Below, one piece after another: positions 1-46,393 of a stretch of 46,393 nt of DNA; positions within the stretch are counted from its first letter, which is position 1, and every line of letters starts with the position of its first letter. The notes beneath the pieces were generated by a model that was not told the DNA's origin, did not search any database, and worked only from the letters and a program-made list of their open reading frames with translations. Origin of the DNA: a virus; the IMG/VR virus record IMGVR_UViG_3300044609_000036, positions 1-46,393 of that record, one strand, 5' to 3'. The position numbers and the translations under genes were made by a program.

Positions 1-74
1 CCACCCTGACGTACTTGAGTTTATCACTGTTGGTAGAGCTGATCTTCCATGGGTCAAACGTTGTATCAACATTA
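1..74. repeat. Assembly end overlap (identical to 46320-46393)
   Basis: The first 74 bases are identical to the last 74 bases of the window. The repeat lies inside the nrdA reading frame, which continues in phase across the join. It is therefore best read as the leftover overlap of a circularly assembled sequence, not as the phage's true terminal repeat. T7-like phages have linear genomes with direct terminal repeats, and these collapse to one copy in short-read assemblies and give such circular maps. Confidence 0.9.
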
Positions 75-1045
75 ACCCGCATTGGTGGAATGTTGCGACG
101 AAAGAGGTACGGGAAGCGTTGATCCTTGGTATCAAACGTGGTGACATCTGGCTTAACAAAACAAAGGTAGACAAAGATGGAAATCGAATCCGAGGTAATG
201 TATGTTTGGAGGTCTACCTGCCCTCACGAGGAACCTGTCTACTGCAGCATGTTAACCTTGGGGGTTGTGAGCTCGATGAAATTTCAGGTGCTTTTGTCAA
301 CGGAATGTCAGAGCTGTGCTCCCTTCACTCCAAAACGAATGTCGGAGATAGCGGAGAGTACCTCCCTTCGGAGACAGATCGCCAAGTCGGTCTCGGAATG
401 CTTGGCCTTGCCAACCTACTCCGACGCTATGGAGTCACTTACAAAGAGTTCGGTGTAGCCCTGGCGGCAGTGAATGATGGCAATAAAGCCGACTTCCATA
501 ATGCTGCTGGTGTGTTGGCACAAGAACTGAAGGCTGGCATCGAAGCTGCTGCACAAGTAGCACGTTTCAATAACATGGCTCGTGCCTTTGCTATTGCACC
601 AACTGCTTCCTGCAGCTACCGCTACACGGACGTTGATGGGTACACTACATGCCCTGAGATCGCACCTCCTATTGCCCGCCAGGTTGACCGTGACAGCGGT
701 ACGTTTGGCGTCCAGAGCTTTGACTACGGTCCAGTTGAGATCGCATCAGAAGTTGGCTGGGATGCATATTATAATGTAGTCAATGGCATCATTACGATGC
801 TTGATAAGACGGGACTTCTTCACGGGTATTCATTCAATAGCTGGTCCGATGTGGTCACCTATGATGAAGCCTTTATTGAGGAGTGGCTAGATGGCCCCCA
901 GACAAGTCTTTATTACTCACTTCAGGTAATGGGTGACGTTCAAGACAAGTCTAGTGCCTACGCCGCACTGGATGAGTCTGAAGTCGATGATTACCTGGAG
1001 TCTATTCTAACTGATCCTGCTCCTGATTGTAATTGCGGCGAATGA
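1..1045 (+). CDS. nrdA: Ribonucleotide reductase, class I alpha subunit (3' part; gene starts at 45979)
   Basis: This is the C-terminal part of the large subunit that reduces ribonucleotides to deoxyribonucleotides. The frame is open to base 2. Joined to 45979-46319 it gives a 461-aa protein, much shorter than E. coli NrdA (about 760 aa) and without an ATP-cone. Visible hallmarks are the active-site NVCLEV (Cys and Glu at about residues 182 and 184), a partner Cys near residue 203, the PTASCSYR phosphate loop, the adjacent SLYY tyrosine pair near 418-419 for radical transfer, and a C-terminal CxC tail. The Tyr pair and the beta-subunit gene directly downstream support class I, although cyanophage homologues were long labelled class II. 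Its stop overlaps the nrdB start (ATGA), suggesting coupled translation. Confidence 0.93.
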   Translation, partial: HPDVLEFITVGRADLPWVKRCININPHWWNVATKEVREALILGIKRGDIWLNKTKVDKDGNRIRGNVCLEVYLPSRGTCLLQHVNLGGCELDEISGAFVNGMSELCSLHSKTNVGDSGEYLPSETDRQVGLGMLGLANLLRRYGVTYKEFGVALAAVNDGNKADFHNAAGVLAQELKAGIEAAAQVARFNNMARAFAIAPTASCSYRYTDVDGYTTCPEIAPPIARQVDRDSGTFGVQSFDYGPVEIASEVGWDAYYNVVNGIITMLDKTGLLHGYSFNSWSDVVTYDEAFIEEWLDGPQTSLYYSLQVMGDVQDKSSAYAALDESEVDDYLESILTDPAPDCNCGE

Positions 1046-1755
1046 ACCCCTATCTAAAACTACAACAACGAAAGCGGACCTGGACTCCTGTTCAGACAAC
1101 CGCTGGTCAATTCAAAGAAGGTGCGGAGGAAACGATCTACCGCGCCTTGGCCATGCGTCACATGGAACTTCCGGTTGGTGACTTCATTGAATCTGCCCTT
1201 GATGAAATTCCAGAGCTATCGCGTGACTTGCTCCGATCTAATGTCAAAGACGAAGAGAACCACGACCTGGCTCTCGGTTACATCGCCAATGCTGTGGGTG
1301 TTGACGAAACTGCTGAAGCCGAAGCAAAACGACTCCGCGATGCGTGGACGGCGCATCCTGATCACACAGTCCTCAAAGCACTGGTGGCCGAACGTGCAAT
1401 CTTCTTCGTACTACTCCCATTCTTCCGCTTTAATGGTGACGCTGGTTTACGAACAGTGAGCGCCGACATATCTCGAGATGAACAAGTTCACGTTGGCGCC
1501 AATAGCCTTGTTTGTCGTGAGCTGGGGCTTAATATCAGTCCTTCTCTTGATAAACTGCGTAAGGCAACTATCAATTGGGTAATGCAACCACTGAAGGCAT
1601 CTAACCCCGATAAATATTTAACCAAAAATTTTTGGCTGGATGCTAGTGATCGCTTGATGTATGAGGGCAAAGCTCCAGAGCTTTCTGATACAAAGCGAGC
1701 CCGTATGCCAGCGTTCTTTGAACATGCAAACCCCAACCTACCTCAGTATGCTTGA
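1042..1755 (+). CDS. nrdB: Ribonucleotide reductase, class I beta subunit
   Basis: This 237-aa protein is the small radical-generating subunit that partners NrdA. The ATG at 1042 overlaps the nrdA stop. A TTG at 1033 is possible but lies inside nrdA. Two Glu-x-x-His metal motifs are visible, E71-EN-H74 and E147-QV-H150, with E117 in AERAIFF as another ligand and an earlier acidic ligand in the region of E42-E50. The C-terminus ends in PQYA with a Tyr that could relay the radical. In canonical R2 the radical Tyr lies four residues after the first motif's His. Here that position is Leu78, and the nearest Tyr is Y80. This points to an atypical class I subtype. At 237 aa it is short for R2 (usually 320-375). 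From memory, cyanopodovirus beta subunits of this kind were missed in early annotations. Confidence 0.85.
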   Translation: MNPYLKLQQRKRTWTPVQTTAGQFKEGAEETIYRALAMRHMELPVGDFIESALDEIPELSRDLLRSNVKDEENHDLALGYIANAVGVDETAEAEAKRLRDAWTAHPDHTVLKALVAERAIFFVLLPFFRFNGDAGLRTVSADISRDEQVHVGANSLVCRELGLNISPSLDKLRKATINWVMQPLKASNPDKYLTKNFWLDASDRLMYEGKAPELSDTKRARMPAFFEHANPNLPQYA

Positions 1756-1912
1756 GACCCATGGTCTCCAACTGACATCTCTCCTGCAACAGCTGGAGGA
1801 AAACTTCCCACCACTTAATCCCCACCCGGACAATACAATTGCACAAATTATGTATCGCTCAGGCCAACGGAGCGTGGTTGAATACATCCAACAGAAACTA
1901 GAGGAGAATTAA
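1748..1912 (+). CDS. Small conserved-looking phage protein
   Basis: A 54-aa protein is read from ATG 1748, overlapping the nrdB stop by 8 bases. It contains the motif IMYRSGQRSVVEYI near its middle and a charged helical C-terminus. I recognise the motif style from small phage proteins next to nucleotide genes but know no function. Longer frames open at 1661 lie inside nrdB, so the ATG at 1748 is preferred. Its end carries AGGAG, which serves as the Shine-Dalgarno site of the next gene. Confidence 0.65.
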   Translation: MLETHGLQLTSLLQQLEENFPPLNPHPDNTIAQIMYRSGQRSVVEYIQQKLEEN

Positions 1913-1914
1913 TC

Positions 1915-2913
1915 ATGGCTGCTAAACCGAAACAGGTAGCACAAGCCAAGACAATGGCAGCGGCTGGTAAGTCAGCCCAACAAATCCAAAACAAGACAGG
2001 TGTATCCAGTAACCGAGCCAGTAACTTGGTAACTAGAGCATCCGCTGGAACCACTACGCCAATGCCTGGTGGACCTAGTATGGTATCAGGTCCAGACCAG
2101 ACACAAGGTCCCCTCGCACCTGGCGTACAGAGTATCTCCGGTCAAATCCCCAAGGCACCATCTTACAACAACCCGGTACAACAAGCTGTTGGTACCTACG
2201 GTGATTGGAACACAGGCGGTAAAGCCTTCGGCAGTGGAGACATTAAAGCTCTCCAGCAACAGGGGATGAGCTCCAACCAGATCATGAAGATCGCTGCTGG
2301 CCTCGGTAACCTAGAGGGTGGACGTATCAGTGAACGTGCTAATACCATGCTGACTGCTGGGTTCCCTGGTGCTAACAAAGGTAGAGGCTTGTCTGACGCA
2401 TACTTTGCTAACACTACTGATCCATTCATGCAAAGTCTTGGCCGTCAACAAGGCAGCCGCCCAAAGAAAGAGCTTAAGTGGGGAGGTATGACTGCTGCTG
2501 GTAAGCCTATGGCTCTCAGTGGTATGGACTTTACCAAGGATCCATTTGGTACAGGCAAAGCATACACTTGGACTCCTGGTAAGGGGTTAAGCGCCAAGGG
2601 TCTTACCAGTGCAAGTGCCCGTGATAGTATGGACACTACGGTTACCACTAATGGTGGCGATAATACTGGCGGCGATGGTGGCACTGGAGGAACTGCTGCT
2701 CCCACTACTGCTGCTGTAGATGAAACTCTTCCACAGGAAGAGGCCAAACAGGACATCAACATCAACATGCCTGGTGTTGGATCTGACATCTTCTCAATGG
2801 CTACCGGCTGGCGTAGTAAGAAGTCACGCCGTGCAGGTGGCGGCACTAAAGCACAAGGCCTTGCTTCACAACGTGTCGCCCCCACTGGTGGCTGGCAATA
2901 CAACGTCGGATAA
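1915..2913 (+). CDS. Unknown Gly/Thr/Ala-rich protein upstream of portal
   Basis: This is a 332-aa protein of unknown function. A strong AGGAG site lies about ten bases upstream of ATG 1915. The N-terminal 45 residues (KQVAQAKTMAAAGKSAQQI and following) look like a helix-turn-helix or short repeat. The middle (about 110-145) has another helical GMSSNQIMKIAAGLGNLEGG segment. Residues about 240-265 are a low-complexity Gly/Thr linker and the C-terminus is basic. Its place at the head of the structural operon, five bases before the portal gene, suggests a virion or head-assembly protein. That is inference from context only. Confidence 0.7.
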   Translation: MAAKPKQVAQAKTMAAAGKSAQQIQNKTGVSSNRASNLVTRASAGTTTPMPGGPSMVSGPDQTQGPLAPGVQSISGQIPKAPSYNNPVQQAVGTYGDWNTGGKAFGSGDIKALQQQGMSSNQIMKIAAGLGNLEGGRISERANTMLTAGFPGANKGRGLSDAYFANTTDPFMQSLGRQQGSRPKKELKWGGMTAAGKPMALSGMDFTKDPFGTGKAYTWTPGKGLSAKGLTSASARDSMDTTVTTNGGDNTGGDGGTGGTAAPTTAAVDETLPQEEAKQDININMPGVGSDIFSMATGWRSKKSRRAGGGTKAQGLASQRVAPTGGWQYNVG

Positions 2914-2917
2914 ATAA

Positions 2918-4543
2918 ATGACAGCTAAATCACGCTACGATTATCTAAGTAAGTATCGTACCACATTTCTAGACACAGCTGTTCAGTGCTCACAGTTGAC
3001 ACTACCTACCCTCATCCAACAAGATGATGATGTGGGACGTTCAACTAACCTTAGGTTGACTACACCATGGCAAAGCGTTGGTGCCAAGGGAGTTGTTACG
3101 CTGGCATCTAAATTGATGCTTGCTCTTCTCCCTCCTCAAACCAGCTTCTTTAAGCTACAGATTGATGATTCAAAACTGGGTGTAGATCTACCAGCAGAAG
3201 CACGATCGGATCTCGACATCTCCTTTGCGAAGATGGAACGATCCGTCATGGAAATCATAGCGGCATCTAGTGATCGCGTTACCGTACACCAAGCTCTTAA
3301 GCATTTGGTTGTTGGTGGTAATGCGCTTATCTACATGGGTCCCAAGGGGCTTAAGTTATATCCATTAAACAGGTATGTTGTAGATCGAGATGGTAACGGT
3401 GAAATCCTAGAGATCGTCACACGAGAACGCATCAGTCGCAAGCTACTTGCTCCAATCCTGTTGGCAGCAACTCCTGTCAATCCTCCCGGTGAGGATGGCA
3501 CAGATAACGATGAGGACGTAGATGTCTACACCCACATCAGACGAGATAACAACCGCCTTGTCTGGCACCAGGAAGTATTCGATAAGATCATCCCTGGTTC
3601 ACAAGGTAAGGCACCACTGGATGCTAACCCATGGTTGGTGCTACGCTTTAACGTGGTAGATGGTGAGTCATTCGGTAGGGGTAGAGTCGAAGAGTTCCTT
3701 GGTGACCTACGTTCCCTGGAAGCTCTGATGCAAGCACTCGTAGAGGGCTCTGCAGTCGCCGCTAAGGTGGTCTTCACTGTGTCCCCGTCCAGTACCACCA
3801 AACCACAGACACTCTCTGCAGCGGGCAACGGGGCCATCATTCAGGGGCGTCCCGATGACATCTCTGTTGTACAAGTTGGTAAGACAGCCGACTTTAAGAC
3901 TGCTATGGATATGGCTGGTGTACTGGAACGTAGACTGAGTGAAGCATTCCTGATCCTTAATGTGAGGAACAGTGAGCGTACTACTGCTGAAGAAGTTCGC
4001 ATGACACAAATGGAACTGGAGCAACAACTTGGTGGACTGTTCAGCCTGTTGACTGTTGAGTTCCTGGTACCGTACCTGAACCGTAAGCTGTCTGTACTCC
4101 AGAAGAATCAAGACATCCCCCGTATCCCCAAGGATCTTGTACGTCCTACAATTGTTGCAGGCATCAATGCACTTGGTAGGGGACAGGATCGTGAATCTCT
4201 TACTCAGTTCTTCACAATCATTGCACAAACGCTTGGACCCGAAGCACTTGGTACCTACGTCAACATCGATGAGGCTATCAAGCGTCTTGCTGCTGCTCAA
4301 GGTATCGATGTACTGAACCTTGTTAAGTCAATGAGTCAGATCCAAGAGCAACAAGCACAAGCACAGCAACAGGCTATGGAGATGGAGCAACTTAAGCAGG
4401 CACCTAACATGGCAAAGGCTCCCATCATGGATCCCTCCAAGAATCCACAACTAATGAATGAGTTAAATGGACAAGCAAACACCAACGAAACCCCAGAGAT
4501 CGAACAAGAAAGCAACATCCCCGGAGGAAGTCCCTTCGGTTGA
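2918..4543 (+). CDS. Portal (head-tail connector) protein, T7 gp8-like
   Basis: The 541-aa length matches T7 gp8 (536 aa). The protein forms the dodecameric ring at one capsid vertex through which DNA is packaged and ejected. The N-terminus (about 1-60, with the TPWQSVGAKGVVTLASKLML segment) and the central region with LPLNRYV-like and VLRFNVVDGESFGRGRVEEF segments are typical of podovirus connector proteins. The C-terminus is Gln-rich (IQEQQAQAQQQAMEMEQ), as in other connectors. The start at 2918 follows the previous stop by four bases without an obvious Shine-Dalgarno site. The 3' end is overlapped by the next small gene. Confidence 0.95.
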   Translation: MTAKSRYDYLSKYRTTFLDTAVQCSQLTLPTLIQQDDDVGRSTNLRLTTPWQSVGAKGVVTLASKLMLALLPPQTSFFKLQIDDSKLGVDLPAEARSDLDISFAKMERSVMEIIAASSDRVTVHQALKHLVVGGNALIYMGPKGLKLYPLNRYVVDRDGNGEILEIVTRERISRKLLAPILLAATPVNPPGEDGTDNDEDVDVYTHIRRDNNRLVWHQEVFDKIIPGSQGKAPLDANPWLVLRFNVVDGESFGRGRVEEFLGDLRSLEALMQALVEGSAVAAKVVFTVSPSSTTKPQTLSAAGNGAIIQGRPDDISVVQVGKTADFKTAMDMAGVLERRLSEAFLILNVRNSERTTAEEVRMTQMELEQQLGGLFSLLTVEFLVPYLNRKLSVLQKNQDIPRIPKDLVRPTIVAGINALGRGQDRESLTQFFTIIAQTLGPEALGTYVNIDEAIKRLAAAQGIDVLNLVKSMSQIQEQQAQAQQQAMEMEQLKQAPNMAKAPIMDPSKNPQLMNELNGQANTNETPEIEQESNIPGGSPFG

Positions 4544-4691
4544 AGAGGTAGTTAATCCAGAACCGGCACCTTCTATGAAGCGTACCAAGATTGGAGAGCC
4601 AACTATCGGTCGTTCCCCCGATTTCGTCAGGACTGTAGGTCTTGGCAATCTAACCGTTATCACAGCAAATGGCAAACGAAATTACTCTTAA
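4467..4691 (+). CDS. Small protein overlapping portal and scaffold genes
   Basis: A 74-aa frame starts inside the portal 3' end (77-base overlap) and ends 23 bases inside the scaffold gene, filling the 125-base gap between them. The N-terminal half is Pro/Glu-rich. The second half (MKRTKIGEPTIGRSPDFVRT) looks like a real, ordered segment. If only that half is translated, the start would be the in-frame ATG near 4576. Function is unknown; a head-completion or scaffold-associated role is suggested only by position. Confidence 0.55.
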   Translation: MDKQTPTKPQRSNKKATSPEEVPSVEEVVNPEPAPSMKRTKIGEPTIGRSPDFVRTVGLGNLTVITANGKRNYS

Positions 4692-5424
4692 TCCGTATGA
4701 GCAAGTGGAAGGTGAACTTTCCGCTGAAGAACTTGATTCTCTGGCAGTTGGTGAACGACTTGCCGAACAAGAAAATGAACTGTTGGCTGGTAAGTACCGC
4801 TCAGCAGAAGAACTAGAACGTGGTTACCTTGAACTCCAGAAGCGCCTGAGTGGTAAGCAAGAGGAGGTAGAGGAATCGCAACCAGAAGAGCCCGAACCTG
4901 ATGAGGCGCCGGAGGAGTTGGATCTCTATGATTCTATCATGGAATCTTACCGTACTGGTGAATGGGATCCAGAACTAGTTGGACATGTAGAGAACATGAG
5001 CCCTGTTGATGTGGCTAACATGTTCCTACAGAAGCAGCAAGAGTCAGTGCAAACTGAGCAGGCTACCTCTAATGATATTGAACAGATCCAAGAGTCAGTT
5101 GGTGGTACTGCTGAGTACCAAAACATGATTCAATGGGCTAGTCAGAACCTGAGTGAGCAAGAGATTGCTATGTACGATAAGGTGATGGATCGTGGTGACC
5201 CGCTGGGTATGTTCTTTGCTGTTCAAGCATTGAATGCACGGTACCAGGATGCTGTAGGGTACGACGGAGAGATGCTCACTGGTGCTGCTCCTCGTAACAC
5301 TGCTGATGCATTCCGTTCTCAAGCAGAACTTGTTGCTGCCATGAGTGACCCACGCTACGACAAAGATCCTGCCTATCGTCAAGATATTGCAGACAAACTC
5401 GAACGCTCTAACATTAACTTCTGA
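4669..5424 (+). CDS. Capsid assembly (scaffolding) protein, T7 gp9-like
   Basis: This 251-aa, strongly acidic, helix-rich protein lies between portal and the major capsid gene, where T7 carries gp9 (307 aa). Scaffold guides assembly of the capsid shell and leaves on maturation. The N-terminus has a Glu-rich helical stretch (EELDSLAVGERLAEQENELL) followed by KYRSAEELERGYLELQKRL, which is typical of cyanopodovirus scaffolds. A highly acidic linker follows at about 65-85. The C-terminal MSDPRYDKDPAYRQDIADKL resembles the capsid-contacting helix. The start overlaps the previous small gene and the stop overlaps hli (TGATG). Confidence 0.88.
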   Translation: MANEITLNPYEQVEGELSAEELDSLAVGERLAEQENELLAGKYRSAEELERGYLELQKRLSGKQEEVEESQPEEPEPDEAPEELDLYDSIMESYRTGEWDPELVGHVENMSPVDVANMFLQKQQESVQTEQATSNDIEQIQESVGGTAEYQNMIQWASQNLSEQEIAMYDKVMDRGDPLGMFFAVQALNARYQDAVGYDGEMLTGAAPRNTADAFRSQAELVAAMSDPRYDKDPAYRQDIADKLERSNINF

Positions 5425-5597
5425 TGAACGACACCAACATCTGGGCTAAAGAACCCCCCGTATACATGGATCCCTCTTATAACGTAATGCATAACGAACG
5501 TGCTGAACTCATCAACGGTCGCCTTGCTATGCTTGGCATTGTGGCTGCTCTTGGCGCTTATGTAGTGACTGGTCAAATCATTCCAGGAGTATTCTAA
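5424..5597 (+). CDS. hli: High-light-inducible protein (HLIP)
   Basis: This 57-aa protein carries the chlorophyll-binding single-helix signature [14 protein letters not shown], ending with TGQIIPGVF, as in cyanobacterial and cyanophage HLIPs. HLIPs sit in the thylakoid membrane, bind chlorophyll and carotenoid, and protect photosystem II during light stress and repair. The start ATG overlaps the scaffold stop (TGATG) and its stop overlaps the next start (TAATG). Its position between scaffold and psbA matches other T7-like cyanophages. It is probably co-expressed with psbA to keep photosynthesis running during infection. Confidence 0.92.
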
Positions 5598-5737
5598 TGC
5601 CCCTCAAGAAAGGTTCTTCTGACAAGACTGTATCTGCTAACATCCGCAAGATGAAAGCAGAAGGGTACCCTCAGAAACAAGCGGTTGCTGCTGCACTTAA
5701 CAGTGCTGGTAAATCCAAACCCAAAAAGAAAAAATAG
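5597..5737 (+). CDS. Small basic protein, DUF6496-like
   Basis: This is a 46-aa Lys-rich protein starting [20 protein letters not shown] and ending in an [10 protein letters not shown] tail, with an internal QAVAAAL helix. Small proteins of this pattern (MPLKKG... QAVAIAL... AGKSK) are common in phages and are grouped, from memory, under DUF6496. The function is unknown. The basic charge would suit DNA or RNA binding. It is coupled to hli by a TAATG overlap. Confidence 0.75.
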
Positions 5738-5819
5738 GTATTGGTAGTTCTACTTATACTGCGCGTGTATTGGTAGAATTAGAAGCGTAAGCAATATTAA
5801 AGTTCCTTGCTTTATCATT
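5738..5819 (+). promoter_or_regulatory. Spacer before rlpA-like/psbA with GTATTGGTAG direct repeat
   Basis: The 82-base gap contains GTATTGGTAG twice, at 5738-5747 and 5767-5776 (29 bases apart), with an AT-rich TACTTATACT between them. It precedes the RlpA-like and psbA genes. A promoter or activator site for the photosynthesis insert is plausible, but no standard -35/-10 pair with good spacing is visible. Confidence 0.3.
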
Positions 5820-6116
5820 ATGCTACCTCTTCTAACTACTCTGTCAGTCCTCACTAGCTGGTATGGCCCTGGCTTCAATGGCCGCCTCACTGCTAGTGGC
5901 GAACGATACAATCAAAACGGCCTTACTGCAGCGCACAAGACACTACCATTTGGAACACGCCTTCGGGTATGTTTTAATCGGTGTGCCGTTGTACGGGTCA
6001 CAGATCGCGGTCCCTTTATTCATGGAAGGGAAGTCGATCTCAGTAAAGGTGCGGCTGATGCTATCGGTCTCACTGCCAGTGGAGTTGGTAGGGTCCAAGT
6101 AACACGACTCAACTAA
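5820..6116 (+). CDS. RlpA-like double-psi beta-barrel protein
   Basis: This 98-aa protein matches the RlpA/expansin-like barrel: [18 protein letters not shown] near the N-terminus, [16 protein letters not shown] (with H39), then VRVTDRGPF (with D62) and [17 protein letters not shown]. In bacterial RlpA this domain cleaves peptidoglycan strands lacking stem peptides, using the conserved Asp and His seen here. A short hydrophobic start ([11 protein letters not shown]) might act as a signal segment but is weak. It lacks the SPOR domain of cellular RlpA. Its place directly before psbA is unusual for a wall enzyme. It could aid lysis, be a virion protein or be cargo acquired with psbA. Confidence 0.8.
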
Positions 6117-6124
6117 CACTACTA

Positions 6125-7207
6125 ATGTCTGCAACACTCGCAGCTCCACAGTCCCGAGTTAACCCTTGGGACTCTTATCTTGGCTGGGTAACCAGCACTA
6201 ACAACCGTCTTTATATTGGCCACTTTGGGGTGCTCATGATCCCATGCCTGTTGGCCGCTACTGCTTGCTTTATCCTTGCATTTATTGCTGCGCCTCCTGT
6301 TGACATTGATGGGATCCGCGAACCTGTCGCTGGGAGCCTACTCTATGGAAACAACATTATATCGGGAGCCGTCGTACCGAGCAGCAATGCCATCGGACTA
6401 CACTTCTACCCAATTTGGGAAGCTAATTCACTTGATGAATGGCTCTACAACGGCGGCCCTTTCCAACTCACAGTCTTCCACTTCCTCATTGGCATCTATG
6501 CTTACATGGGACGAGAGTGGGAACTTAGCTATCGACTAGGGATGAGGCCCTGGATCTTTGTTGCATACAGTGCCCCTGTCGCAGCCGCAACCGCTGTATT
6601 TCTTGTCTATCCCTTCGGACAAGGATCATTCTCTGACGCTATGCCTTTGGGTATATCGGGAACCTTCAACTACATGCTTGTCTTCCAAGCTGAGCATAAC
6701 ATCCTCATGCACCCGTTCCATATGTTGGGTGTTGCTGGAGTGTTTGGTGGTTCGCTATTCAGTGCAATGCATGGTTCCCTTGTTACGTCCTCGCTTGTGC
6801 GTGAGACGACTGAAGAGATCTCTCAGAACTATGGCTACAAGTTTGGCCAAGAAGAGGAGACCTACAATATCGTAGCTGCTCATGGTTACTTTGGACGTTT
6901 GATCTTCCAGTATGCATCCTTCAATAATTCTCGTAGCCTTCACTTCTTCCTTGCTGCTTGGCCTGTTGTTGGTATCTGGTTTGCTGCTTTGGGCGTTTCG
7001 ACCATGGCTTTCAATCTTAATGGTTTCAACTTTAACCAGAGCCTTGTCAGCTCTGAAGGGAAGGTGATTAACACCTGGGCTGACATTCTTAACCGAGCTG
7101 GGCTTGGCTTTGAAGTGATGCACGAACGTAATGCTCACAACTTCCCACTTGATCTGGCCAGTGCAGAGGTAATACCTGTTGCATTGGTTGCCCCTTCTAT
7201 TGGTTAA
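6125..7207 (+). CDS. psbA: Photosystem II D1 protein
   Basis: This 360-aa D1 core protein is full length and intact. It binds the reaction-centre cofactors and turns over quickly under light. Ligand regions are visible with an offset of +1 from standard numbering: Tyr162 (TyrZ), Asp171, E190-H191, the HPFHM histidine, and the C-terminal [12 protein letters not shown] processing site followed by SAE. The residue at the standard 130 position is Glu ([10 protein letters not shown]), the form linked to high-light D1. No intron is seen. A phage copy keeps photosystem II working while host psbA expression falls. It begins eight bases after the RlpA-like gene and is followed by a small gene and a terminator. 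Confidence 0.98.
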
Positions 7208-7212
7208 TTACT

Positions 7213-7392
7213 ATGGCACGAGCTAATCCTTTTGATCCAAAGAACTCTTCGGTATCGGCTGTACAATATGTAACGCCTACCGCTGGTTCCCCTGCCTTTG
7301 CTACTGCATATGGTGAGGCCAACCAAACACTGGTTGAGATGAGCCCCAAAGGCACTAAGGTACAGGCTGGCACTCTTGCTGCTTGGACCTGA
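7213..7392 (+). CDS. Small protein between psbA and terminator
   Basis: This 59-aa protein starts MARANPFDPKNSSVSAVQYV and ends GTLAAWT. It has no recognised domain and no membrane segment. It lies five bases after psbA and ends 14 bases before a terminator hairpin, so it is probably the last gene of the transcript. Its composition (Ala/Thr/Pro-rich with few charges) resembles the two small proteins downstream of the capsid gene, which hints at a structural role. That is only a guess. Confidence 0.65.
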   Translation: MARANPFDPKNSSVSAVQYVTPTAGSPAFATAYGEANQTLVEMSPKGTKVQAGTLAAWT

Positions 7393-7406
7393 TCATTATT
7401 TGGACT

Positions 7407-7439
7407 GGAGGCACCTCAGAGTAGGACCTCCTTTTCTTT
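7407..7439 (+). terminator. Rho-independent-type terminator upstream of capsid gene
   Basis: GGAGG (7407-7411) and CCT (7414-7416) pair with AGG (7423-7425) and CCTCC (7427-7431), with a six-base loop. The stem is followed at once by TTTTCTTT. The placement ends the psbA transcript before the capsid gene, so read-through or a new promoter in 7440-7563 must drive capsid expression. Confidence 0.6.
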
Positions 7440-7514
7440 GACTGAGGCCGGTTACGACCGACACCCTTAGTCATGACAGTCGGAGAGACGACACAAAAAT
7501 TGGACAACAAAAAT

Positions 7515-7528
7515 TCTAAGCGCTTAGA
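7515..7528. promoter_or_regulatory. 14-base perfect palindrome in capsid leader
   Basis: TCTAAGCGCTTAGA is a perfect palindrome 36 bases before the capsid start, in an A-rich leader. In the same leader CCGAC and GTCGG (about 7452-7477) can form another short hairpin. The palindrome may be an operator, an RNA processing site or a 5' stabilising hairpin for the highly expressed capsid mRNA. Nothing in the sequence decides between these. Confidence 0.35.
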
Positions 7529-7563
7529 GAGGCAACAACACAAAAACTCTCTCTTTAACTATT

Positions 7564-8583
7564 GTGGCTAACACTCTTGTAACTCCGGTCGGTCGTATTA
7601 ATAATACGTCTTCGACCCCCCTTGCTCTTGGTACCGCCTATGATACCAAGTACGCAACTTATCTGAAACTGTTCAGTGGCGAAATGTTCAAGGCCTATGA
7701 GTCTTCGACGATCGCCAAAGGTACCGTGCAAAGCCGTACCCTGAAGAACGGGAAGGCAATGCAGTTCATCTTCACGGGGCGCATGGAGGCAGCTTATCAC
7801 GAGCCCGGCACTCCTATCCTCGGTGGTGGTGATCCTCCGGTGGCCGAAAAGACCATCGTTTGTGATGACCTTCTGATCAGCTCTGCTTTCGTTTATGATC
7901 TCGATGAGACTCTTGCTCATTACTCCCTGCGGAGCGAGATCGCTAAAAAGATCGGTCATGCTCTGGCCGAAGCTTATGATAAAAAGATCTTCCGTCAGAT
8001 CGCTAAGGCTGCTCGTGAAGCTCATCCCATTACTGCTGCTCCTGGCCCCGAGCCCGGCGGTAGCGTGATCCAACTGGGTGCCAACAAAGAGTATGATGCT
8101 CAGGCCCTGGTTGATGCCTTCTTTGAAGCTGCCAGTATTCTCGACGAAAAGAACCTGCCCAAGCAGGGCCGTACTGCTGTGCTCTCTGCACGTCAATACT
8201 ACGCACTCATCAGCCAGGTTGATTCTAATATCCTGAACCGTGACTACGGTGCCTCCCAAGGTAACCTGAACAGCGGTGAAGGTCTGTATGAGATCGCTGG
8301 TATCACCATCAAGCGTAGCAACAACCTGCCCTTCCTGGCTGGTAACGTGGCTGCTGTCAACGGTGAGAACAACAACTACGCTGGTGACTTCACCAACCAC
8401 TGTGGCCTCATCTACTACAAGGATGCTGCTGGTGTGGTGGAAGCTATTGCTCCCTCTGTGCAGACCACCTCTGGTGATGTCTCCGTGATGTACCAGGGTG
8501 ACCTGATCGTGGGTCGTCTGGCCATGGGTTGCGGTACGCTGAACCCTGCTGCTGCTATTGAGCTGCAGTCGGCTCGCTCCTGA
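7564..8583 (+). CDS. Major capsid protein, T7 gp10-like
   Basis: The 339-aa HK97-fold shell protein matches T7 gp10A (345 aa). The start is GTG at 7564 (protein MANTLVTPVGRIN). Typical segments are LKLFSGEMFKAYESSTIAKG, the IFTGRMEAAYHEPGTPI loop, the acidic DDLLISSAFVYDLDETLAHY part and the C-terminal SVMYQGDLIVGRLAMGCGTL. Codons are regular and richer in G+C than in most neighbours, as expected for the most abundant virion protein. It has its own leader after a terminator, and two small genes and a strong terminator follow. There is no sign of a T7-style frameshifted second capsid form. Confidence 0.96.
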   Translation: MANTLVTPVGRINNTSSTPLALGTAYDTKYATYLKLFSGEMFKAYESSTIAKGTVQSRTLKNGKAMQFIFTGRMEAAYHEPGTPILGGGDPPVAEKTIVCDDLLISSAFVYDLDETLAHYSLRSEIAKKIGHALAEAYDKKIFRQIAKAAREAHPITAAPGPEPGGSVIQLGANKEYDAQALVDAFFEAASILDEKNLPKQGRTAVLSARQYYALISQVDSNILNRDYGASQGNLNSGEGLYEIAGITIKRSNNLPFLAGNVAAVNGENNNYAGDFTNHCGLIYYKDAAGVVEAIAPSVQTTSGDVSVMYQGDLIVGRLAMGCGTLNPAAAIELQSARS

Positions 8584-8598
8584 TAAGGGAGAACAACA

Positions 8599-8928
8599 AT
8601 GGGATTCGCTCCTGTTGACGGTGTAGGCGTCACTACTAGTGAAACTGCCTACATGCGTCCCCCTATTGAGCCTGGTCGTGAAGGTGGTACAGTCGTTACT
8701 GTAACCCGCCTGACTGGTGGTACTGGTCAAGTGGCTGGTACCAAGGCCACCACTGATGACAACATTAACGGGACTGGCTGTACCATTACTACCACCGTCA
8801 CTGATGGTGCAGTAACCGGCCAGACCGTTGCTGCTGGTGGTGATGGCTATCGCGTTGGTGATGTACTGACAGTTGCTGGCACCACTGATGCAACCTTCCG
8901 TGTTGCCACTGTTTCTTATACCAACTGA
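8599..8928 (+). CDS. Small virion-like protein downstream of capsid
   Basis: This 109-aa Thr/Gly/Val-rich protein is predicted mostly beta. A clear GGGAGA site lies before ATG 8599. The segment AAGGDGYRVGDVLTVAGTTD is a pattern common in phage structural and decoration proteins. It lies in the capsid transcript before the terminator, so a capsid-decorating or neck role is reasonable, without direct proof. The N-terminus has MRPPIEPGREGG, perhaps a flexible arm. Confidence 0.75.
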   Translation: MGFAPVDGVGVTTSETAYMRPPIEPGREGGTVVTVTRLTGGTGQVAGTKATTDDNINGTGCTITTTVTDGAVTGQTVAAGGDGYRVGDVLTVAGTTDATFRVATVSYTN

Positions 8929-8940
8929 GGTACTATCTAA

Positions 8941-9213
8941 ATGGCTAATCTTTCTACTGCTGCTGGTAACGGTGGTGTGGGTGGTACCGAAACCGCCCTG
9001 CCCTCTGCTGTGACTGGTGCATACGGCACTGCATACACCGATAACGGCAACCTTGCTGTTGCTGGTAATGCTGCTGTTCGTCGCTGTGTTGCACGTACTA
9101 GCAAGTCTGCTCCTACTACTGCTTCTAAGGTGTTCTCTGAAACCCAAGGTTTCCGTACTGCCTACTCCGGTGTTGAAGTCGATAGCCCTGCGCTTGATGC
9201 TTCTCGCACCTGA
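8941..9213 (+). CDS. Small Ala/Thr-rich protein downstream of capsid
   Basis: This 90-aa protein is rich in Ala, Thr, Ser and Gly, with a GAGGT site 12 bases before its ATG. The sequence NGNLAVAGNAAVRRCVARTS and the C-terminal FRTAYSGVEVDSPALDASRT show no recognised domain. It is the last gene before the strong terminator and is probably expressed at a level close to that of the capsid gene. A minor virion role is inferred from location only. Confidence 0.72.
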   Translation: MANLSTAAGNGGVGGTETALPSAVTGAYGTAYTDNGNLAVAGNAAVRRCVARTSKSAPTTASKVFSETQGFRTAYSGVEVDSPALDASRT

Positions 9214-9229
9214 TCACTAATAACATCTG

Positions 9230-9255
9230 GGGATCCTTCGGGGTCCCTTTTTTTT
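9230..9255 (+). terminator. Strong intrinsic terminator after capsid operon
   Basis: GGGATCC (9230-9236) pairs with GGGTCCC (9241-9247) around a TTCG tetraloop, with one T-G wobble, followed by eight T residues. It lies after the capsid gene cluster, the same place as the T7 late terminator after gene 10. It would lower expression of tail genes relative to capsid. Confidence 0.9.
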
Positions 9256-9278
9256 AATTCTCTTATAACGTCATTGTT

Positions 9279-9938
9279 ATGCCGTATACCAATAACGCTC
9301 AGGCTGAGCTACAAGCTGTTAATGAAATTCTGGCGTCTATTGGTCAGGCGCCTGTTACCACCATCGAGGCACAGACCATCACGTATGAAGATGGATCGAC
9401 TGTCGAAGCTGTAATCAACCCGGAAGTTGCAATTGCATATGAGACCTTAATGCAAGTCTCTCGGGAGGTACAGGCAGAGGGTTGGACATTTAACCGAGAG
9501 GTTGAGTACCAACTCACACCAGACACAAATGGCTACCTATCAATGACTGGTAGTATGCTACAGATTGATCTCAGTGATACAATAGCTAATGCTAATTACG
9601 ACACTGTGATTAGGAATGGTAGGTTATATGATAAGATTGGGCACACAGATGTCTGGGATACCACTGAGACCTACTCAGTAGATGTCCTCTGGTACTATGA
9701 CTTTGTTGACCTGCCCCAAGTATTTCGTGACTACATCACATCACGAGCAGCTACACGTTGTGCTATTCGTCTTGTGGGTGATGTGAACCTGACACAAGCG
9801 TTGGCTTCATTTGAGACGTGGCGTAGGTCCAACTGTCTTGAGTATGAGTGCAATGAGGGTGACTACACTATGTTTGGATTCAAGAAAGGAGTTGGCTTCT
9901 ATAGCAGCTACCAACCGTTTAAGGCTCTTGCACGATGA
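9279..9938 (+). CDS. Tail tubular protein A, T7 gp11-like
   Basis: This 219-aa protein (T7 gp11 is 196 aa) forms the adaptor ring below the portal. Typical features are the N-terminal AVNEILASIGQAPVTTIE and the following conserved EVQAEGWTFNREVEYQL, then VDLPQVFRDYITSRAATRC. The ATG at 9279 lies 24 bases after the terminator T-run. The stop overlaps the next start (ATGA). It works with the 818-aa protein encoded next to build the short tail. Confidence 0.93.
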   Translation: MPYTNNAQAELQAVNEILASIGQAPVTTIEAQTITYEDGSTVEAVINPEVAIAYETLMQVSREVQAEGWTFNREVEYQLTPDTNGYLSMTGSMLQIDLSDTIANANYDTVIRNGRLYDKIGHTDVWDTTETYSVDVLWYYDFVDLPQVFRDYITSRAATRCAIRLVGDVNLTQALASFETWRRSNCLEYECNEGDYTMFGFKKGVGFYSSYQPFKALAR

Positions 9939-12391
9939 CTTCAGTATCCCAACGTATCCCTAGTTTTGTTGGTGGTGTATCCCAACAAGCTGATGAAAAG
10001 ATGGCTCTAGGGCAAGTAAAGGATGCCCTGAACTGTTATCCAGATATTACACTTGGTATGATTAAAAGACCTGGTGGTAAGTTCCTCGGTAAACTGGCTA
10101 GCTTGACTGCTAACACTGCTGATACTGCCGCTTGGTTCAGTATGTTCAGGGACAACCAGGAGAAGTACATTGCTACCATTACTTCTGCTGGTGTACCCAA
10201 AGTATGGAACTTGTTGACTGGGCTTGCTGCTACTATCTCTTATCCGGTTGGTAAGCAGGCATCAATTGAAAGCTACCTGACTGCTGCTGATTACCGTAGC
10301 ATTAAGACGCTTACCATTAACGACTTCACCTACATTGTTAATAGTGAGAAGACAGTAACTGCTAAAGCTGCACCAACGTGGAATGCTAAGAGACAGGCTA
10401 CCATTGTTGTAAACCTTGTTGATCACGAAACCGTTTATTCCGTTTCTATTAACGGCAGTACGTTTACCTACACGGCTCCCAACTCTAATAACACCAGTAA
10501 ACTTAAGATTAGTGATGTCACCACTGGTATATATAATGCTATCACAAGTGGTTTTACTACCAAGGTTATAATTGATAACACCATCTACCTGACATTCAGC
10601 GCTGATACAAATGTATCTGGCTTCGCTGGTCCCGATGGCAAAGGTCTACGTGTCTTCCAAGACTCTGTAGATACCTTCACTAGGCTACCAGAGCAGGGTA
10701 AACATGGTCAAATTGTCAAGATTGCTAATACAGCTGCAGACAAGGATGACTTCTACCTGAAGTTTGTAGCTGATGATGGTGTTAGTGGTAAAGGTTACTG
10801 GGAAGAGACTGTAGCTCCTAATGTGAGTACTGGTCTCAATGAAGCAACAATGCCTGTTGCTCTTATCCGTACCAGTCTTAGTCCACTTACCTTTACTGCT
10901 ACATTCCTAGATGGTTCTGTTACTGTTAACAGCTTACCATTGGCATGGGAACCACGGTTGGTTGGGGATAATGACTCCAACAGTCACCCAAGTTTTGTAG
11001 ACAGTACCATTCAGGATGTCTTTCTATTTAACAACAGGTTGGGCTTCCTGACCGAGGATAATGTGTCGATGTCACAGGCTGGTGATTACTACAACTTCTA
11101 CCATAAGACAGCTACTACTCAAACAGCAGCTGATCCTATTGACCTGAGTTGTGCTAGTATTAAACCTGCTACGGTACGATCCGTTACACCAATCACTCAG
11201 GGTCTGCTCCTATTTAGTGACAGCCAACAGTTCCTGATGGAAGCTGAGAACGGTGCATGGACGCCTGCTAGTTGTACTATCCGTACTATTGCTAACTACG
11301 AATGCGATCGCTACCTGAAGCCTATTGACCTAGGTTCTACCGTACTGTACACCAGTCGTAACCAGAGCTGGTCGAGAGCTTTTGAGATCTTCACCAGGGG
11401 TCAACGTGAGTCGCCTACTGTTACTGAATCCAGTAAGATCGTACCAGAGTGGATCCCTAATACCATCACAGATACCGTTGGTAGTTCTCAGAATGGCCTA
11501 TGGGCTGCTACTAGTAGAACGTCTAGGTACCTGTATATGTTCAGGTTCTACGAACAGGGTGATGAACGTGCTATGTCGTCATGGGTTAAGTGGTACCTGC
11601 CATCTAACATCATCCATACAGCTATCCAAAGTGATGTACTTTATGTACTGACAAGTGGTACTGAAGGGTATACAATGACTCAGCACAAGCTTGTCTTGTC
11701 CCCATCTACCGGTGGTCTTGTTAACACTCTTGGTAACACCGTAGATCCTCACCTTGATTCCTGGTGTGAAGTAACTGATGCCACTATGGTATCCCCCGCT
11801 CCCCCTACTGCACCAAGTTACAGCAATACTACCTCAGTCACTAAAGTTTACCTACCGACATACTTCAACACCACTAAGGTGATTAGGTTTGTGGTTGGCC
11901 TACTGAAGGTTGGTGGTTCAGGTACACAGTCTGGTTACACTAATGTGGCAACACTAGCTACTGATGGTGGTGGCACCTACTTTAACATCCCTGGTGATGT
12001 ATCTGGTAACTACATCTACGTAGGTTATGAGTACAATATGGAGCTAACTCTCCCTAGGTACTACTACTCCATGGGTCAACAAGGTGTTGACTTCACTGCT
12101 GTTACAACCACCTCCCGTATGGCATTCTATACAGGTCTTGGTGGTGACGTTTACTTTAGCATCCGAGACCGTAGTAGGCCTGAGTGGTCTAGTATTGGTG
12201 GCGCTCAAATTGCTGACTTCTACCCAGCTGGTACCTCTCCATTCAGGGATTCATTTGTCTATAAAGTTCCCATTTATCAACGGCCTGATAACTATACAAT
12301 GAAAGTAACTTCAAATACTCCGTTCCCTGTTAGTCTGGTGGCTATGCAATGGGAAGGACAATATTCACCTGGATTCTATAGGAGGGCCTGA
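9935..12391 (+). CDS. Tail tubular protein B (nozzle), T7 gp12-like
   Basis: The 818-aa length is close to T7 gp12 (794 aa), the nozzle at the tip of the tail. The N-terminus QRIPSFVGGVSQQADEKM and the nearby ALNCYPDITLGMIKRPGGKF are diagnostic for the family. The rest is beta-rich, with the conserved FLFNNRLGFLTEDNVSMSQA segment in the middle and AMQWEGQYSPGFYRRA at the C-terminus. The start overlaps the gp11-like stop by four bases. Fibres attach near the gp11/gp12 interface in T7-like phages. Confidence 0.96.
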   Translation: MTSVSQRIPSFVGGVSQQADEKMALGQVKDALNCYPDITLGMIKRPGGKFLGKLASLTANTADTAAWFSMFRDNQEKYIATITSAGVPKVWNLLTGLAATISYPVGKQASIESYLTAADYRSIKTLTINDFTYIVNSEKTVTAKAAPTWNAKRQATIVVNLVDHETVYSVSINGSTFTYTAPNSNNTSKLKISDVTTGIYNAITSGFTTKVIIDNTIYLTFSADTNVSGFAGPDGKGLRVFQDSVDTFTRLPEQGKHGQIVKIANTAADKDDFYLKFVADDGVSGKGYWEETVAPNVSTGLNEATMPVALIRTSLSPLTFTATFLDGSVTVNSLPLAWEPRLVGDNDSNSHPSFVDSTIQDVFLFNNRLGFLTEDNVSMSQAGDYYNFYHKTATTQTAADPIDLSCASIKPATVRSVTPITQGLLLFSDSQQFLMEAENGAWTPASCTIRTIANYECDRYLKPIDLGSTVLYTSRNQSWSRAFEIFTRGQRESPTVTESSKIVPEWIPNTITDTVGSSQNGLWAATSRTSRYLYMFRFYEQGDERAMSSWVKWYLPSNIIHTAIQSDVLYVLTSGTEGYTMTQHKLVLSPSTGGLVNTLGNTVDPHLDSWCEVTDATMVSPAPPTAPSYSNTTSVTKVYLPTYFNTTKVIRFVVGLLKVGGSGTQSGYTNVATLATDGGGTYFNIPGDVSGNYIYVGYEYNMELTLPRYYYSMGQQGVDFTAVTTTSRMAFYTGLGGDVYFSIRDRSRPEWSSIGGAQIADFYPAGTSPFRDSFVYKVPIYQRPDNYTMKVTSNTPFPVSLVAMQWEGQYSPGFYRRA

Positions 12392-12393
12392 GT

Positions 12394-13302
12394 ATGGATC
12401 CATTTATTGGTGGATTAATCACTACTGGCATTAGCTCCATCTTTGGTGGCCTGGGTGGTCAAGCTGAGGCCAATGCTCAGAGAAGGGCTCAAGAGGCTCA
12501 ATATCAACAAAACCTACAGAGTTGGCAGTATGGTAAGAAGCGCATTAGGGCTGACTACCGCCAAGAAAAGAAGCAGTGGAAGTACAACAAACAGAACGAA
12601 GAGACACTAGCTGCTTGGAAGGATAGTACCAACCTACAGGATTGGGAATACACCAAGCGTATTCAGGATACTGAGTACGCCCAACAGATGAAGATCTTTG
12701 CTAAATCAGAGAAGATCTTCGGTCAGCAGCTGTCCTTCAATCAGATGGCACAGAGTGCTGCCCAGGAGGCTGAGTACCGCAAGCTGGAGGACTCCATGAA
12801 GGAGATTGCCTTCCAGAACCAAGACCTTGTTGTGAAGGCTGTACAGGCCGAAGGTGTTGCTGCTGTTAAAGGTCAACAAGGTAGGAGTGCCCAGAAGGGT
12901 GAGCAAGCTGAGTTCGCTTCACTTGGTCGTAACCAAGCCATCCTGGCTGAATCACTGCTTAGTGCTAGGGCTGATACTGACGCAGCTATGCGTAAGATTG
13001 CTAACGATAGATTTGGTGCTGATCTTGCTGCTGAAGCTGCTCGTATGCTTCAACCTGATCGTGTACCTGAACCTCCCAAACCCCTTACTACTCCACGAGC
13101 TAAGTTCCTCAAGCCACGTCAACCCAAACCATTCGACTTCGGTCCAAAGCCAATTAAGGGTGCTGCTCCATCGTCTGCTGGTGCATGGATGGGAGCCGCT
13201 AGTAATGCTGTCAGCGGTATTGCAGCAGCTGCTACAAGTGGTAGTAAGTACAACTTTAGTCTTAACAATTTATCAGCTAACCCATACACGCTACCAAAAT
13301 AA
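12394..13302 (+). CDS. Internal core protein, T7 gp14-like
   Basis: This 302-aa protein occupies the T7 gp14 position (T7 gp14 is 196 aa). The N-terminus (GGLITTGISSIFGGLGG) is hydrophobic and Gly-rich and could insert into the outer membrane on ejection, as T7 gp14 does. Residues about 28-130 form a long charged helix with many Gln, Lys, Tyr and Trp. The C-terminal third is Pro-rich and then Ala/Gly-rich. It has one of the few textbook Shine-Dalgarno sites in the genome (AGGAGG seven bases before ATG). The assignment rests on order, N-terminus and length; the primary match to T7 is weak. Confidence 0.8.
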   Translation: MDPFIGGLITTGISSIFGGLGGQAEANAQRRAQEAQYQQNLQSWQYGKKRIRADYRQEKKQWKYNKQNEETLAAWKDSTNLQDWEYTKRIQDTEYAQQMKIFAKSEKIFGQQLSFNQMAQSAAQEAEYRKLEDSMKEIAFQNQDLVVKAVQAEGVAAVKGQQGRSAQKGEQAEFASLGRNQAILAESLLSARADTDAAMRKIANDRFGADLAAEAARMLQPDRVPEPPKPLTTPRAKFLKPRQPKPFDFGPKPIKGAAPSSAGAWMGAASNAVSGIAAAATSGSKYNFSLNNLSANPYTLPK

Positions 13303-13316
13303 ATAGTGTTAACTAA

Positions 13317-16310
13317 ATGGATCAAGTAAATTACAGAGGGTACGCCCGTAGTATCGGTTTCGATCCTATTAAAGCGCCAACGGAAGGGCTTGCTCGTATG
13401 CAAGAGCGAGACAACCGTATCATACGTGGTATGGAAGAAAACCGTAGGCAAATTAAACAGGTACGTGATGAGTACGGTGCTGGGCTTGAACGTAAGCTTA
13501 GCATTGAACAACGAGACCGTGATCAAAATTATGCATGGAAAGCCAAGCTGGCTGAGAATCGTCAGAAAGCTATTGGTGTCAATGCACAGACTATGATTCA
13601 AAGCGAACTGCAACGCGGTAAGAATGCAGAAGCTACATTTGAAGGACTTGCTAAATTCAGCACTACTATCTCAGAGTCACTGACTGAGTTTAGGAAGCAG
13701 CAGGATGAGTCCAACATGATGGCTGGCTACATGGAAGTTGCATCTGGTGCTGTGTCTCCAGAACGTCAACAGTCCGTAGCTAACCGTGAGACACTCCTTA
13801 AACAAGCTGGTGAAGCTCAGGATCAAATTGCTGAGGGTATCCAAGCCAGGGGTGCAGATCCAATGGTTGTTACCAATCTACTGACTGGTAATAAGGCACG
13901 GGACTATGGTCGCCTCAAGGCCCACATGGAGATGATCACATCTGAGTTTGCTGGGTACGCCCAGACTCGCTTGGATGAGATGGGGGCTAGTACTGCACCT
14001 GAACGTGCTGCTGCTATGGAAGGTATCTTTAGCGACTTCCTTAAACAGAATGGTGTCTTTGGCCTTAGTGCTGACTTTATGGGGCCATCTCTTATTAAGA
14101 TGCGGGGATCCTATAATTCCTTCGTGGATGCTGCTCGTCGCTCAGACATCGTTAACAAGTCCTCTATGATGCGTGACGATGCCTTGGGTAACCTTTCACG
14201 TACAAAGAGTGGAGAGAGCCTTACAGAGGCTTTTAGGACCATCTCACGCAGCTATAAGGAGGACGGTATCACCCCAGTTGGTAACACCGCTGCTAAAGCT
14301 GAGATCTTCAAGGAACTCGCTGATACTACTCGCTACTCTAATGCTGATGTAGAGCGTATCCTCGGTGAAGCACAGACTGATCAAGGTAGTTGGAGAGATA
14401 GGTTTGGTCGTGAATACGACGACCTACTCAACAACCGTCGTAAGGATCAAGAAGCTGAGTTCCAACTTAATGATGCAGAAGAACGTCGTGCTCAAAAGGC
14501 AGCTGAGGATCAACTGCTGAATTGGGTTAGTACTGAGTGGAATGGTGATCAGGAAACCCTCAAGTCTATCATTGATGAAGCTAAGACAAAGGGTATCCCA
14601 ACTGATCGTCTCCAAGCCTACCAAGCTAAGAGCAATGAACAACAGAATGCTGACTTCTGGAATCGTCAGTTTAAGGAACAATATGAGCAAGGTACTCTCA
14701 CCAGTGATGAAGTAGATCAGCCTGGTGTTCCCGTTGAAGTACGTGATCAATGGCGCCAACGTGCTCAACAGTTGGAACAGAAGAGAGCTGATGCTGGTAT
14801 CAGTCAAGAAACCATGAAGGCTGAACTTACTGATGCACTCAAACAGAACTTGATTGGTGATAGTACTAATCGTAGCGCTCACTACAGCCTACGTGGTGCA
14901 TCTGCTTATGCATTGCGGCTGTACAACCAGAAGTTCCAACAGTACGCTAAGACTATGGAACCCTCCACTGCTGCTGCTAAAGCACGGTTGGATGTCTTGA
15001 CGGCTATTGAACAGAAGAAGGGTGCCTTTACTGTTATCGCCTCCTCCTCTGCTAAGGTTGGGCAGACACAGGCATTCTATGCTTCCTTTACTCCCGGTAA
15101 GCATCCTGGTGCCCCAGCCAATATCGATGTTATCAGTACCTCTGAAGTATTGAGGAAGGTACGTGCTAACAACAGTGTAATTAACACTGAAGTACTGGCT
15201 AGCCCAGCACTTCTGAAGGATATTGCTAATCGTATTGATAACGGTAAGCCAGTCTCTATACCTCTTATCTATTCGGATCTAGCTAGGGCTGTACCTAGCA
15301 TGACTCCAGTTCAGATCCTAAATGCTCAACTTAAAGCAGCAGGTCACACGAGTCAGATTCAACCAGGTTTTAGGGAAAAACTCAGTCAAATTAATGACCC
15401 AGCACTACGTCGTATCTTAGATCAACCCCTTACACAGGATCGCCTCAATACTGCTATCAATGGTAGCGGTAGTGCTCCTGCTACAGTACGCCAGGGTAAC
15501 AACGGATTTACTGATGTTCTGTCTCTTGGCTCTGCATCTGGCTTTAAGTTCCCACAAGTAATGGCAGCTATGTGGGCGTTAGAGTCTGGGTGGGGTAAGT
15601 ACACCAGTGGTCGCAATAATGTCTTTAACATTAAAGCTAGCCCTGGTCAAGGCTCCCTGAAGAATGGTTCCTACTGGAGGGACTACGCATCACCCCTTGA
15701 ATCAGCTAAGGATTTTATGAACCTTATGACTGATCCACGGTATGCACCTGGTATTGCACAAGCTAAGACACCGAGACAAGCTATTGAAGCTATTGCTGCT
15801 GGTGGTTATGCTGGTGGTGAAGCAGCTTATCCTGGTAAAATCATCCGTGTGATGCAACAGATGGGGGTTAATGTCGATCAACCGTACAACCCTGCACCTC
15901 CAGCTCGTAACCAGGCATACATGCGTCCTACTCTTGCCTACCTCACTGGTAACATTGGACCTACTTCTACTGGTCCTCACCTGGATGTTAAACAGCAGGA
16001 TAACCCAAACACTCCGCAGAATGAGTTTGCACGAGAGTTTGGTCCCAATGTGTTGGACAGTTATGTGATTGTTGATGATCCTCAATTAGGTAAGGTACCG
16101 TTGGGTCGTGTTCCTATCACTGACACATTTGCCGGTCACGTACGTAGAGGCTCTCATGGTATCGATTATGGTACACCAAGTGGTACAAAAATATATGTAC
16201 AAAATGGAGCCCGTGTTGTATCTAAACAACGTACTGAACATGGAGACAAAGTAGTTATTCAATTGCCGGATGGCCGGCGTTTCAGCTTTTTACATGGTAA
16301 ATCCATATGA
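13317..16310 (+). CDS. Internal core/ejection protein, gp15-like, with glucosaminidase and M23-like domains
   Basis: This 997-aa protein is longer than T7 gp15 (747 aa). Residues about 1-700 are charged and helical, as expected for a core-stack protein. Residues about 725-860 form a FlgJ-like glucosaminidase domain (FKFPQVMAAMWALESGWGKY, likely catalytic Glu near 755, then RNNVFNIKA). The last 120 residues resemble an M23 metallopeptidase but in changed order: TSTGPHLDV (about 883-891) comes before RGSHGIDYGTPSG (about 944-956) and FSFLHG (about 988-993). In T7 the murein-cutting activity is in gp16, so here it seems to sit in this protein. Its stop overlaps the gp16-like start (ATGA). The enzymes would open the wall during DNA entry. 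Confidence 0.88.
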   Translation: MDQVNYRGYARSIGFDPIKAPTEGLARMQERDNRIIRGMEENRRQIKQVRDEYGAGLERKLSIEQRDRDQNYAWKAKLAENRQKAIGVNAQTMIQSELQRGKNAEATFEGLAKFSTTISESLTEFRKQQDESNMMAGYMEVASGAVSPERQQSVANRETLLKQAGEAQDQIAEGIQARGADPMVVTNLLTGNKARDYGRLKAHMEMITSEFAGYAQTRLDEMGASTAPERAAAMEGIFSDFLKQNGVFGLSADFMGPSLIKMRGSYNSFVDAARRSDIVNKSSMMRDDALGNLSRTKSGESLTEAFRTISRSYKEDGITPVGNTAAKAEIFKELADTTRYSNADVERILGEAQTDQGSWRDRFGREYDDLLNNRRKDQEAEFQLNDAEERRAQKAAEDQLLNWVSTEWNGDQETLKSIIDEAKTKGIPTDRLQAYQAKSNEQQNADFWNRQFKEQYEQGTLTSDEVDQPGVPVEVRDQWRQRAQQLEQKRADAGISQETMKAELTDALKQNLIGDSTNRSAHYSLRGASAYALRLYNQKFQQYAKTMEPSTAAAKARLDVLTAIEQKKGAFTVIASSSAKVGQTQAFYASFTPGKHPGAPANIDVISTSEVLRKVRANNSVINTEVLASPALLKDIANRIDNGKPVSIPLIYSDLARAVPSMTPVQILNAQLKAAGHTSQIQPGFREKLSQINDPALRRILDQPLTQDRLNTAINGSGSAPATVRQGNNGFTDVLSLGSASGFKFPQVMAAMWALESGWGKYTSGRNNVFNIKASPGQGSLKNGSYWRDYASPLESAKDFMNLMTDPRYAPGIAQAKTPRQAIEAIAAGGYAGGEAAYPGKIIRVMQQMGVNVDQPYNPAPPARNQAYMRPTLAYLTGNIGPTSTGPHLDVKQQDNPNTPQNEFAREFGPNVLDSYVIVDDPQLGKVPLGRVPITDTFAGHVRRGSHGIDYGTPSGTKIYVQNGARVVSKQRTEHGDKVVIQLPDGRRFSFLHGKSI

Positions 16311-19300
16311 CAATGACCCCCTACGTTGATGAAGAAGAACTGAAGCGCCTAGAGGCGGAGGCATTAGCTCAAGAGCAAGCCCTGCAACAGGCTGCTCCAG
16401 AGTATAACACAAAGACTAATGCCCCCGAAAGTATGTACAAGGAGGCAACACCAGCGGAGAATAAGGCTGCTGGTAATGTACAACCCGTTAAGTCGTCCGC
16501 AGAGCAAGGTATCCAACAACTTACAGGTGGTGCTAAACAACAGGAATACACTGTTGGTGATCGTCTCCAGTACATGGCAGAACAATCCCTGGCTGTACCA
16601 GCTGGTATTGTAGACTTCGGTCTGGATGCTGTTGGACGTATCCCTGGTGCTGAGTGGATCGATGATGCATGGGATGCTAAGACAAAGTTCAAGAACCCAG
16701 CATTTCAGAAGGTACGTGAGATCTCCTCTATTCTTGTACCTAGTATTGCTGTTGGTATTGCTTCCCGTAACATAACTGCAGTAGGTAGGACTGCTGCTAT
16801 CTCTGGTGGTGGTGGAGCACTTGCTCGTGGTCTGTCTGCTCTTGGTATTAACTTGGCTGGTGATGTAGCTGTTAATGCCATCAGTGATCAATCCGAGGAA
16901 GACAACCTTTCGACTATTGTTAAAGAAGCTGCACCGTGGATTCCTGTACCTGATGCACTGGTTATCAAGGATACTGATTCTCCTGATATTCGTCGTCAGA
17001 AGAACATCTATGAGTCTGGTGCTATCAGTGTCGTTGGTGACATTATTGGTTACTCAGCTGCTGCTGGTAAGGGTATCATGGATTGGTTCAAACCTAATGA
17101 TACCACAGCTCAAGCTTACAAGTCGTCCGAAGCACTTGTTAATGCTGACTCTGCTACTGCTATCAGGACATCAGAACTGGGGACACAACGAGAGGCTCTC
17201 CAGACAGAACTGGATCTAGTGGCATCTGCCCGCTTTAGTAGTCAAGAAGAGCTTGTCGCTCAAATGGAGCGCATTGTTGAACTTGACACTCAAATTAAGG
17301 CACTAGACGATGAGGCTACCAAATTAAACAAACAGTACACTGAGACCGGAGCATCGGATGTAACCGACAGTGCTCTGGAATCGTATGTTGAGCGTCAACA
17401 GACCAGCCGAGATCTACAGGTTGATGAGGTCGGCAAAGGGCGTCTTATGGACGATCCTGAGGGTGCTGGTGGTGTGGATGCCATGATCACCCCTGGCCTG
17501 TTCCCAGAGGGCTCTACAGCAGCTCTGAGCGTCCCTCCAGGCAATGTTGCTAGGAACATGGCTGACACTACTGCAATCAAGATGGGAACCTCTACAGGTA
17601 CTCCTGCACCCATCCTGTCAGAACGTGCCTATCATGACCTCAGTAAAGGTAACACTAATGCACGTAACGTCATCTTTGACTTGGCTGAAGGTACCAGGGA
17701 GACTGGTAACTTTGATGCTATTGTTGATGGCTTTAGGTACACCAAAGCACAGATGAGCGATGGTGCATGGAAGATCTACAACGACATCATTGGTACTGAC
17801 AAGGTGTCTGACCTTAAGAGTTTGTTCCTTGAGAACCGTGATGTTAAGAACCTGTTAGATGGTCGTAAAATTAAGTACGTCAATGATGTACAAGCAGAGG
17901 CCATTGGTTACGCGATGCGTGAACTGACTGATAAGTACATCGGTCGTGTTGTCACTGAGACATCAGCTCGTGCTATGGATACCGTAGGACGTGAAGTTGC
18001 TGACATCGCTGAAGGGTATAAGGCATTCCCTGAGACTGCTGATTACGAACGTGTTACTGAGATGCTTGGTGATCGTATTGCCTTCCTCATGGAAGAGTAT
18101 GCCCTCAACAAGTACATTGCTGGTTGGGCACTTAAGAACCAAGATCGTTGGCAGAAGTTCCTCAAAGAGTCACCCGACAAGGAATCGGCTATTAAGCAGA
18201 TCACTGAACAGTTTGACCTTAAGGTACAAGAGAAGCACACACAGGCACAAGGGTATCGTGATATGATCGCTACCATTGCCCGTGATCGTCCCGATGCAGC
18301 ACAACCACTGATTGATGCATTTGCCCTGTCTAGGGGTGATGTGGATACACTTGACAAACTGATGAAGTGGTCCGCTCAACAGATGAGCCCTGCTGGCCTT
18401 CTTAAGGGTGGTGATGACGGCCTTAACGCTTTTGCACAAGGTGTGTGGGCAGTTCGCTATAATAACGTATTGTCTGGTATTTCTGCACTTAAAGCAATCA
18501 CGGGTAACACTGTTAACCTGACACTACGTACCAGTAATGCCTTCCTTGGTACTGGTATCGGTGCCCTGATGGGTAAGAACAGTGTTGAGGATATGCGTAA
18601 AGCTACCTACGTCTATGGGTCATTCTGGCAGGTTAACAAACGTGCCCTTGGTGATTCATGGGACACCTTTAAGCGTACCTGGAATAACGGTAAATGGGGT
18701 AATGATGGTACCATGGATCCTCGTGCTTTGGCTCGTGAAGACCTGGTAACTGATTACAATCCCAACCTGTGGGATACCCTGGCTGATATGGAAGCTGTGT
18801 GGGAAAAGGATGGTAACTGGGGTCGTCTTGCTCAGTACAGGTTCTCTAGGTTTATGTATGACCTGGGTAACTGGCGTTGGTTTAAGTACGGCACTAATGC
18901 AATGATCAGTGCTGACTCCTTTGTACAGACCACTGTAGCCTCTCAAATGGCTCGTGCTAGGGCATGGGATGAAGTAGCTGGTATTGGCTACAAGGGTAGT
19001 GAACTGGCTCAACAGTTGGCTAAAGCTGAGAAGCTTGCCTATGATGAAGCCTTTGATGCTGTCGGTAACCTGACCGATGCTGCTGCTAAACATGCAGCTG
19101 GTGAGATTGCACTTAACTTGGACGATGAGACAGCTACGTGGCTGACTCGTGGTATCAACCGTCTGCCAGTGTTGAAGCCATTCTTCATGTTCCCTAAGAC
19201 TGGTGTTAACGGTGTTAAACTGGCTATGTCGTACACACCCATTGCTACACTACCGGGTATGAATAAGTACTCCAAGGTACTGTGGGCTGGTGATGATATT

Positions 19301-20479
19301 GACAAGATCAAAGAAGCACTGATGGAGCACGGCATTGCTTATGATGGTGTACCCAATGGTATGGCTATCTTTAAAGGTCTTGAAGCTGAATACCGTGGTC
19401 GTGTTGCCTTTGGCGCGTTGACTTCTTCTGCACTACTTGGTTATGCTCTTGGTGGCAATATCCGTGGTAACGGTCCTGTTAACGCTGGTGAACGTAAGAA
19501 GCTTCGTGATAACTTCGGTTGGAAAGAGAAGACCATTAACGTTGCTGGTAAGTGGGTCAGCTATGCTGGTTATGAACCCCTTGATACCATCTTGACACTT
19601 GTAGGTGACCTTGCATATTATGCCAAGGACATCGGGTCTACCTTGACTGAGGATTGGACATCAAAGCTTGCTTGGACATTAGCTGCTACATTCACCAATA
19701 AGACATGGACTGCTGGCCTAGAACCTGTGGTTGCTGTTGCTAACGGTGATGAGACCGCTATCTCCCGCTTCCTTGCTAATGAGGTACGTTCTGCTATTCC
19801 TATGTCTGGTGCTCTTGGTGTTGTCTCTAACGCTATCACAAGCTCCCAGAAGGACATCTACAACGACCTGGTAGGGTATGTAACCAATAAGATCCCCGGC
19901 CTCTCCAGTCAGCTTCCAGAGCAGATTGACATCTACACAGGCAAGGCTCTCAACGACATCGATAACCCAGTACTTCGTGCTATCAACGCTGTTAACCCAG
20001 TCAAGATTAGCGAGGGTACAGAACCGTGGCGTCAGTGGCTTATTGATACCGGATGGGATGGTGTGCAGATGATCCGTAAAGACAGTACTGGTAATCACGA
20101 ATACACACCACAGGAACGTGAAACCCTGTACAAGTACATTGGTGAACAACAGATCTGGAAGGAGTACGACAAACTCAGTCGTAATAAGAAGTACAACGAT
20201 CAATTGGATCGTATCCGTGCTATGCGTGTGAATGGTCGTCCATCTGAGGAGATTGATGCTGCTCAAAGTGAAGCATATTCTGTCCTTAGTAAGGTCATCA
20301 GTGATGCACAAAAGAGTGCTGAGCTTCGTATGCAACAGGATAACGAACCAATGTGGCGTTCCATCCAAGAATCTATTCTTAATAAGAACTATATGCAGCA
20401 GGGTCGTATCGATGATGCTGCCAGGGCTGCTGATCGCAGGAAAGCTGAAATTCAGCGACTTACTCAAATGTACCGATAA
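16307..20479 (+). CDS. Large internal core/ejection protein, T7 gp16-like
   Basis: The 1390-aa length is close to T7 gp16 (1318 aa), which lines the ejection channel. The order after gp14- and gp15-like genes is conserved. An N-terminal transglycosylase domain like that of T7 gp16 is not visible; the first 60 residues are Gln/Glu/Ala-rich. Residues about 75-270 contain Gly/Ala-rich hydrophobic stretches (PSIAVGIASRNITAVGRTA). The centre and C-terminal half are helical with many Trp/Tyr (FKRTWNNGKWGNDGT). The C-terminus is a charged helix. Start is ATG 16307, or the in-frame ATG six bases on. Confidence 0.92.
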   Translation: MTMTPYVDEEELKRLEAEALAQEQALQQAAPEYNTKTNAPESMYKEATPAENKAAGNVQPVKSSAEQGIQQLTGGAKQQEYTVGDRLQYMAEQSLAVPAGIVDFGLDAVGRIPGAEWIDDAWDAKTKFKNPAFQKVREISSILVPSIAVGIASRNITAVGRTAAISGGGGALARGLSALGINLAGDVAVNAISDQSEEDNLSTIVKEAAPWIPVPDALVIKDTDSPDIRRQKNIYESGAISVVGDIIGYSAAAGKGIMDWFKPNDTTAQAYKSSEALVNADSATAIRTSELGTQREALQTELDLVASARFSSQEELVAQMERIVELDTQIKALDDEATKLNKQYTETGASDVTDSALESYVERQQTSRDLQVDEVGKGRLMDDPEGAGGVDAMITPGLFPEGSTAALSVPPGNVARNMADTTAIKMGTSTGTPAPILSERAYHDLSKGNTNARNVIFDLAEGTRETGNFDAIVDGFRYTKAQMSDGAWKIYNDIIGTDKVSDLKSLFLENRDVKNLLDGRKIKYVNDVQAEAIGYAMRELTDKYIGRVVTETSARAMDTVGREVADIAEGYKAFPETADYERVTEMLGDRIAFLMEEYALNKYIAGWALKNQDRWQKFLKESPDKESAIKQITEQFDLKVQEKHTQAQGYRDMIATIARDRPDAAQPLIDAFALSRGDVDTLDKLMKWSAQQMSPAGLLKGGDDGLNAFAQGVWAVRYNNVLSGISALKAITGNTVNLTLRTSNAFLGTGIGALMGKNSVEDMRKATYVYGSFWQVNKRALGDSWDTFKRTWNNGKWGNDGTMDPRALAREDLVTDYNPNLWDTLADMEAVWEKDGNWGRLAQYRFSRFMYDLGNWRWFKYGTNAMISADSFVQTTVASQMARARAWDEVAGIGYKGSELAQQLAKAEKLAYDEAFDAVGNLTDAAAKHAAGEIALNLDDETATWLTRGINRLPVLKPFFMFPKTGVNGVKLAMSYTPIATLPGMNKYSKVLWAGDDIDKIKEALMEHGIAYDGVPNGMAIFKGLEAEYRGRVAFGALTSSALLGYALGGNIRGNGPVNAGERKKLRDNFGWKEKTINVAGKWVSYAGYEPLDTILTLVGDLAYYAKDIGSTLTEDWTSKLAWTLAATFTNKTWTAGLEPVVAVANGDETAISRFLANEVRSAIPMSGALGVVSNAITSSQKDIYNDLVGYVTNKIPGLSSQLPEQIDIYTGKALNDIDNPVLRAINAVNPVKISEGTEPWRQWLIDTGWDGVQMIRKDSTGNHEYTPQERETLYKYIGEQQIWKEYDKLSRNKKYNDQLDRIRAMRVNGRPSEEIDAAQSEAYSVLSKVISDAQKSAELRMQQDNEPMWRSIQESILNKNYMQQGRIDDAARAADRRKAEIQRLTQMYR

Positions 20480-20485
20480 CCGTCA

Positions 20486-21985
20486 ATGGCAATCACACAA
20501 AATACATTTACAGGGAATGGGTCCAACTTAGGACCTTTTTCTTTTACTTTCAAATGGCTTGAATCCACTGATATTAAGGTTACTGTTGCAGGAGTTCTGA
20601 AGACAGCTGGTACTCATTACAACCTACAAGGCCTTAACTACACGACTAAAGATGGTGGTCAAGTACTGTTCACTGCTGGTAATGCTCCAGCGAACGGTGC
20701 TGCTATTGTCATTTATCGTCAGACGGATGATACCGATCTTGTGTCTACCTTCTATTCTGGGTCTGCTATTAGGGCACAAGATCTTAATAATAACTTTACT
20801 CAGAACCTGTACGTAACACAGGAGTCTAGTAACAGCGCAACCACCGCTATTACAACGGCTAACTCAGCCACTAGCACGGCTAACACAGCATTGAGTACAG
20901 CAAACGCTGCAACTAGCACGGCCAACAGTGCCGTTAGCACCGCTAATAGCGCTGTAAGTACTGCTAACAGCGCTGTCAGTACTGCTAACAGTGCAGTCAG
21001 TACAGCCAATGCTGCCTCTGCTTCTGCTGCTAGTGCTGTATCTACAGCCAACACGGCTAACGCTAACGCTACTGCTGCCCTTAATGCTGCCGCAGAAGCC
21101 CTTGCATATGTCATTGTAGCTAACGTAGCTGCTATCCCTGCTTCACCTGTTAATGGTGACGCAGTACGTGTTACCGACTCTACAGGTATCCAAAGCTTTA
21201 CACCACTGACTGGCATTCCCGTTGGGTTTGTTGGTGATGCTGGTCTGACTGTGGAGATCTACTACAGTAGCTCAAGCTCTACTTGGGTGTGGGTACGTTA
21301 CTACGCGACTGATGCTGATGCTCGTTACCTTAAGCTTACTGGGGGCACCCTTACTGGCCAACTAAGGGCTGACGATAGCACCAGTGTTGCAGCCCCTGTC
21401 TACTCCTTTGATGGTGATACTAATACTGGTATTGCTCATACAGGTGTAGATGAACTAGCATTGGTCACCAATGGTGTAGCACGGTTTACGCTTGATTCAT
21501 CTGGTAATGCAAGTTTTACTAATCCAGTTACTATCCCTGCTGGGTCTACTGTTACTGGTTACCTGACTACTGCTAGTGCTGCCAGTACCTACCAAACACA
21601 GGCAGGTATGAGTAGTTATGTAGCCACTGCCGATATTGGGACAACAGTTCAGGCATATGATGCCGACACTGTTAAGACTGACGTTCTACCTACCTTCACT
21701 GTTGCCACTCGTACCACCGAACGTACCATTACATCTGGCGCTTTTGATCTGGCTACTGGCAACTTGTGGACCTGTGGAGCCATCACGGTTCCTAACCCCA
21801 CCAACGCTGTAGCCGGTCAGACCGGGGCTATCCGCATCACGGCTGGTCCTGTGGTGTGGTCGTCCAACTTCAAGTTCCCTGGCGGCACAGCGCCGACCAT
21901 TGCGACGTTCCCAGCAGTCATCCCGTATTACGTCTCGGGAAGTTCAACCATCCTGATGGGCAATGCAGTTGCGGGGATTGCGTGA
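20486..21985 (+). CDS. Tail fibre protein with T7 gp17-type N-terminus
   Basis: This is a 499-aa fibre. Residues 1 to about 115 match the T7 gp17 virion-attachment domain (GNGSNLGPFSFTFKWLESTD, then VIYRQTDDTDLVSTFYSGSA and IRAQDLNNNFTQ). Residues 124-179 are a heptad-repeat coiled coil built from TANSAVS units encoded by 21-base repeats. A ribosomal, low-complexity Ala-rich tail to about 210 leads into a beta-rich shaft with YLKLTGGTLTGQL and DGDTNTGIAHTG motifs common in fibres. The last 70 residues use more G+C-rich codons, like the following gene. The stop overlaps the next ATG. It probably joins the virion to the host-binding protein encoded next. Confidence 0.93.
   Translation: MAITQNTFTGNGSNLGPFSFTFKWLESTDIKVTVAGVLKTAGTHYNLQGLNYTTKDGGQVLFTAGNAPANGAAIVIYRQTDDTDLVSTFYSGSAIRAQDLNNNFTQNLYVTQESSNSATTAITTANSATSTANTALSTANAATSTANSAVSTANSAVSTANSAVSTANSAVSTANAASASAASAVSTANTANANATAALNAAAEALAYVIVANVAAIPASPVNGDAVRVTDSTGIQSFTPLTGIPVGFVGDAGLTVEIYYSSSSSTWVWVRYYATDADARYLKLTGGTLTGQLRADDSTSVAAPVYSFDGDTNTGIAHTGVDELALVTNGVARFTLDSSGNASFTNPVTIPAGSTVTGYLTTASAASTYQTQAGMSSYVATADIGTTVQAYDADTVKTDVLPTFTVATRTTERTITSGAFDLATGNLWTCGAITVPNPTNAVAGQTGAIRITAGPVVWSSNFKFPGGTAPTIATFPAVIPYYVSGSSTILMGNAVAGIA
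20855..21022 (+). repeat. Eight tandem 21-base repeats coding a heptad coiled coil
   Basis: Eight in-phase 21-base units each encode a variant of TANSAVS. Units 4 to 7 (20918-21001) are closest to each other and the outer ones have diverged. Unit-number change by slippage could alter fibre length in steps of seven residues without breaking the frame. Confidence 0.9.
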
Positions 21986-24900
21986 TGAATAACGGAGAAC
22001 AGTTCTTTAATACGGCAGCGGGTGGATACGCTATTCAACGTTCCATTCGCCTAAACGCACCCGACTCGGCGTACCTTAGTCGCACCCCCGCATCAGCCGG
22101 CAACCGCAAGACGTGGACCTGGGCGGGGTGGGTGAAGAAGGCTACCAATGGCAATGTACTTAACTCGTTTTTTGCGGCTTCTACACCAGGCTATTACGAC
22201 GGCTTGACTTTTGGGTATAACAATGCAGACACACTGGCTCTAAACTTGGCCAATTCTGCTGGAAACGGCAACGACTATGGCCCAGCTTTTGAGACCACTC
22301 AGGTTTTCCGTGATCCTTCAGCTTGGTATCATATTGTATTAGCAATAGACACTACTCAATCTACCGCAAGTAATAGAGTTAGGGTTTACGTCAACGGGAC
22401 GCAAGTCACTACCTTTGCTACCACGAACTACCCTGCTCAAAACTACGAGACAAACGATTTTAATACTGCTCAGATCCACTATCTCGGCGCAGCCGGCGGT
22501 TTGTTTGGAGGCCGTTTCTTCTCCGGCTACCTCGCGGACGTATTCTTCATTGACTCACAGGCCCTCGACCCATCGGCATTTGGCGAGTTCTCCGCGACCA
22601 CCGGCGTGTGGGTGCCCAAGGCGTACACCGGCGGGTACGGGATTGGCACCGCTGGCGCTACAGGCGCACTCCCGATTTACAACACTACTGATGCCAACGG
22701 TGCGGTCAAGGGCACCGGAACCCGCGCCGACACCAGCGCATCGAGTCTGGTCCTGGCTGTGCCAATGGATGGTGCCAACAACGGCACGACGTTCACCGAC
22801 GAGAGTGCGGCGATCAGGGGGAGTGGCAGTGCGAAAGCCTTTACGCGCAACGGAGACTCAAAAACATCGACAGATCAAAGCAAGTTTTACGGAAGTAGCG
22901 GCTACTTCGATGGTGCTGGCGACTATCTGACGACTCCTTACACGTCAGATTTCAACTTTCCAGGAGACTTCACAGTTGAGACGTGGGTTCGGCCGGTCAG
23001 CAGGGCCAACTACTCACCCTGCATTATTGGCAATTACAGCTCTTTCACGACAAACGGCTCGCTAGGGATCTTTGCTGGTCACGGCAGTGCTAATAACACC
23101 AAGTTTCAGGTTGCCTTTAACGGCACCTTCCCCGCGATTGAAAGCTCTGTTCCTGTCTCGTATAACACCTGGCAACACATTGCAGTTGTCCGCTCTGGAT
23201 CAACGATCACTCTTTACATTGATGGCGTAAACAACGGCTCCTTCAGCTCGTCTGCAGCTGTCGTTGGCACGGCTAGCAATATCTGGGTCGGAACGGCGGG
23301 AGACAACCTCCCCACCGGCTATTTCAACGGTTACATCCAGGACCTTCGGGTGTACAAAGGCGCGGCCAAGTACACTAGCAACTTCGTTCCGGTCGTCTCG
23401 TCCAACAACTCGTTCCACCTCGACTTCGCGGACAACAGTGCAGCAACCGCAGCGGCATTAGGGAAGGACACTAGTGGCAACGGGAATAACTTTACGCCGA
23501 ATAACCTGTCAGTAACTGGTCAATCAGCGGTTGGCTATCCGCAGGGATTGACCGCAGGTTCTGGCAGTGTTACGGACCCATTTCTGGCTTTCGACAACAG
23601 CACAACAACCTTCGCTATTGCTGGAAGCTCCTCCACCATCACGTTCACGCCACCGCAAGCTCTTTCATTCTCGTCAAAGCTTGAGTTCTACACATCAAAC
23701 GGCGGTGGGCCGGGGAGCGGTGATCAGCGTTATTCCTGCAATGGCGGCTCTGAAGTCGCAGGCTCTGGTGGTGAATGGACGACGGTAGTTACCGGAGCTG
23801 GCACGCTTACATCGCTTTCAATACGCAACCTTGCCGGCGGTGTTTCTCGATTAAATGCCATTCGGGTTGACAACAACATTGTTGTCTACGATTCAGGTGC
23901 AGGCAACGACAGCCTTATCGATGTACCAGTGAACGGCAACGAGGTTGATACTGGGCTCGGGAATCGAGTTCGGGGTAACTACGCGGTACTCAACCCGCTC
24001 AGAGCAGCCAGCACGATCACACTAAGTAACGGCAATCTACAGTATGCCATCAATACAAGTATGCCGGCATTTGGAAGAGTCGAGTCTTCCATAGCGCAGC
24101 GATCTGGCAAGTGGTATGTCGAATTCCTTCCTGTAGGTACAGATAGGACAAAGGGCTTCGGCGTGATGCAGCTTAATGAATCAAACCCAACCAGTTTGAC
24201 CCAAGACCTGGGCAACCCCGCAAATACACCAGCAAATGCGGCATACGCTCTAGGAATCAATGGCGGGAGCCTTACTCTTTACAAGAGCGGATCTACAAAC
24301 TCCAGCGCGTCATACGCTGGTGGCGATGTGCTCCAGATGGCATTTGATATTGACACTGGCAAGATCTGGTTCGGCAGAAATAATACATGGCTCCTATCTG
24401 GCAACCCGGCCACTGGCGCCAATCCGTGGGCAACTCTCGCTACGGGAACCGAATACATCCCATTTGCCTACATCGGTGATGGCGGGTCTGGTTCTGGTGG
24501 TCAGTTCGGATACGTGAACTTTGGTGCGTCTAGCTTCGCCTATCCAGCACCGGCGGGATATAAGTGCCTCAATACGGCATCGTTACCAGCCAGCGTAGTC
24601 ACAAAGGCTAGTGGCCTGATGGATGTGAAGCTCTGGACCGGCAATGGCAGCACGCAAACGATCTCGGGGTTGGGGTTCTCGCCGGATTTGGTGTGGATCA
24701 AAAGCCGCAGCAATTCTTACAATCATTACCTTGTTGATACTGTCCGAGGGTTTAATGGTGCGAACGCTCGCGTCTTGCAGGCAAACCTGACCGACGCTGA
24801 ATCAAGCGGTTCTGGTATTGGGGAAGCATTTACAGCGTTTACGTCTGATGGCTTCACAGTTAAGGATCCTGGCGGTTGGTGGGGCACTAACCAATCCTCA

Positions 24901-25635
24901 GCTACCTACGTTGGCTGGGCCTGGGACGCCGGGAATACAACAGTCACCAACACACAAGGCTCCATCGCTTCTCAGGTGCGGGCTAATGCGAGTGCAGGGT
25001 TCTCAATTGTTACCTATACGGGCAATGGGAATAGCGCCTCCACTGTTGGCCACGGTTTGGGTGTTGCTCCATCCCTTGTTATCGCCAAAAGCCGTAGCGC
25101 CTCCGATAGCTGGGTTGTCTACACAAACATAATCGACGGAAGCAACGACTACTTGCTGCTCAACAGCACCGCTGCAAAAGTCGATTCCTCCCACTCTTCT
25201 CCCACCTCAACAGTCTTTAATCCGAGTCTGACGATGGGACCGAGTGTGACGTGCGTCGCGTACTGCTTCGCCCCAGTAGTCGGGTACTCCTCAATGGGTT
25301 CATATGTAGGGAATGGGTTGAGTGGAGACTCGGCCCCGTTCATATGGACCGGCTTTAGGCCGAGGTGGGTGATGGTGAAATGTTCAAGCAGCGATCAGGC
25401 TGGCAATGCTGACTGGCGTGTTCAAGACTCAACCAGAAGCTCCTATAACGTTGTACCCGAGATGCTTTTTGCAAACCTGTCAATCGCTGAAAGCACGGGC
25501 AACGCCCTAATGGACTTCACTTCAAACGGATTCAAGCTCCGAAATACCTCATCTGGCCAGAACGCGTCAGGCGCCACCTACATTTACGCCGCCTTCGCCG
25601 AATCGCCCTTTGCCGCCAACAACCGCGCCCGCTAA
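21985..25635 (+). CDS. Large adhesin-like tail protein with LamG-like, SPRY-like and repeated C-terminal domains
   Basis: The protein is 1216 aa from ATG 21985, which overlaps the fibre stop. Residues about 20-210 look like a LamG/concanavalin-type sandwich (WTWAGWVKK, AWYHIVLAIDT, RVRVYVNGTQ). A second LamG-like unit lies at about 300-480 (DFTVETWVRPV, WQHIAVVRSGSTITLYIDG). About 690-870 resembles SPRY (GKWYVEFLPVG, FDIDTGKIWFGRNN). The last 330 residues hold three related units beginning LWTGNGS, TYTGNGN and SYVGNGL, each followed by a PDLVWIKSR-like strand, as in marine phage tail proteins of DUF7483 type (from memory). Such folds bind glycans or proteins. Codons are visibly richer in G+C than in the core genes, which suggests exchange. 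It is the likely host-recognition protein. Confidence 0.85.
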   Translation: MNNGEQFFNTAAGGYAIQRSIRLNAPDSAYLSRTPASAGNRKTWTWAGWVKKATNGNVLNSFFAASTPGYYDGLTFGYNNADTLALNLANSAGNGNDYGPAFETTQVFRDPSAWYHIVLAIDTTQSTASNRVRVYVNGTQVTTFATTNYPAQNYETNDFNTAQIHYLGAAGGLFGGRFFSGYLADVFFIDSQALDPSAFGEFSATTGVWVPKAYTGGYGIGTAGATGALPIYNTTDANGAVKGTGTRADTSASSLVLAVPMDGANNGTTFTDESAAIRGSGSAKAFTRNGDSKTSTDQSKFYGSSGYFDGAGDYLTTPYTSDFNFPGDFTVETWVRPVSRANYSPCIIGNYSSFTTNGSLGIFAGHGSANNTKFQVAFNGTFPAIESSVPVSYNTWQHIAVVRSGSTITLYIDGVNNGSFSSSAAVVGTASNIWVGTAGDNLPTGYFNGYIQDLRVYKGAAKYTSNFVPVVSSNNSFHLDFADNSAATAAALGKDTSGNGNNFTPNNLSVTGQSAVGYPQGLTAGSGSVTDPFLAFDNSTTTFAIAGSSSTITFTPPQALSFSSKLEFYTSNGGGPGSGDQRYSCNGGSEVAGSGGEWTTVVTGAGTLTSLSIRNLAGGVSRLNAIRVDNNIVVYDSGAGNDSLIDVPVNGNEVDTGLGNRVRGNYAVLNPLRAASTITLSNGNLQYAINTSMPAFGRVESSIAQRSGKWYVEFLPVGTDRTKGFGVMQLNESNPTSLTQDLGNPANTPANAAYALGINGGSLTLYKSGSTNSSASYAGGDVLQMAFDIDTGKIWFGRNNTWLLSGNPATGANPWATLATGTEYIPFAYIGDGGSGSGGQFGYVNFGASSFAYPAPAGYKCLNTASLPASVVTKASGLMDVKLWTGNGSTQTISGLGFSPDLVWIKSRSNSYNHYLVDTVRGFNGANARVLQANLTDAESSGSGIGEAFTAFTSDGFTVKDPGGWWGTNQSSATYVGWAWDAGNTTVTNTQGSIASQVRANASAGFSIVTYTGNGNSASTVGHGLGVAPSLVIAKSRSASDSWVVYTNIIDGSNDYLLLNSTAAKVDSSHSSPTSTVFNPSLTMGPSVTCVAYCFAPVVGYSSMGSYVGNGLSGDSAPFIWTGFRPRWVMVKCSSSDQAGNADWRVQDSTRSSYNVVPEMLFANLSIAESTGNALMDFTSNGFKLRNTSSGQNASGATYIYAAFAESPFAANNRAR

Positions 25636-25643
25636 TAACTACT

Positions 25644-26192
25644 ATGTTTTTACTTAACGGAACCCCGCTTTCACCAGACCGGGCTTTTACAACTGAAGAT
25701 GGAACCCAGTTCCCCGCCAATTGGTTACGACTGGCTACGGTAGAGGAGCGTGAAGCAATCGGCATCACCGAAGAACCTGACCCTATTCCCGTAGATCAAC
25801 GCTTCTACTGGGATACGGGGATCCCTAAGGACCACGCAGAACTTGTACAACAATGGACGGGTCAAGTCAAGCAAACTGCTGGTTCCCTACTTGCTCAAAC
25901 TGACTGGTACATCACACGTCAATCTGAGACAGGCCTAGCTGCCCCTCAAAGCGTCCTTGACCGTCGTTCCTTGATTCGCTACATGAGCAACGATAAGGAG
26001 GGCTTCCTGAGCCTTACAGCGACCACTGAGCAGCTTGCTGAGTATGTCACCAGCCCGGCATTCAATAACTGGGAAAGTGGATCCTCAATTGAAGATGCAC
26101 CACCCATTGTTGTGGACGGTGTTACAAGCGGCACTTTAATTACTGGTGACACCGTTTTTGGTGCAACTGGTAACGACACACTCTCCATTTAA
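25644..26192 (+). CDS. Fibre-assembly-like protein
   Basis: This 182-aa protein directly follows the fibre genes. The core QTAGSLLAQTDWYITRQSET with a nearby DRRSLIRYM resembles the TDW...R...R pattern of tail fibre assembly/chaperone families. The N-terminus (FLLNGTPLSPDRAFTTEDGT) is unlike those families, and the C-terminus ends in a Gly/Thr-rich GDTVFGATGNDTLSI tail that suggests a virion component. It might fold the adhesin or be part of it. The assignment is by motif and position. Confidence 0.65.
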   Translation: MFLLNGTPLSPDRAFTTEDGTQFPANWLRLATVEEREAIGITEEPDPIPVDQRFYWDTGIPKDHAELVQQWTGQVKQTAGSLLAQTDWYITRQSETGLAAPQSVLDRRSLIRYMSNDKEGFLSLTATTEQLAEYVTSPAFNNWESGSSIEDAPPIVVDGVTSGTLITGDTVFGATGNDTLSI

Positions 26193-26197
26193 GTACC

Positions 26198-26404
26198 ATG
26201 CTTACGATCCTCGGAGTCAAGGTTTCTTATGAGACCCTGGCCTTTTTCATTCTTTTTATTACATCTGAATATTTGGGTCTGACGAAAAAGCGTCGCTCCA
26301 ACAGTGTTACTCAAGCCATCTCTATGGCTGCTGCCTATTTCGGCAAGACACGTACTGAAGACGATACCATACGTCGTCTACGTCGTACCTTTACCAGGAA
26401 ATGA
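26198..26404 (+). CDS. Small membrane protein, holin candidate
   Basis: This 68-aa protein has one clear hydrophobic segment (YETLAFFILFITSEYLGL, about residues 11-28) followed by a basic, helical tail ending RRLRRTFTRK. It lies four bases before the endolysin gene, where holins are often found. A single membrane span with a charged C-terminus fits class III holins or a pinholin-like protein, but there is no sequence signature. It could also be a virion membrane protein. Confidence 0.6.
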   Translation: MLTILGVKVSYETLAFFILFITSEYLGLTKKRRSNSVTQAISMAAAYFGKTRTEDDTIRRLRRTFTRK

Positions 26405-26407
26405 CCC

Positions 26408-27385
26408 ATGGTAGTACTTCCTGTTAAACAGTACTACCCACAAACTGACAGTGCTACGGGACATGGAGACCGAATGTGCTTTAGCTCGACATGTGCTATG
26501 GCTATTAAGTATCTCCGTCCCGATGCACTACGTGGTAGCAACGCTGACGATGATTACCTCCGGACAGTCCTGAAGTACGGGGACACAACTGAATACACTG
26601 CTCATATCAAAGCTTGTAAGGATTATGGTGTTACTGCCACCTTTTATAAGAACGGTACCAAGCAAGCACTATTGAACGAACTAAAGAACGGCTTCCCAAC
26701 TGCTACAGGTATCCTGCATCGCGGACATGCATCACGACCTACTGGTGGTGGCCACTGGATGCTCCTGATTGGTGACGAAGGTGGAAAGGGTGTCTTCCAC
26801 GATCCATACGGTGAGATGGATAACGTCAACGGTGGTTACGTCACTGTTGGATCCGGTGGTAAGGAAGTTCGTTACTCCTGGGTAAACTGGCTAAAGCGTT
26901 GGGAAGTAGAAGGAGCCCGCACTGGCTGGTTCATGACCTTCCGAGCCGTCTCTACCCCGTCTCCTAAGCCAAGTACCCCCAACACCTGGGATGGCGTTGT
27001 AGCAGCTGCACGGGCTGCTGGAGCTAAGTTCCCAGAGGTAGTTGCTGCTCAGTGGGCACTTGAGAGTGGCTACGGTAAATATACATCTGGTACCAATAAC
27101 TACTTCGGCATCAAAGGTGCTGATGGTGAAGGTTCGCTTGTCTCTACGACCGAGTTTGTTGGTGGCATGGAAATCAAGATGGATGCATGGTTCAAGAACT
27201 TTGCAACCATGAGCGACTGTGTTTCCTATATTGTGGATCGTTGGTACAAGGATTACAAAGGTTATACGGGTGTCAACCGAGCTTCTACCCCAACGGAGTG
27301 TGCCCAATTGTTGGTACGTGAGGGATATGCAACTGATCCCGCTTATGCGGACAAATTGATACGTATTCTACGGGAACATGATTGA
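26408..27385 (+). CDS. Endolysin: C39-like peptidase fused to glucosaminidase
   Basis: This 325-aa protein has two cell-wall enzymes in line. Residues 1 to about 180 resemble a C39-type cysteine peptidase: a Cys in DRMCFSSTCAMAI (C24 or C29), H116 in GGGHWMLLIG and D132 in VFHDPYGE. A Pro-rich linker (STPSPKPSTPN) follows. Residues about 195-325 are a FlgJ/GH73-like glucosaminidase with FPEVVAAQWALESGYGKY (likely catalytic E219) and GTNNYFGIKG. The second domain is close to that in the gp15-like protein. No signal peptide is seen, so a holin would be needed for export. It would cut both peptide and glycan bonds of peptidoglycan. Confidence 0.87.
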   Translation: MVVLPVKQYYPQTDSATGHGDRMCFSSTCAMAIKYLRPDALRGSNADDDYLRTVLKYGDTTEYTAHIKACKDYGVTATFYKNGTKQALLNELKNGFPTATGILHRGHASRPTGGGHWMLLIGDEGGKGVFHDPYGEMDNVNGGYVTVGSGGKEVRYSWVNWLKRWEVEGARTGWFMTFRAVSTPSPKPSTPNTWDGVVAAARAAGAKFPEVVAAQWALESGYGKYTSGTNNYFGIKGADGEGSLVSTTEFVGGMEIKMDAWFKNFATMSDCVSYIVDRWYKDYKGYTGVNRASTPTECAQLLVREGYATDPAYADKLIRILREHD

Positions 27386-27623
27386 GGCAATTATTACGGG
27401 TGTTGCATCCCTTGTCATTGGTGTTGGTGGTGGTATAGCTTCACTTAGTAGTAAAACGAACTCACGTATGGATCGCATTGATAAGCGTATCGATGAGATT
27501 GAGTTACGCCTTGCTGAGAAGTATGTACCACGCCAAGAGTTAGCCAATGCGCTACAAAAGATGGAGGATCACATGATCCGCATTGAAAACAAGCTAGATC
27601 AGATTGTACTGAGAAATGGCTAA
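27378..27623 (+). CDS. Membrane-anchored coiled-coil protein, spanin or holin candidate
   Basis: This 81-aa protein has an N-terminal hydrophobic helix (IEAIITGVASLVIGVGGGIA) followed by about 55 residues of charged coiled coil (MDRIDKRIDEIELRLAEKYV, MEDHMIRIENKLDQIV). This shape matches an inner-membrane spanin (Rz-like) and also some holin-associated proteins. It overlaps the endolysin end by eight bases, supporting a lysis role. No outer-membrane lipoprotein partner was found nested within it. Confidence 0.65.
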   Translation: MIEAIITGVASLVIGVGGGIASLSSKTNSRMDRIDKRIDEIELRLAEKYVPRQELANALQKMEDHMIRIENKLDQIVLRNG

Positions 27624-27870
27624 AAAGACAAAAGCTACGGAGGACATGTTTAATGAACTCCACAATATTGTTACAGTAGAGCTACTTAATCGTATTAAAA
27701 GCGGTGAGGCATCTACACAAGACCTAAAGGCAGCTTGTGATTGGTTGTCTAAGAATGACATCAGTGGTGTTGCTTATGATGGCAACCCATTGGATAAACT
27801 TGCTACCATTATGCCAAAAGTAGATCCTGAACTTATACAAACGAGGCTGTATGGCAAGTCGCACGTCTAA
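27616..27870 (+). CDS. Small terminase subunit candidate, T7 gp18-like
   Basis: This 84-aa protein, close to T7 gp18 in size (89 aa), begins MAKKTKATEDMFNELHNIVT, continues with a helical ELLNRIKSGEASTQDLKAAC segment and has WLSKNDISGVAYDGNPLDKL. This helix-rich small protein with a GEASTQDLKAA turn resembles small terminase (DNA packaging A) proteins of podoviruses. Order also fits: after lysis membrane proteins, as T7 gp18 follows gp17.5. The packaging partner would be the large terminase at 30813. The gene overlaps both neighbours. Confidence 0.65.
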   Translation: MAKKTKATEDMFNELHNIVTVELLNRIKSGEASTQDLKAACDWLSKNDISGVAYDGNPLDKLATIMPKVDPELIQTRLYGKSHV

Positions 27871-28105
27871 GTACTACAAGGCTAACCCAGAAGCTAAGGC
27901 CAAGCGTCTTAAGCAACAGGCCGCCTATAACAAAACAAAGGAAGGTCTTAAGATTCGTACCGAAGCCAACCAACTGAACAGAAAACTCGGTACCTACGGT
28001 AATGGTGATGGTAAGGATGCCAGCCATACGGGTCCCAATAAAGGGAAGTTAGAGTCACCAAAGGCCAATCGTACCAGACCTCGTCGGGGAAAAAGGTATG
28101 CCTAA
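27851..28105 (+). CDS. Small basic phage protein
   Basis: This 84-aa, very basic protein starts MASRTSKYYKANPEAKAKRL and ends RTRPRRGKRYA, with a Gly/Asp-rich middle (GTYGNGDGKDASHTGPNKG). Proteins with this SKYYKANPEAK start and a conserved GTYGNGDG...SH segment are common in marine phages, usually near packaging genes. The function is not known. The charge favours nucleic-acid binding. It overlaps the genes on both sides. Confidence 0.72.
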   Translation: MASRTSKYYKANPEAKAKRLKQQAAYNKTKEGLKIRTEANQLNRKLGTYGNGDGKDASHTGPNKGKLESPKANRTRPRRGKRYA

Positions 28106-28688
28106 TCCAATGCAGATCCGTAGTCCACAGATGGACATGGCCATCCGTATGTTGACCGATGGTACCTTTAGCAAGGCTACCGGACGACGGGTACCAGCCT
28201 TTAGTCTTGAACAGGCTGCTGCTCTGGTTGGTAATGCTATGCATGAGACCGGCTCACCCAATCTGACAAACATGGATGTTGTTGAACGAGGTAACGGCGG
28301 TGCTGGTCGGGGTCTGATGCAGTACACGGGTCCACGGCGTGAGGCATACGACCTGGCCAATCCTGGTAATGACATGGCCCGTCAGATGCAGTACGCAGCA
28401 CAGGAATATGCAGGTAAGCATGACCCTGGTGGTAACTCCCTGATTGGTTATACACGTTCACTGGAGACTACTCCACGACGTGATGTAACTGCTGCTACGA
28501 CTCACCTACTTAATAACTACTTTCGTCCGGCTGATCCTGAAGCCAGTCGTAAGGAACGTGTTGCTAATGCCAAGGCGGTCCTTAAGATCTACCAGGGACT
28601 AACTAAACCCAAACCTAAACCAACTGTTAAACAGCAACAACCAAACATGCTTAGTAATGTCCTTAAGATATTTGGCTTTGCTCGGTAA
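28098..28688 (+). CDS. Tail-lysozyme-like muramidase
   Basis: This 196-aa protein has the pattern AAALVGNAMHETGSPNLTNM followed by GRGLMQYTGPRREAYD, typical of the phage tail lysozyme fold where the Glu in the HETG part is catalytic. A basic, Pro/Lys-rich tail (about 165-180) ends in a short amphipathic helix (NVLKIFGFAR). It could be a second lysis enzyme or a virion-borne muramidase. It sits among small packaging and lysis genes and starts eight bases inside the previous gene. Confidence 0.75.
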   Translation: MPNPMQIRSPQMDMAIRMLTDGTFSKATGRRVPAFSLEQAAALVGNAMHETGSPNLTNMDVVERGNGGAGRGLMQYTGPRREAYDLANPGNDMARQMQYAAQEYAGKHDPGGNSLIGYTRSLETTPRRDVTAATTHLLNNYFRPADPEASRKERVANAKAVLKIYQGLTKPKPKPTVKQQQPNMLSNVLKIFGFAR

Positions 28689-29015
28689 ATGACTCCACTA
28701 CTGCCAAGTCCTGATCACTACCTCCATAACCTAATAACGATGACAAGCTCTGAAGCAAAGAGGCTACACCGTCGTGCAATTAAGGAATACTTCAATTGTC
28801 AATGTGTTTATTGCGGAGAAACTTATGAACTACATGAACTTACACTTGATCACGTTCGCCCTAAGTGTTTTGGTGGCGAAGACCTTACATCAAATTTGGT
28901 CCCCAGCTGTAGGCAATGTAATCAGGCTAAAGGTAGTAGAAATTGGTTACAATGGATGAGGGACACATTCGGTCCAACCCCTAGGGAAACACTTATTCTA
29001 TCACACATTAATTAA
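28689..29015 (+). CDS. HNH endonuclease
   Basis: This 108-aa protein has a complete HNH core: CVYCGE, then LTLDHVRPKCFGGEDLTSNL with the catalytic His, and SCRQCNQAKGSRN with the second metal-binding Cys pair. The first ATG abuts the previous stop. An internal ATG at 28740 (MTSSEAKRLHRRAIKEYF) also fits the domain. HNH proteins near terminase genes can assist genome cutting during packaging, and free-standing ones can be homing nucleases. The location next to packaging genes favours the first, without proof. Confidence 0.85.
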   Translation: MTPLLPSPDHYLHNLITMTSSEAKRLHRRAIKEYFNCQCVYCGETYELHELTLDHVRPKCFGGEDLTSNLVPSCRQCNQAKGSRNWLQWMRDTFGPTPRETLILSHIN

Positions 29016-29017
29016 TC

Positions 29018-29167
29018 ATGTTCGGTAAAGATACCAAAAGCCATGAGATGGCAGAGTCTAAATCCAAGAAGTACCAGGGTAATGACCGTGGCAAAGAAGT
29101 TGCTGAACGGTACATGAACCAAGAGAAGAAAAAGAAAGAAGGTGGGTCGGCTGTTGTTGGGAGCTGA
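29018..29167 (+). CDS. Small Lys/Glu-rich protein
   Basis: This 49-aa protein, MFGKDTKSHEMAESKSKKYQ at the start and KEGGSAVVGS at the end, is almost wholly charged and probably disordered or helical. It lies two bases after the HNH gene and three bases before the next. Function is unknown. The tight spacing in a packed operon is the main reason to accept it. Confidence 0.55.
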   Translation: MFGKDTKSHEMAESKSKKYQGNDRGKEVAERYMNQEKKKKEGGSAVVGS

Positions 29168-29170
29168 GTA

Positions 29171-30460
29171 ATGGCTCCACGTACAAATAAACCGACTACT
29201 AAAAAAATAGATCCTGTTGAAAAACTAATACAAGAAAGAGAACAGGACTACCAGGGCGCCTTACAAATTGCTCGCAATGATTTACTAGCTAAAGAGGCTG
29301 AACTTAATCAAATTAAAGAAGCGTATCTTGCCGGTGATGAACGTGTTGAAGGATTTGAGGAGTACTTAAATAATCAAATCAGTCAAGTGCGTAGAGCACG
29401 TAGAGATGTTGTATCGGAAGGGTCTTACCTTTTTGAGAATGATTTACGCAACCAGGGTGACGTAATTAAAGATGTAAACGTCACCGAGGCTGGTCAACGC
29501 AAGGTATCTCAACCTATTCCAGGAACAGAAGCGCATCACCCAGCATCAGTCTCGTCTACTGAAAGTTATGTTCAGAACATGTCTGAATATGAGGTGCGTA
29601 GACTATGGGATATGATGAAGGAGCAAGGATATACCGTTGGCTCCTTGGCTGAAGGGTTTATTCCATTATCTAAACCAGCTCACACTACTGGTGGTAAAAA
29701 CTGGGGTCCTAACTATGCTCACGTAGGCAAAGAAGGTGATCCAGATCCCGGTAGATTTAAAGGTGTAGCTCTACCTAAGGGTACGACAGCAGAGCAAGCG
29801 TTCATGGCTATGAAGCCAATGCTGGATGAACAACGGGCACTGAATGAAGCTGCTTACGGTCACCCTACCGAACAAGCTATGAGAGCTGCTGTTGAACGTG
29901 AGATGGGTAAACCAATCACATGGTCAGCCAGCGGTGCCGGTAACTTGGCTGAACAAAACGTAGCAGCTAAGGCAATGGGCATTAACGCTACCGTTATATC
30001 CAAGGCTTTTGATAAGTATCCGCAACTGATTGAATCTGGCCTTGTACCTAATGTCAGCGTTATGACTGATGTCGGTGCTAGAACTCCGCTTGGTACCAAA
30101 CCAACTGAAGAAGTACGCAGGCAGGCCTATATTGCTGTTACTAGCCAGTCCCTTGGTCAAAAGGCTGCAGCCATTGCTACACGAGAACCCATTCCAGCCC
30201 CAAGAGTTGTGGTGCCGACCCCCAAACCTGTAGTTAAGCCTACAGTTAAACCAGCACCGAAACCATCTGCCAAACCAGCTGTTAAACCGAGGGTTAAACC
30301 AGCACGTGTTGCACCAGCTGTATCTGCTACTAAACCTGCCAGGACTAAACCCGTCAGTGCTAGTATGCAAATTAGAGCAATGCAAAACACTGTGCCGGAT
30401 GCACTACGCATTCAACCGGGTATGAGCCTACCCAGTATGTCACTGATTCAAGGTATCTAA
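29171..30460 (+). CDS. Unknown protein with histidine-rich nuclease-like segment and KP repeats
   Basis: This is a 429-aa protein. Residues 1-110 are a charged helical region (KLIQEREQDYQGALQIARND). Residues about 118-190 contain GTEAHHPASV, then LWDMMKEQGYTVGSLAEGF, IPLSKPAHTTGGKNWGPNYA. The spacing of HH, the L..G.tvgs..eGFIPLS block and a following H-x-T-G with a PNY resembles AHH/HNH-type toxin nucleases. Residues about 340-390 are Lys-Pro repeats (VVKPTVKPAPKPSAKPAVK), a stiff linker seen in periplasm-spanning or virion proteins. I cannot name a family for it. It could be a virion protein or a nuclease used in packaging or host DNA breakdown. Confidence 0.6.
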   Translation: MAPRTNKPTTKKIDPVEKLIQEREQDYQGALQIARNDLLAKEAELNQIKEAYLAGDERVEGFEEYLNNQISQVRRARRDVVSEGSYLFENDLRNQGDVIKDVNVTEAGQRKVSQPIPGTEAHHPASVSSTESYVQNMSEYEVRRLWDMMKEQGYTVGSLAEGFIPLSKPAHTTGGKNWGPNYAHVGKEGDPDPGRFKGVALPKGTTAEQAFMAMKPMLDEQRALNEAAYGHPTEQAMRAAVEREMGKPITWSASGAGNLAEQNVAAKAMGINATVISKAFDKYPQLIESGLVPNVSVMTDVGARTPLGTKPTEEVRRQAYIAVTSQSLGQKAAAIATREPIPAPRVVVPTPKPVVKPTVKPAPKPSAKPAVKPRVKPARVAPAVSATKPARTKPVSASMQIRAMQNTVPDALRIQPGMSLPSMSLIQGI

Positions 30461-30762
30461 TGGCAAAACCAAAAGAACCCCAAAACCTAAAGGATAAGTT
30501 AATAGAACTTGTCCGTAACCTAAAGATTGGGTACATGAACGGTCAGAACCCAATGGGTCGTGCTCAAGTAACTCATGGTTATTTCCCTGCTAAGAATGCA
30601 GCATTGAACATGGGTGCTCTTATGAACACACCGTATGACCCTGAGATGCGTATTCGACCTAAGGATCCTCAACAACAATTACGTGCTCTTACCTCTGGCA
30701 TCGGTAGGATTGAACGTATTCATAACGCATACATCAAACCGCGAGTCAAGCTGGCGGACTAA
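30460..30762 (+). CDS. Unknown small basic protein before large terminase
   Basis: This 100-aa basic protein contains MGRAQVTHGYFPAKNAALNM and a C-terminal IGRIERIHNAYIKPRVKLAD. Its ATG overlaps the previous stop by one base (TAATG). It directly precedes a hairpin and the large terminase. Context suggests a packaging accessory or a virion protein, but there is no recognised domain. It is an alternative candidate for small terminase, although its sequence is less like T7 gp18 than the gene at 27616. Confidence 0.6.
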   Translation: MAKPKEPQNLKDKLIELVRNLKIGYMNGQNPMGRAQVTHGYFPAKNAALNMGALMNTPYDPEMRIRPKDPQQQLRALTSGIGRIERIHNAYIKPRVKLAD

Positions 30763-30773
30763 TGACCACCATT

Positions 30774-30806
30774 GGCCCCTCTACGACCCTGTAAGGGGCT
30801 CTTTCT
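30774..30806 (+). terminator. Hairpin with weak T-tract before large terminase
   Basis: GCCCCT (30775-30780) pairs with AGGGGC (30794-30799) around a 13-base loop, followed by TCTTTCT. The stem is short and the T-tract broken, so it may attenuate transcription rather than stop it. It could lower large-terminase expression, which is usually kept low. Confidence 0.4.
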
Positions 30807-30812
30807 ACTATC

Positions 30813-32564
30813 TTGGTACCATCTACCGTGAACGATGTTTTAACAGCCCTACGGGGCGATTTTAAGCTGTTCCTTCAAGCACTGTGGCAGCAACTAGACC
30901 TACCCTCTCCGACAAGAGCGCAGTACGCTATTGCTGACTACCTACAACATGGTCCCAAACGACTACAGATTCAAGCATTCCGAGGAGTCGGTAAGAGTTG
31001 GATTACTGGAGCGTTTGTGTTGTGGACCCTATTTAATGATGCAGAAAAGAAAATCATGATTATCTCAGCATCTAAGGAACGTGCTGATAACATGTCCATC
31101 TTCCTGCAGAAGTTGATCATTGAGACACCATGGTTGGTGCACCTCCGTCCGAAGAGTGATGATAGTCGCTGGAGTCGTATCAGCTTTGATGTCAACTGTT
31201 CCCCACACCAAGCCCCGTCCGTTAAATCGGTCGGTATTACCGGACAGTTGACTGGATCACGAGCCGACCTGATGATTCTTGATGACATTGAGGTTCCAGG
31301 CAACTCAATGACTGAGATGATGCGGGAGAAATTATTACAATTATGCACCGAGGCTGAGTCTATTCTGACGCCAAAGAAGGACAGTCGAATTATGTACCTG
31401 GGGACGCCACAAACTACCTTCACGATCTACCGTAAACTGGCAGAGCGTAACTACCGCCCGTTTGTTTGGCCCGCTAGATACCCAAAGTCACTTAGTAACT
31501 ACGAGGGCCTGTTGGCTCCCCAGTTACAGGAAGACATCGACATGGGTGCAGAAGGTGGACGGGTAACAGATCCCGACCGCTTCAGTGATGAGGACCTGGT
31601 GGAACGTGAGGCAGCAATGGGTCGTAGCAACTTTATGCTACAGTTCATGCTGGATACTACCTTGAGTGACGCTGAGAAGTTCCCACTTAAGTTTAGTGAT
31701 CTTGTTGTTACTTCCGTTAATCCGACACAAGCTCCCGATGCTGTGGTGTGGTGCAGTGATCCCCGTAACGTCCTGAAGGACTTACCGACAGTAGGCCTAC
31801 CTGGTGATTACTTCTACAGTCCCATGCAGCTACAGGGTGAGTGGGGGCCATATACCGAAACTATATGTTCCGTTGACCCAAGTGGTCGTGGTACGGACGA
31901 AACATCAGCAACATACATCTCACAAAGGAATGGCTTTCTCTACGTTCACGAAGTACGAGCTTATCGCGACGGTTATAGCGATAACACACTTCTTGACATC
32001 CTGCGTGGGTGTAAGCGTTACAATGTTACGAAGCTCCTCATTGAGACAAACTTCGGTGATGGAGTCATCGCAGAACTCTTTAAGAAGCACCTACAACAAA
32101 CCAAGCAAGCCATTGATGTCGAAGAGGTGCGGGCCAATGTGAGAAAGGAAGACCGCATTATTGACGCCCTTGAACCCGTTATGAACCAGCACAGGCTTAT
32201 TGTGGACAGATCGGTAGTGGAATGGGACTACAGCTCTAATAAGGATGCAGCACCCGAGGAACGACTGCTGTATATGCTGTTCTATCAGATGTCACGGATG
32301 TGTCGTGAGAAGGGCGCAGTTAAACACGACGACAGACTCGATAGCCTAGCACAAGGTGTAAAGTATTTTACTGATGCCATGGGTATTAGTGCCCATGAAG
32401 CAGTTAAGGAACGTAAGCGGGAGGAGTGGAACGACATACTAGAAACCTTCCTTGATGATCCACAAGCTGCTACCAATCACATGGTATTTGGCATGTCTTT
32501 AGACCAGCGAAAACAAGCAAGAGGAAAGACAAAAAAGGTAGTCAGTACATGGGTTAGCTTGTGA
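30813..32564 (+). CDS. Large terminase subunit, T7 gp19-like
   Basis: The 583-aa length matches T7 gp19 (586 aa), the ATPase-nuclease that packages DNA into the prohead. The Walker-A-like FRGVGKSWITGAF lies at about 62-74, the Walker B LMILDDIEVPG near 155, and the GITGQLTGSRAD segment before it is nearly as in T7. The RNase-H-like nuclease has SVDPSGRGTDE, ETNFGDGV and a terminal KHDDRLDSLAQG with acidic metal ligands. TTG at 30813 gives an N-terminus that aligns in length with T7; GTG at 30828 is the alternative. No good Shine-Dalgarno site is seen. The stop overlaps a small GTG-started frame. Confidence 0.95.
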   Translation: MVPSTVNDVLTALRGDFKLFLQALWQQLDLPSPTRAQYAIADYLQHGPKRLQIQAFRGVGKSWITGAFVLWTLFNDAEKKIMIISASKERADNMSIFLQKLIIETPWLVHLRPKSDDSRWSRISFDVNCSPHQAPSVKSVGITGQLTGSRADLMILDDIEVPGNSMTEMMREKLLQLCTEAESILTPKKDSRIMYLGTPQTTFTIYRKLAERNYRPFVWPARYPKSLSNYEGLLAPQLQEDIDMGAEGGRVTDPDRFSDEDLVEREAAMGRSNFMLQFMLDTTLSDAEKFPLKFSDLVVTSVNPTQAPDAVVWCSDPRNVLKDLPTVGLPGDYFYSPMQLQGEWGPYTETICSVDPSGRGTDETSATYISQRNGFLYVHEVRAYRDGYSDNTLLDILRGCKRYNVTKLLIETNFGDGVIAELFKKHLQQTKQAIDVEEVRANVRKEDRIIDALEPVMNQHRLIVDRSVVEWDYSSNKDAAPEERLLYMLFYQMSRMCREKGAVKHDDRLDSLAQGVKYFTDAMGISAHEAVKERKREEWNDILETFLDDPQAATNHMVFGMSLDQRKQARGKTKKVVSTWVSL

Positions 32565-32632
32565 CAGTTACAGATTGGCTAATCGCTGAGATCCCTTCCA
32601 CTGCAATCGATTTCGAGATCCCCCCCGTATAG
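32561..32632 (+). CDS. Possible 23-aa peptide coupled to terminase
   Basis: A GTG overlaps the terminase stop (GTGA), as seen for several genes here, and reads MTVTDWLIAEI with a C-terminal FEIPPV. The sequence looks like coding text, not random. Its stop codon lies in the loop of a C6/G6 hairpin. Length and lack of homology knowledge keep confidence low. Confidence 0.35.
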   Translation: MTVTDWLIAEIPSTAIDFEIPPV

Positions 32633-32637
32633 GGGGG
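32620..32637. repeat. C7/G6 hairpin with GTATA loop
   Basis: Seven C (32620-32626) face six G (32632-32637) around GTATA. The right arm reads TATAGGGGGG, which recalls the initiation end of T7 promoters (TATAGGGAGA), so a phage-polymerase promoter is an alternative to a hairpin. Neither can be proved from one copy. Confidence 0.45.
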
Positions 32638-32666
32638 AGTGGAGGGTGGACCACGACTCCCGAAAG

Positions 32667-32709
32667 GAGAAAGACATGTCTCTAACAAGACTGTCTTTCT
32701 CTCTTTATT
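32667..32709 (+). terminator. Strong stem-loop with T-rich tail after terminase
   Basis: GAGAAAGACA (32667-32676) pairs perfectly with TGTCTTTCTC (32692-32701). The stem is extended inward by GTCT/AGAC after a bulged T, with loop CTAACA, and followed by TCTTTATT. It is a good late terminator. An AAGGAG site and an ATG (32676) for an 11-codon frame are buried in the left arm, so the structure might also control translation. Confidence 0.7.
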
Positions 32710-32885
32710 AATGTCCCTGGGAAAGGACATTCAGTAAGTACTGTCTAACAAAAGGACACAAACATCCACTAACTTGTACTATTACTAAGTTAATACTGTG
32801 AGTACTGTATAAGGAACGAAGTTCTTATTACTGTCACTACTGTTATTAACTCTCCCATTACCTCCGTCAATAACAACAACAACTA

Positions 32886-33542
32886 ATGACCCACCAAGTT
32901 AGTTTAGTTCACATCACACCTAACGCTGAAGAGCTTATCTCTTACATGGCAAGGGTATCCAACCCATCCAACCAAAGTAACACTGAGACAAGTGCTAAAC
33001 TTATTGGATACCTCATTAAACATAACCACTGGTCTCCGTTTGAGATGGTGAATATGTGCGTAGAGATTGAAACCACAAGGTCTATCGCTGCACAGATACT
33101 ACGTCACCGTTCCTTCAGCTTCCAGGAGTTTAGTCAACGGTACGCAGAAGTACAGCTACGTCCAGAGCTACCAGAAATGCGTAGACAGGACACTAAGAAC
33201 CGTCAGAATAGTATTGATGACCTACCGCTGGGTGTACTCCACGAGACAGACAAGTTAGTTGGTGAAGCCCTTGTAACTGCCTACCGCTCTTATGATCGCC
33301 TACTAGAGCTTGGTGTTGCCAAGGAATGTGCAAGGGAGGTCCTACCCCTTTGTACACCTACACGACTGTACATGAACGGTACCGTCCGTTCCTGGTTGCA
33401 CTATTGTGACCTAAGGTGTGGTAATGGTACACAACTGGAACACCGACGTATTGCCGATCAAGTACGTAATATCATGTGTCGGGAACTACCCGGCGTGTCT
33501 ACTGCCATGTGGGACTCCAACAGGCCAGTACTGGACCTGTAA
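32886..33542 (+). CDS. thyX: Flavin-dependent thymidylate synthase
   Basis: This 218-aa protein methylates dUMP to dTMP using folate, FAD and NADPH. The ThyX signature RHRSFSFQEFSQRY is present in full. The N-terminal ISYMARVSNP and NHWSPFEMVNMCVEIET with the conserved HWSPFE segment, and the C-terminal LRCGNGTQLEHRRIA are typical. Marine picocyanobacteria themselves use ThyX. It is separated from the other nucleotide genes (nrdA, nrdB, mazG) and lies after the terminase with its own leader. It would supply dTTP for phage DNA synthesis. Confidence 0.95.
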   Translation: MTHQVSLVHITPNAEELISYMARVSNPSNQSNTETSAKLIGYLIKHNHWSPFEMVNMCVEIETTRSIAAQILRHRSFSFQEFSQRYAEVQLRPELPEMRRQDTKNRQNSIDDLPLGVLHETDKLVGEALVTAYRSYDRLLELGVAKECAREVLPLCTPTRLYMNGTVRSWLHYCDLRCGNGTQLEHRRIADQVRNIMCRELPGVSTAMWDSNRPVLDL

Positions 33543-33546
33543 ATTT

Positions 33547-33574
33547 TTGACATAAATTTAACAAGCCTTATATC
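33547..33574 (+). promoter_or_regulatory. Sigma-70-type promoter candidate
   Basis: TTGACA (33547-33552), a 16-base AT-rich spacer and TATATC (33569-33574) form a good match to a host vegetative promoter. It lies just after thyX and reads toward the early genes, almost 950 bases upstream. It would suit early transcription by host RNA polymerase, before phage RNA polymerase is made. Confidence 0.4.
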
Positions 33575-33647
33575 GCCAGGGGGCCTCGTATTTCCCCCCA
33601 TACCCCTCCTCTTGCGATCAAGGACTCACCCGGCTCAACACTAACGT

Positions 33648-33681
33648 TATACACAGTGCTCACCTATTGGTACTGTGTATA
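33648..33681. repeat. 10-base inverted repeat in intergenic region
   Basis: TATACACAGT (33648-33657) is followed after 14 bases by its exact complement ACTGTGTATA (33672-33681). The right arm contains the TACTGT word that recurs in the spacer before thyX. It may be a dimeric protein site or an RNA hairpin. Confidence 0.6.
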
Positions 33682-33991
33682 GCAATGTGTAACTATGTAC
33701 AGCGGAGCGTTCCCTTATTGAGAATGAGTTGCAATAAGGATAGCACTGGTGATATGAATGGATAGCGATACGTATTCGTAGCAAGATACCAATTTATCTG
33801 TATGGCCACCCGCTTAGCACAGCGTTGTACCGTTAAACGCTCATTAGAGGCGTCTGTATGGCGCTACAACGTGGTTGTAATGTATTGTCGGTATGGAGAC
33901 ACCATAGAACAGTACGACACCGTACAGAGCCGTATAGCGTGGTGTATGGATATTGTGCAATTGTTCAGCGATAACAGGAGTTACAGCAATA

Positions 33992-34038
33992 TTCACACAC
34001 CGTGCTCACATCGTTCACACTCACGCCCAGTGGCTGCT
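33992..34038 (+). repeat. Imperfect 47-base element, copy 1
   Basis: This element (TTCACAC...TCGTTCACACTCAC...CTGC) matches 34908-34954 over about 47 bases, with an identical core of 14 bases and scattered changes elsewhere. This copy is in non-coding sequence. The other copy runs into the start of an early gene. Confidence 0.6.
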
Positions 34039-34171
34039 AAGCCGCAACCGACCTCACATACGGTGGACACGGTTGGCATACCCATCAGAAATCCTGATAG
34101 CATCAGATAGTGGTTTGGTATCAGGGCGAACTACGGGCACGGCTGGGACCTGGTACATTAGGTACATCGGT

Positions 34172-34195
34172 GGGGGAGGCGAGACCGCCACTCCC
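34172..34195 (+). repeat. GC-rich hairpin
   Basis: GGGGGAGGCG (34172-34181) pairs with CGCCACTCCC (34186-34195) around an AGAC loop, with one A-A mismatch and one G-T wobble. No T-tract follows, so it is not a simple terminator. It may be a processing site or part of a structured leader RNA. Confidence 0.5.
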
Positions 34196-34271
34196 TACCG
34201 CGAACCTTGACAACATAACTGGTCGTCACAAGACGGACTTAGCGGTGCGAGCGATCCCGCGAAGTGTTACA

Positions 34272-34287
34272 GCGTGTGCTAACGCGC
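34272..34287 (+). repeat. GCTA-loop mini-hairpin, copy 1
   Basis: GCGTGT and ACGCGC pair around GCTA. The stretch GTGCTAACGCGCACTA is repeated at 44356-44371 with one change. This copy lies about 220 bases before the first early gene. Confidence 0.45.
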
Positions 34288-34394
34288 ACTAGGTTGCAAC
34301 CCGACCTGACACTACGACCACGGCATAATGTGCAGAGCCACATGCACTTTAAATATTTGATCATGGCACCAATTCCACCGCTATTAACTTTTTG

Positions 34395-34469
34395 ATGTTA
34401 GCTTTAGTTATCCTGATTATCGGTACCACGTACGCCATTAAGGAGATTAACGACAATGTATTCATTTAA
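34395..34469 (+). CDS. Possible 24-aa membrane peptide
   Basis: The frame reads MLALVILIIGTTYAIKEIND and ends NVFI. It has a hydrophobic start long enough for a short membrane segment. It lies 21 bases before the first clear early gene and its ATG overlaps the stop of an even shorter frame (TGATG). It is too short to be sure; it may be a leader peptide. Confidence 0.35.
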   Translation: MLALVILIIGTTYAIKEINDNVFI

Positions 34470-34490
34470 CCAAACACTGCCACTGACCTT

Positions 34491-34733
34491 ATGAACATTA
34501 CCCAAACACCAATTACCATGTTTACCTACGAGCAACTGCGTGATGCTGTGCAAGAATGCACCAGCTATGATCTTGTTGAGCGTATTGATGAAGATGATGA
34601 GGTAGAGTATGCACTCATTGATCCATATGGTGATCAAGATGGTGAGCCATTCTATGACCTGTCTGATGTTGAGTCCTTCATTTGTAATAATGAGGCTGTT
34701 GATGAGTACCTGTACACCGTAGGTCATAAGTGA
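34491..34733 (+). CDS. Acidic early protein
   Basis: This 80-aa protein is very acidic (VERIDEDDEVEYALIDPYGD and nearby). The N-terminus MNITQTPITMFTYEQLRDAV is followed by a helix. It is the first clear early gene after the intergenic region. Small acidic early proteins of phages often mimic DNA or bind host enzymes, but no family is recognised. Its stop overlaps the next start (TGATG). Confidence 0.65.
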   Translation: MNITQTPITMFTYEQLRDAVQECTSYDLVERIDEDDEVEYALIDPYGDQDGEPFYDLSDVESFICNNEAVDEYLYTVGHK

Positions 34734-34903
34734 TGTACTACACTGTGATGCTCACTGAAGGCACAATGAAATCTCTTGATAATCATCCATCCTATAGTGA
34801 TGCAGAGATGACATTCGATGCCTACTGTAACATGTATCCACACGCCTGGATAGAGATAGTCAATGAGGCAGACTATAATGCCTGTGTCACTGCCGCCAAC
34901 TGA
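34733..34903 (+). CDS. Small early protein
   Basis: This 56-aa protein begins MYYTVMLTEGTMKSLDNHPS and ends with AWIEIVNEADYNACVTAAN. It has a beta-alpha pattern with Tyr and Met, and no recognised motif. The TGATG junction with the previous gene supports translation. After it comes a 41-base gap that holds copy 2 of the repeated 47-base element. Confidence 0.55.
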   Translation: MYYTVMLTEGTMKSLDNHPSYSDAEMTFDAYCNMYPHAWIEIVNEADYNACVTAAN

Positions 34904-34907
34904 TTCT

Positions 34908-34954
34908 TTCACACGACCTGTTCACTTCGTTCACACTCACACCAATGACTGCCA
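34908..34954 (+). repeat. Imperfect 47-base element, copy 2, with GTTCACACTCACAC before ATG
   Basis: This is the second copy of the element at 33992-34038. GTTCACACTCACAC (34929-34942) ends two bases before ATG 34945. The same 14-mer occurs at 40797-40810, one base before an in-frame ATG of the primase-helicase gene. Confidence 0.6.
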
Positions 34955-35175
34955 CCTATCAACAACTGCTCAAGCAATCCTACCTGAATCGCCTTCGTAA
35001 TAAGAAGGTAGCCACTGGTAATGATCTACTGCTGCAACTTGACCGTATTAGTGAGGACTACCAGAAAGAGGTGAATAGTACCACATCCCTGACAGATACA
35101 GTGAGCCAGCTCGCTGACTCCGTTGACTTCTTTGATGAGGCCAATGAATACGAAGACCTTGTGTCTGTTGACTGA
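34945..35175 (+). CDS. Small early protein
   Basis: This 76-aa protein is helical: MTATYQQLLKQSYLNRLRNK, then LLLQLDRISEDYQKEVNST, ending with an acidic SVDFFDEANEYEDLVSVD. The basic first half and acidic tail may fold back. No Shine-Dalgarno site is seen; instead the repeated CA-rich motif comes right before the start. Function is unknown. Confidence 0.65.
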   Translation: MTATYQQLLKQSYLNRLRNKKVATGNDLLLQLDRISEDYQKEVNSTTSLTDTVSQLADSVDFFDEANEYEDLVSVD

Positions 35176-35203
35176 TTACTTATCCACCATTCTCCACAAT
35201 CTA

Positions 35204-35785
35204 ATGACTACCACCACCACCGCTCCCGTGTTTATGCTAACGGGTGATTCACTTGTGTCGTTTGTTGACGAACAGATGGAGCTTGTCAATCAGGGCAAAC
35301 TTACTCGTACCGACATGATTAAGGATGCTGGTTATGTGTATGATAACGGCAATGCTATGTACACACAGTTCTACACCGAACTACTTAATGCAAAGGGTTT
35401 AACACCAGTGACTAACACTGACGTGGCTGATCGTGAGTACAATGACTTGACAATGGATGCTAAGTGCCTGTACGACAGTATCACTGATATACTTGGTGAG
35501 AAGTGGACTCATGAGGAGACCATTGCATTCATGGATGAGCTTGAGGACATCGGCATCCAATATGCTGATGACTTTGAGGAAGCCTTTGAGTGGGAGCATG
35601 ACAGCTACTGGTGGAATGCCGAGAAGGAGTTCGCCGAATATTGGTGTGTCGAAGTAATGGATGCACGGATACCTGACTTCCTGTTTGCTGCCATCGATTG
35701 GCAGGGTGTGTGGGACCATAACCTACGTTATGACTTCTCATCTATTGAGACTGTTAACGGTACGTTCTTCTTTCGTAACAACTAA
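35204..35785 (+). CDS. ArdA-like antirestriction protein (probable)
   Basis: This 193-aa protein is strongly acidic and rich in aromatic residues. The start is ATG 35204 (MTTTTTAPVF); the longer upstream frame lies inside the preceding gene. The C-terminal part, with IPDFLFAAIDWQGVWDHNLR followed by YDFSSI and FFFRN, resembles the ArdA pattern in which an acidic (F/I)DW...D repeat ends the protein. ArdA mimics bent B-DNA and blocks type I restriction enzymes. An early position is right for a protein that protects entering DNA, as T7 Ocr (gp0.3) does. Identity is suggested by pattern, charge and place, not by a strong motif. Confidence 0.55.
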   Translation: MTTTTTAPVFMLTGDSLVSFVDEQMELVNQGKLTRTDMIKDAGYVYDNGNAMYTQFYTELLNAKGLTPVTNTDVADREYNDLTMDAKCLYDSITDILGEKWTHEETIAFMDELEDIGIQYADDFEEAFEWEHDSYWWNAEKEFAEYWCVEVMDARIPDFLFAAIDWQGVWDHNLRYDFSSIETVNGTFFFRNN

Positions 35786-35787
35786 TT

Positions 35788-35901
35788 ATGACTATTTGGA
35801 CTGAGCAACAGATTATCCTTTCTGTTGTTGGTATGGTTGGCATTCTTAGTGTCATCCCAGTTTACATCTACAGCACCGTTCGTAACCCCATCAACAAATG
35901 A
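35788..35901 (+). CDS. Small single-span membrane protein
   Basis: This 37-aa protein has one hydrophobic segment (IILSVVGMVGILSVIPVYIY) and a short basic tail (STVRNPINK). It lies two bases after the ArdA-like gene and overlaps the next start (ATGA). Early small membrane proteins can affect host envelope or superinfection, but there is no evidence which. It could sit in the plasma or thylakoid membrane. Confidence 0.6.
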   Translation: MTIWTEQQIILSVVGMVGILSVIPVYIYSTVRNPINK

Positions 35902-36152
35902 CTGTTTTCACACTCACACGCTACTGCTGCTGCGGCTCTACTGTTATTCTTGGTGTCTTTGGTAGTATGGAGGCTGCCATTGAACGACTTCGTGTATTGG
36001 CTGCAATGACTGATCCTGGTGATGAGTACCGTATCGAATGCTTCGAGATCAAGACCTATGAAGAGGAGGTAGAGAGTACAGAGAGCACACTTCGTCATCG
36101 TGCCGAGTACAAGGCCAAGCAAGCCCGTCTTAATGAGATGGAGGATAACTGA
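35898..36152 (+). CDS. Small early protein
   Basis: This 84-aa protein has a beta-like Cys-rich start (TLTRYCCCGSTVILGVFGSM), then an AAIERLRVLAAM helix, and a highly charged C-terminus (KTYEEEVESTEST then RAEYKAKQARLNEMEDN). The three Cys in a row (CCC) might bind metal, but no second pair is nearby. Its start overlaps the membrane-protein gene and its stop overlaps the following one. Confidence 0.65.
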   Translation: MTVFTLTRYCCCGSTVILGVFGSMEAAIERLRVLAAMTDPGDEYRIECFEIKTYEEEVESTESTLRHRAEYKAKQARLNEMEDN

Positions 36153-36337
36153 TGACCGTACATAGCACTGCAGTACGGGTGGACATCTTCCCCGATGAGT
36201 TCAAACCCATTATGAAGGCAGTCAAATACGCTTTATTGTGTGATGACTCACGCAAGGTACTTACTGGTGATGAATGGGCATTACTTAATGCATGGATTGA
36301 TGACTTCAGTTCAATTGCACTTAATGAGGGTATCTAA
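36152..36337 (+). CDS. Small early protein
   Basis: This 61-aa protein reads MTVHSTAVRVDIFPDEFKPI and later LTGDEWALLNAWIDDFSSIA. It is acidic and helical with no recognised motif. The start overlaps the previous stop (TGATG). It is followed after two bases by the next small gene. Confidence 0.6.
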   Translation: MTVHSTAVRVDIFPDEFKPIMKAVKYALLCDDSRKVLTGDEWALLNAWIDDFSSIALNEGI

Positions 36338-36339
36338 GG

Positions 36340-36501
36340 ATGGCTAAACCACTGACTGATGAACAGCGTCAGCTTCGTGTCAACATGGTTGAGTCCTTAG
36401 TTAAGTACGCTAAAGAGATGGAAGATCCTGCACCTGAGTATGCTGCCGAGTTAACTAAACAAATCAAACGTGTTGCCAAGTTCCTTTGCGTTGCTAACTA
36501 A
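36340..36501 (+). CDS. Small helical early protein
   Basis: This 53-aa protein (MAKPLTDEQRQLRVNMVESL, then LTKQIKRVAKFLCVAN) is mostly helix with mixed charge. The ATG overlaps AAGG too closely for a normal Shine-Dalgarno site. The stop overlaps the next start (TAATG). Function is unknown. Confidence 0.55.
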   Translation: MAKPLTDEQRQLRVNMVESLVKYAKEMEDPAPEYAAELTKQIKRVAKFLCVAN

Positions 36502-36665
36502 TGTACAGCACTCATAAAAGCCTGCGTGAGTATGAGGTTACCCTCACTAGTGGTGTGTGGTACATCCTTGCATATAATGTAGAGGCAGCGGCAAACGCTG
36601 CGCTTGACCTCGCCAAGAAGTCCATGGTTGAGTTACTCAATGTCAAACAAACGGATGAATGGTAA
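36501..36665 (+). CDS. Small early protein
   Basis: This 54-aa protein (MYSTHKSLREYEVTLTSGVW, then EAAANAALDLAKKSMVELL) has a beta-strand start and one long helix. The TAATG start is coupled to the gene before. The pattern of strand, strand, helix resembles the Sm-like or DUF small phage proteins that bind nucleic acid, but this is only a guess. Confidence 0.55.
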   Translation: MYSTHKSLREYEVTLTSGVWYILAYNVEAAANAALDLAKKSMVELLNVKQTDEW

Positions 36666-36980
36666 ATGACTAAGAAAAAGAAGCCCGACTTTCCTAATAA
36701 CTGGCAAGAATACAAGGACTCTGATGATGAGTTGTTCATCCCGCATACCTACGAGGAGGTAATGACCTGGAAGGTAGGCGGTTGGGAATTACCTAGCTCT
36801 ATCGCCTGTATTATCCGTGCCTCCGACCTTGAGACAGGTAAGGTCACAGAGTATGTCTACCAAAAGCGTAGTGCTGCTCAACGTAAAGTCAATCAACTCA
36901 TTAACACACCAAACGTTGAGTTTATTGTAGCTGATCACGAATCTATCCACCACCTCTTCCCTGCAACTGATGACAACTGA
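36666..36980 (+). CDS. Early protein of unknown function
   Basis: This 104-aa protein has a basic start (MTKKKKPDFPNNWQEYKDSD), then IPHTYEEVMTWKVGGWELPS, then TEYVYQKRSAAQRKVNQLIN and an acidic end (DHESIHHLFPATDDN). The ATG directly abuts the previous stop. No known domain is seen. It is likely a small globular protein of mixed alpha and beta structure. Confidence 0.65.
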   Translation: MTKKKKPDFPNNWQEYKDSDDELFIPHTYEEVMTWKVGGWELPSSIACIIRASDLETGKVTEYVYQKRSAAQRKVNQLINTPNVEFIVADHESIHHLFPATDDN

Positions 36981-37110
36981 GACCTATTCCCGTCGCCTTG
37001 CTCAACTGATTCAACAAGTCAAGAATCATCCCAATCGTGATGAGATCCTACGGCTTGCACAAGAACAACTCATTGATGAAGCAGAGTTCACAATCATCGA
37101 CGGTAACTAG
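36970..37110 (+). CDS. Small helical protein before RNA polymerase
   Basis: This 46-aa protein (MTTETYSRRLAQLIQQVKNH, ending EQLIDEAEFTIIDGN) is likely helical. It overlaps the previous gene by 11 bases and ends two bases before the RNA polymerase start, so the pair is probably translated together. Function is unknown. Confidence 0.55.
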   Translation: MTTETYSRRLAQLIQQVKNHPNRDEILRLAQEQLIDEAEFTIIDGN

Positions 37111-37112
37111 TA

Positions 37113-39452
37113 TTGGCTACACCTGCACAGATCGACGAACAAGTAGCTCTTGAACGTGAACAAATACGTCAAGGGCTACAGCGATTACGTGACAACACAG
37201 CCAAGCTACAAGAAAGAAGCTACGCAAGTGCCACAGTTTATGGTGTGGCTTCTATTGATGCTCTGCTTCCTAAACTTGTGGAGTACATACAGGAGACGAC
37301 AGAGTATCGACTCAAGCGAGGATCGGGACATCAATTCGATGTAATCAAGAATTATGTATCGAAACTAGAGCCCCTTGCGTCAGCTTCTATTTCACTTAAG
37401 CTGACCTTTGATAAGGTATTCTCTGTCAAGCAAGGTAGTGACCAATTACAATCCGTATGTGATGCGATTGGTCACGCTATTGAATCAGAGTGCCAGATGC
37501 GGCATTATGAGACTTCCGCTCCTGGACTCCTGGCGGTACTAAAGAAGAACTACTTCCACCGCTCTATTGGTACCCAACAGAAGCTGGTAGTTATCCGTAC
37601 CCTAATGAACAGGTACGAGATACCAGAGTGGGAAGCATGGGGGAGAGCTAATCGTATTAAACTTGGTGCATGGCTGCTTGATTGCATCATGACAACAAGT
37701 GGTTGGTTCACCAAAGATCTACGTAGGATGGGTAAGAACACACTTACCTTTGTCATTCCCACACCTGAGTTCCTTAAGATTCGGGATAAGGTCATGAGTG
37801 ATGCTGAACTATTCGCACCTCTTGCATGGCCAATGCTAATCGAACCTAACAATTGGACTAACAATCGCCAGGGTGGTTACCTCCTGAATGAGGTGATGAG
37901 GGGTAACGATCTAGTGCGGCGGGGAGATCCCACCCGTATACAGGGGGACGTACCCATCAGCTTTCTGAACAAGATTCAGAAGGTCCCATACCGTGTTAAC
38001 AAGTTTACCTATGAGGTAGCAGAACAGTTAACCGAGTTAGAACGAGCTGTGGGTAAGTTCCTCCCAATTGTTAATCATCCCCTGCCTGTTAAACCTGTAG
38101 ATATAGACACTAACTACGATAGTAGAAAGGACTATAGAAGAAGGGCAGCGGAGGTGAGGAACATACAAGCACAAGAGCCTAAGAAATCCTGTCGTACTAG
38201 GATGACTATGGAGGCTGCTCGTAGGTTTAAGAACAGGGATAGGTTCTTCTGTCCATGGAGTTTCGACTACCGTGGTAGAGCGTACCCTATTCCTGCTTTT
38301 CTTACACCACAAGACACTGACTTTGGTAAGTCGCTACTTACCTTTGCTGATGGGTCGTATATGACTCCTGAAGCTGAGTCGTGGTTAGCCTTCCATGTTG
38401 CTACGTGTTATGGCCTGGATAAGGCTACAATGGCTGATCGTCTTGAGTGGGTGGCTAATCACATCACACTCATCACGCGAGTTGCTACGGATCCGATAGG
38501 CTATCTACCCGAGTGGGAGAGTGCTGAGGAACCATGGCAGTTCTTAGCCAGTTGTGATGAATACTATCACTGTGTGATCATAGCTGATAGACAATTCACA
38601 GTATTACCTGTTGCAGTTGACGCAACATGCAGTGGCCTTCAAATCTTGGCGGGACTCGCACGAGATAAGTCTACTGCTAAGCTGGTCAATGTCCTTCCTG
38701 GTGATAAACCTCAAGATGCCTACAAGGTTGTCGCTGAGGTCGCACGTGATTCAGTTCCTGAACGTGTGCGTGATAACCTGGATCGGAAGAAGACCAAGCG
38801 ATGCGTGATGACCATCCCTTACAACGCCAAACCTTACTCCAACAGGGGTTACATCAAAGATGCATTCCTTGAGGATGGTATTGAGCTTGATAAGGATGAG
38901 CTAAGTCAAGTGGTAAAGGCTATACGCTCCGCTATGGATGTCGTAGTTCCTGGCCCGATGGCTGTGATGAAGTGGATTGAGACTGAGGTTGCAGCTGCTG
39001 TAAAGCGTGGCATACAACACCTTGAATGGGTTACACCATCTGGGTTTGTCGTACACCAGAAGCTTAACAAGAAGCAGTACCAGACAATGGAGCTGCAACT
39101 GTTGGGTCGTTGTAAGATGAACGTGGCAGTTGGGGATACCGATGAGGTTGACCTTAACCACCACAAGAATGCAACTGCTCCAAACCTTATCCACTCACTC
39201 GATGCTAGTCTTCTACATTTGAGTGCTCTACGTTTCGACGCACCTATTGCTCTCATTCACGATTCTGTGCTTTGTCGTGCAACGGACATGTCTACCTTGT
39301 CCACCATTGTACGAGAAACATACATGCATCTCTTTGCAGAGCATGACTACCTGCGAGACTTTGCCCAACAGATTGGTGCAGAGTCCGAACCACCGATCAT
39401 TGGTGATCTAGAACCAGAGACCGTGATCGAATCCACCTACTTCTTTTGTTAA
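37113..39452 (+). CDS. Single-subunit RNA polymerase, T7 gp1-like
   Basis: This 779-aa protein is about the length of other cyanopodovirus polymerases and shorter than T7's (883 aa). It transcribes middle and late phage genes. The start appears to be TTG 37113 (MATPAQIDEQ). Motifs: FDYRGRAYPIP near residue 384, catalytic PVAVDATCSGLQ near 500 (motif A), KRCVMTIPYNAKPYSNRG near 565 (motif B), PNLIHSLDASLLHL near 695, and ALIHDSVLCR near 715 with the second catalytic Asp (motif C). The C-terminus ends TYFFC, with aromatic residues at the foot as in T7. The N-terminal promoter-binding part is shorter than in T7. Confidence 0.97.
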   Translation: MATPAQIDEQVALEREQIRQGLQRLRDNTAKLQERSYASATVYGVASIDALLPKLVEYIQETTEYRLKRGSGHQFDVIKNYVSKLEPLASASISLKLTFDKVFSVKQGSDQLQSVCDAIGHAIESECQMRHYETSAPGLLAVLKKNYFHRSIGTQQKLVVIRTLMNRYEIPEWEAWGRANRIKLGAWLLDCIMTTSGWFTKDLRRMGKNTLTFVIPTPEFLKIRDKVMSDAELFAPLAWPMLIEPNNWTNNRQGGYLLNEVMRGNDLVRRGDPTRIQGDVPISFLNKIQKVPYRVNKFTYEVAEQLTELERAVGKFLPIVNHPLPVKPVDIDTNYDSRKDYRRRAAEVRNIQAQEPKKSCRTRMTMEAARRFKNRDRFFCPWSFDYRGRAYPIPAFLTPQDTDFGKSLLTFADGSYMTPEAESWLAFHVATCYGLDKATMADRLEWVANHITLITRVATDPIGYLPEWESAEEPWQFLASCDEYYHCVIIADRQFTVLPVAVDATCSGLQILAGLARDKSTAKLVNVLPGDKPQDAYKVVAEVARDSVPERVRDNLDRKKTKRCVMTIPYNAKPYSNRGYIKDAFLEDGIELDKDELSQVVKAIRSAMDVVVPGPMAVMKWIETEVAAAVKRGIQHLEWVTPSGFVVHQKLNKKQYQTMELQLLGRCKMNVAVGDTDEVDLNHHKNATAPNLIHSLDASLLHLSALRFDAPIALIHDSVLCRATDMSTLSTIVRETYMHLFAEHDYLRDFAQQIGAESEPPIIGDLEPETVIESTYFFC

Positions 39453-40021
39453 TGGCACAATCCATCCACGTTACTCAACAGCCTGTTGTCCTTGAAGGTT
39501 ACCAAGCTGTACTGAAGCCCTCCAAGTTTGGGTATTCACTGTCTGCATTGCTCGATTCCACACTCATCGAAGTGCTGGAGGATGACCGTAAAGAAACCCT
39601 TAAATGGGCCGAGTCCAAGCTGAAGAATCCCAAGCGCTCTGTGCTTAAGCCTGAACCCTGGGAAGAAGTATCCGAGGGTAAGTTCAAGACTAAGTTCTCC
39701 TGGAATGAAGAGAACCGCCCACCCGTAGTTGACACTGAGGGTACACCCATTACCAACCTTGACCTGCCCGTATACAGTGGCAGCAAGGTAAAACTGGCAT
39801 TCAAACAGAAGCCCTACATCCTCAAGGATGGGGTTACCTACGGCACCAGCCTGAAGCTTGTTGGTGTACAGGTTGTCGAGATCAATGGGTCTGCTGGTGT
39901 TGATCGCAGTGACCTTGGTGATACCGAGGTGGCTGCACTGTTTGGTCAGACCACTGGGTTCAAGGCATCATCTACTGAAGCTGGTGTCGTTGATGATACA
40001 GTCGAGGATGACGACTTCTGA
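39452..40021 (+). CDS. Single-stranded DNA-binding protein, T7 gp2.5-like
   Basis: This 189-aa protein has an OB-fold core and a strongly acidic C-terminal tail ending VVDDTVEDDDF with a final Phe, the feature of T7 gp2.5 that docks polymerase and helicase. ATG 39452 overlaps the RNA polymerase stop (TAATG); a TTG two codons earlier is less likely. Core text such as PWEEVSEGKFKTKFSWNEEN and SGSKVKLAFKQKPYILKDG matches cyanophage SSBs. It coats single-stranded DNA and stimulates replication and annealing. Confidence 0.88.
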   Translation: MAQSIHVTQQPVVLEGYQAVLKPSKFGYSLSALLDSTLIEVLEDDRKETLKWAESKLKNPKRSVLKPEPWEEVSEGKFKTKFSWNEENRPPVVDTEGTPITNLDLPVYSGSKVKLAFKQKPYILKDGVTYGTSLKLVGVQVVEINGSAGVDRSDLGDTEVAALFGQTTGFKASSTEAGVVDDTVEDDDF

Positions 40022-40374
40022 TGGCATTCCGCTCAGGGCTTGAAGAGAAGGTCGCTGATCTTCTCACCAACCTTGGGGTCAAGTACGAATATGAATCTAC
40101 CAAGGTCCCCTACGTCCTGCAGTGTAACTACACTCCCGACTTCCTGTTACCCAACGGTATCTACCTAGAAACCAAGGGTCAACTGACGGAGGAAGATAGA
40201 CGCAAGATGAAAGCCGTCAGAGCTATGCATCCTGACCTTGATGTACGATTCGTATTCCAAGCACCTCATAACAAGATCTATAAAGGATCTAAAACTACCT
40301 ATGCCAAATGGGCCGATAAACACGGCTTCCTTTGGTGTTCTTTCCACTCGATTCCTCTTTCATGGCTGACGTAG
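40021..40374 (+). CDS. Endonuclease I (Holliday-junction resolvase), T7 gp3-like
   Basis: This 117-aa protein is close to T7 gp3 (149 aa). It has FRSGLEEKVADLL with Glu8, then NYTPDFLLPNGIYLETKG with Asp40, Glu50 and Lys52, matching the T7 catalytic set (E20, D55, E65, K67). It cuts branched DNA, which helps host DNA breakdown and removes replication junctions before packaging. T7's N-terminal 12 residues and basic tail are missing. It overlaps the SSB stop (TGATG) and the next small gene by 13 bases. Confidence 0.95.
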   Translation: MAFRSGLEEKVADLLTNLGVKYEYESTKVPYVLQCNYTPDFLLPNGIYLETKGQLTEEDRRKMKAVRAMHPDLDVRFVFQAPHNKIYKGSKTTYAKWADKHGFLWCSFHSIPLSWLT

Positions 40375-40508
40375 AACTTATCCGAGACCTGGCTACAGGG
40401 CTCATCAATGCACTTGCCAAGACATCCTCCCCGAACGATATTGTAGAGGGCTTTGAGGATGCCCTGGATGCCTATGAAGAACTGATCAACTCCGCCTACC
40501 AGAAATGA
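40362..40508 (+). CDS. Small acidic helical protein
   Basis: This 48-aa protein (MADVELIRDLATGLINALAK, then DIVEGFEDALDAYEELINSA) begins inside gp3 and overlaps the next start (ATGA). Its second half resembles part of the next protein (ALVEGFVQAVREWKEY), so the two may be diverged copies. Function is unknown. Confidence 0.6.
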   Translation: MADVELIRDLATGLINALAKTSSPNDIVEGFEDALDAYEELINSAYQK

Positions 40509-40705
40509 CCTACGGTACTGCTGAATACTACGCCAACGCTTTCGCTGACTTCCTTGCTGATGTAGATCATTCTGATCCTACCTACGGTGATGCCCTTGTT
40601 GAGGGCTTTGTACAAGCTGTACGTGAGTGGAAAGAGTACCACGCTAAGCAAGTGAATGAATACGATCGAATCGAACAGCGAGTTCGTAAGGCACTTACCG
40701 TGTGA
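40505..40705 (+). CDS. Small acidic helical protein
   Basis: This 66-aa protein begins MTYGTAEYYANAFADFLADV, continues DALVEGFVQAVREWKEYHAK and ends with a basic RIEQRVRKALTV. It overlaps the previous gene by four bases and the primase-helicase start by 50 bases in another frame. Location among replication genes suggests a small accessory protein. No domain is recognised. Confidence 0.65.
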   Translation: MTYGTAEYYANAFADFLADVDHSDPTYGDALVEGFVQAVREWKEYHAKQVNEYDRIEQRVRKALTV

Positions 40706-42236
40706 AACCTGTGGGTCATCTGATGCAAATAGCTTGTACTCAGATGGCCACACTTTTTGTTTCGCATGTAATACATATGGCAACGATGAACAACAGGTTC
40801 ACACTCACACAATGTCCACCAATGTCCAACTCCGAGGTTCAGCCGAGCGGCTGCAAAAACGGAACATCTCAGAAAAGGTATGCCAACAGTACCGAATCTA
40901 CAGGGATGGCGATGTCCTACGCTTCCATTATTTCGACGATGCTGGAGTACTTCGAGGATGTAAGGTAAAGACCAAGAATAAGATCTTTAGTTATGAAGGT
41001 GATGTACCAGGAACCCTCTTTGGACAGCATTTGTTTCCCGCCACTGGAAAACGAGTCGTTATCACCGAAGGGGAACTCGATGCAGCTAGTTGTCAGGAAG
41101 TTATGCCGGGGTGGCCGATGGTATCTTTACCTAGCGGTGCCGCAGCGGCAAGGAAGTCGGTTCAACGGGCTCTCCAATGGCTCCAGGGTTATGAGGAGAT
41201 TGTCCTGTTCTTCGACAATGACGAGGCGGGCCGTAAAGCGGCGGAGGACGCAGCAGGGGTCCTACCACCTGGCAAGACAAAGATCGCAAGACTTGAGGAA
41301 TACAAGGATGCGTCAGACGCTTTACAAGCCGATGACACTGAAGCAATTCGTCGAGCGATTTGGGATGCAAAGCCGTATCGTCCAGATGGAATTGTAGATG
41401 GTCGCTCCCTGCTTGATTTAGTAACTACACCCAATCCACCATGTGATCATGACTACAGCTTCATGGGTCTCCAAACCAAACTCCACGGGATTAGGTATGG
41501 AGAGCTTGTCACGATCACTGCAGGATCTGGCATCGGGAAATCAAGCTTCTGTCGTGAACTTGCAACTGACTTACTCAATAGAGGAGAACGAGTTGGTTAC
41601 CTGGCACTTGAAGAGTCCAATCGTCGTACAGCTCTTGGATTGATGTCCGCTGCTGTTGGTAAGTCCCTCCACCTAGGTAACCATGACCGATCTACCCTGA
41701 CAGATGCCTACCAAGCTACGCTTGCTAACTGGAATCTCTTCCTGTTTGATGGTTTTGGTAGCTTTGATCCTGATGTCATCTATAACCGCATTGAGTACCT
41801 TGCCTGTGGATTGGACACCAAGGTTATCTTCCTTGATCACTTGTCTATTCTTATGTCTGGTCTTGAGGGTGATGAGCGTCGCATGATCGACCAAACAATG
41901 ACAAAACTACGCTCACTAGTGGAACGCACTGGTGTAGCTATGTTCCTTGTTTCCCACCTACGTCGTACATCTAATGATCAAAACCATGAAGAAGGAGCAC
42001 GAGTCACCCTTGGACAACTTCGAGGTTCGGCAGCTATTGCTCAACTGTCAGATGGAGTTATTGCGCTTGAACGGAACCAGCAGACGGATCGAGGAGGCTC
42101 TACAACAACTGTGCGAGTCCTCAAAAACCGTTATAGTGGAGAAGTAGGAGTTGCCTGTCATCTTGACTACGACCTAGAGACTTGTAAATTTACCGAGACT
42201 GAAGCTAATGACTTCGACCCCAGTACAGACTTTTGA
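40656..42236 (+). CDS. Primase-helicase, T7 gp4-like
   Basis: This 526-aa bifunctional replication protein (T7 gp4 is 566 aa) has a zinc ribbon at residues 16-38 with C16, C19, C35 and C38, nearly as in T7 (CGSSDANSLYSDGH). The TOPRIM primase has ITEGELDAAS (about 136-145) and FFDNDEAGRKAA (about 185). The hexameric helicase has the Walker A AGSGIGKSS (about 289-297), Walker B VIFLDHLSIL, LVSHLRR and GQLRGSAAIAQLSD. An in-frame ATG at codon 53 (40812) after the zinc ribbon corresponds to T7 gp4B, a helicase-only form. It has the repeated CA-rich motif just before it. The gene starts inside the previous small gene. Confidence 0.97.
   Translation: MNTIESNSEFVRHLPCETCGSSDANSLYSDGHTFCFACNTYGNDEQQVHTHTMSTNVQLRGSAERLQKRNISEKVCQQYRIYRDGDVLRFHYFDDAGVLRGCKVKTKNKIFSYEGDVPGTLFGQHLFPATGKRVVITEGELDAASCQEVMPGWPMVSLPSGAAAARKSVQRALQWLQGYEEIVLFFDNDEAGRKAAEDAAGVLPPGKTKIARLEEYKDASDALQADDTEAIRRAIWDAKPYRPDGIVDGRSLLDLVTTPNPPCDHDYSFMGLQTKLHGIRYGELVTITAGSGIGKSSFCRELATDLLNRGERVGYLALEESNRRTALGLMSAAVGKSLHLGNHDRSTLTDAYQATLANWNLFLFDGFGSFDPDVIYNRIEYLACGLDTKVIFLDHLSILMSGLEGDERRMIDQTMTKLRSLVERTGVAMFLVSHLRRTSNDQNHEEGARVTLGQLRGSAAIAQLSDGVIALERNQQTDRGGSTTTVRVLKNRYSGEVGVACHLDYDLETCKFTETEANDFDPSTDF
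40797..40814 (+). promoter_or_regulatory. GTTCACACTCACAC motif before internal start of primase-helicase
   Basis: The 14-base motif at 40797-40810 is followed by ATG 40812, in frame at codon 53. The same motif precedes ATG 34945. This supports an internal start for a shorter helicase form like T7 gp4B. In this gene the motif is also coding (VHTHT), so chance cannot be excluded. Confidence 0.35.
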
Positions 42237-42372
42237 AGACTACGGTTTTGCTTATTTTTATGAGCAAAAGGATGGTACTATTTTAACTGCTATCCCCCCC
42301 AATCCTCCCACACCTGAGGCAGTCAAGCGAGCACAGTTCGTTGACAAGACCTACAAGTGGATGGGGAAGTGA
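42208..42372 (+). CDS. Small protein after primase-helicase
   Basis: This 54-aa protein reads MTSTPVQTFEDYGFAYFYEQ, then KDGTILTAIPPNPPTPEAVK and ends YKWMGK. It starts 29 bases inside the primase-helicase end and its stop overlaps the next GTG (GTGA). It has a strand-rich aromatic start and a Pro-rich middle. Function is unknown. Confidence 0.55.
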   Translation: MTSTPVQTFEDYGFAYFYEQKDGTILTAIPPNPPTPEAVKRAQFVDKTYKWMGK

Positions 42373-42590
42373 CTGACCTCTCACCCGCCGCGCAGGCTGT
42401 GCTGGATGCAGTGGCGCCGCACCCTGCCTACGGTCCAGCAATCGCCGCCGCCCTCCGCGCTGCTACGCGTGAGGTGGCGCCCCCGCCGCCGCCCTCAAAC
42501 TCGGGTGACCCTGAAATGCTGAAAGGCATCTGGGATGAGCGCAGAGCCATTCGCGCCAAACTCCTCGCTATCGCCGAAGAGCTGGAGTGA
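42369..42590 (+). CDS. Small G+C-rich protein inserted before DNA polymerase
   Basis: This 73-aa protein starts at GTG 42369, overlapping the previous stop (GTGA). It reads TDLSPAAQAVLDAVAPHPAY, then GPAIAAALRAATREV, a run of prolines, and ends RAKLLAIAEELE. This pattern (LSPAAQAVLDA... IAAALRAA... LLAIAEELE) is familiar from small hypothetical proteins in marine cyanobacteria and their phages. Codons are clearly richer in G+C than in the genes on both sides, suggesting recent acquisition. Function is unknown. An earlier GTG at 42357 is also in frame. Confidence 0.65.
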   Translation: MTDLSPAAQAVLDAVAPHPAYGPAIAAALRAATREVAPPPPPSNSGDPEMLKGIWDERRAIRAKLLAIAEELE

Positions 42591-42592
42591 CT

Positions 42593-43111
42593 ATGAACCT
42601 AATCTTTGACTTAGAGACAGACGGCCTGTATGATCATTGCTCCAAGATTCACTGTGTTGGCATCTATGATCTCGATACCAAACAAACTCTTGTCTTCAAT
42701 GATGAAGGTAGTGAGCAACCGATCACAAAGGGCATCCAAATGCTTGAGGACGCCAAGTCACTTATCGGCCACAACATCATTGGATACGACCTGCCGGTGA
42801 TACGTAAGTTGTTTCCGTGGTTCACTCCCAATGCTATCATTGTCGATACACTTGTACTGAGTCGCATCTACCACGCAGACATCCTTAAGACAGATCAGAA
42901 GCGTAGGCTAAAGACCATGCCACCCAAGTTACAGGGCCGTCACAGTCTTGAAGCATACGGTTACCGACTGGGTGAGTACAAGGGAGAGTTTGGCAAGGAC
43001 ACTGACTGGAAGCACTGGTCACAGGAGATGCAAGACTATTGTGTACAAGATGTACAAGTAACTTATAAACTATGGCAACACTTCCATCCATACCTGACTT
43101 CATCAAACTAG
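42593..43111 (+). CDS. DNA polymerase, 3'-5' proofreading exonuclease part
   Basis: This 172-aa protein is a complete DEDD-type exonuclease domain as in the N-terminal third of T7 gp5: NLIFDLETDGL (D and E of motif I), SLIGHNIIGYDLPVI (motif II) and YCVQDVQVTYKLW (Tyr and Asp of motif III). The polymerase domain is in a separate frame that begins at 43072, 40 bases before this stop. ATG 42593 is preferred; GTG 42587 overlaps the previous gene. It presumably associates with the polymerase part, and a frameshift fusion is also possible, though no classic slippery heptamer is seen in the overlap. Confidence 0.88.
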   Translation: MNLIFDLETDGLYDHCSKIHCVGIYDLDTKQTLVFNDEGSEQPITKGIQMLEDAKSLIGHNIIGYDLPVIRKLFPWFTPNAIIVDTLVLSRIYHADILKTDQKRRLKTMPPKLQGRHSLEAYGYRLGEYKGEFGKDTDWKHWSQEMQDYCVQDVQVTYKLWQHFHPYLTSSN

Positions 43112-44352
43112 AACATGATGTCGCCTCCATCCTCACCACCCAAGAATTACATGGATGGTACTTTGACGAAGCTGCTGCACGGGAACTTGCACAAGCTCTC
43201 TACTCCGAGCTTGATGGCCTTAATCGTGTACTACGGAAGCGGTACCCTTACGTTGCTGGACGCGAATTTACTCCGAAGAGATCTAACCGCACCACAGGAT
43301 ATGTAGGTGGTGCCACAGTAACCAAGCTAAAGGAGTTCAGCCCTACCAGTCGTGATCACATTGCGTGGGTCATGACTAACCTGCACGGTTGGATCCCCGA
43401 TAAAGAGACAGCAAGTGGCAAGACTGCCATTGACGAAACAGTTCTCAAAGACATCGGGACAGAGGAAGCCCTGCAGTTCTTCCGTTGCCTGGAATTAACC
43501 AAGCAACTAGGCATGTTGTCTGAGGGCAAGAATGCCTGGCTTAAACTGGTACGTGGTAATCGCATTCACCACCACTGTTCAGTTGCTACGAACACACACC
43601 GTTGTGCCCACCGTAATCCCAACCTTGCACAGGTACCGAGTGGCCTTAACTTTAGAAAGCTATTTATCCCTAGCCCTGGCCTTTGCATGGTTGGTGCTGA
43701 CCTCTCAGGGATTGAATTGCGAATGCTTGCCCACTATCTGGCTAGATATGATGGAGGCAGGTACGGAGACGTTCTTCTCAACGGTGACATTCACCAGGAG
43801 AATGCAGACAAGATAGGCATTAGCCGCCGACTTGTCAAGACAGTTACGTACGCATTTTTGTACGGCGCTGGAGACCAGAAGATAGGTATTAGTTATGACC
43901 CAAGCCTTCCCCCGGACAAGGCCAAGAAAAAAGGTGCGGAAATACGATCCGCTTATGTTGCTGCCATTGACGGCCTGGATAGCCTTCTTACCGCTGTTCG
44001 TCAAGCTGGTGAGCGAGGGTTTATCAAATCGATAGACGGTCGTAAGATCTCTGTTGATAGTCCACACAAAGCACTCAATTACTTATTGCAATCGGGTGCC
44101 GGTGTTGTAGCTAAGCGGTGGATGGTCATTGCTGACCAAAACTTTCCCACCATTGACAACGATTACATCCTTCACACTCATCAGCTTGCATTCGTTCACG
44201 ACGAATTGCAGTACGAGTGCCTACCAGCCTACGCAGAAGACCTTAAGAACCACCTAGAGCTGTGTGCTTCCCTTGCGGGGGAGTACTATGAGCTACGTGT
44301 TCCAATCGCTGCTGAGGGCAAGATAGGCGCCTCTTGGGCTGATGTCCACTAG
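43072..44352 (+). CDS. DNA polymerase I family, polymerase part, T7 gp5-like
   Basis: This 426-aa protein has the family A motifs: HRCAHRNPNLAQVPSG, motif A GADLSGIELRMLAHYL (about 209), motif B LVKTVTYAFLYGAGDQKIG (about 255) and motif C FVHDELQYECLP (about 376). The frame is shifted -1 relative to the exonuclease gene, with a 40-base overlap. Between RYPYV and FSPTSRDHI the T7 enzyme has about 70 residues that bind thioredoxin; here only about 27 remain. It therefore probably uses another means of processivity. It copies the phage genome at the fork with the helicase and SSB. Confidence 0.95.
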   Translation: MATLPSIPDFIKLEHDVASILTTQELHGWYFDEAAARELAQALYSELDGLNRVLRKRYPYVAGREFTPKRSNRTTGYVGGATVTKLKEFSPTSRDHIAWVMTNLHGWIPDKETASGKTAIDETVLKDIGTEEALQFFRCLELTKQLGMLSEGKNAWLKLVRGNRIHHHCSVATNTHRCAHRNPNLAQVPSGLNFRKLFIPSPGLCMVGADLSGIELRMLAHYLARYDGGRYGDVLLNGDIHQENADKIGISRRLVKTVTYAFLYGAGDQKIGISYDPSLPPDKAKKKGAEIRSAYVAAIDGLDSLLTAVRQAGERGFIKSIDGRKISVDSPHKALNYLLQSGAGVVAKRWMVIADQNFPTIDNDYILHTHQLAFVHDELQYECLPAYAEDLKNHLELCASLAGEYYELRVPIAAEGKIGASWADVH

Positions 44353-44367
44353 TGCGTGCTAACGCAC
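44352..44367 (+). repeat. GCTA-loop mini-hairpin, copy 2
   Basis: GTGCGT and ACGCAC form a perfect 6-base stem around GCTA, directly after the polymerase stop codon, in a 28-base gap. GTGCTAACGCACACTA matches the copy near 34276 with one change. It may mark an RNA processing or stabilising site. Confidence 0.5.
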
Positions 44368-44380
44368 ACTAATAATTACT

Positions 44381-44512
44381 ATGGCACGATCTAAAACTGA
44401 CCTGGGACGTACTAAGTTCCAATCTCGAGCTAAATTTAAACATACTCACCAGGGTAACGGTACTCGATCCCTACCCAAACGTGGCCGCAAACTTAAGCGG
44501 GGTCAAGGGTGA
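44381..44512 (+). CDS. Small very basic protein
   Basis: This 43-aa protein has many Arg, Lys and Gly residues (MARSKTDLGRTKFQSRAKFK, ending LPKRGRKLKRGQG). It is coupled to the exonuclease by GTGA. It probably binds nucleic acid. No family is recognised. The gene is too short for usual gene callers. Confidence 0.6.
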   Translation: MARSKTDLGRTKFQSRAKFKHTHQGNGTRSLPKRGRKLKRGQG

Positions 44513-45276
44513 GCCTCCTTATTGACGCTGATTATATTGTCTACAAGGCATGTGCCGCTAACGAGGCTGAAGTAGACTTCGGTGATGACGTTATCTTTGT
44601 AACTTCTAAGTTTACAGAAGTAATGAAGTCCATCGAACGTGAACTTTACCAAATAGCTAATGACCTTGGGTGTTTTGATGACAGTATCCTTTTCTTTTCT
44701 GATGCTGTTAACTTTCGCAAATCTATTGATCCAAACTATAAAGGACATAGAAACCGAAAGAAACCGTGTGGATACCGTAGGGCGATCAATGCGCTCCGCG
44801 AGACGTACCACGTTGTAACCATCCCAAAACTGGAGGCTGACGATGCCCTAGGTATCTACGCCACTAAAGAGCCTGGACACATCCTTTGTAGCCCCGACAA
44901 GGACATGCGACAGATCCCTGGGGACCTGTATGACCTGACAGATGGGGTGACCACTGTAGAGCCTGAGGAGGGCCGCAGGTGGCACCTCATCCAGACACTG
45001 GCAGGTGACCAGACAGATGGTTACGCTGGTGTTCCTGGTATTGGTATCAAGCGAGCAGTAGCCCTGTTTGAAAAGGAGGGTTACACTTGGGATACAGTAG
45101 TCAAAGCATTTGCTGAGAAAGATCTCGGCGAGGATGTAGCACTAATGAACGCCCGCCTAGCTAAGATCTTACAGCATGATGACTATGATTTCACCAATCA
45201 AGAACCAAGACTTTGGAATCCCAGCCCCGATACTGGAGCTGACAATGGAGCAGCAGTTCAAACTGAAGCAGATTGA
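44509..45276 (+). CDS. 5'-3' exonuclease, T7 gp6-like
   Basis: This 255-aa protein is of the FEN/5'-nuclease family. It has LLIDADYIVYKA at the N-terminus, FSDAVNFRKSIDPNYKGHRN with the helical arch, KLEADDALGIYA and CSPDKDMRQIPG metal-binding aspartates, and LAGDQTDGYAGVPGIGIKRA, the helix-three-turn DNA-binding part. The start is GTG 44509 overlapping the previous stop. It degrades host DNA to recycle nucleotides and removes primers. The last 100 bases are overlapped by the NblA-like gene in another frame, and its C-terminal tail is poorly structured. Confidence 0.93.
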   Translation: MSLLIDADYIVYKACAANEAEVDFGDDVIFVTSKFTEVMKSIERELYQIANDLGCFDDSILFFSDAVNFRKSIDPNYKGHRNRKKPCGYRRAINALRETYHVVTIPKLEADDALGIYATKEPGHILCSPDKDMRQIPGDLYDLTDGVTTVEPEEGRRWHLIQTLAGDQTDGYAGVPGIGIKRAVALFEKEGYTWDTVVKAFAEKDLGEDVALMNARLAKILQHDDYDFTNQEPRLWNPSPDTGADNGAAVQTEAD

Positions 45277-45472
45277 AGATGCTCTACGGCATCCCGAGTC
45301 ACACAAGGAGGACATCATCACGATCTTCCTTGCTTTACAACGCCAGTGCTTTGTACTTGGCAATTCAATGTCTAACCTAGTTAAGAAATGGCCCACTCCA
45401 ATTCCACAGGCCCCAACTACTACCAACGGGGAAACATCCAAGTCTGGGATTTCATTCGAGACCAAGACCTGA
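45176..45472 (+). CDS. NblA-like phycobilisome degradation adaptor (probable)
   Basis: The frame gives 98 aa. Residues about 20-73 resemble NblA: ILELTMEQQFKLKQIEDAL, like the ELSLEQQF start of cellular NblA, then a turn, a second helix DIITIFLALQRQCFVLGN and a basic NLVKKWP end, where cellular NblA has a KH-W end. NblA links phycobilisome proteins to the Clp protease, causing antenna loss. NblA-like genes are known, from memory, in freshwater cyanomyoviruses and some marine T7-like cyanophages. The gene overlaps the exonuclease end by 101 bases and the DUF3310 gene by 85. The start is one of ATG 45176, 45179 or 45185. The extra Pro/Thr-rich C-terminus (PTPIPQAPTTT) is unusual for NblA. Confidence 0.65.
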   Translation: MMTMISPIKNQDFGIPAPILELTMEQQFKLKQIEDALRHPESHKEDIITIFLALQRQCFVLGNSMSNLVKKWPTPIPQAPTTTNGETSKSGISFETKT

Positions 45473-45711
45473 ACTTCCACCTTGGCAATGCCATCAAATA
45501 CATCTGCCGTGCTGGTCACAAAGGTGTAGGTGGTCTCAGCATGTCTGAGGCTTATATCAAAGATCTTAAAAAAGCTATCCACTATCTACAAAATGAGCTT
45601 GACAATGAAGTTGTCCCCCCAGCAACAAGCACAGGAGTTCAGGAAAAGTTTCCGGGTCAGCAACAGTACGAGTCCAGCTTCACGGACTATGCAACGGACT
45701 TTGATCGTTGA
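45388..45711 (+). CDS. DUF3310 protein (putative nucleotide kinase-like)
   Basis: This 107-aa protein has the DUF3310 pattern: YYQRGNIQVWDFIRDQDLNF, then HLGNAIKYICRAGHK and DLKKAIHYLQNEL. The family includes domains linked to T7 gp1.7, a nucleotide kinase that affects dGMP/dTMP use. A nucleotide role fits its neighbours mazG and nrdA. The last 35 residues are poorly conserved and overlap the mazG start. Confidence 0.85.
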   Translation: MAHSNSTGPNYYQRGNIQVWDFIRDQDLNFHLGNAIKYICRAGHKGVGGLSMSEAYIKDLKKAIHYLQNELDNEVVPPATSTGVQEKFPGQQQYESSFTDYATDFDR

Positions 45712-45982
45712 AGAGTTCAAAGAGTTCCTGGATGCTGAGAATCAGCTGATCAAGGGCTTCGCTGTGAACGCAGCCGATTGCCTTAAAGAGTTAGCTGATC
45801 TTGTCTATGTTTGCTACCAATATGCAGAGAATCTTGGATGGGACCTGGATGAAGCGCTGCATCGTGTACATCAAAGCAACCTGTCCAAGCTTGATGATAA
45901 CGGACAACCGCTCTACCGCAATGATGGTAAAGTATTAAAGGGTCCCAACTACCAACCACCCAATCTTAATAACTTGGTATGA
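45605..45982 (+). CDS. mazG: MazG-type nucleotide pyrophosphohydrolase
   Basis: This 125-aa protein has the metal-binding EEFKEFLDAE (EExxE) and ELADLVYVCYQYAE (ExxD) motifs and the family C-terminus HQSNLSKLDDNGQPLYRNDG, then KVLKGPNYQPPNL. The start ATG 45605 (MKLSPQQQAQEFRKSF) is preferred to longer frames inside DUF3310. MazG proteins hydrolyse (d)NTPs; cyanophage versions may favour dGTP/dCTP and adjust the pool to phage needs. It overlaps nrdA by ATGA, so nucleotide turnover and reduction are co-expressed. Confidence 0.92.
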   Translation: MKLSPQQQAQEFRKSFRVSNSTSPASRTMQRTLIVEEFKEFLDAENQLIKGFAVNAADCLKELADLVYVCYQYAENLGWDLDEALHRVHQSNLSKLDDNGQPLYRNDGKVLKGPNYQPPNLNNLV

Positions 45983-46393
45983 ACAAAGAACTAATCGCTC
46001 GTACTGGCCGAGTACAGAGTTGGATTGATGATCCGACATCCCGTCTCCCAGTCTCTTGTACAGTCTTCGTTGTTGAAGACACAATGGAAGGACCCAATGG
46101 AATCGAAGCATCCTGGCGTTTTGTTTCCCACGCTCTCCGATATGGAGCTGGCGTTGCTGTCCATCTATCCAAACTACGACCAAAAGGAGCTGAAAATGGC
46201 AAGGGACTTGTGGCAAGCGGCCCGGTCTCCTTTGCCAAAATCTACAGCACACTAAACGAGATCCTACGACGCGGGGGTGTTTATAAAAATGGAGCTGTTG
46301 TATGTCATCTTGATCTTAACCACCCTGACGTACTTGAGTTTATCACTGTTGGTAGAGCTGATCTTCCATGGGTCAAACGTTGTATCAACATTA
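45979..46393 (+). CDS. nrdA: Ribonucleotide reductase, class I alpha subunit (5' part; continues at base 2)
   Basis: This is the N-terminal part of NrdA, running off the window end and continuing in phase at base 2. It starts at ATG 45979, overlapping the mazG stop. LPVSCTVFVVED contains the first redox Cys (about residue 27), which pairs with the Cys near 203. GGGVYKNGAVVCHLDLNHPD matches the RNR segment before the substrate-binding region. There is no N-terminal ATP-cone, so overall activity regulation by ATP/dATP is probably absent. Confidence 0.92.
   Translation, partial: MNKELIARTGRVQSWIDDPTSRLPVSCTVFVVEDTMEGPNGIEASWRFVSHALRYGAGVAVHLSKLRPKGAENGKGLVASGPVSFAKIYSTLNEILRRGGVYKNGAVVCHLDLNHPDVLEFITVGRADLPWVKRCINI
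46320..46393. repeat. Assembly end overlap (identical to 1-74)
   Basis: This is the second copy of the 74-base overlap. Removing one copy leaves a 46319-base circle in which nrdA is intact. Confidence 0.9.

Follow-up and report, generated by a model that had tools for sequence, protein, structure and literature searches.

What does the largest gap of a T7-like cyanophage genome hold, between its last late and its first early gene? The window, i.e. the whole stretch of 46,393 bp that was analysed (IMGVR_UViG_3300044609_000036), comes from a T7-like Synechococcus podovirus, with DSL-LC07 (OQ999402) and S-CBP1 (KC310802) being its nearest named records. Bases 1–74 are identical to bases 46320–46393 (74 bp) and both ends match the same S-CBP1 stretch, which indicates that the contig is a circle opened at an arbitrary point, with a circle length of 46319 bp (46393 − 74). 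The opening point matches the gene for the alpha subunit of class I ribonucleotide reductase in S-CBP1.

Gene calls and Pfam/PHROG matches placed positions 33543–34490 where the original prediction had them, between the last late gene and the early ORFs. On one side are thyX, the last late gene (32886–33542, PF02511), and a terL with a T7-type RNaseH domain (30813–32564; PF22530, 122.8 bits at a cut-off of 27; phrog_38), while the early ORFs 3′ of the gap run toward the phage RNA polymerase at 37113. With the given ORFs taken as genes, this gap of 948 bp is indeed the largest (the next one is 395 bp), but it is not gene-free as had been claimed, since 34395–34469 encodes a conserved peptide. 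No tRNA was detected in the 948 bp.

Several small elements had also been listed for the gap. The GC-rich hairpin (34168–34200) and both copies of a mini-hairpin with a TGCTAA loop (34030–34045 and 34272–34287) are present; the 10-base inverted repeat turned out to have 9 bp and a wobble as its tenth pair (33649–33658/33671–33680), and the 47-base element is found as a 46-base copy (33992–34037), with a second copy at 34908–34952 (80% identical, E 3.7e-5). The shorter repeats in the gap are given as seen, and no direct or inverted repeat of at least 12 bp was detected within 33443–34600. GTTCACACTCAC, with up to one mismatch, occurs at 34013, 34929, 35906 and 40797, exclusively on the + strand and within the early half, and two of these copies (34929 and 40797) directly precede an ATG.

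Comparison with relatives by blastn revealed separate conserved blocks in the gap, which proved to be different things. Two features far beyond chance, neither of them named in the original prediction, are an end signature and a covarying RNA. The gap consists of these two neighbours in different halves, the predicted terminal repeat at 33571–33795 and the RNA at about 34166–34367. Taken as a whole, we consider it quite likely that the locus is a T7-like concatemer junction together with the leader RNA of the early genes.

Predicted packaging cuts and terminal repeat

A terminal repeat and a packaging signal had been proposed for this gap, and a repeat with packaging cuts here agrees with the motif spacing and the hexamer of five phage records that carry terminal repeats at their ends, namely T7 (160 bp), P-SSP7 (206 bp), Syn5 (237 bp), S-SBP1 (180 bp) and S-TIP37 (150 bp). 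The repeats of Syn5, S-SBP1 and S-TIP37 were taken from the ends of the deposited records, and the ends of P-SSP7, with their 206-bp repeat, are described as experimentally mapped (PMC3350473). In all five records, A[T/C]CTGT immediately follows the right repeat edge. The first T of TTTTG[G/A]CA lies 26 nt before the repeat start in P-SSP7, Syn5, S-SBP1 and S-TIP37, and likewise before the predicted one in the window. Ahead of its cut T7 reads CATAAAAATCTGAGTGACTA, to which the P-SSP7 sequence CAGAAATGTCTGAGGTCATA and the window sequence CATAAATTTAACAAGCCTTA can be aligned, and CATAAA starts 20 nt before the cut in both T7 and the window. A run of C was found 24–27 nt inside the repeat in each of the five phages as well as in the window.

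The left-cut (terminase) motif of the window, TTTTGACATAAATTTAACAAGCCTTA (33545–33570, + strand), ends at the predicted cut 33570|33571; the C-run CCCCCCA (33594–33600, + strand), also present in relatives, starts 24 nt inside the predicted repeat, and ATCTGT (33796–33801, + strand) directly follows the predicted right cut at 33795|33796. With its boundaries set by homology to the five repeat-bearing records (150–237 bp), the direct terminal repeat is predicted to span 225 bp (33571–33795). We are highly confident that a T7-type terminase would cut at these two positions and leave 33571–33795 at both ends of the virion DNA. The gap very probably holds the packaging cut site of the linear genome, and would be the concatemer junction at which the replicated DNA of this T7-like cyanophage is joined end to end. 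Inside the predicted repeat, the TTATTGAGAAT motif, an imperfect inverted repeat (33714–33738), is kept in several relatives, and the Syn5 repeat holds TATTGAGAAT twice.

Like the junctions of T7, P-SSP7, Syn5, S-SBP1 and S-TIP37, that of the window lies between the packaging or last late genes and the early genes, and it shares with them the left motif, a C-run around positions +24 to +27, a right edge marked by A[T/C]CTGT and a length of 150–240 bp. Unlike in those records, the repeat of the window is a predicted one, and its likeness to the T7 and P-SSP7 repeats is at the level of motifs. With a T7-type terminase, the left motif at 26 nt and A[T/C]CTGT at the edge, the ends of the window look like those of a usual T7-type junction, the position of which is now given by homology.

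Ends that are circularly permuted (headful packaging) or lie elsewhere, with the similarity reflecting only the shared ancestry of a promoter-like region, would be a different explanation. The assembly closes as a circle through its 74-bp overlap, as permuted genomes do, and a collapsed repeat would give the same closure. The ends of public contigs do not coincide with the predicted cuts, perhaps as a result of assemblers running through the collapsed repeat; we did not count them as support. Against permuted or displaced ends stand the exact spacing and the hexamer at the boundaries in the repeat-bearing records, as well as the T7-type terminase in the genome, and we regard them as highly improbable. 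Four contigs (L006, L008, L025 and L036) end 179–185 bp past the predicted left cut.

The good host-type promoter that had been reported here, TTGACA-16-TATATC (33547–33574), is the end motif itself, and the predicted cut splits its −10 hexamer. It was rejected as an early promoter, with relatives reading TTGGCA, TTAGCA or TTAACA at this place. A promoter scan by its own rule found 0, with 2.6 expected.

The full end signature was identified in 87 loci, 67 of which are distinct and predict repeats of 138–368 bp (median 221 bp); since the right edge was defined as the first A[T/C]CTGT 130–400 nt past the left cut, individual repeat lengths may be wrong. A scan of 2.49 Mb (both strands) gave 87 hits, about one per locus in a set that differs slightly from the 87 loci, whereas base-shuffled sequence (1.25 Mb, one strand) gave 0. 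With such a rule, sequence alone would show where a T7-like cyanophage genome physically ends and which of its genes truly comes first (67 distinct loci), which would be useful for genomes deposited as circles, such as S-CBP1, S-CBP3, S-CBP4, S-SRP01 and DSL-LC07.

A covarying three-way junction and pseudoknot

On the early side, starting 356 bp outside the predicted repeat, blastn revealed a conserved block of 218 bp (34151–34368). A pattern scan of IMG/VR yielded 50 stretches, 44 of which contain the RNA core; adding the window and DSL-LC07 brought this to 46 loci, and in all of them, as far as the contigs reach, the core comes after thyX/terL and before the early genes. The core of the window (34220–34320, + strand) is a three-way junction with helices P1 (34220–34226/34314–34320), P3 (34242–34245/34257–34260), P4 (34263–34267/34309–34313) and P5 (34291–34295/34303–34307). 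In alignment A1 (below), the extra mini-hairpin with the TGCTAA loop (34272–34287, + strand) is an insert of the window between P4 and P5. Hairpins with this loop and varying stems were also observed at changing places in the leaders of L105, L110, L124, L125, L126, L128 and L134, as if they were mobile.

A1 is a free MAFFT alignment of 35 distinct sequences from the 46 core loci, at which duplicates and the cut-short L094, L111 and L120 were left out. Under the named structure 94.5% of its cells were paired, compared to 27–38% when the structure was slid along the alignment, and 121 cells were doubly changed versus 36.4 in shuffles; as the loci are mutually related, such cell counts overstate the independent events. 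RNAalifold returned the same helices unprompted. Realignment with a covariance model (A2; 39 rows, 38 distinct), which leans to the structure by construction, gave 98.6% paired cells, 14 of 26 pairs doubly changed (reached by 1 of 500 shuffles) and a covariation of 0.365 versus 0.106 in shuffled alignments. The number of further pair types was not above the shuffles, being reached by 135 of 500 for A1 and 260 of 500 for A2, whereas the other four measures exceeded them. P3 and parts of P1, P5 and P6 (the first stem of the pseudoknot) are invariant, so covariation is silent there. One pair in A2 is U-G in 34 of the 38 sequences and A-U in 4, which points to the + strand as RNA.

Downstream of the core, covariation in a third alignment (A3) identified an H-type pseudoknot (34330–34367, + strand). 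Its first stem, P6 (34330–34334/34343–34347), encloses the loop GA[GCCA]CA (34335–34342) of the last hairpin; GCCA (34337–34340) in this loop pairs with TGGC (34364–34367) of the downstream TCA[UGGC] to form the second stem. Among the 39 distinct sequences of A3 the second stem was 98.7% paired, and 3 of its 4 pairs showed compensatory changes, with CCCA/UGGG in L012 and S-SBP1, GUCA/UGAC in S-RIP2 and KBS-P-1A, and GCCU/AGGC in L013. Five loci with UCCA/UGGU have no outer pair, two of which were counted in A3 as unpaired at this position. These five (TCCA/TGGT) and 53 true ones out of 57 strict matches (the other four being chance hits) make up the 58 pseudoknot rows, 41 of which were taken into A3; duplicates, near-duplicates and four rows with long inserts were left out. 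The pseudoknot is common to S-CBP4, S-RIP2, KBS-P-1A, S-TIP37 and S-SBP1, and in S-CBP4 and S-TIP37 it is found where the junction core of the window is absent. L109 has the core and the loop, with a stem too short for the pseudoknot detector.

The window copy scored 117.1 bits over the full length of model R1. This model, built from 35 sequences of 50 sources, gave 39 matches in these sources at an E-value of at most 0.01. When 13 whole phage records were searched, R1 matched at full strength in 3 (the window, DSL-LC07 and S-CBP1) and at 17 bits in S-CBP4, S-RIP2 and KBS-P-1A, with no match in the remaining 7; on other leaders, the core model of the window reached a pseudoknot level of 13–23 bits (E 0.003–0.67). 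The core was absent from bacterial genome contigs in two exact-pattern scans. Rfam 15 gave 0 matches at gathering threshold for the window, with sub-threshold hits only for the window, L102 and L086, and no description of the leader RNA was apparent in the portions of the literature on cyanophages and structured RNAs that were searched.

The fold of the junction and the pseudoknot is established by covariation, in a transcript that we infer. We regard the folded RNA as strongly supported, without an Rfam family, and as kept by many relatives at the start of the early genes. The possibility that the gap might encode an RNA had been raised at the outset; it is supported by the covariation in the comparative alignments, and both junction and pseudoknot are kept, with 46 core loci.

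A putative early promoter and modular leader

Early promoters had likewise been proposed for the gap. They are clear in 32 of 37 distinct relatives, at a site other than the one named, and degenerate in the window. In these relatives TTGACA or TAGACA is followed, after 17–18 nt, by TATNNT (at least 9 of 12 matches, as reached by 2% of base shuffles), 81–114 nt and mostly about 85 nt before the core, which is a nearly fixed place. The −10 position of this early leader promoter in the window is 34154–34159 (+ strand), with TACATT, and the −35 is not consensus. The window, L087, L089, L103 and L113 have a −10-like hexamer only and share GCGAACTACGGG as their −35 region, where an activator or some other factor might be involved.

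From the position of this promoter, host RNA polymerase would likely start the first early transcript near 34166, just within the left end. Over its initial ~200 nt, such a transcript would fold into a 5′ hairpin, the three-way junction and a closing H-type pseudoknot, and the early genes, with that of a hydrophobic 24-residue peptide being the first, would follow with no terminator-like site between. On the + strand, no terminator-like site was detected in 33400–34600, and such sites in 34300–46393 were not above expectation (7 found, 8.3 expected).

The peptide gene (34395–34469, + strand; 24 residues, MLALVILIIGTTYAIKEINDNVFI) is the first gene after the leader. The N-terminal half of the peptide is hydrophobic, its putative membrane span having been judged by eye, and peptides ending in IKEINDN.. 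(IKEINDNVFL, up to 2 changes) were found in 15 loci including the window. Other reading frames were rejected as genes: ORF 33802–34110 showed no PHROG or Pfam match and no convincing relative by tblastn, and the matches of ORFs 33953–34210 and 34110–34292 track DNA conservation and break between frames. ATG GCA at 34363 was also rejected as a start, as L013 (TCAAGGC) lacks this ATG, which is part of the pseudoknot strand; the letters that follow are not conserved by eye.

At its 5′ end, the putative leader transcript would carry P0, the GC-rich hairpin (34168–34200, + strand); when 35 distinct relatives and the window were folded singly, the window and most of the relatives gave a hairpin there. 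It is followed by a block, GAACCTTGACAAC (34202–34214, + strand), which is similar in the leaders of all four core types. At least 4 different cores, split by signature strings, are enclosed between this 5′ block (GAACCT-GACAA) and the pseudoknot. The second core type also covaries, with 97.6% paired and 6 of 14 pairs doubly changed among 9 sequences (alignment A4, from which L150 was excluded out of 10; L043, misaligned by one base in P1, was counted as unpaired), while types 3 and 4 were distinguished by sequence strings alone.

There were 56 distinct end-signature loci covered for 900 nt past the right cut, a set chosen in part for its core or pseudoknot patterns. Among them, 46 carried one of the four cores and in 45 the pseudoknot was detected; 10 have neither, which means that the ends can do without the RNA. 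In a set selected by thyX (the best 80 of at least 599 matches), 30 of 80 had the end signature and 24 were covered, 14 of which had core and pseudoknot.

These counts bear on whether the covarying element is a DNA structure, i.e. a cruciform or a packaging or replication signal, rather than an RNA. It does lie near a predicted genome end. On the other hand, it is 425 bp outside the predicted repeat, most relatives have a promoter upstream of it, the pseudoknot and the conserved U-G wobble (34 of 38) fit one strand as RNA, and the 10 loci above have the ends without the element; a DNA structure is thus very improbable. The packaging RNA of phi29 is a phage RNA that is likewise structured and has its gene close to an end of the genome, and the RNA of the window shares this place. 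Unlike it, the latter has no Rfam match and is absent in 10 of the 56 covered loci that have this end signature, and T7-type packaging is not known to need an RNA. In L011, L012, L024, L028, L150, L157 and other marine-type loci, a long hairpin (GACTCTC...GAGAGTC) was observed between the repeat and the leader; neither of its arms was found in the gap of the window.

Possible roles of the leader RNA

Judged from sequence, the RNA most probably heads the first early transcript and functions as an RNA. It occurs in the cultured phages S-CBP1 and DSL-LC07, at the probable start of the first transcript of the infection. The constant ends and exchangeable cores suggest a discrete RNA derived from the leader, at which the pseudoknot would fix the 3′ border and the core would bind a partner that varies from one phage or host to another; we put this forward tentatively, at somewhat less than even chances. 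It is rather unlikely, though conceivable, that this modular first-transcript RNA is a new class of early-takeover RNA, the core of which meets a host-variable component (e.g. a defence or RNA-decay factor). The exchangeable cores raise a testable question, namely what early phage RNAs bind in Synechococcus.

About as likely as the discrete RNA is a leader acting in cis, where the fold would stay on the early mRNA as a 5′ stabiliser, an aptamer-like switch or a control of the translation of the peptide and its neighbours. The RNA immediately precedes the early operon, the + strand shows no terminator-like site in the stretch given above, and the hairpin P0 is at the 5′ end; moreover, aptamers often take the form of a three-way junction whose junction letters are invariant. 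What fits less well is that the distance from the pseudoknot strand to the start codon is, by eye, not fixed, that four core types at one place would be odd for one ligand, and that no Rfam riboswitch is among the hits. Glutamine and downstream-peptide riboswitches have a three-way junction with the letters GACGGAA..UAG, 5′ of a short peptide gene, and the window shares the junction, the letters and the place upstream of such a gene; they are not among the Rfam hits up to E-values of 5–10 for the window, L102 and L086. Hammerhead, tmRNA and glutamine riboswitch were rejected, with no support from Rfam (window, L102 and L086) or ARAGORN (window and 12 relatives).

The put RNAs of HK022 are two stem-loops after the early promoter, which bind the host RNA polymerase and cause antitermination in cis. 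The leader of the window would likewise be a folded RNA with which an early phage transcript begins, the first after the early promoter position and in cis, with conserved letters in the junction and the loop, and it might similarly bind host RNA polymerase for read-through of the early operon. However, its architecture is a three-way junction with a pseudoknot instead of two stem-loops, its cores are exchangeable and there is no sign of terminators to overcome, the terminator-like sites being no more than expected (7 versus 8.3). Antitermination of this kind is therefore improbable, and the leader acting as a discrete RNA or in cis is preferred.

A canonical tRNA T-arm (e.g. CAGGGTTCGAGTCCCTG), with no D-arm, was observed after the pseudoknot in marine relatives, namely L013, L024, L028, L033, L041–L044, L150 (S-RIP2), L151 (KBS-P-1A), L157 (S-TIP37), L158 (S-SBP1) and L135 (P-SSP7). 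The same search found no T-arm in the window, ARAGORN detected no tRNA or tmRNA in the window or 12 relatives, and Rfam detected no tRNA in L150, L157, L158 and L135. The likeness to tRNA and tmRNA domains is thus one of the marine relatives, not of the window, and consists of the T-arm and, in five loci (L013, L024, L028, L150 and L151), an acceptor-like stem of 7 pairs; the other T-arm loci have fewer or ambiguous pairs, and the P-SSP7 leader has two T-arms. In the marine relatives, this tRNA-like pair of stems without a D-arm could be a cutting site for RNase P that frees the RNA.

Follow-up and report, generated by a model that had tools for sequence, protein, structure and literature searches.

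The locus studied here raises the question of whether a short open frame, lodged between two phage genes and overlapping both of them, is a functional nblA gene. The window, by which we mean the whole stretch of 46,393 bases that was analysed, is an uncultured virus record with a T7-like cyanophage gene set, comprising RNA polymerase, primase-helicase, split DNA polymerase, exonuclease, connector, and terminase genes, plus psbA and hli. Among annotated phages, the one closest to it is Synechococcus phage DSL-LC07, which came from a lake in China; DNA identity is ~80% across 96% of the replication module, and the RNA polymerases are 89% identical. The presence of psbA and hli in the same phage, part of the original prediction, was confirmed: psbA, which encodes the photosystem II D1 protein, lies at 6125..7207 on the plus strand (PF00124, E 2.5e-87), and hli, which encodes a high-light-inducible protein, at 5424..5597 on the same strand (PF00504, E 3.7e-5, over the cut-off, with the hli motif). 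A small DPBB/lytic transglycosylase-like gene of the RlpA type sits between the two (5820-6116). The T7-like DNA polymerase (region 42587-44352) is encoded by two overlapping frames, 42587-43111 and 43072-44352, and is likewise two-part in S-TIP37 and P-SSP7, where annotators propose a split gene or a programmed frameshift.

In cells, NblA works as a dimer, a helix-loop-helix adaptor that links phycobiliproteins and ClpC (PMC7966870, PMC4103541); its N-terminal motif is implicated in the binding of ClpC and its C-terminal one in that of phycobiliproteins (PMC4103541). NblA proteins likewise carried by phages and acting on the host antenna are known from freshwater cyanophages (Ma-LMM01, MaMV-DC, PaV-LD) and cyanomyoviruses (S-TIM5, S-SCSM1) (PMC9602691, PMC4103541). 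According to the published tree, these belong to clades other than that of the podoviral nblA genes, which form a cluster of their own (PMC9602691). The same source states that nblA was predicted by Nadel et al. 2019 in 14 cyanopodovirus isolates (PMC9602691), and the orthologue group of the window, as far as that account allows it to be placed, is most likely among these 14 genes. Hence, the gene is not new, and its novelty is low: it is a new copy of an nblA gene already known from T7-like cyanophages. NblA is described as being encoded by many oceanic cyanophages, as breaking down the light-harvesting complexes of the host, and as lowering light capture (Nadel et al., Nature 2025, 648:434-442; PMC12892361).

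The frame had been placed at 45176-45472 on the plus strand. This stretch is indeed open, encodes 98 aa that include the motifs ELTMEQQFKL and NLVKKW, and shares 101 bases with the exonuclease ORF and 85 bases with the DUF3310 ORF, as claimed; the start is the part that probably needs correction. The upstream gene (44509..45276, plus strand) encodes a T7 gp6-like 5'-3' exonuclease (PF02739, E 1.4e-10; phrog_107 exonuclease), and the downstream one (45388..45711, plus strand) a DUF3310 protein (PF11753, E 1.4e-11). The DUF3310 ORF in turn overlaps the MazG-like ORF that follows it (the pair spans 45388-45982), so that exonuclease, nblA, DUF3310, and MazG each overlap the next. Upstream of the exonuclease, positions 44381-44512 hold a strongly basic ORF of 43 aa with a marginal PHROG match only.

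ATG45176 is not conserved, and the extension that it would add (45176..45184, plus strand) reads KTM, LIM, VMTM, and so on in homologues, with no common start codon. Meanwhile, ATG45185 is kept in 57 of 59 distinct relatives; exonuclease residues encoded at this position may contribute to the conservation of that codon. As judged from sequence conservation, the gene probably starts at ATG45185 rather than ATG45176, which gives 95 aa and a 92-base exonuclease overlap. This likeliest extent (45185..45472, plus strand, stop included) is also supported by a pN/pS of 0.30 over codons 4-20, a ratio that is only indicative in overlapping genes, and by the PF04485 match of the 95-aa protein. A further ATG within the frame, ATG45245, follows a GGAG at 45235 that ends six bases upstream of it, and is the start implied by PHROG_27006. 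It is less likely to be the main start: S-TIP37, P-SSP7, and others are without it, it would truncate the Pfam domain, and the codons upstream of it are constrained in the NblA frame. It may serve as an additional internal start.

A profile search, one of the checks proposed for this frame, returned PF04485 as the sole Pfam match of the protein (E 2.7e-4 for 98 aa, 2.5e-4 for 95 aa), and the protein is the single PF04485 site of the whole record. The alignment spans profile positions 1-49 of 50, that is, the whole helix-loop-helix domain. The score of 21.8-21.9 bits is under the 25 bits that Pfam sets as its curated cut-off, a criterion that is operational and not biological, whereas the S-TIP37 orthologue, at 28 bits, is over it. 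PF04485 matched 28 of 45 diverse orthologues (best E 3.5e-6), and the P-SSP7 copy, PSSP7_019A, gave no PF04485 match in the profile search. When phage and cellular NblA profiles were compared with hhalign, the probability was 88% over 52 columns at ~23% identity. The reverse search, in which the phage-family profile was run against 292 cyanobacterial genomes, gave 14 hits with E up to 0.01, ten of which, at loci to which PF04485 gives about 63-92 bits, are authentic nblA genes. The only PDB sequence match at E<=10 was NblA 3cs5 (E 0.19 with the single sequence, 0.016 with the profile). A contig scan with an S. elongatus NblA fragment yielded a single cyanobacterial locus, which then served as the centre for family searches.

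The residue pattern agrees with this assignment. E22, Q23, K26, N60, N64, and W69 are invariant among 45 homologues, F25 is nearly invariant, and L65 and K67 align with Leu51 and Lys53 of Anabaena NblA, which Bienert et al. 2006 reportedly implicated in antenna binding. The motifs of both NblA ends, the putative ClpC-binding one at the N-terminus and the putative phycobiliprotein-binding one at the C-terminus, can be read from the sequence. Shared with cyanobacterial NblA (PF04485; 3cs5 of S. elongatus; Anabaena) are a helix-loop-helix core of ~50 residues, the L(S/T)xEQxF that opens helix 1, and an L-x-K close to the end of helix 2. The phage protein differs by its low identity (~23%), a longer N-terminal segment (SPIKNQDFGxPAP), usually two more loop residues, a W-P past helix 2, and an overprinted tail. 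The NblA identity, originally read from ELTMEQQFKL and NLVKKW, is thus upheld by the profile match, the S-TIP37 orthologue over the cut-off, and the reciprocal hits, together with the two predicted helices and the selection described below, and by this evidence we identify the frame as a divergent NblA homologue.

Orthologues for the analysis of selection came from viral contigs, with 192 matches confirmed in the first scan, at least 416 in the second, and 80 loci kept from each; counts were made on 63 distinct aligned sequences, which are related and not independent. In the 111 bases that belong to neither neighbour (45277-45387), diversity per codon position was 0.21/0.07/0.44, as is typical of coding sequence, and pN/pS was 0.22. 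Within the exonuclease overlap, where simple pN/pS is only indicative, the NblA frame displayed ratios of 0.30 (codons 4-20) and 0.09 (codons 21-33) and the exonuclease frame 1.9 and 8.3 for the corresponding segments. The relation was reversed in the DUF3310 overlap, with equally indicative ratios of 0.84 in the NblA frame versus 0.41 in the DUF3310 frame. Despite the caveats on these counts, the contrast from segment to segment is large. Since the NblA frame is constrained and the exonuclease frame is not, the data suggest that, of the two, it is the exonuclease C-terminus that has the greater freedom, as if it were an extension over nblA. The last ~30 codons of the exonuclease (45178-45276) have a pN/pS >1 in their own frame among relatives, with no constraint at the protein level.

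The two helices named in the structure-prediction check were predicted in the AlphaFold monomer model. Neither sequence-level ground for refutation, lack of a profile match or of a two-helix arrangement, was thus borne out. Predicted helix 1 (residues 21-35; 45245..45289, plus strand) starts with MEQQFKL, which holds the NblA signature EQxF and coincides with the alternative internal ATG, and predicted helix 2 (residues 41-68; 45305..45388, plus strand) ends with NLVKK; a short loop joins them, and the pLDDT of the core block is mostly 79-90. Could the frame be no gene at all, staying open by chance because the exonuclease and DUF3310 frames are under coding constraint? Its neighbours do overlap both ends, and the tail does track the DUF3310 frame. 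However, the 111 bases outside both neighbours vary at codon position 3 and show a low pN/pS in the NblA frame, and the exonuclease overlap is constrained in the NblA and not in the exonuclease frame. Against the cellular NblA profile, moreover, the real protein scored 18.9 bits, above all of 20,000 shuffles (best 9.9 bits), and the runner-up among the 518 stop-to-stop frames of the window reached 3.8 bits. We consider a chance frame to be refuted by the selection and shuffle tests and hardly credible, and the reported frame to be a real, selected gene. Alternatively, the resemblance to NblA might be convergent, the protein being a generic two-helix phage product such as a small regulator. Fold searches with the monomer model were uninformative on the NblA-type fold and its dimer, a four-helix bundle: they retrieved no NblA structure and nothing under E 0.1 in PDB or BFVD, the hairpin being too generic, and the matches obtained (Z ~6) were to helical hairpins of unrelated proteins, CsoR and needle proteins among them. 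The score under the Pfam cut-off would also fit convergence. Against this, ten genomes yield true nblA genes in the reciprocal search, the orthologue of S-TIP37 scores over the cut-off, and the sole PDB sequence match is NblA, which makes convergence very improbable.

Our preferred reading, to which we give a probability of about 0.87, is that the ORF is a functional nblA of the cyanopodovirus subfamily, most likely acting like cellular NblA. We infer the same action because residues of both ends are kept (E22, Q23, F25; L65, K67), and phycobilisome binding, ClpC recruitment, and benefit to the phage are proposed by analogy with the NblA family. The phage protein, a small helix-loop-helix, would touch phycobiliproteins with one end and recruit ClpC through its N-terminal EQxF region. 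The host Clp protease would then digest the antenna, which would supply the phage with amino acids and lower the excitation load, while its psbA and hli would keep photosystem II running. Host light harvesting would be reduced, the effect ascribed to viral NblA in published accounts. An NblA homologue by descent might instead have been repurposed, its ClpC-adaptor end delivering another host protein or acting as a decoy or anti-adaptor at ClpC. The sequence is distant from cellular NblA, residues conserved in this family (N60, N64, ALQxQ) are atypical for it, and NblA-like orthologues are kept in P-SSP7, P-SSP3, and NATL1A-7, phages of Prochlorococcus, which is not known to have phycobilisomes. 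Because of this host trait, and because the P-SSP7 copy is unseen by PF04485, function may vary within the podoviral NblA family, and the orthologues in Prochlorococcus phages are the one point that merits follow-up. For the window protein, repurposing is unlikely, since its N-terminal EQxF and C-terminal L-x-K both align with cellular NblA and phage NblA expressed elsewhere is reported to cause phycobilin loss (PMC9602691). We regard as decidedly unlikely a related idea, that some podoviral members, foremost those of Prochlorococcus phages, have given up phycobilisomes as a target and send another host protein to Clp via the ClpC-adaptor end, an added target that the window protein may share.

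About 20 sequenced cyanopodoviruses, and hundreds of contigs from metagenomes, carry an orthologue at the same position. Matches were obtained in 37 phage records, with S-TIP37, S-CBP1/3/4, DSL-LC07, S-B28, S-RIP1/2, KBS-P-1A, S-SBP1, S-SRP01, P-SSP2/3/7, and NATL1A-7 among the phages; no match was found in related phages including 9515-10a, P-SSP10, P-GSP1, Syn5, and P60, where divergence might mask one. In T7-like cyanopodoviruses (S-TIP37, S-CBP1/3/4, DSL-LC07, S-RIP2, KBS-P-1A, and P-SSP7), the gene lies between the exonuclease and DUF3310/MazG. These proteins are 44-73% identical to that of the window, with the same exonuclease overlap and a PHROG_27006 match (E 7e-34). The expectation that gene callers could miss the frame proved correct for S-TIP37, S-SBP1, DSL-LC07, and S-RIP2, where it is left unannotated, but not for P-SSP7, P-SSP2, S-CBP1, S-CBP4, and KBS-P-1A, where it was called and annotated as a hypothetical or uncharacterized protein. 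S-TIP37, reportedly used in the 2025 study, has one PF04485 site, at the orthologous position (ORF 12467-12703 of MH540083), with no separate CDS annotated for it in GenBank. Since annotations often omit the gene or list it as hypothetical, and PHROG_27006 bears the label unknown function, nblA carriage is undercounted in databases; giving the frame a name, together with its likely start and overprinted tail, would set this right.

The orthologues differ from the window protein in the length and sequence of the tail, along with the DUF3310 overlap, and otherwise in nothing of consequence. This Pro/Thr-rich tail (45392..45469, plus strand), overprinted on the DUF3310 N-terminus, is predicted to be disordered (AlphaFold pLDDT <50 from residue 78) and is different or shorter in relatives, that of S-TIP37 ending in PSHHPITPEEQ. 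It had been singled out as an extension unfamiliar from cellular NblA. A functional addition to NblA is rejected on the indicative pN/pS ratios, the DUF3310 frame being the constrained one; by these ratios the tail is an other-frame reading of DUF3310 codons with no clear selection as NblA, a by-product of the overlap.
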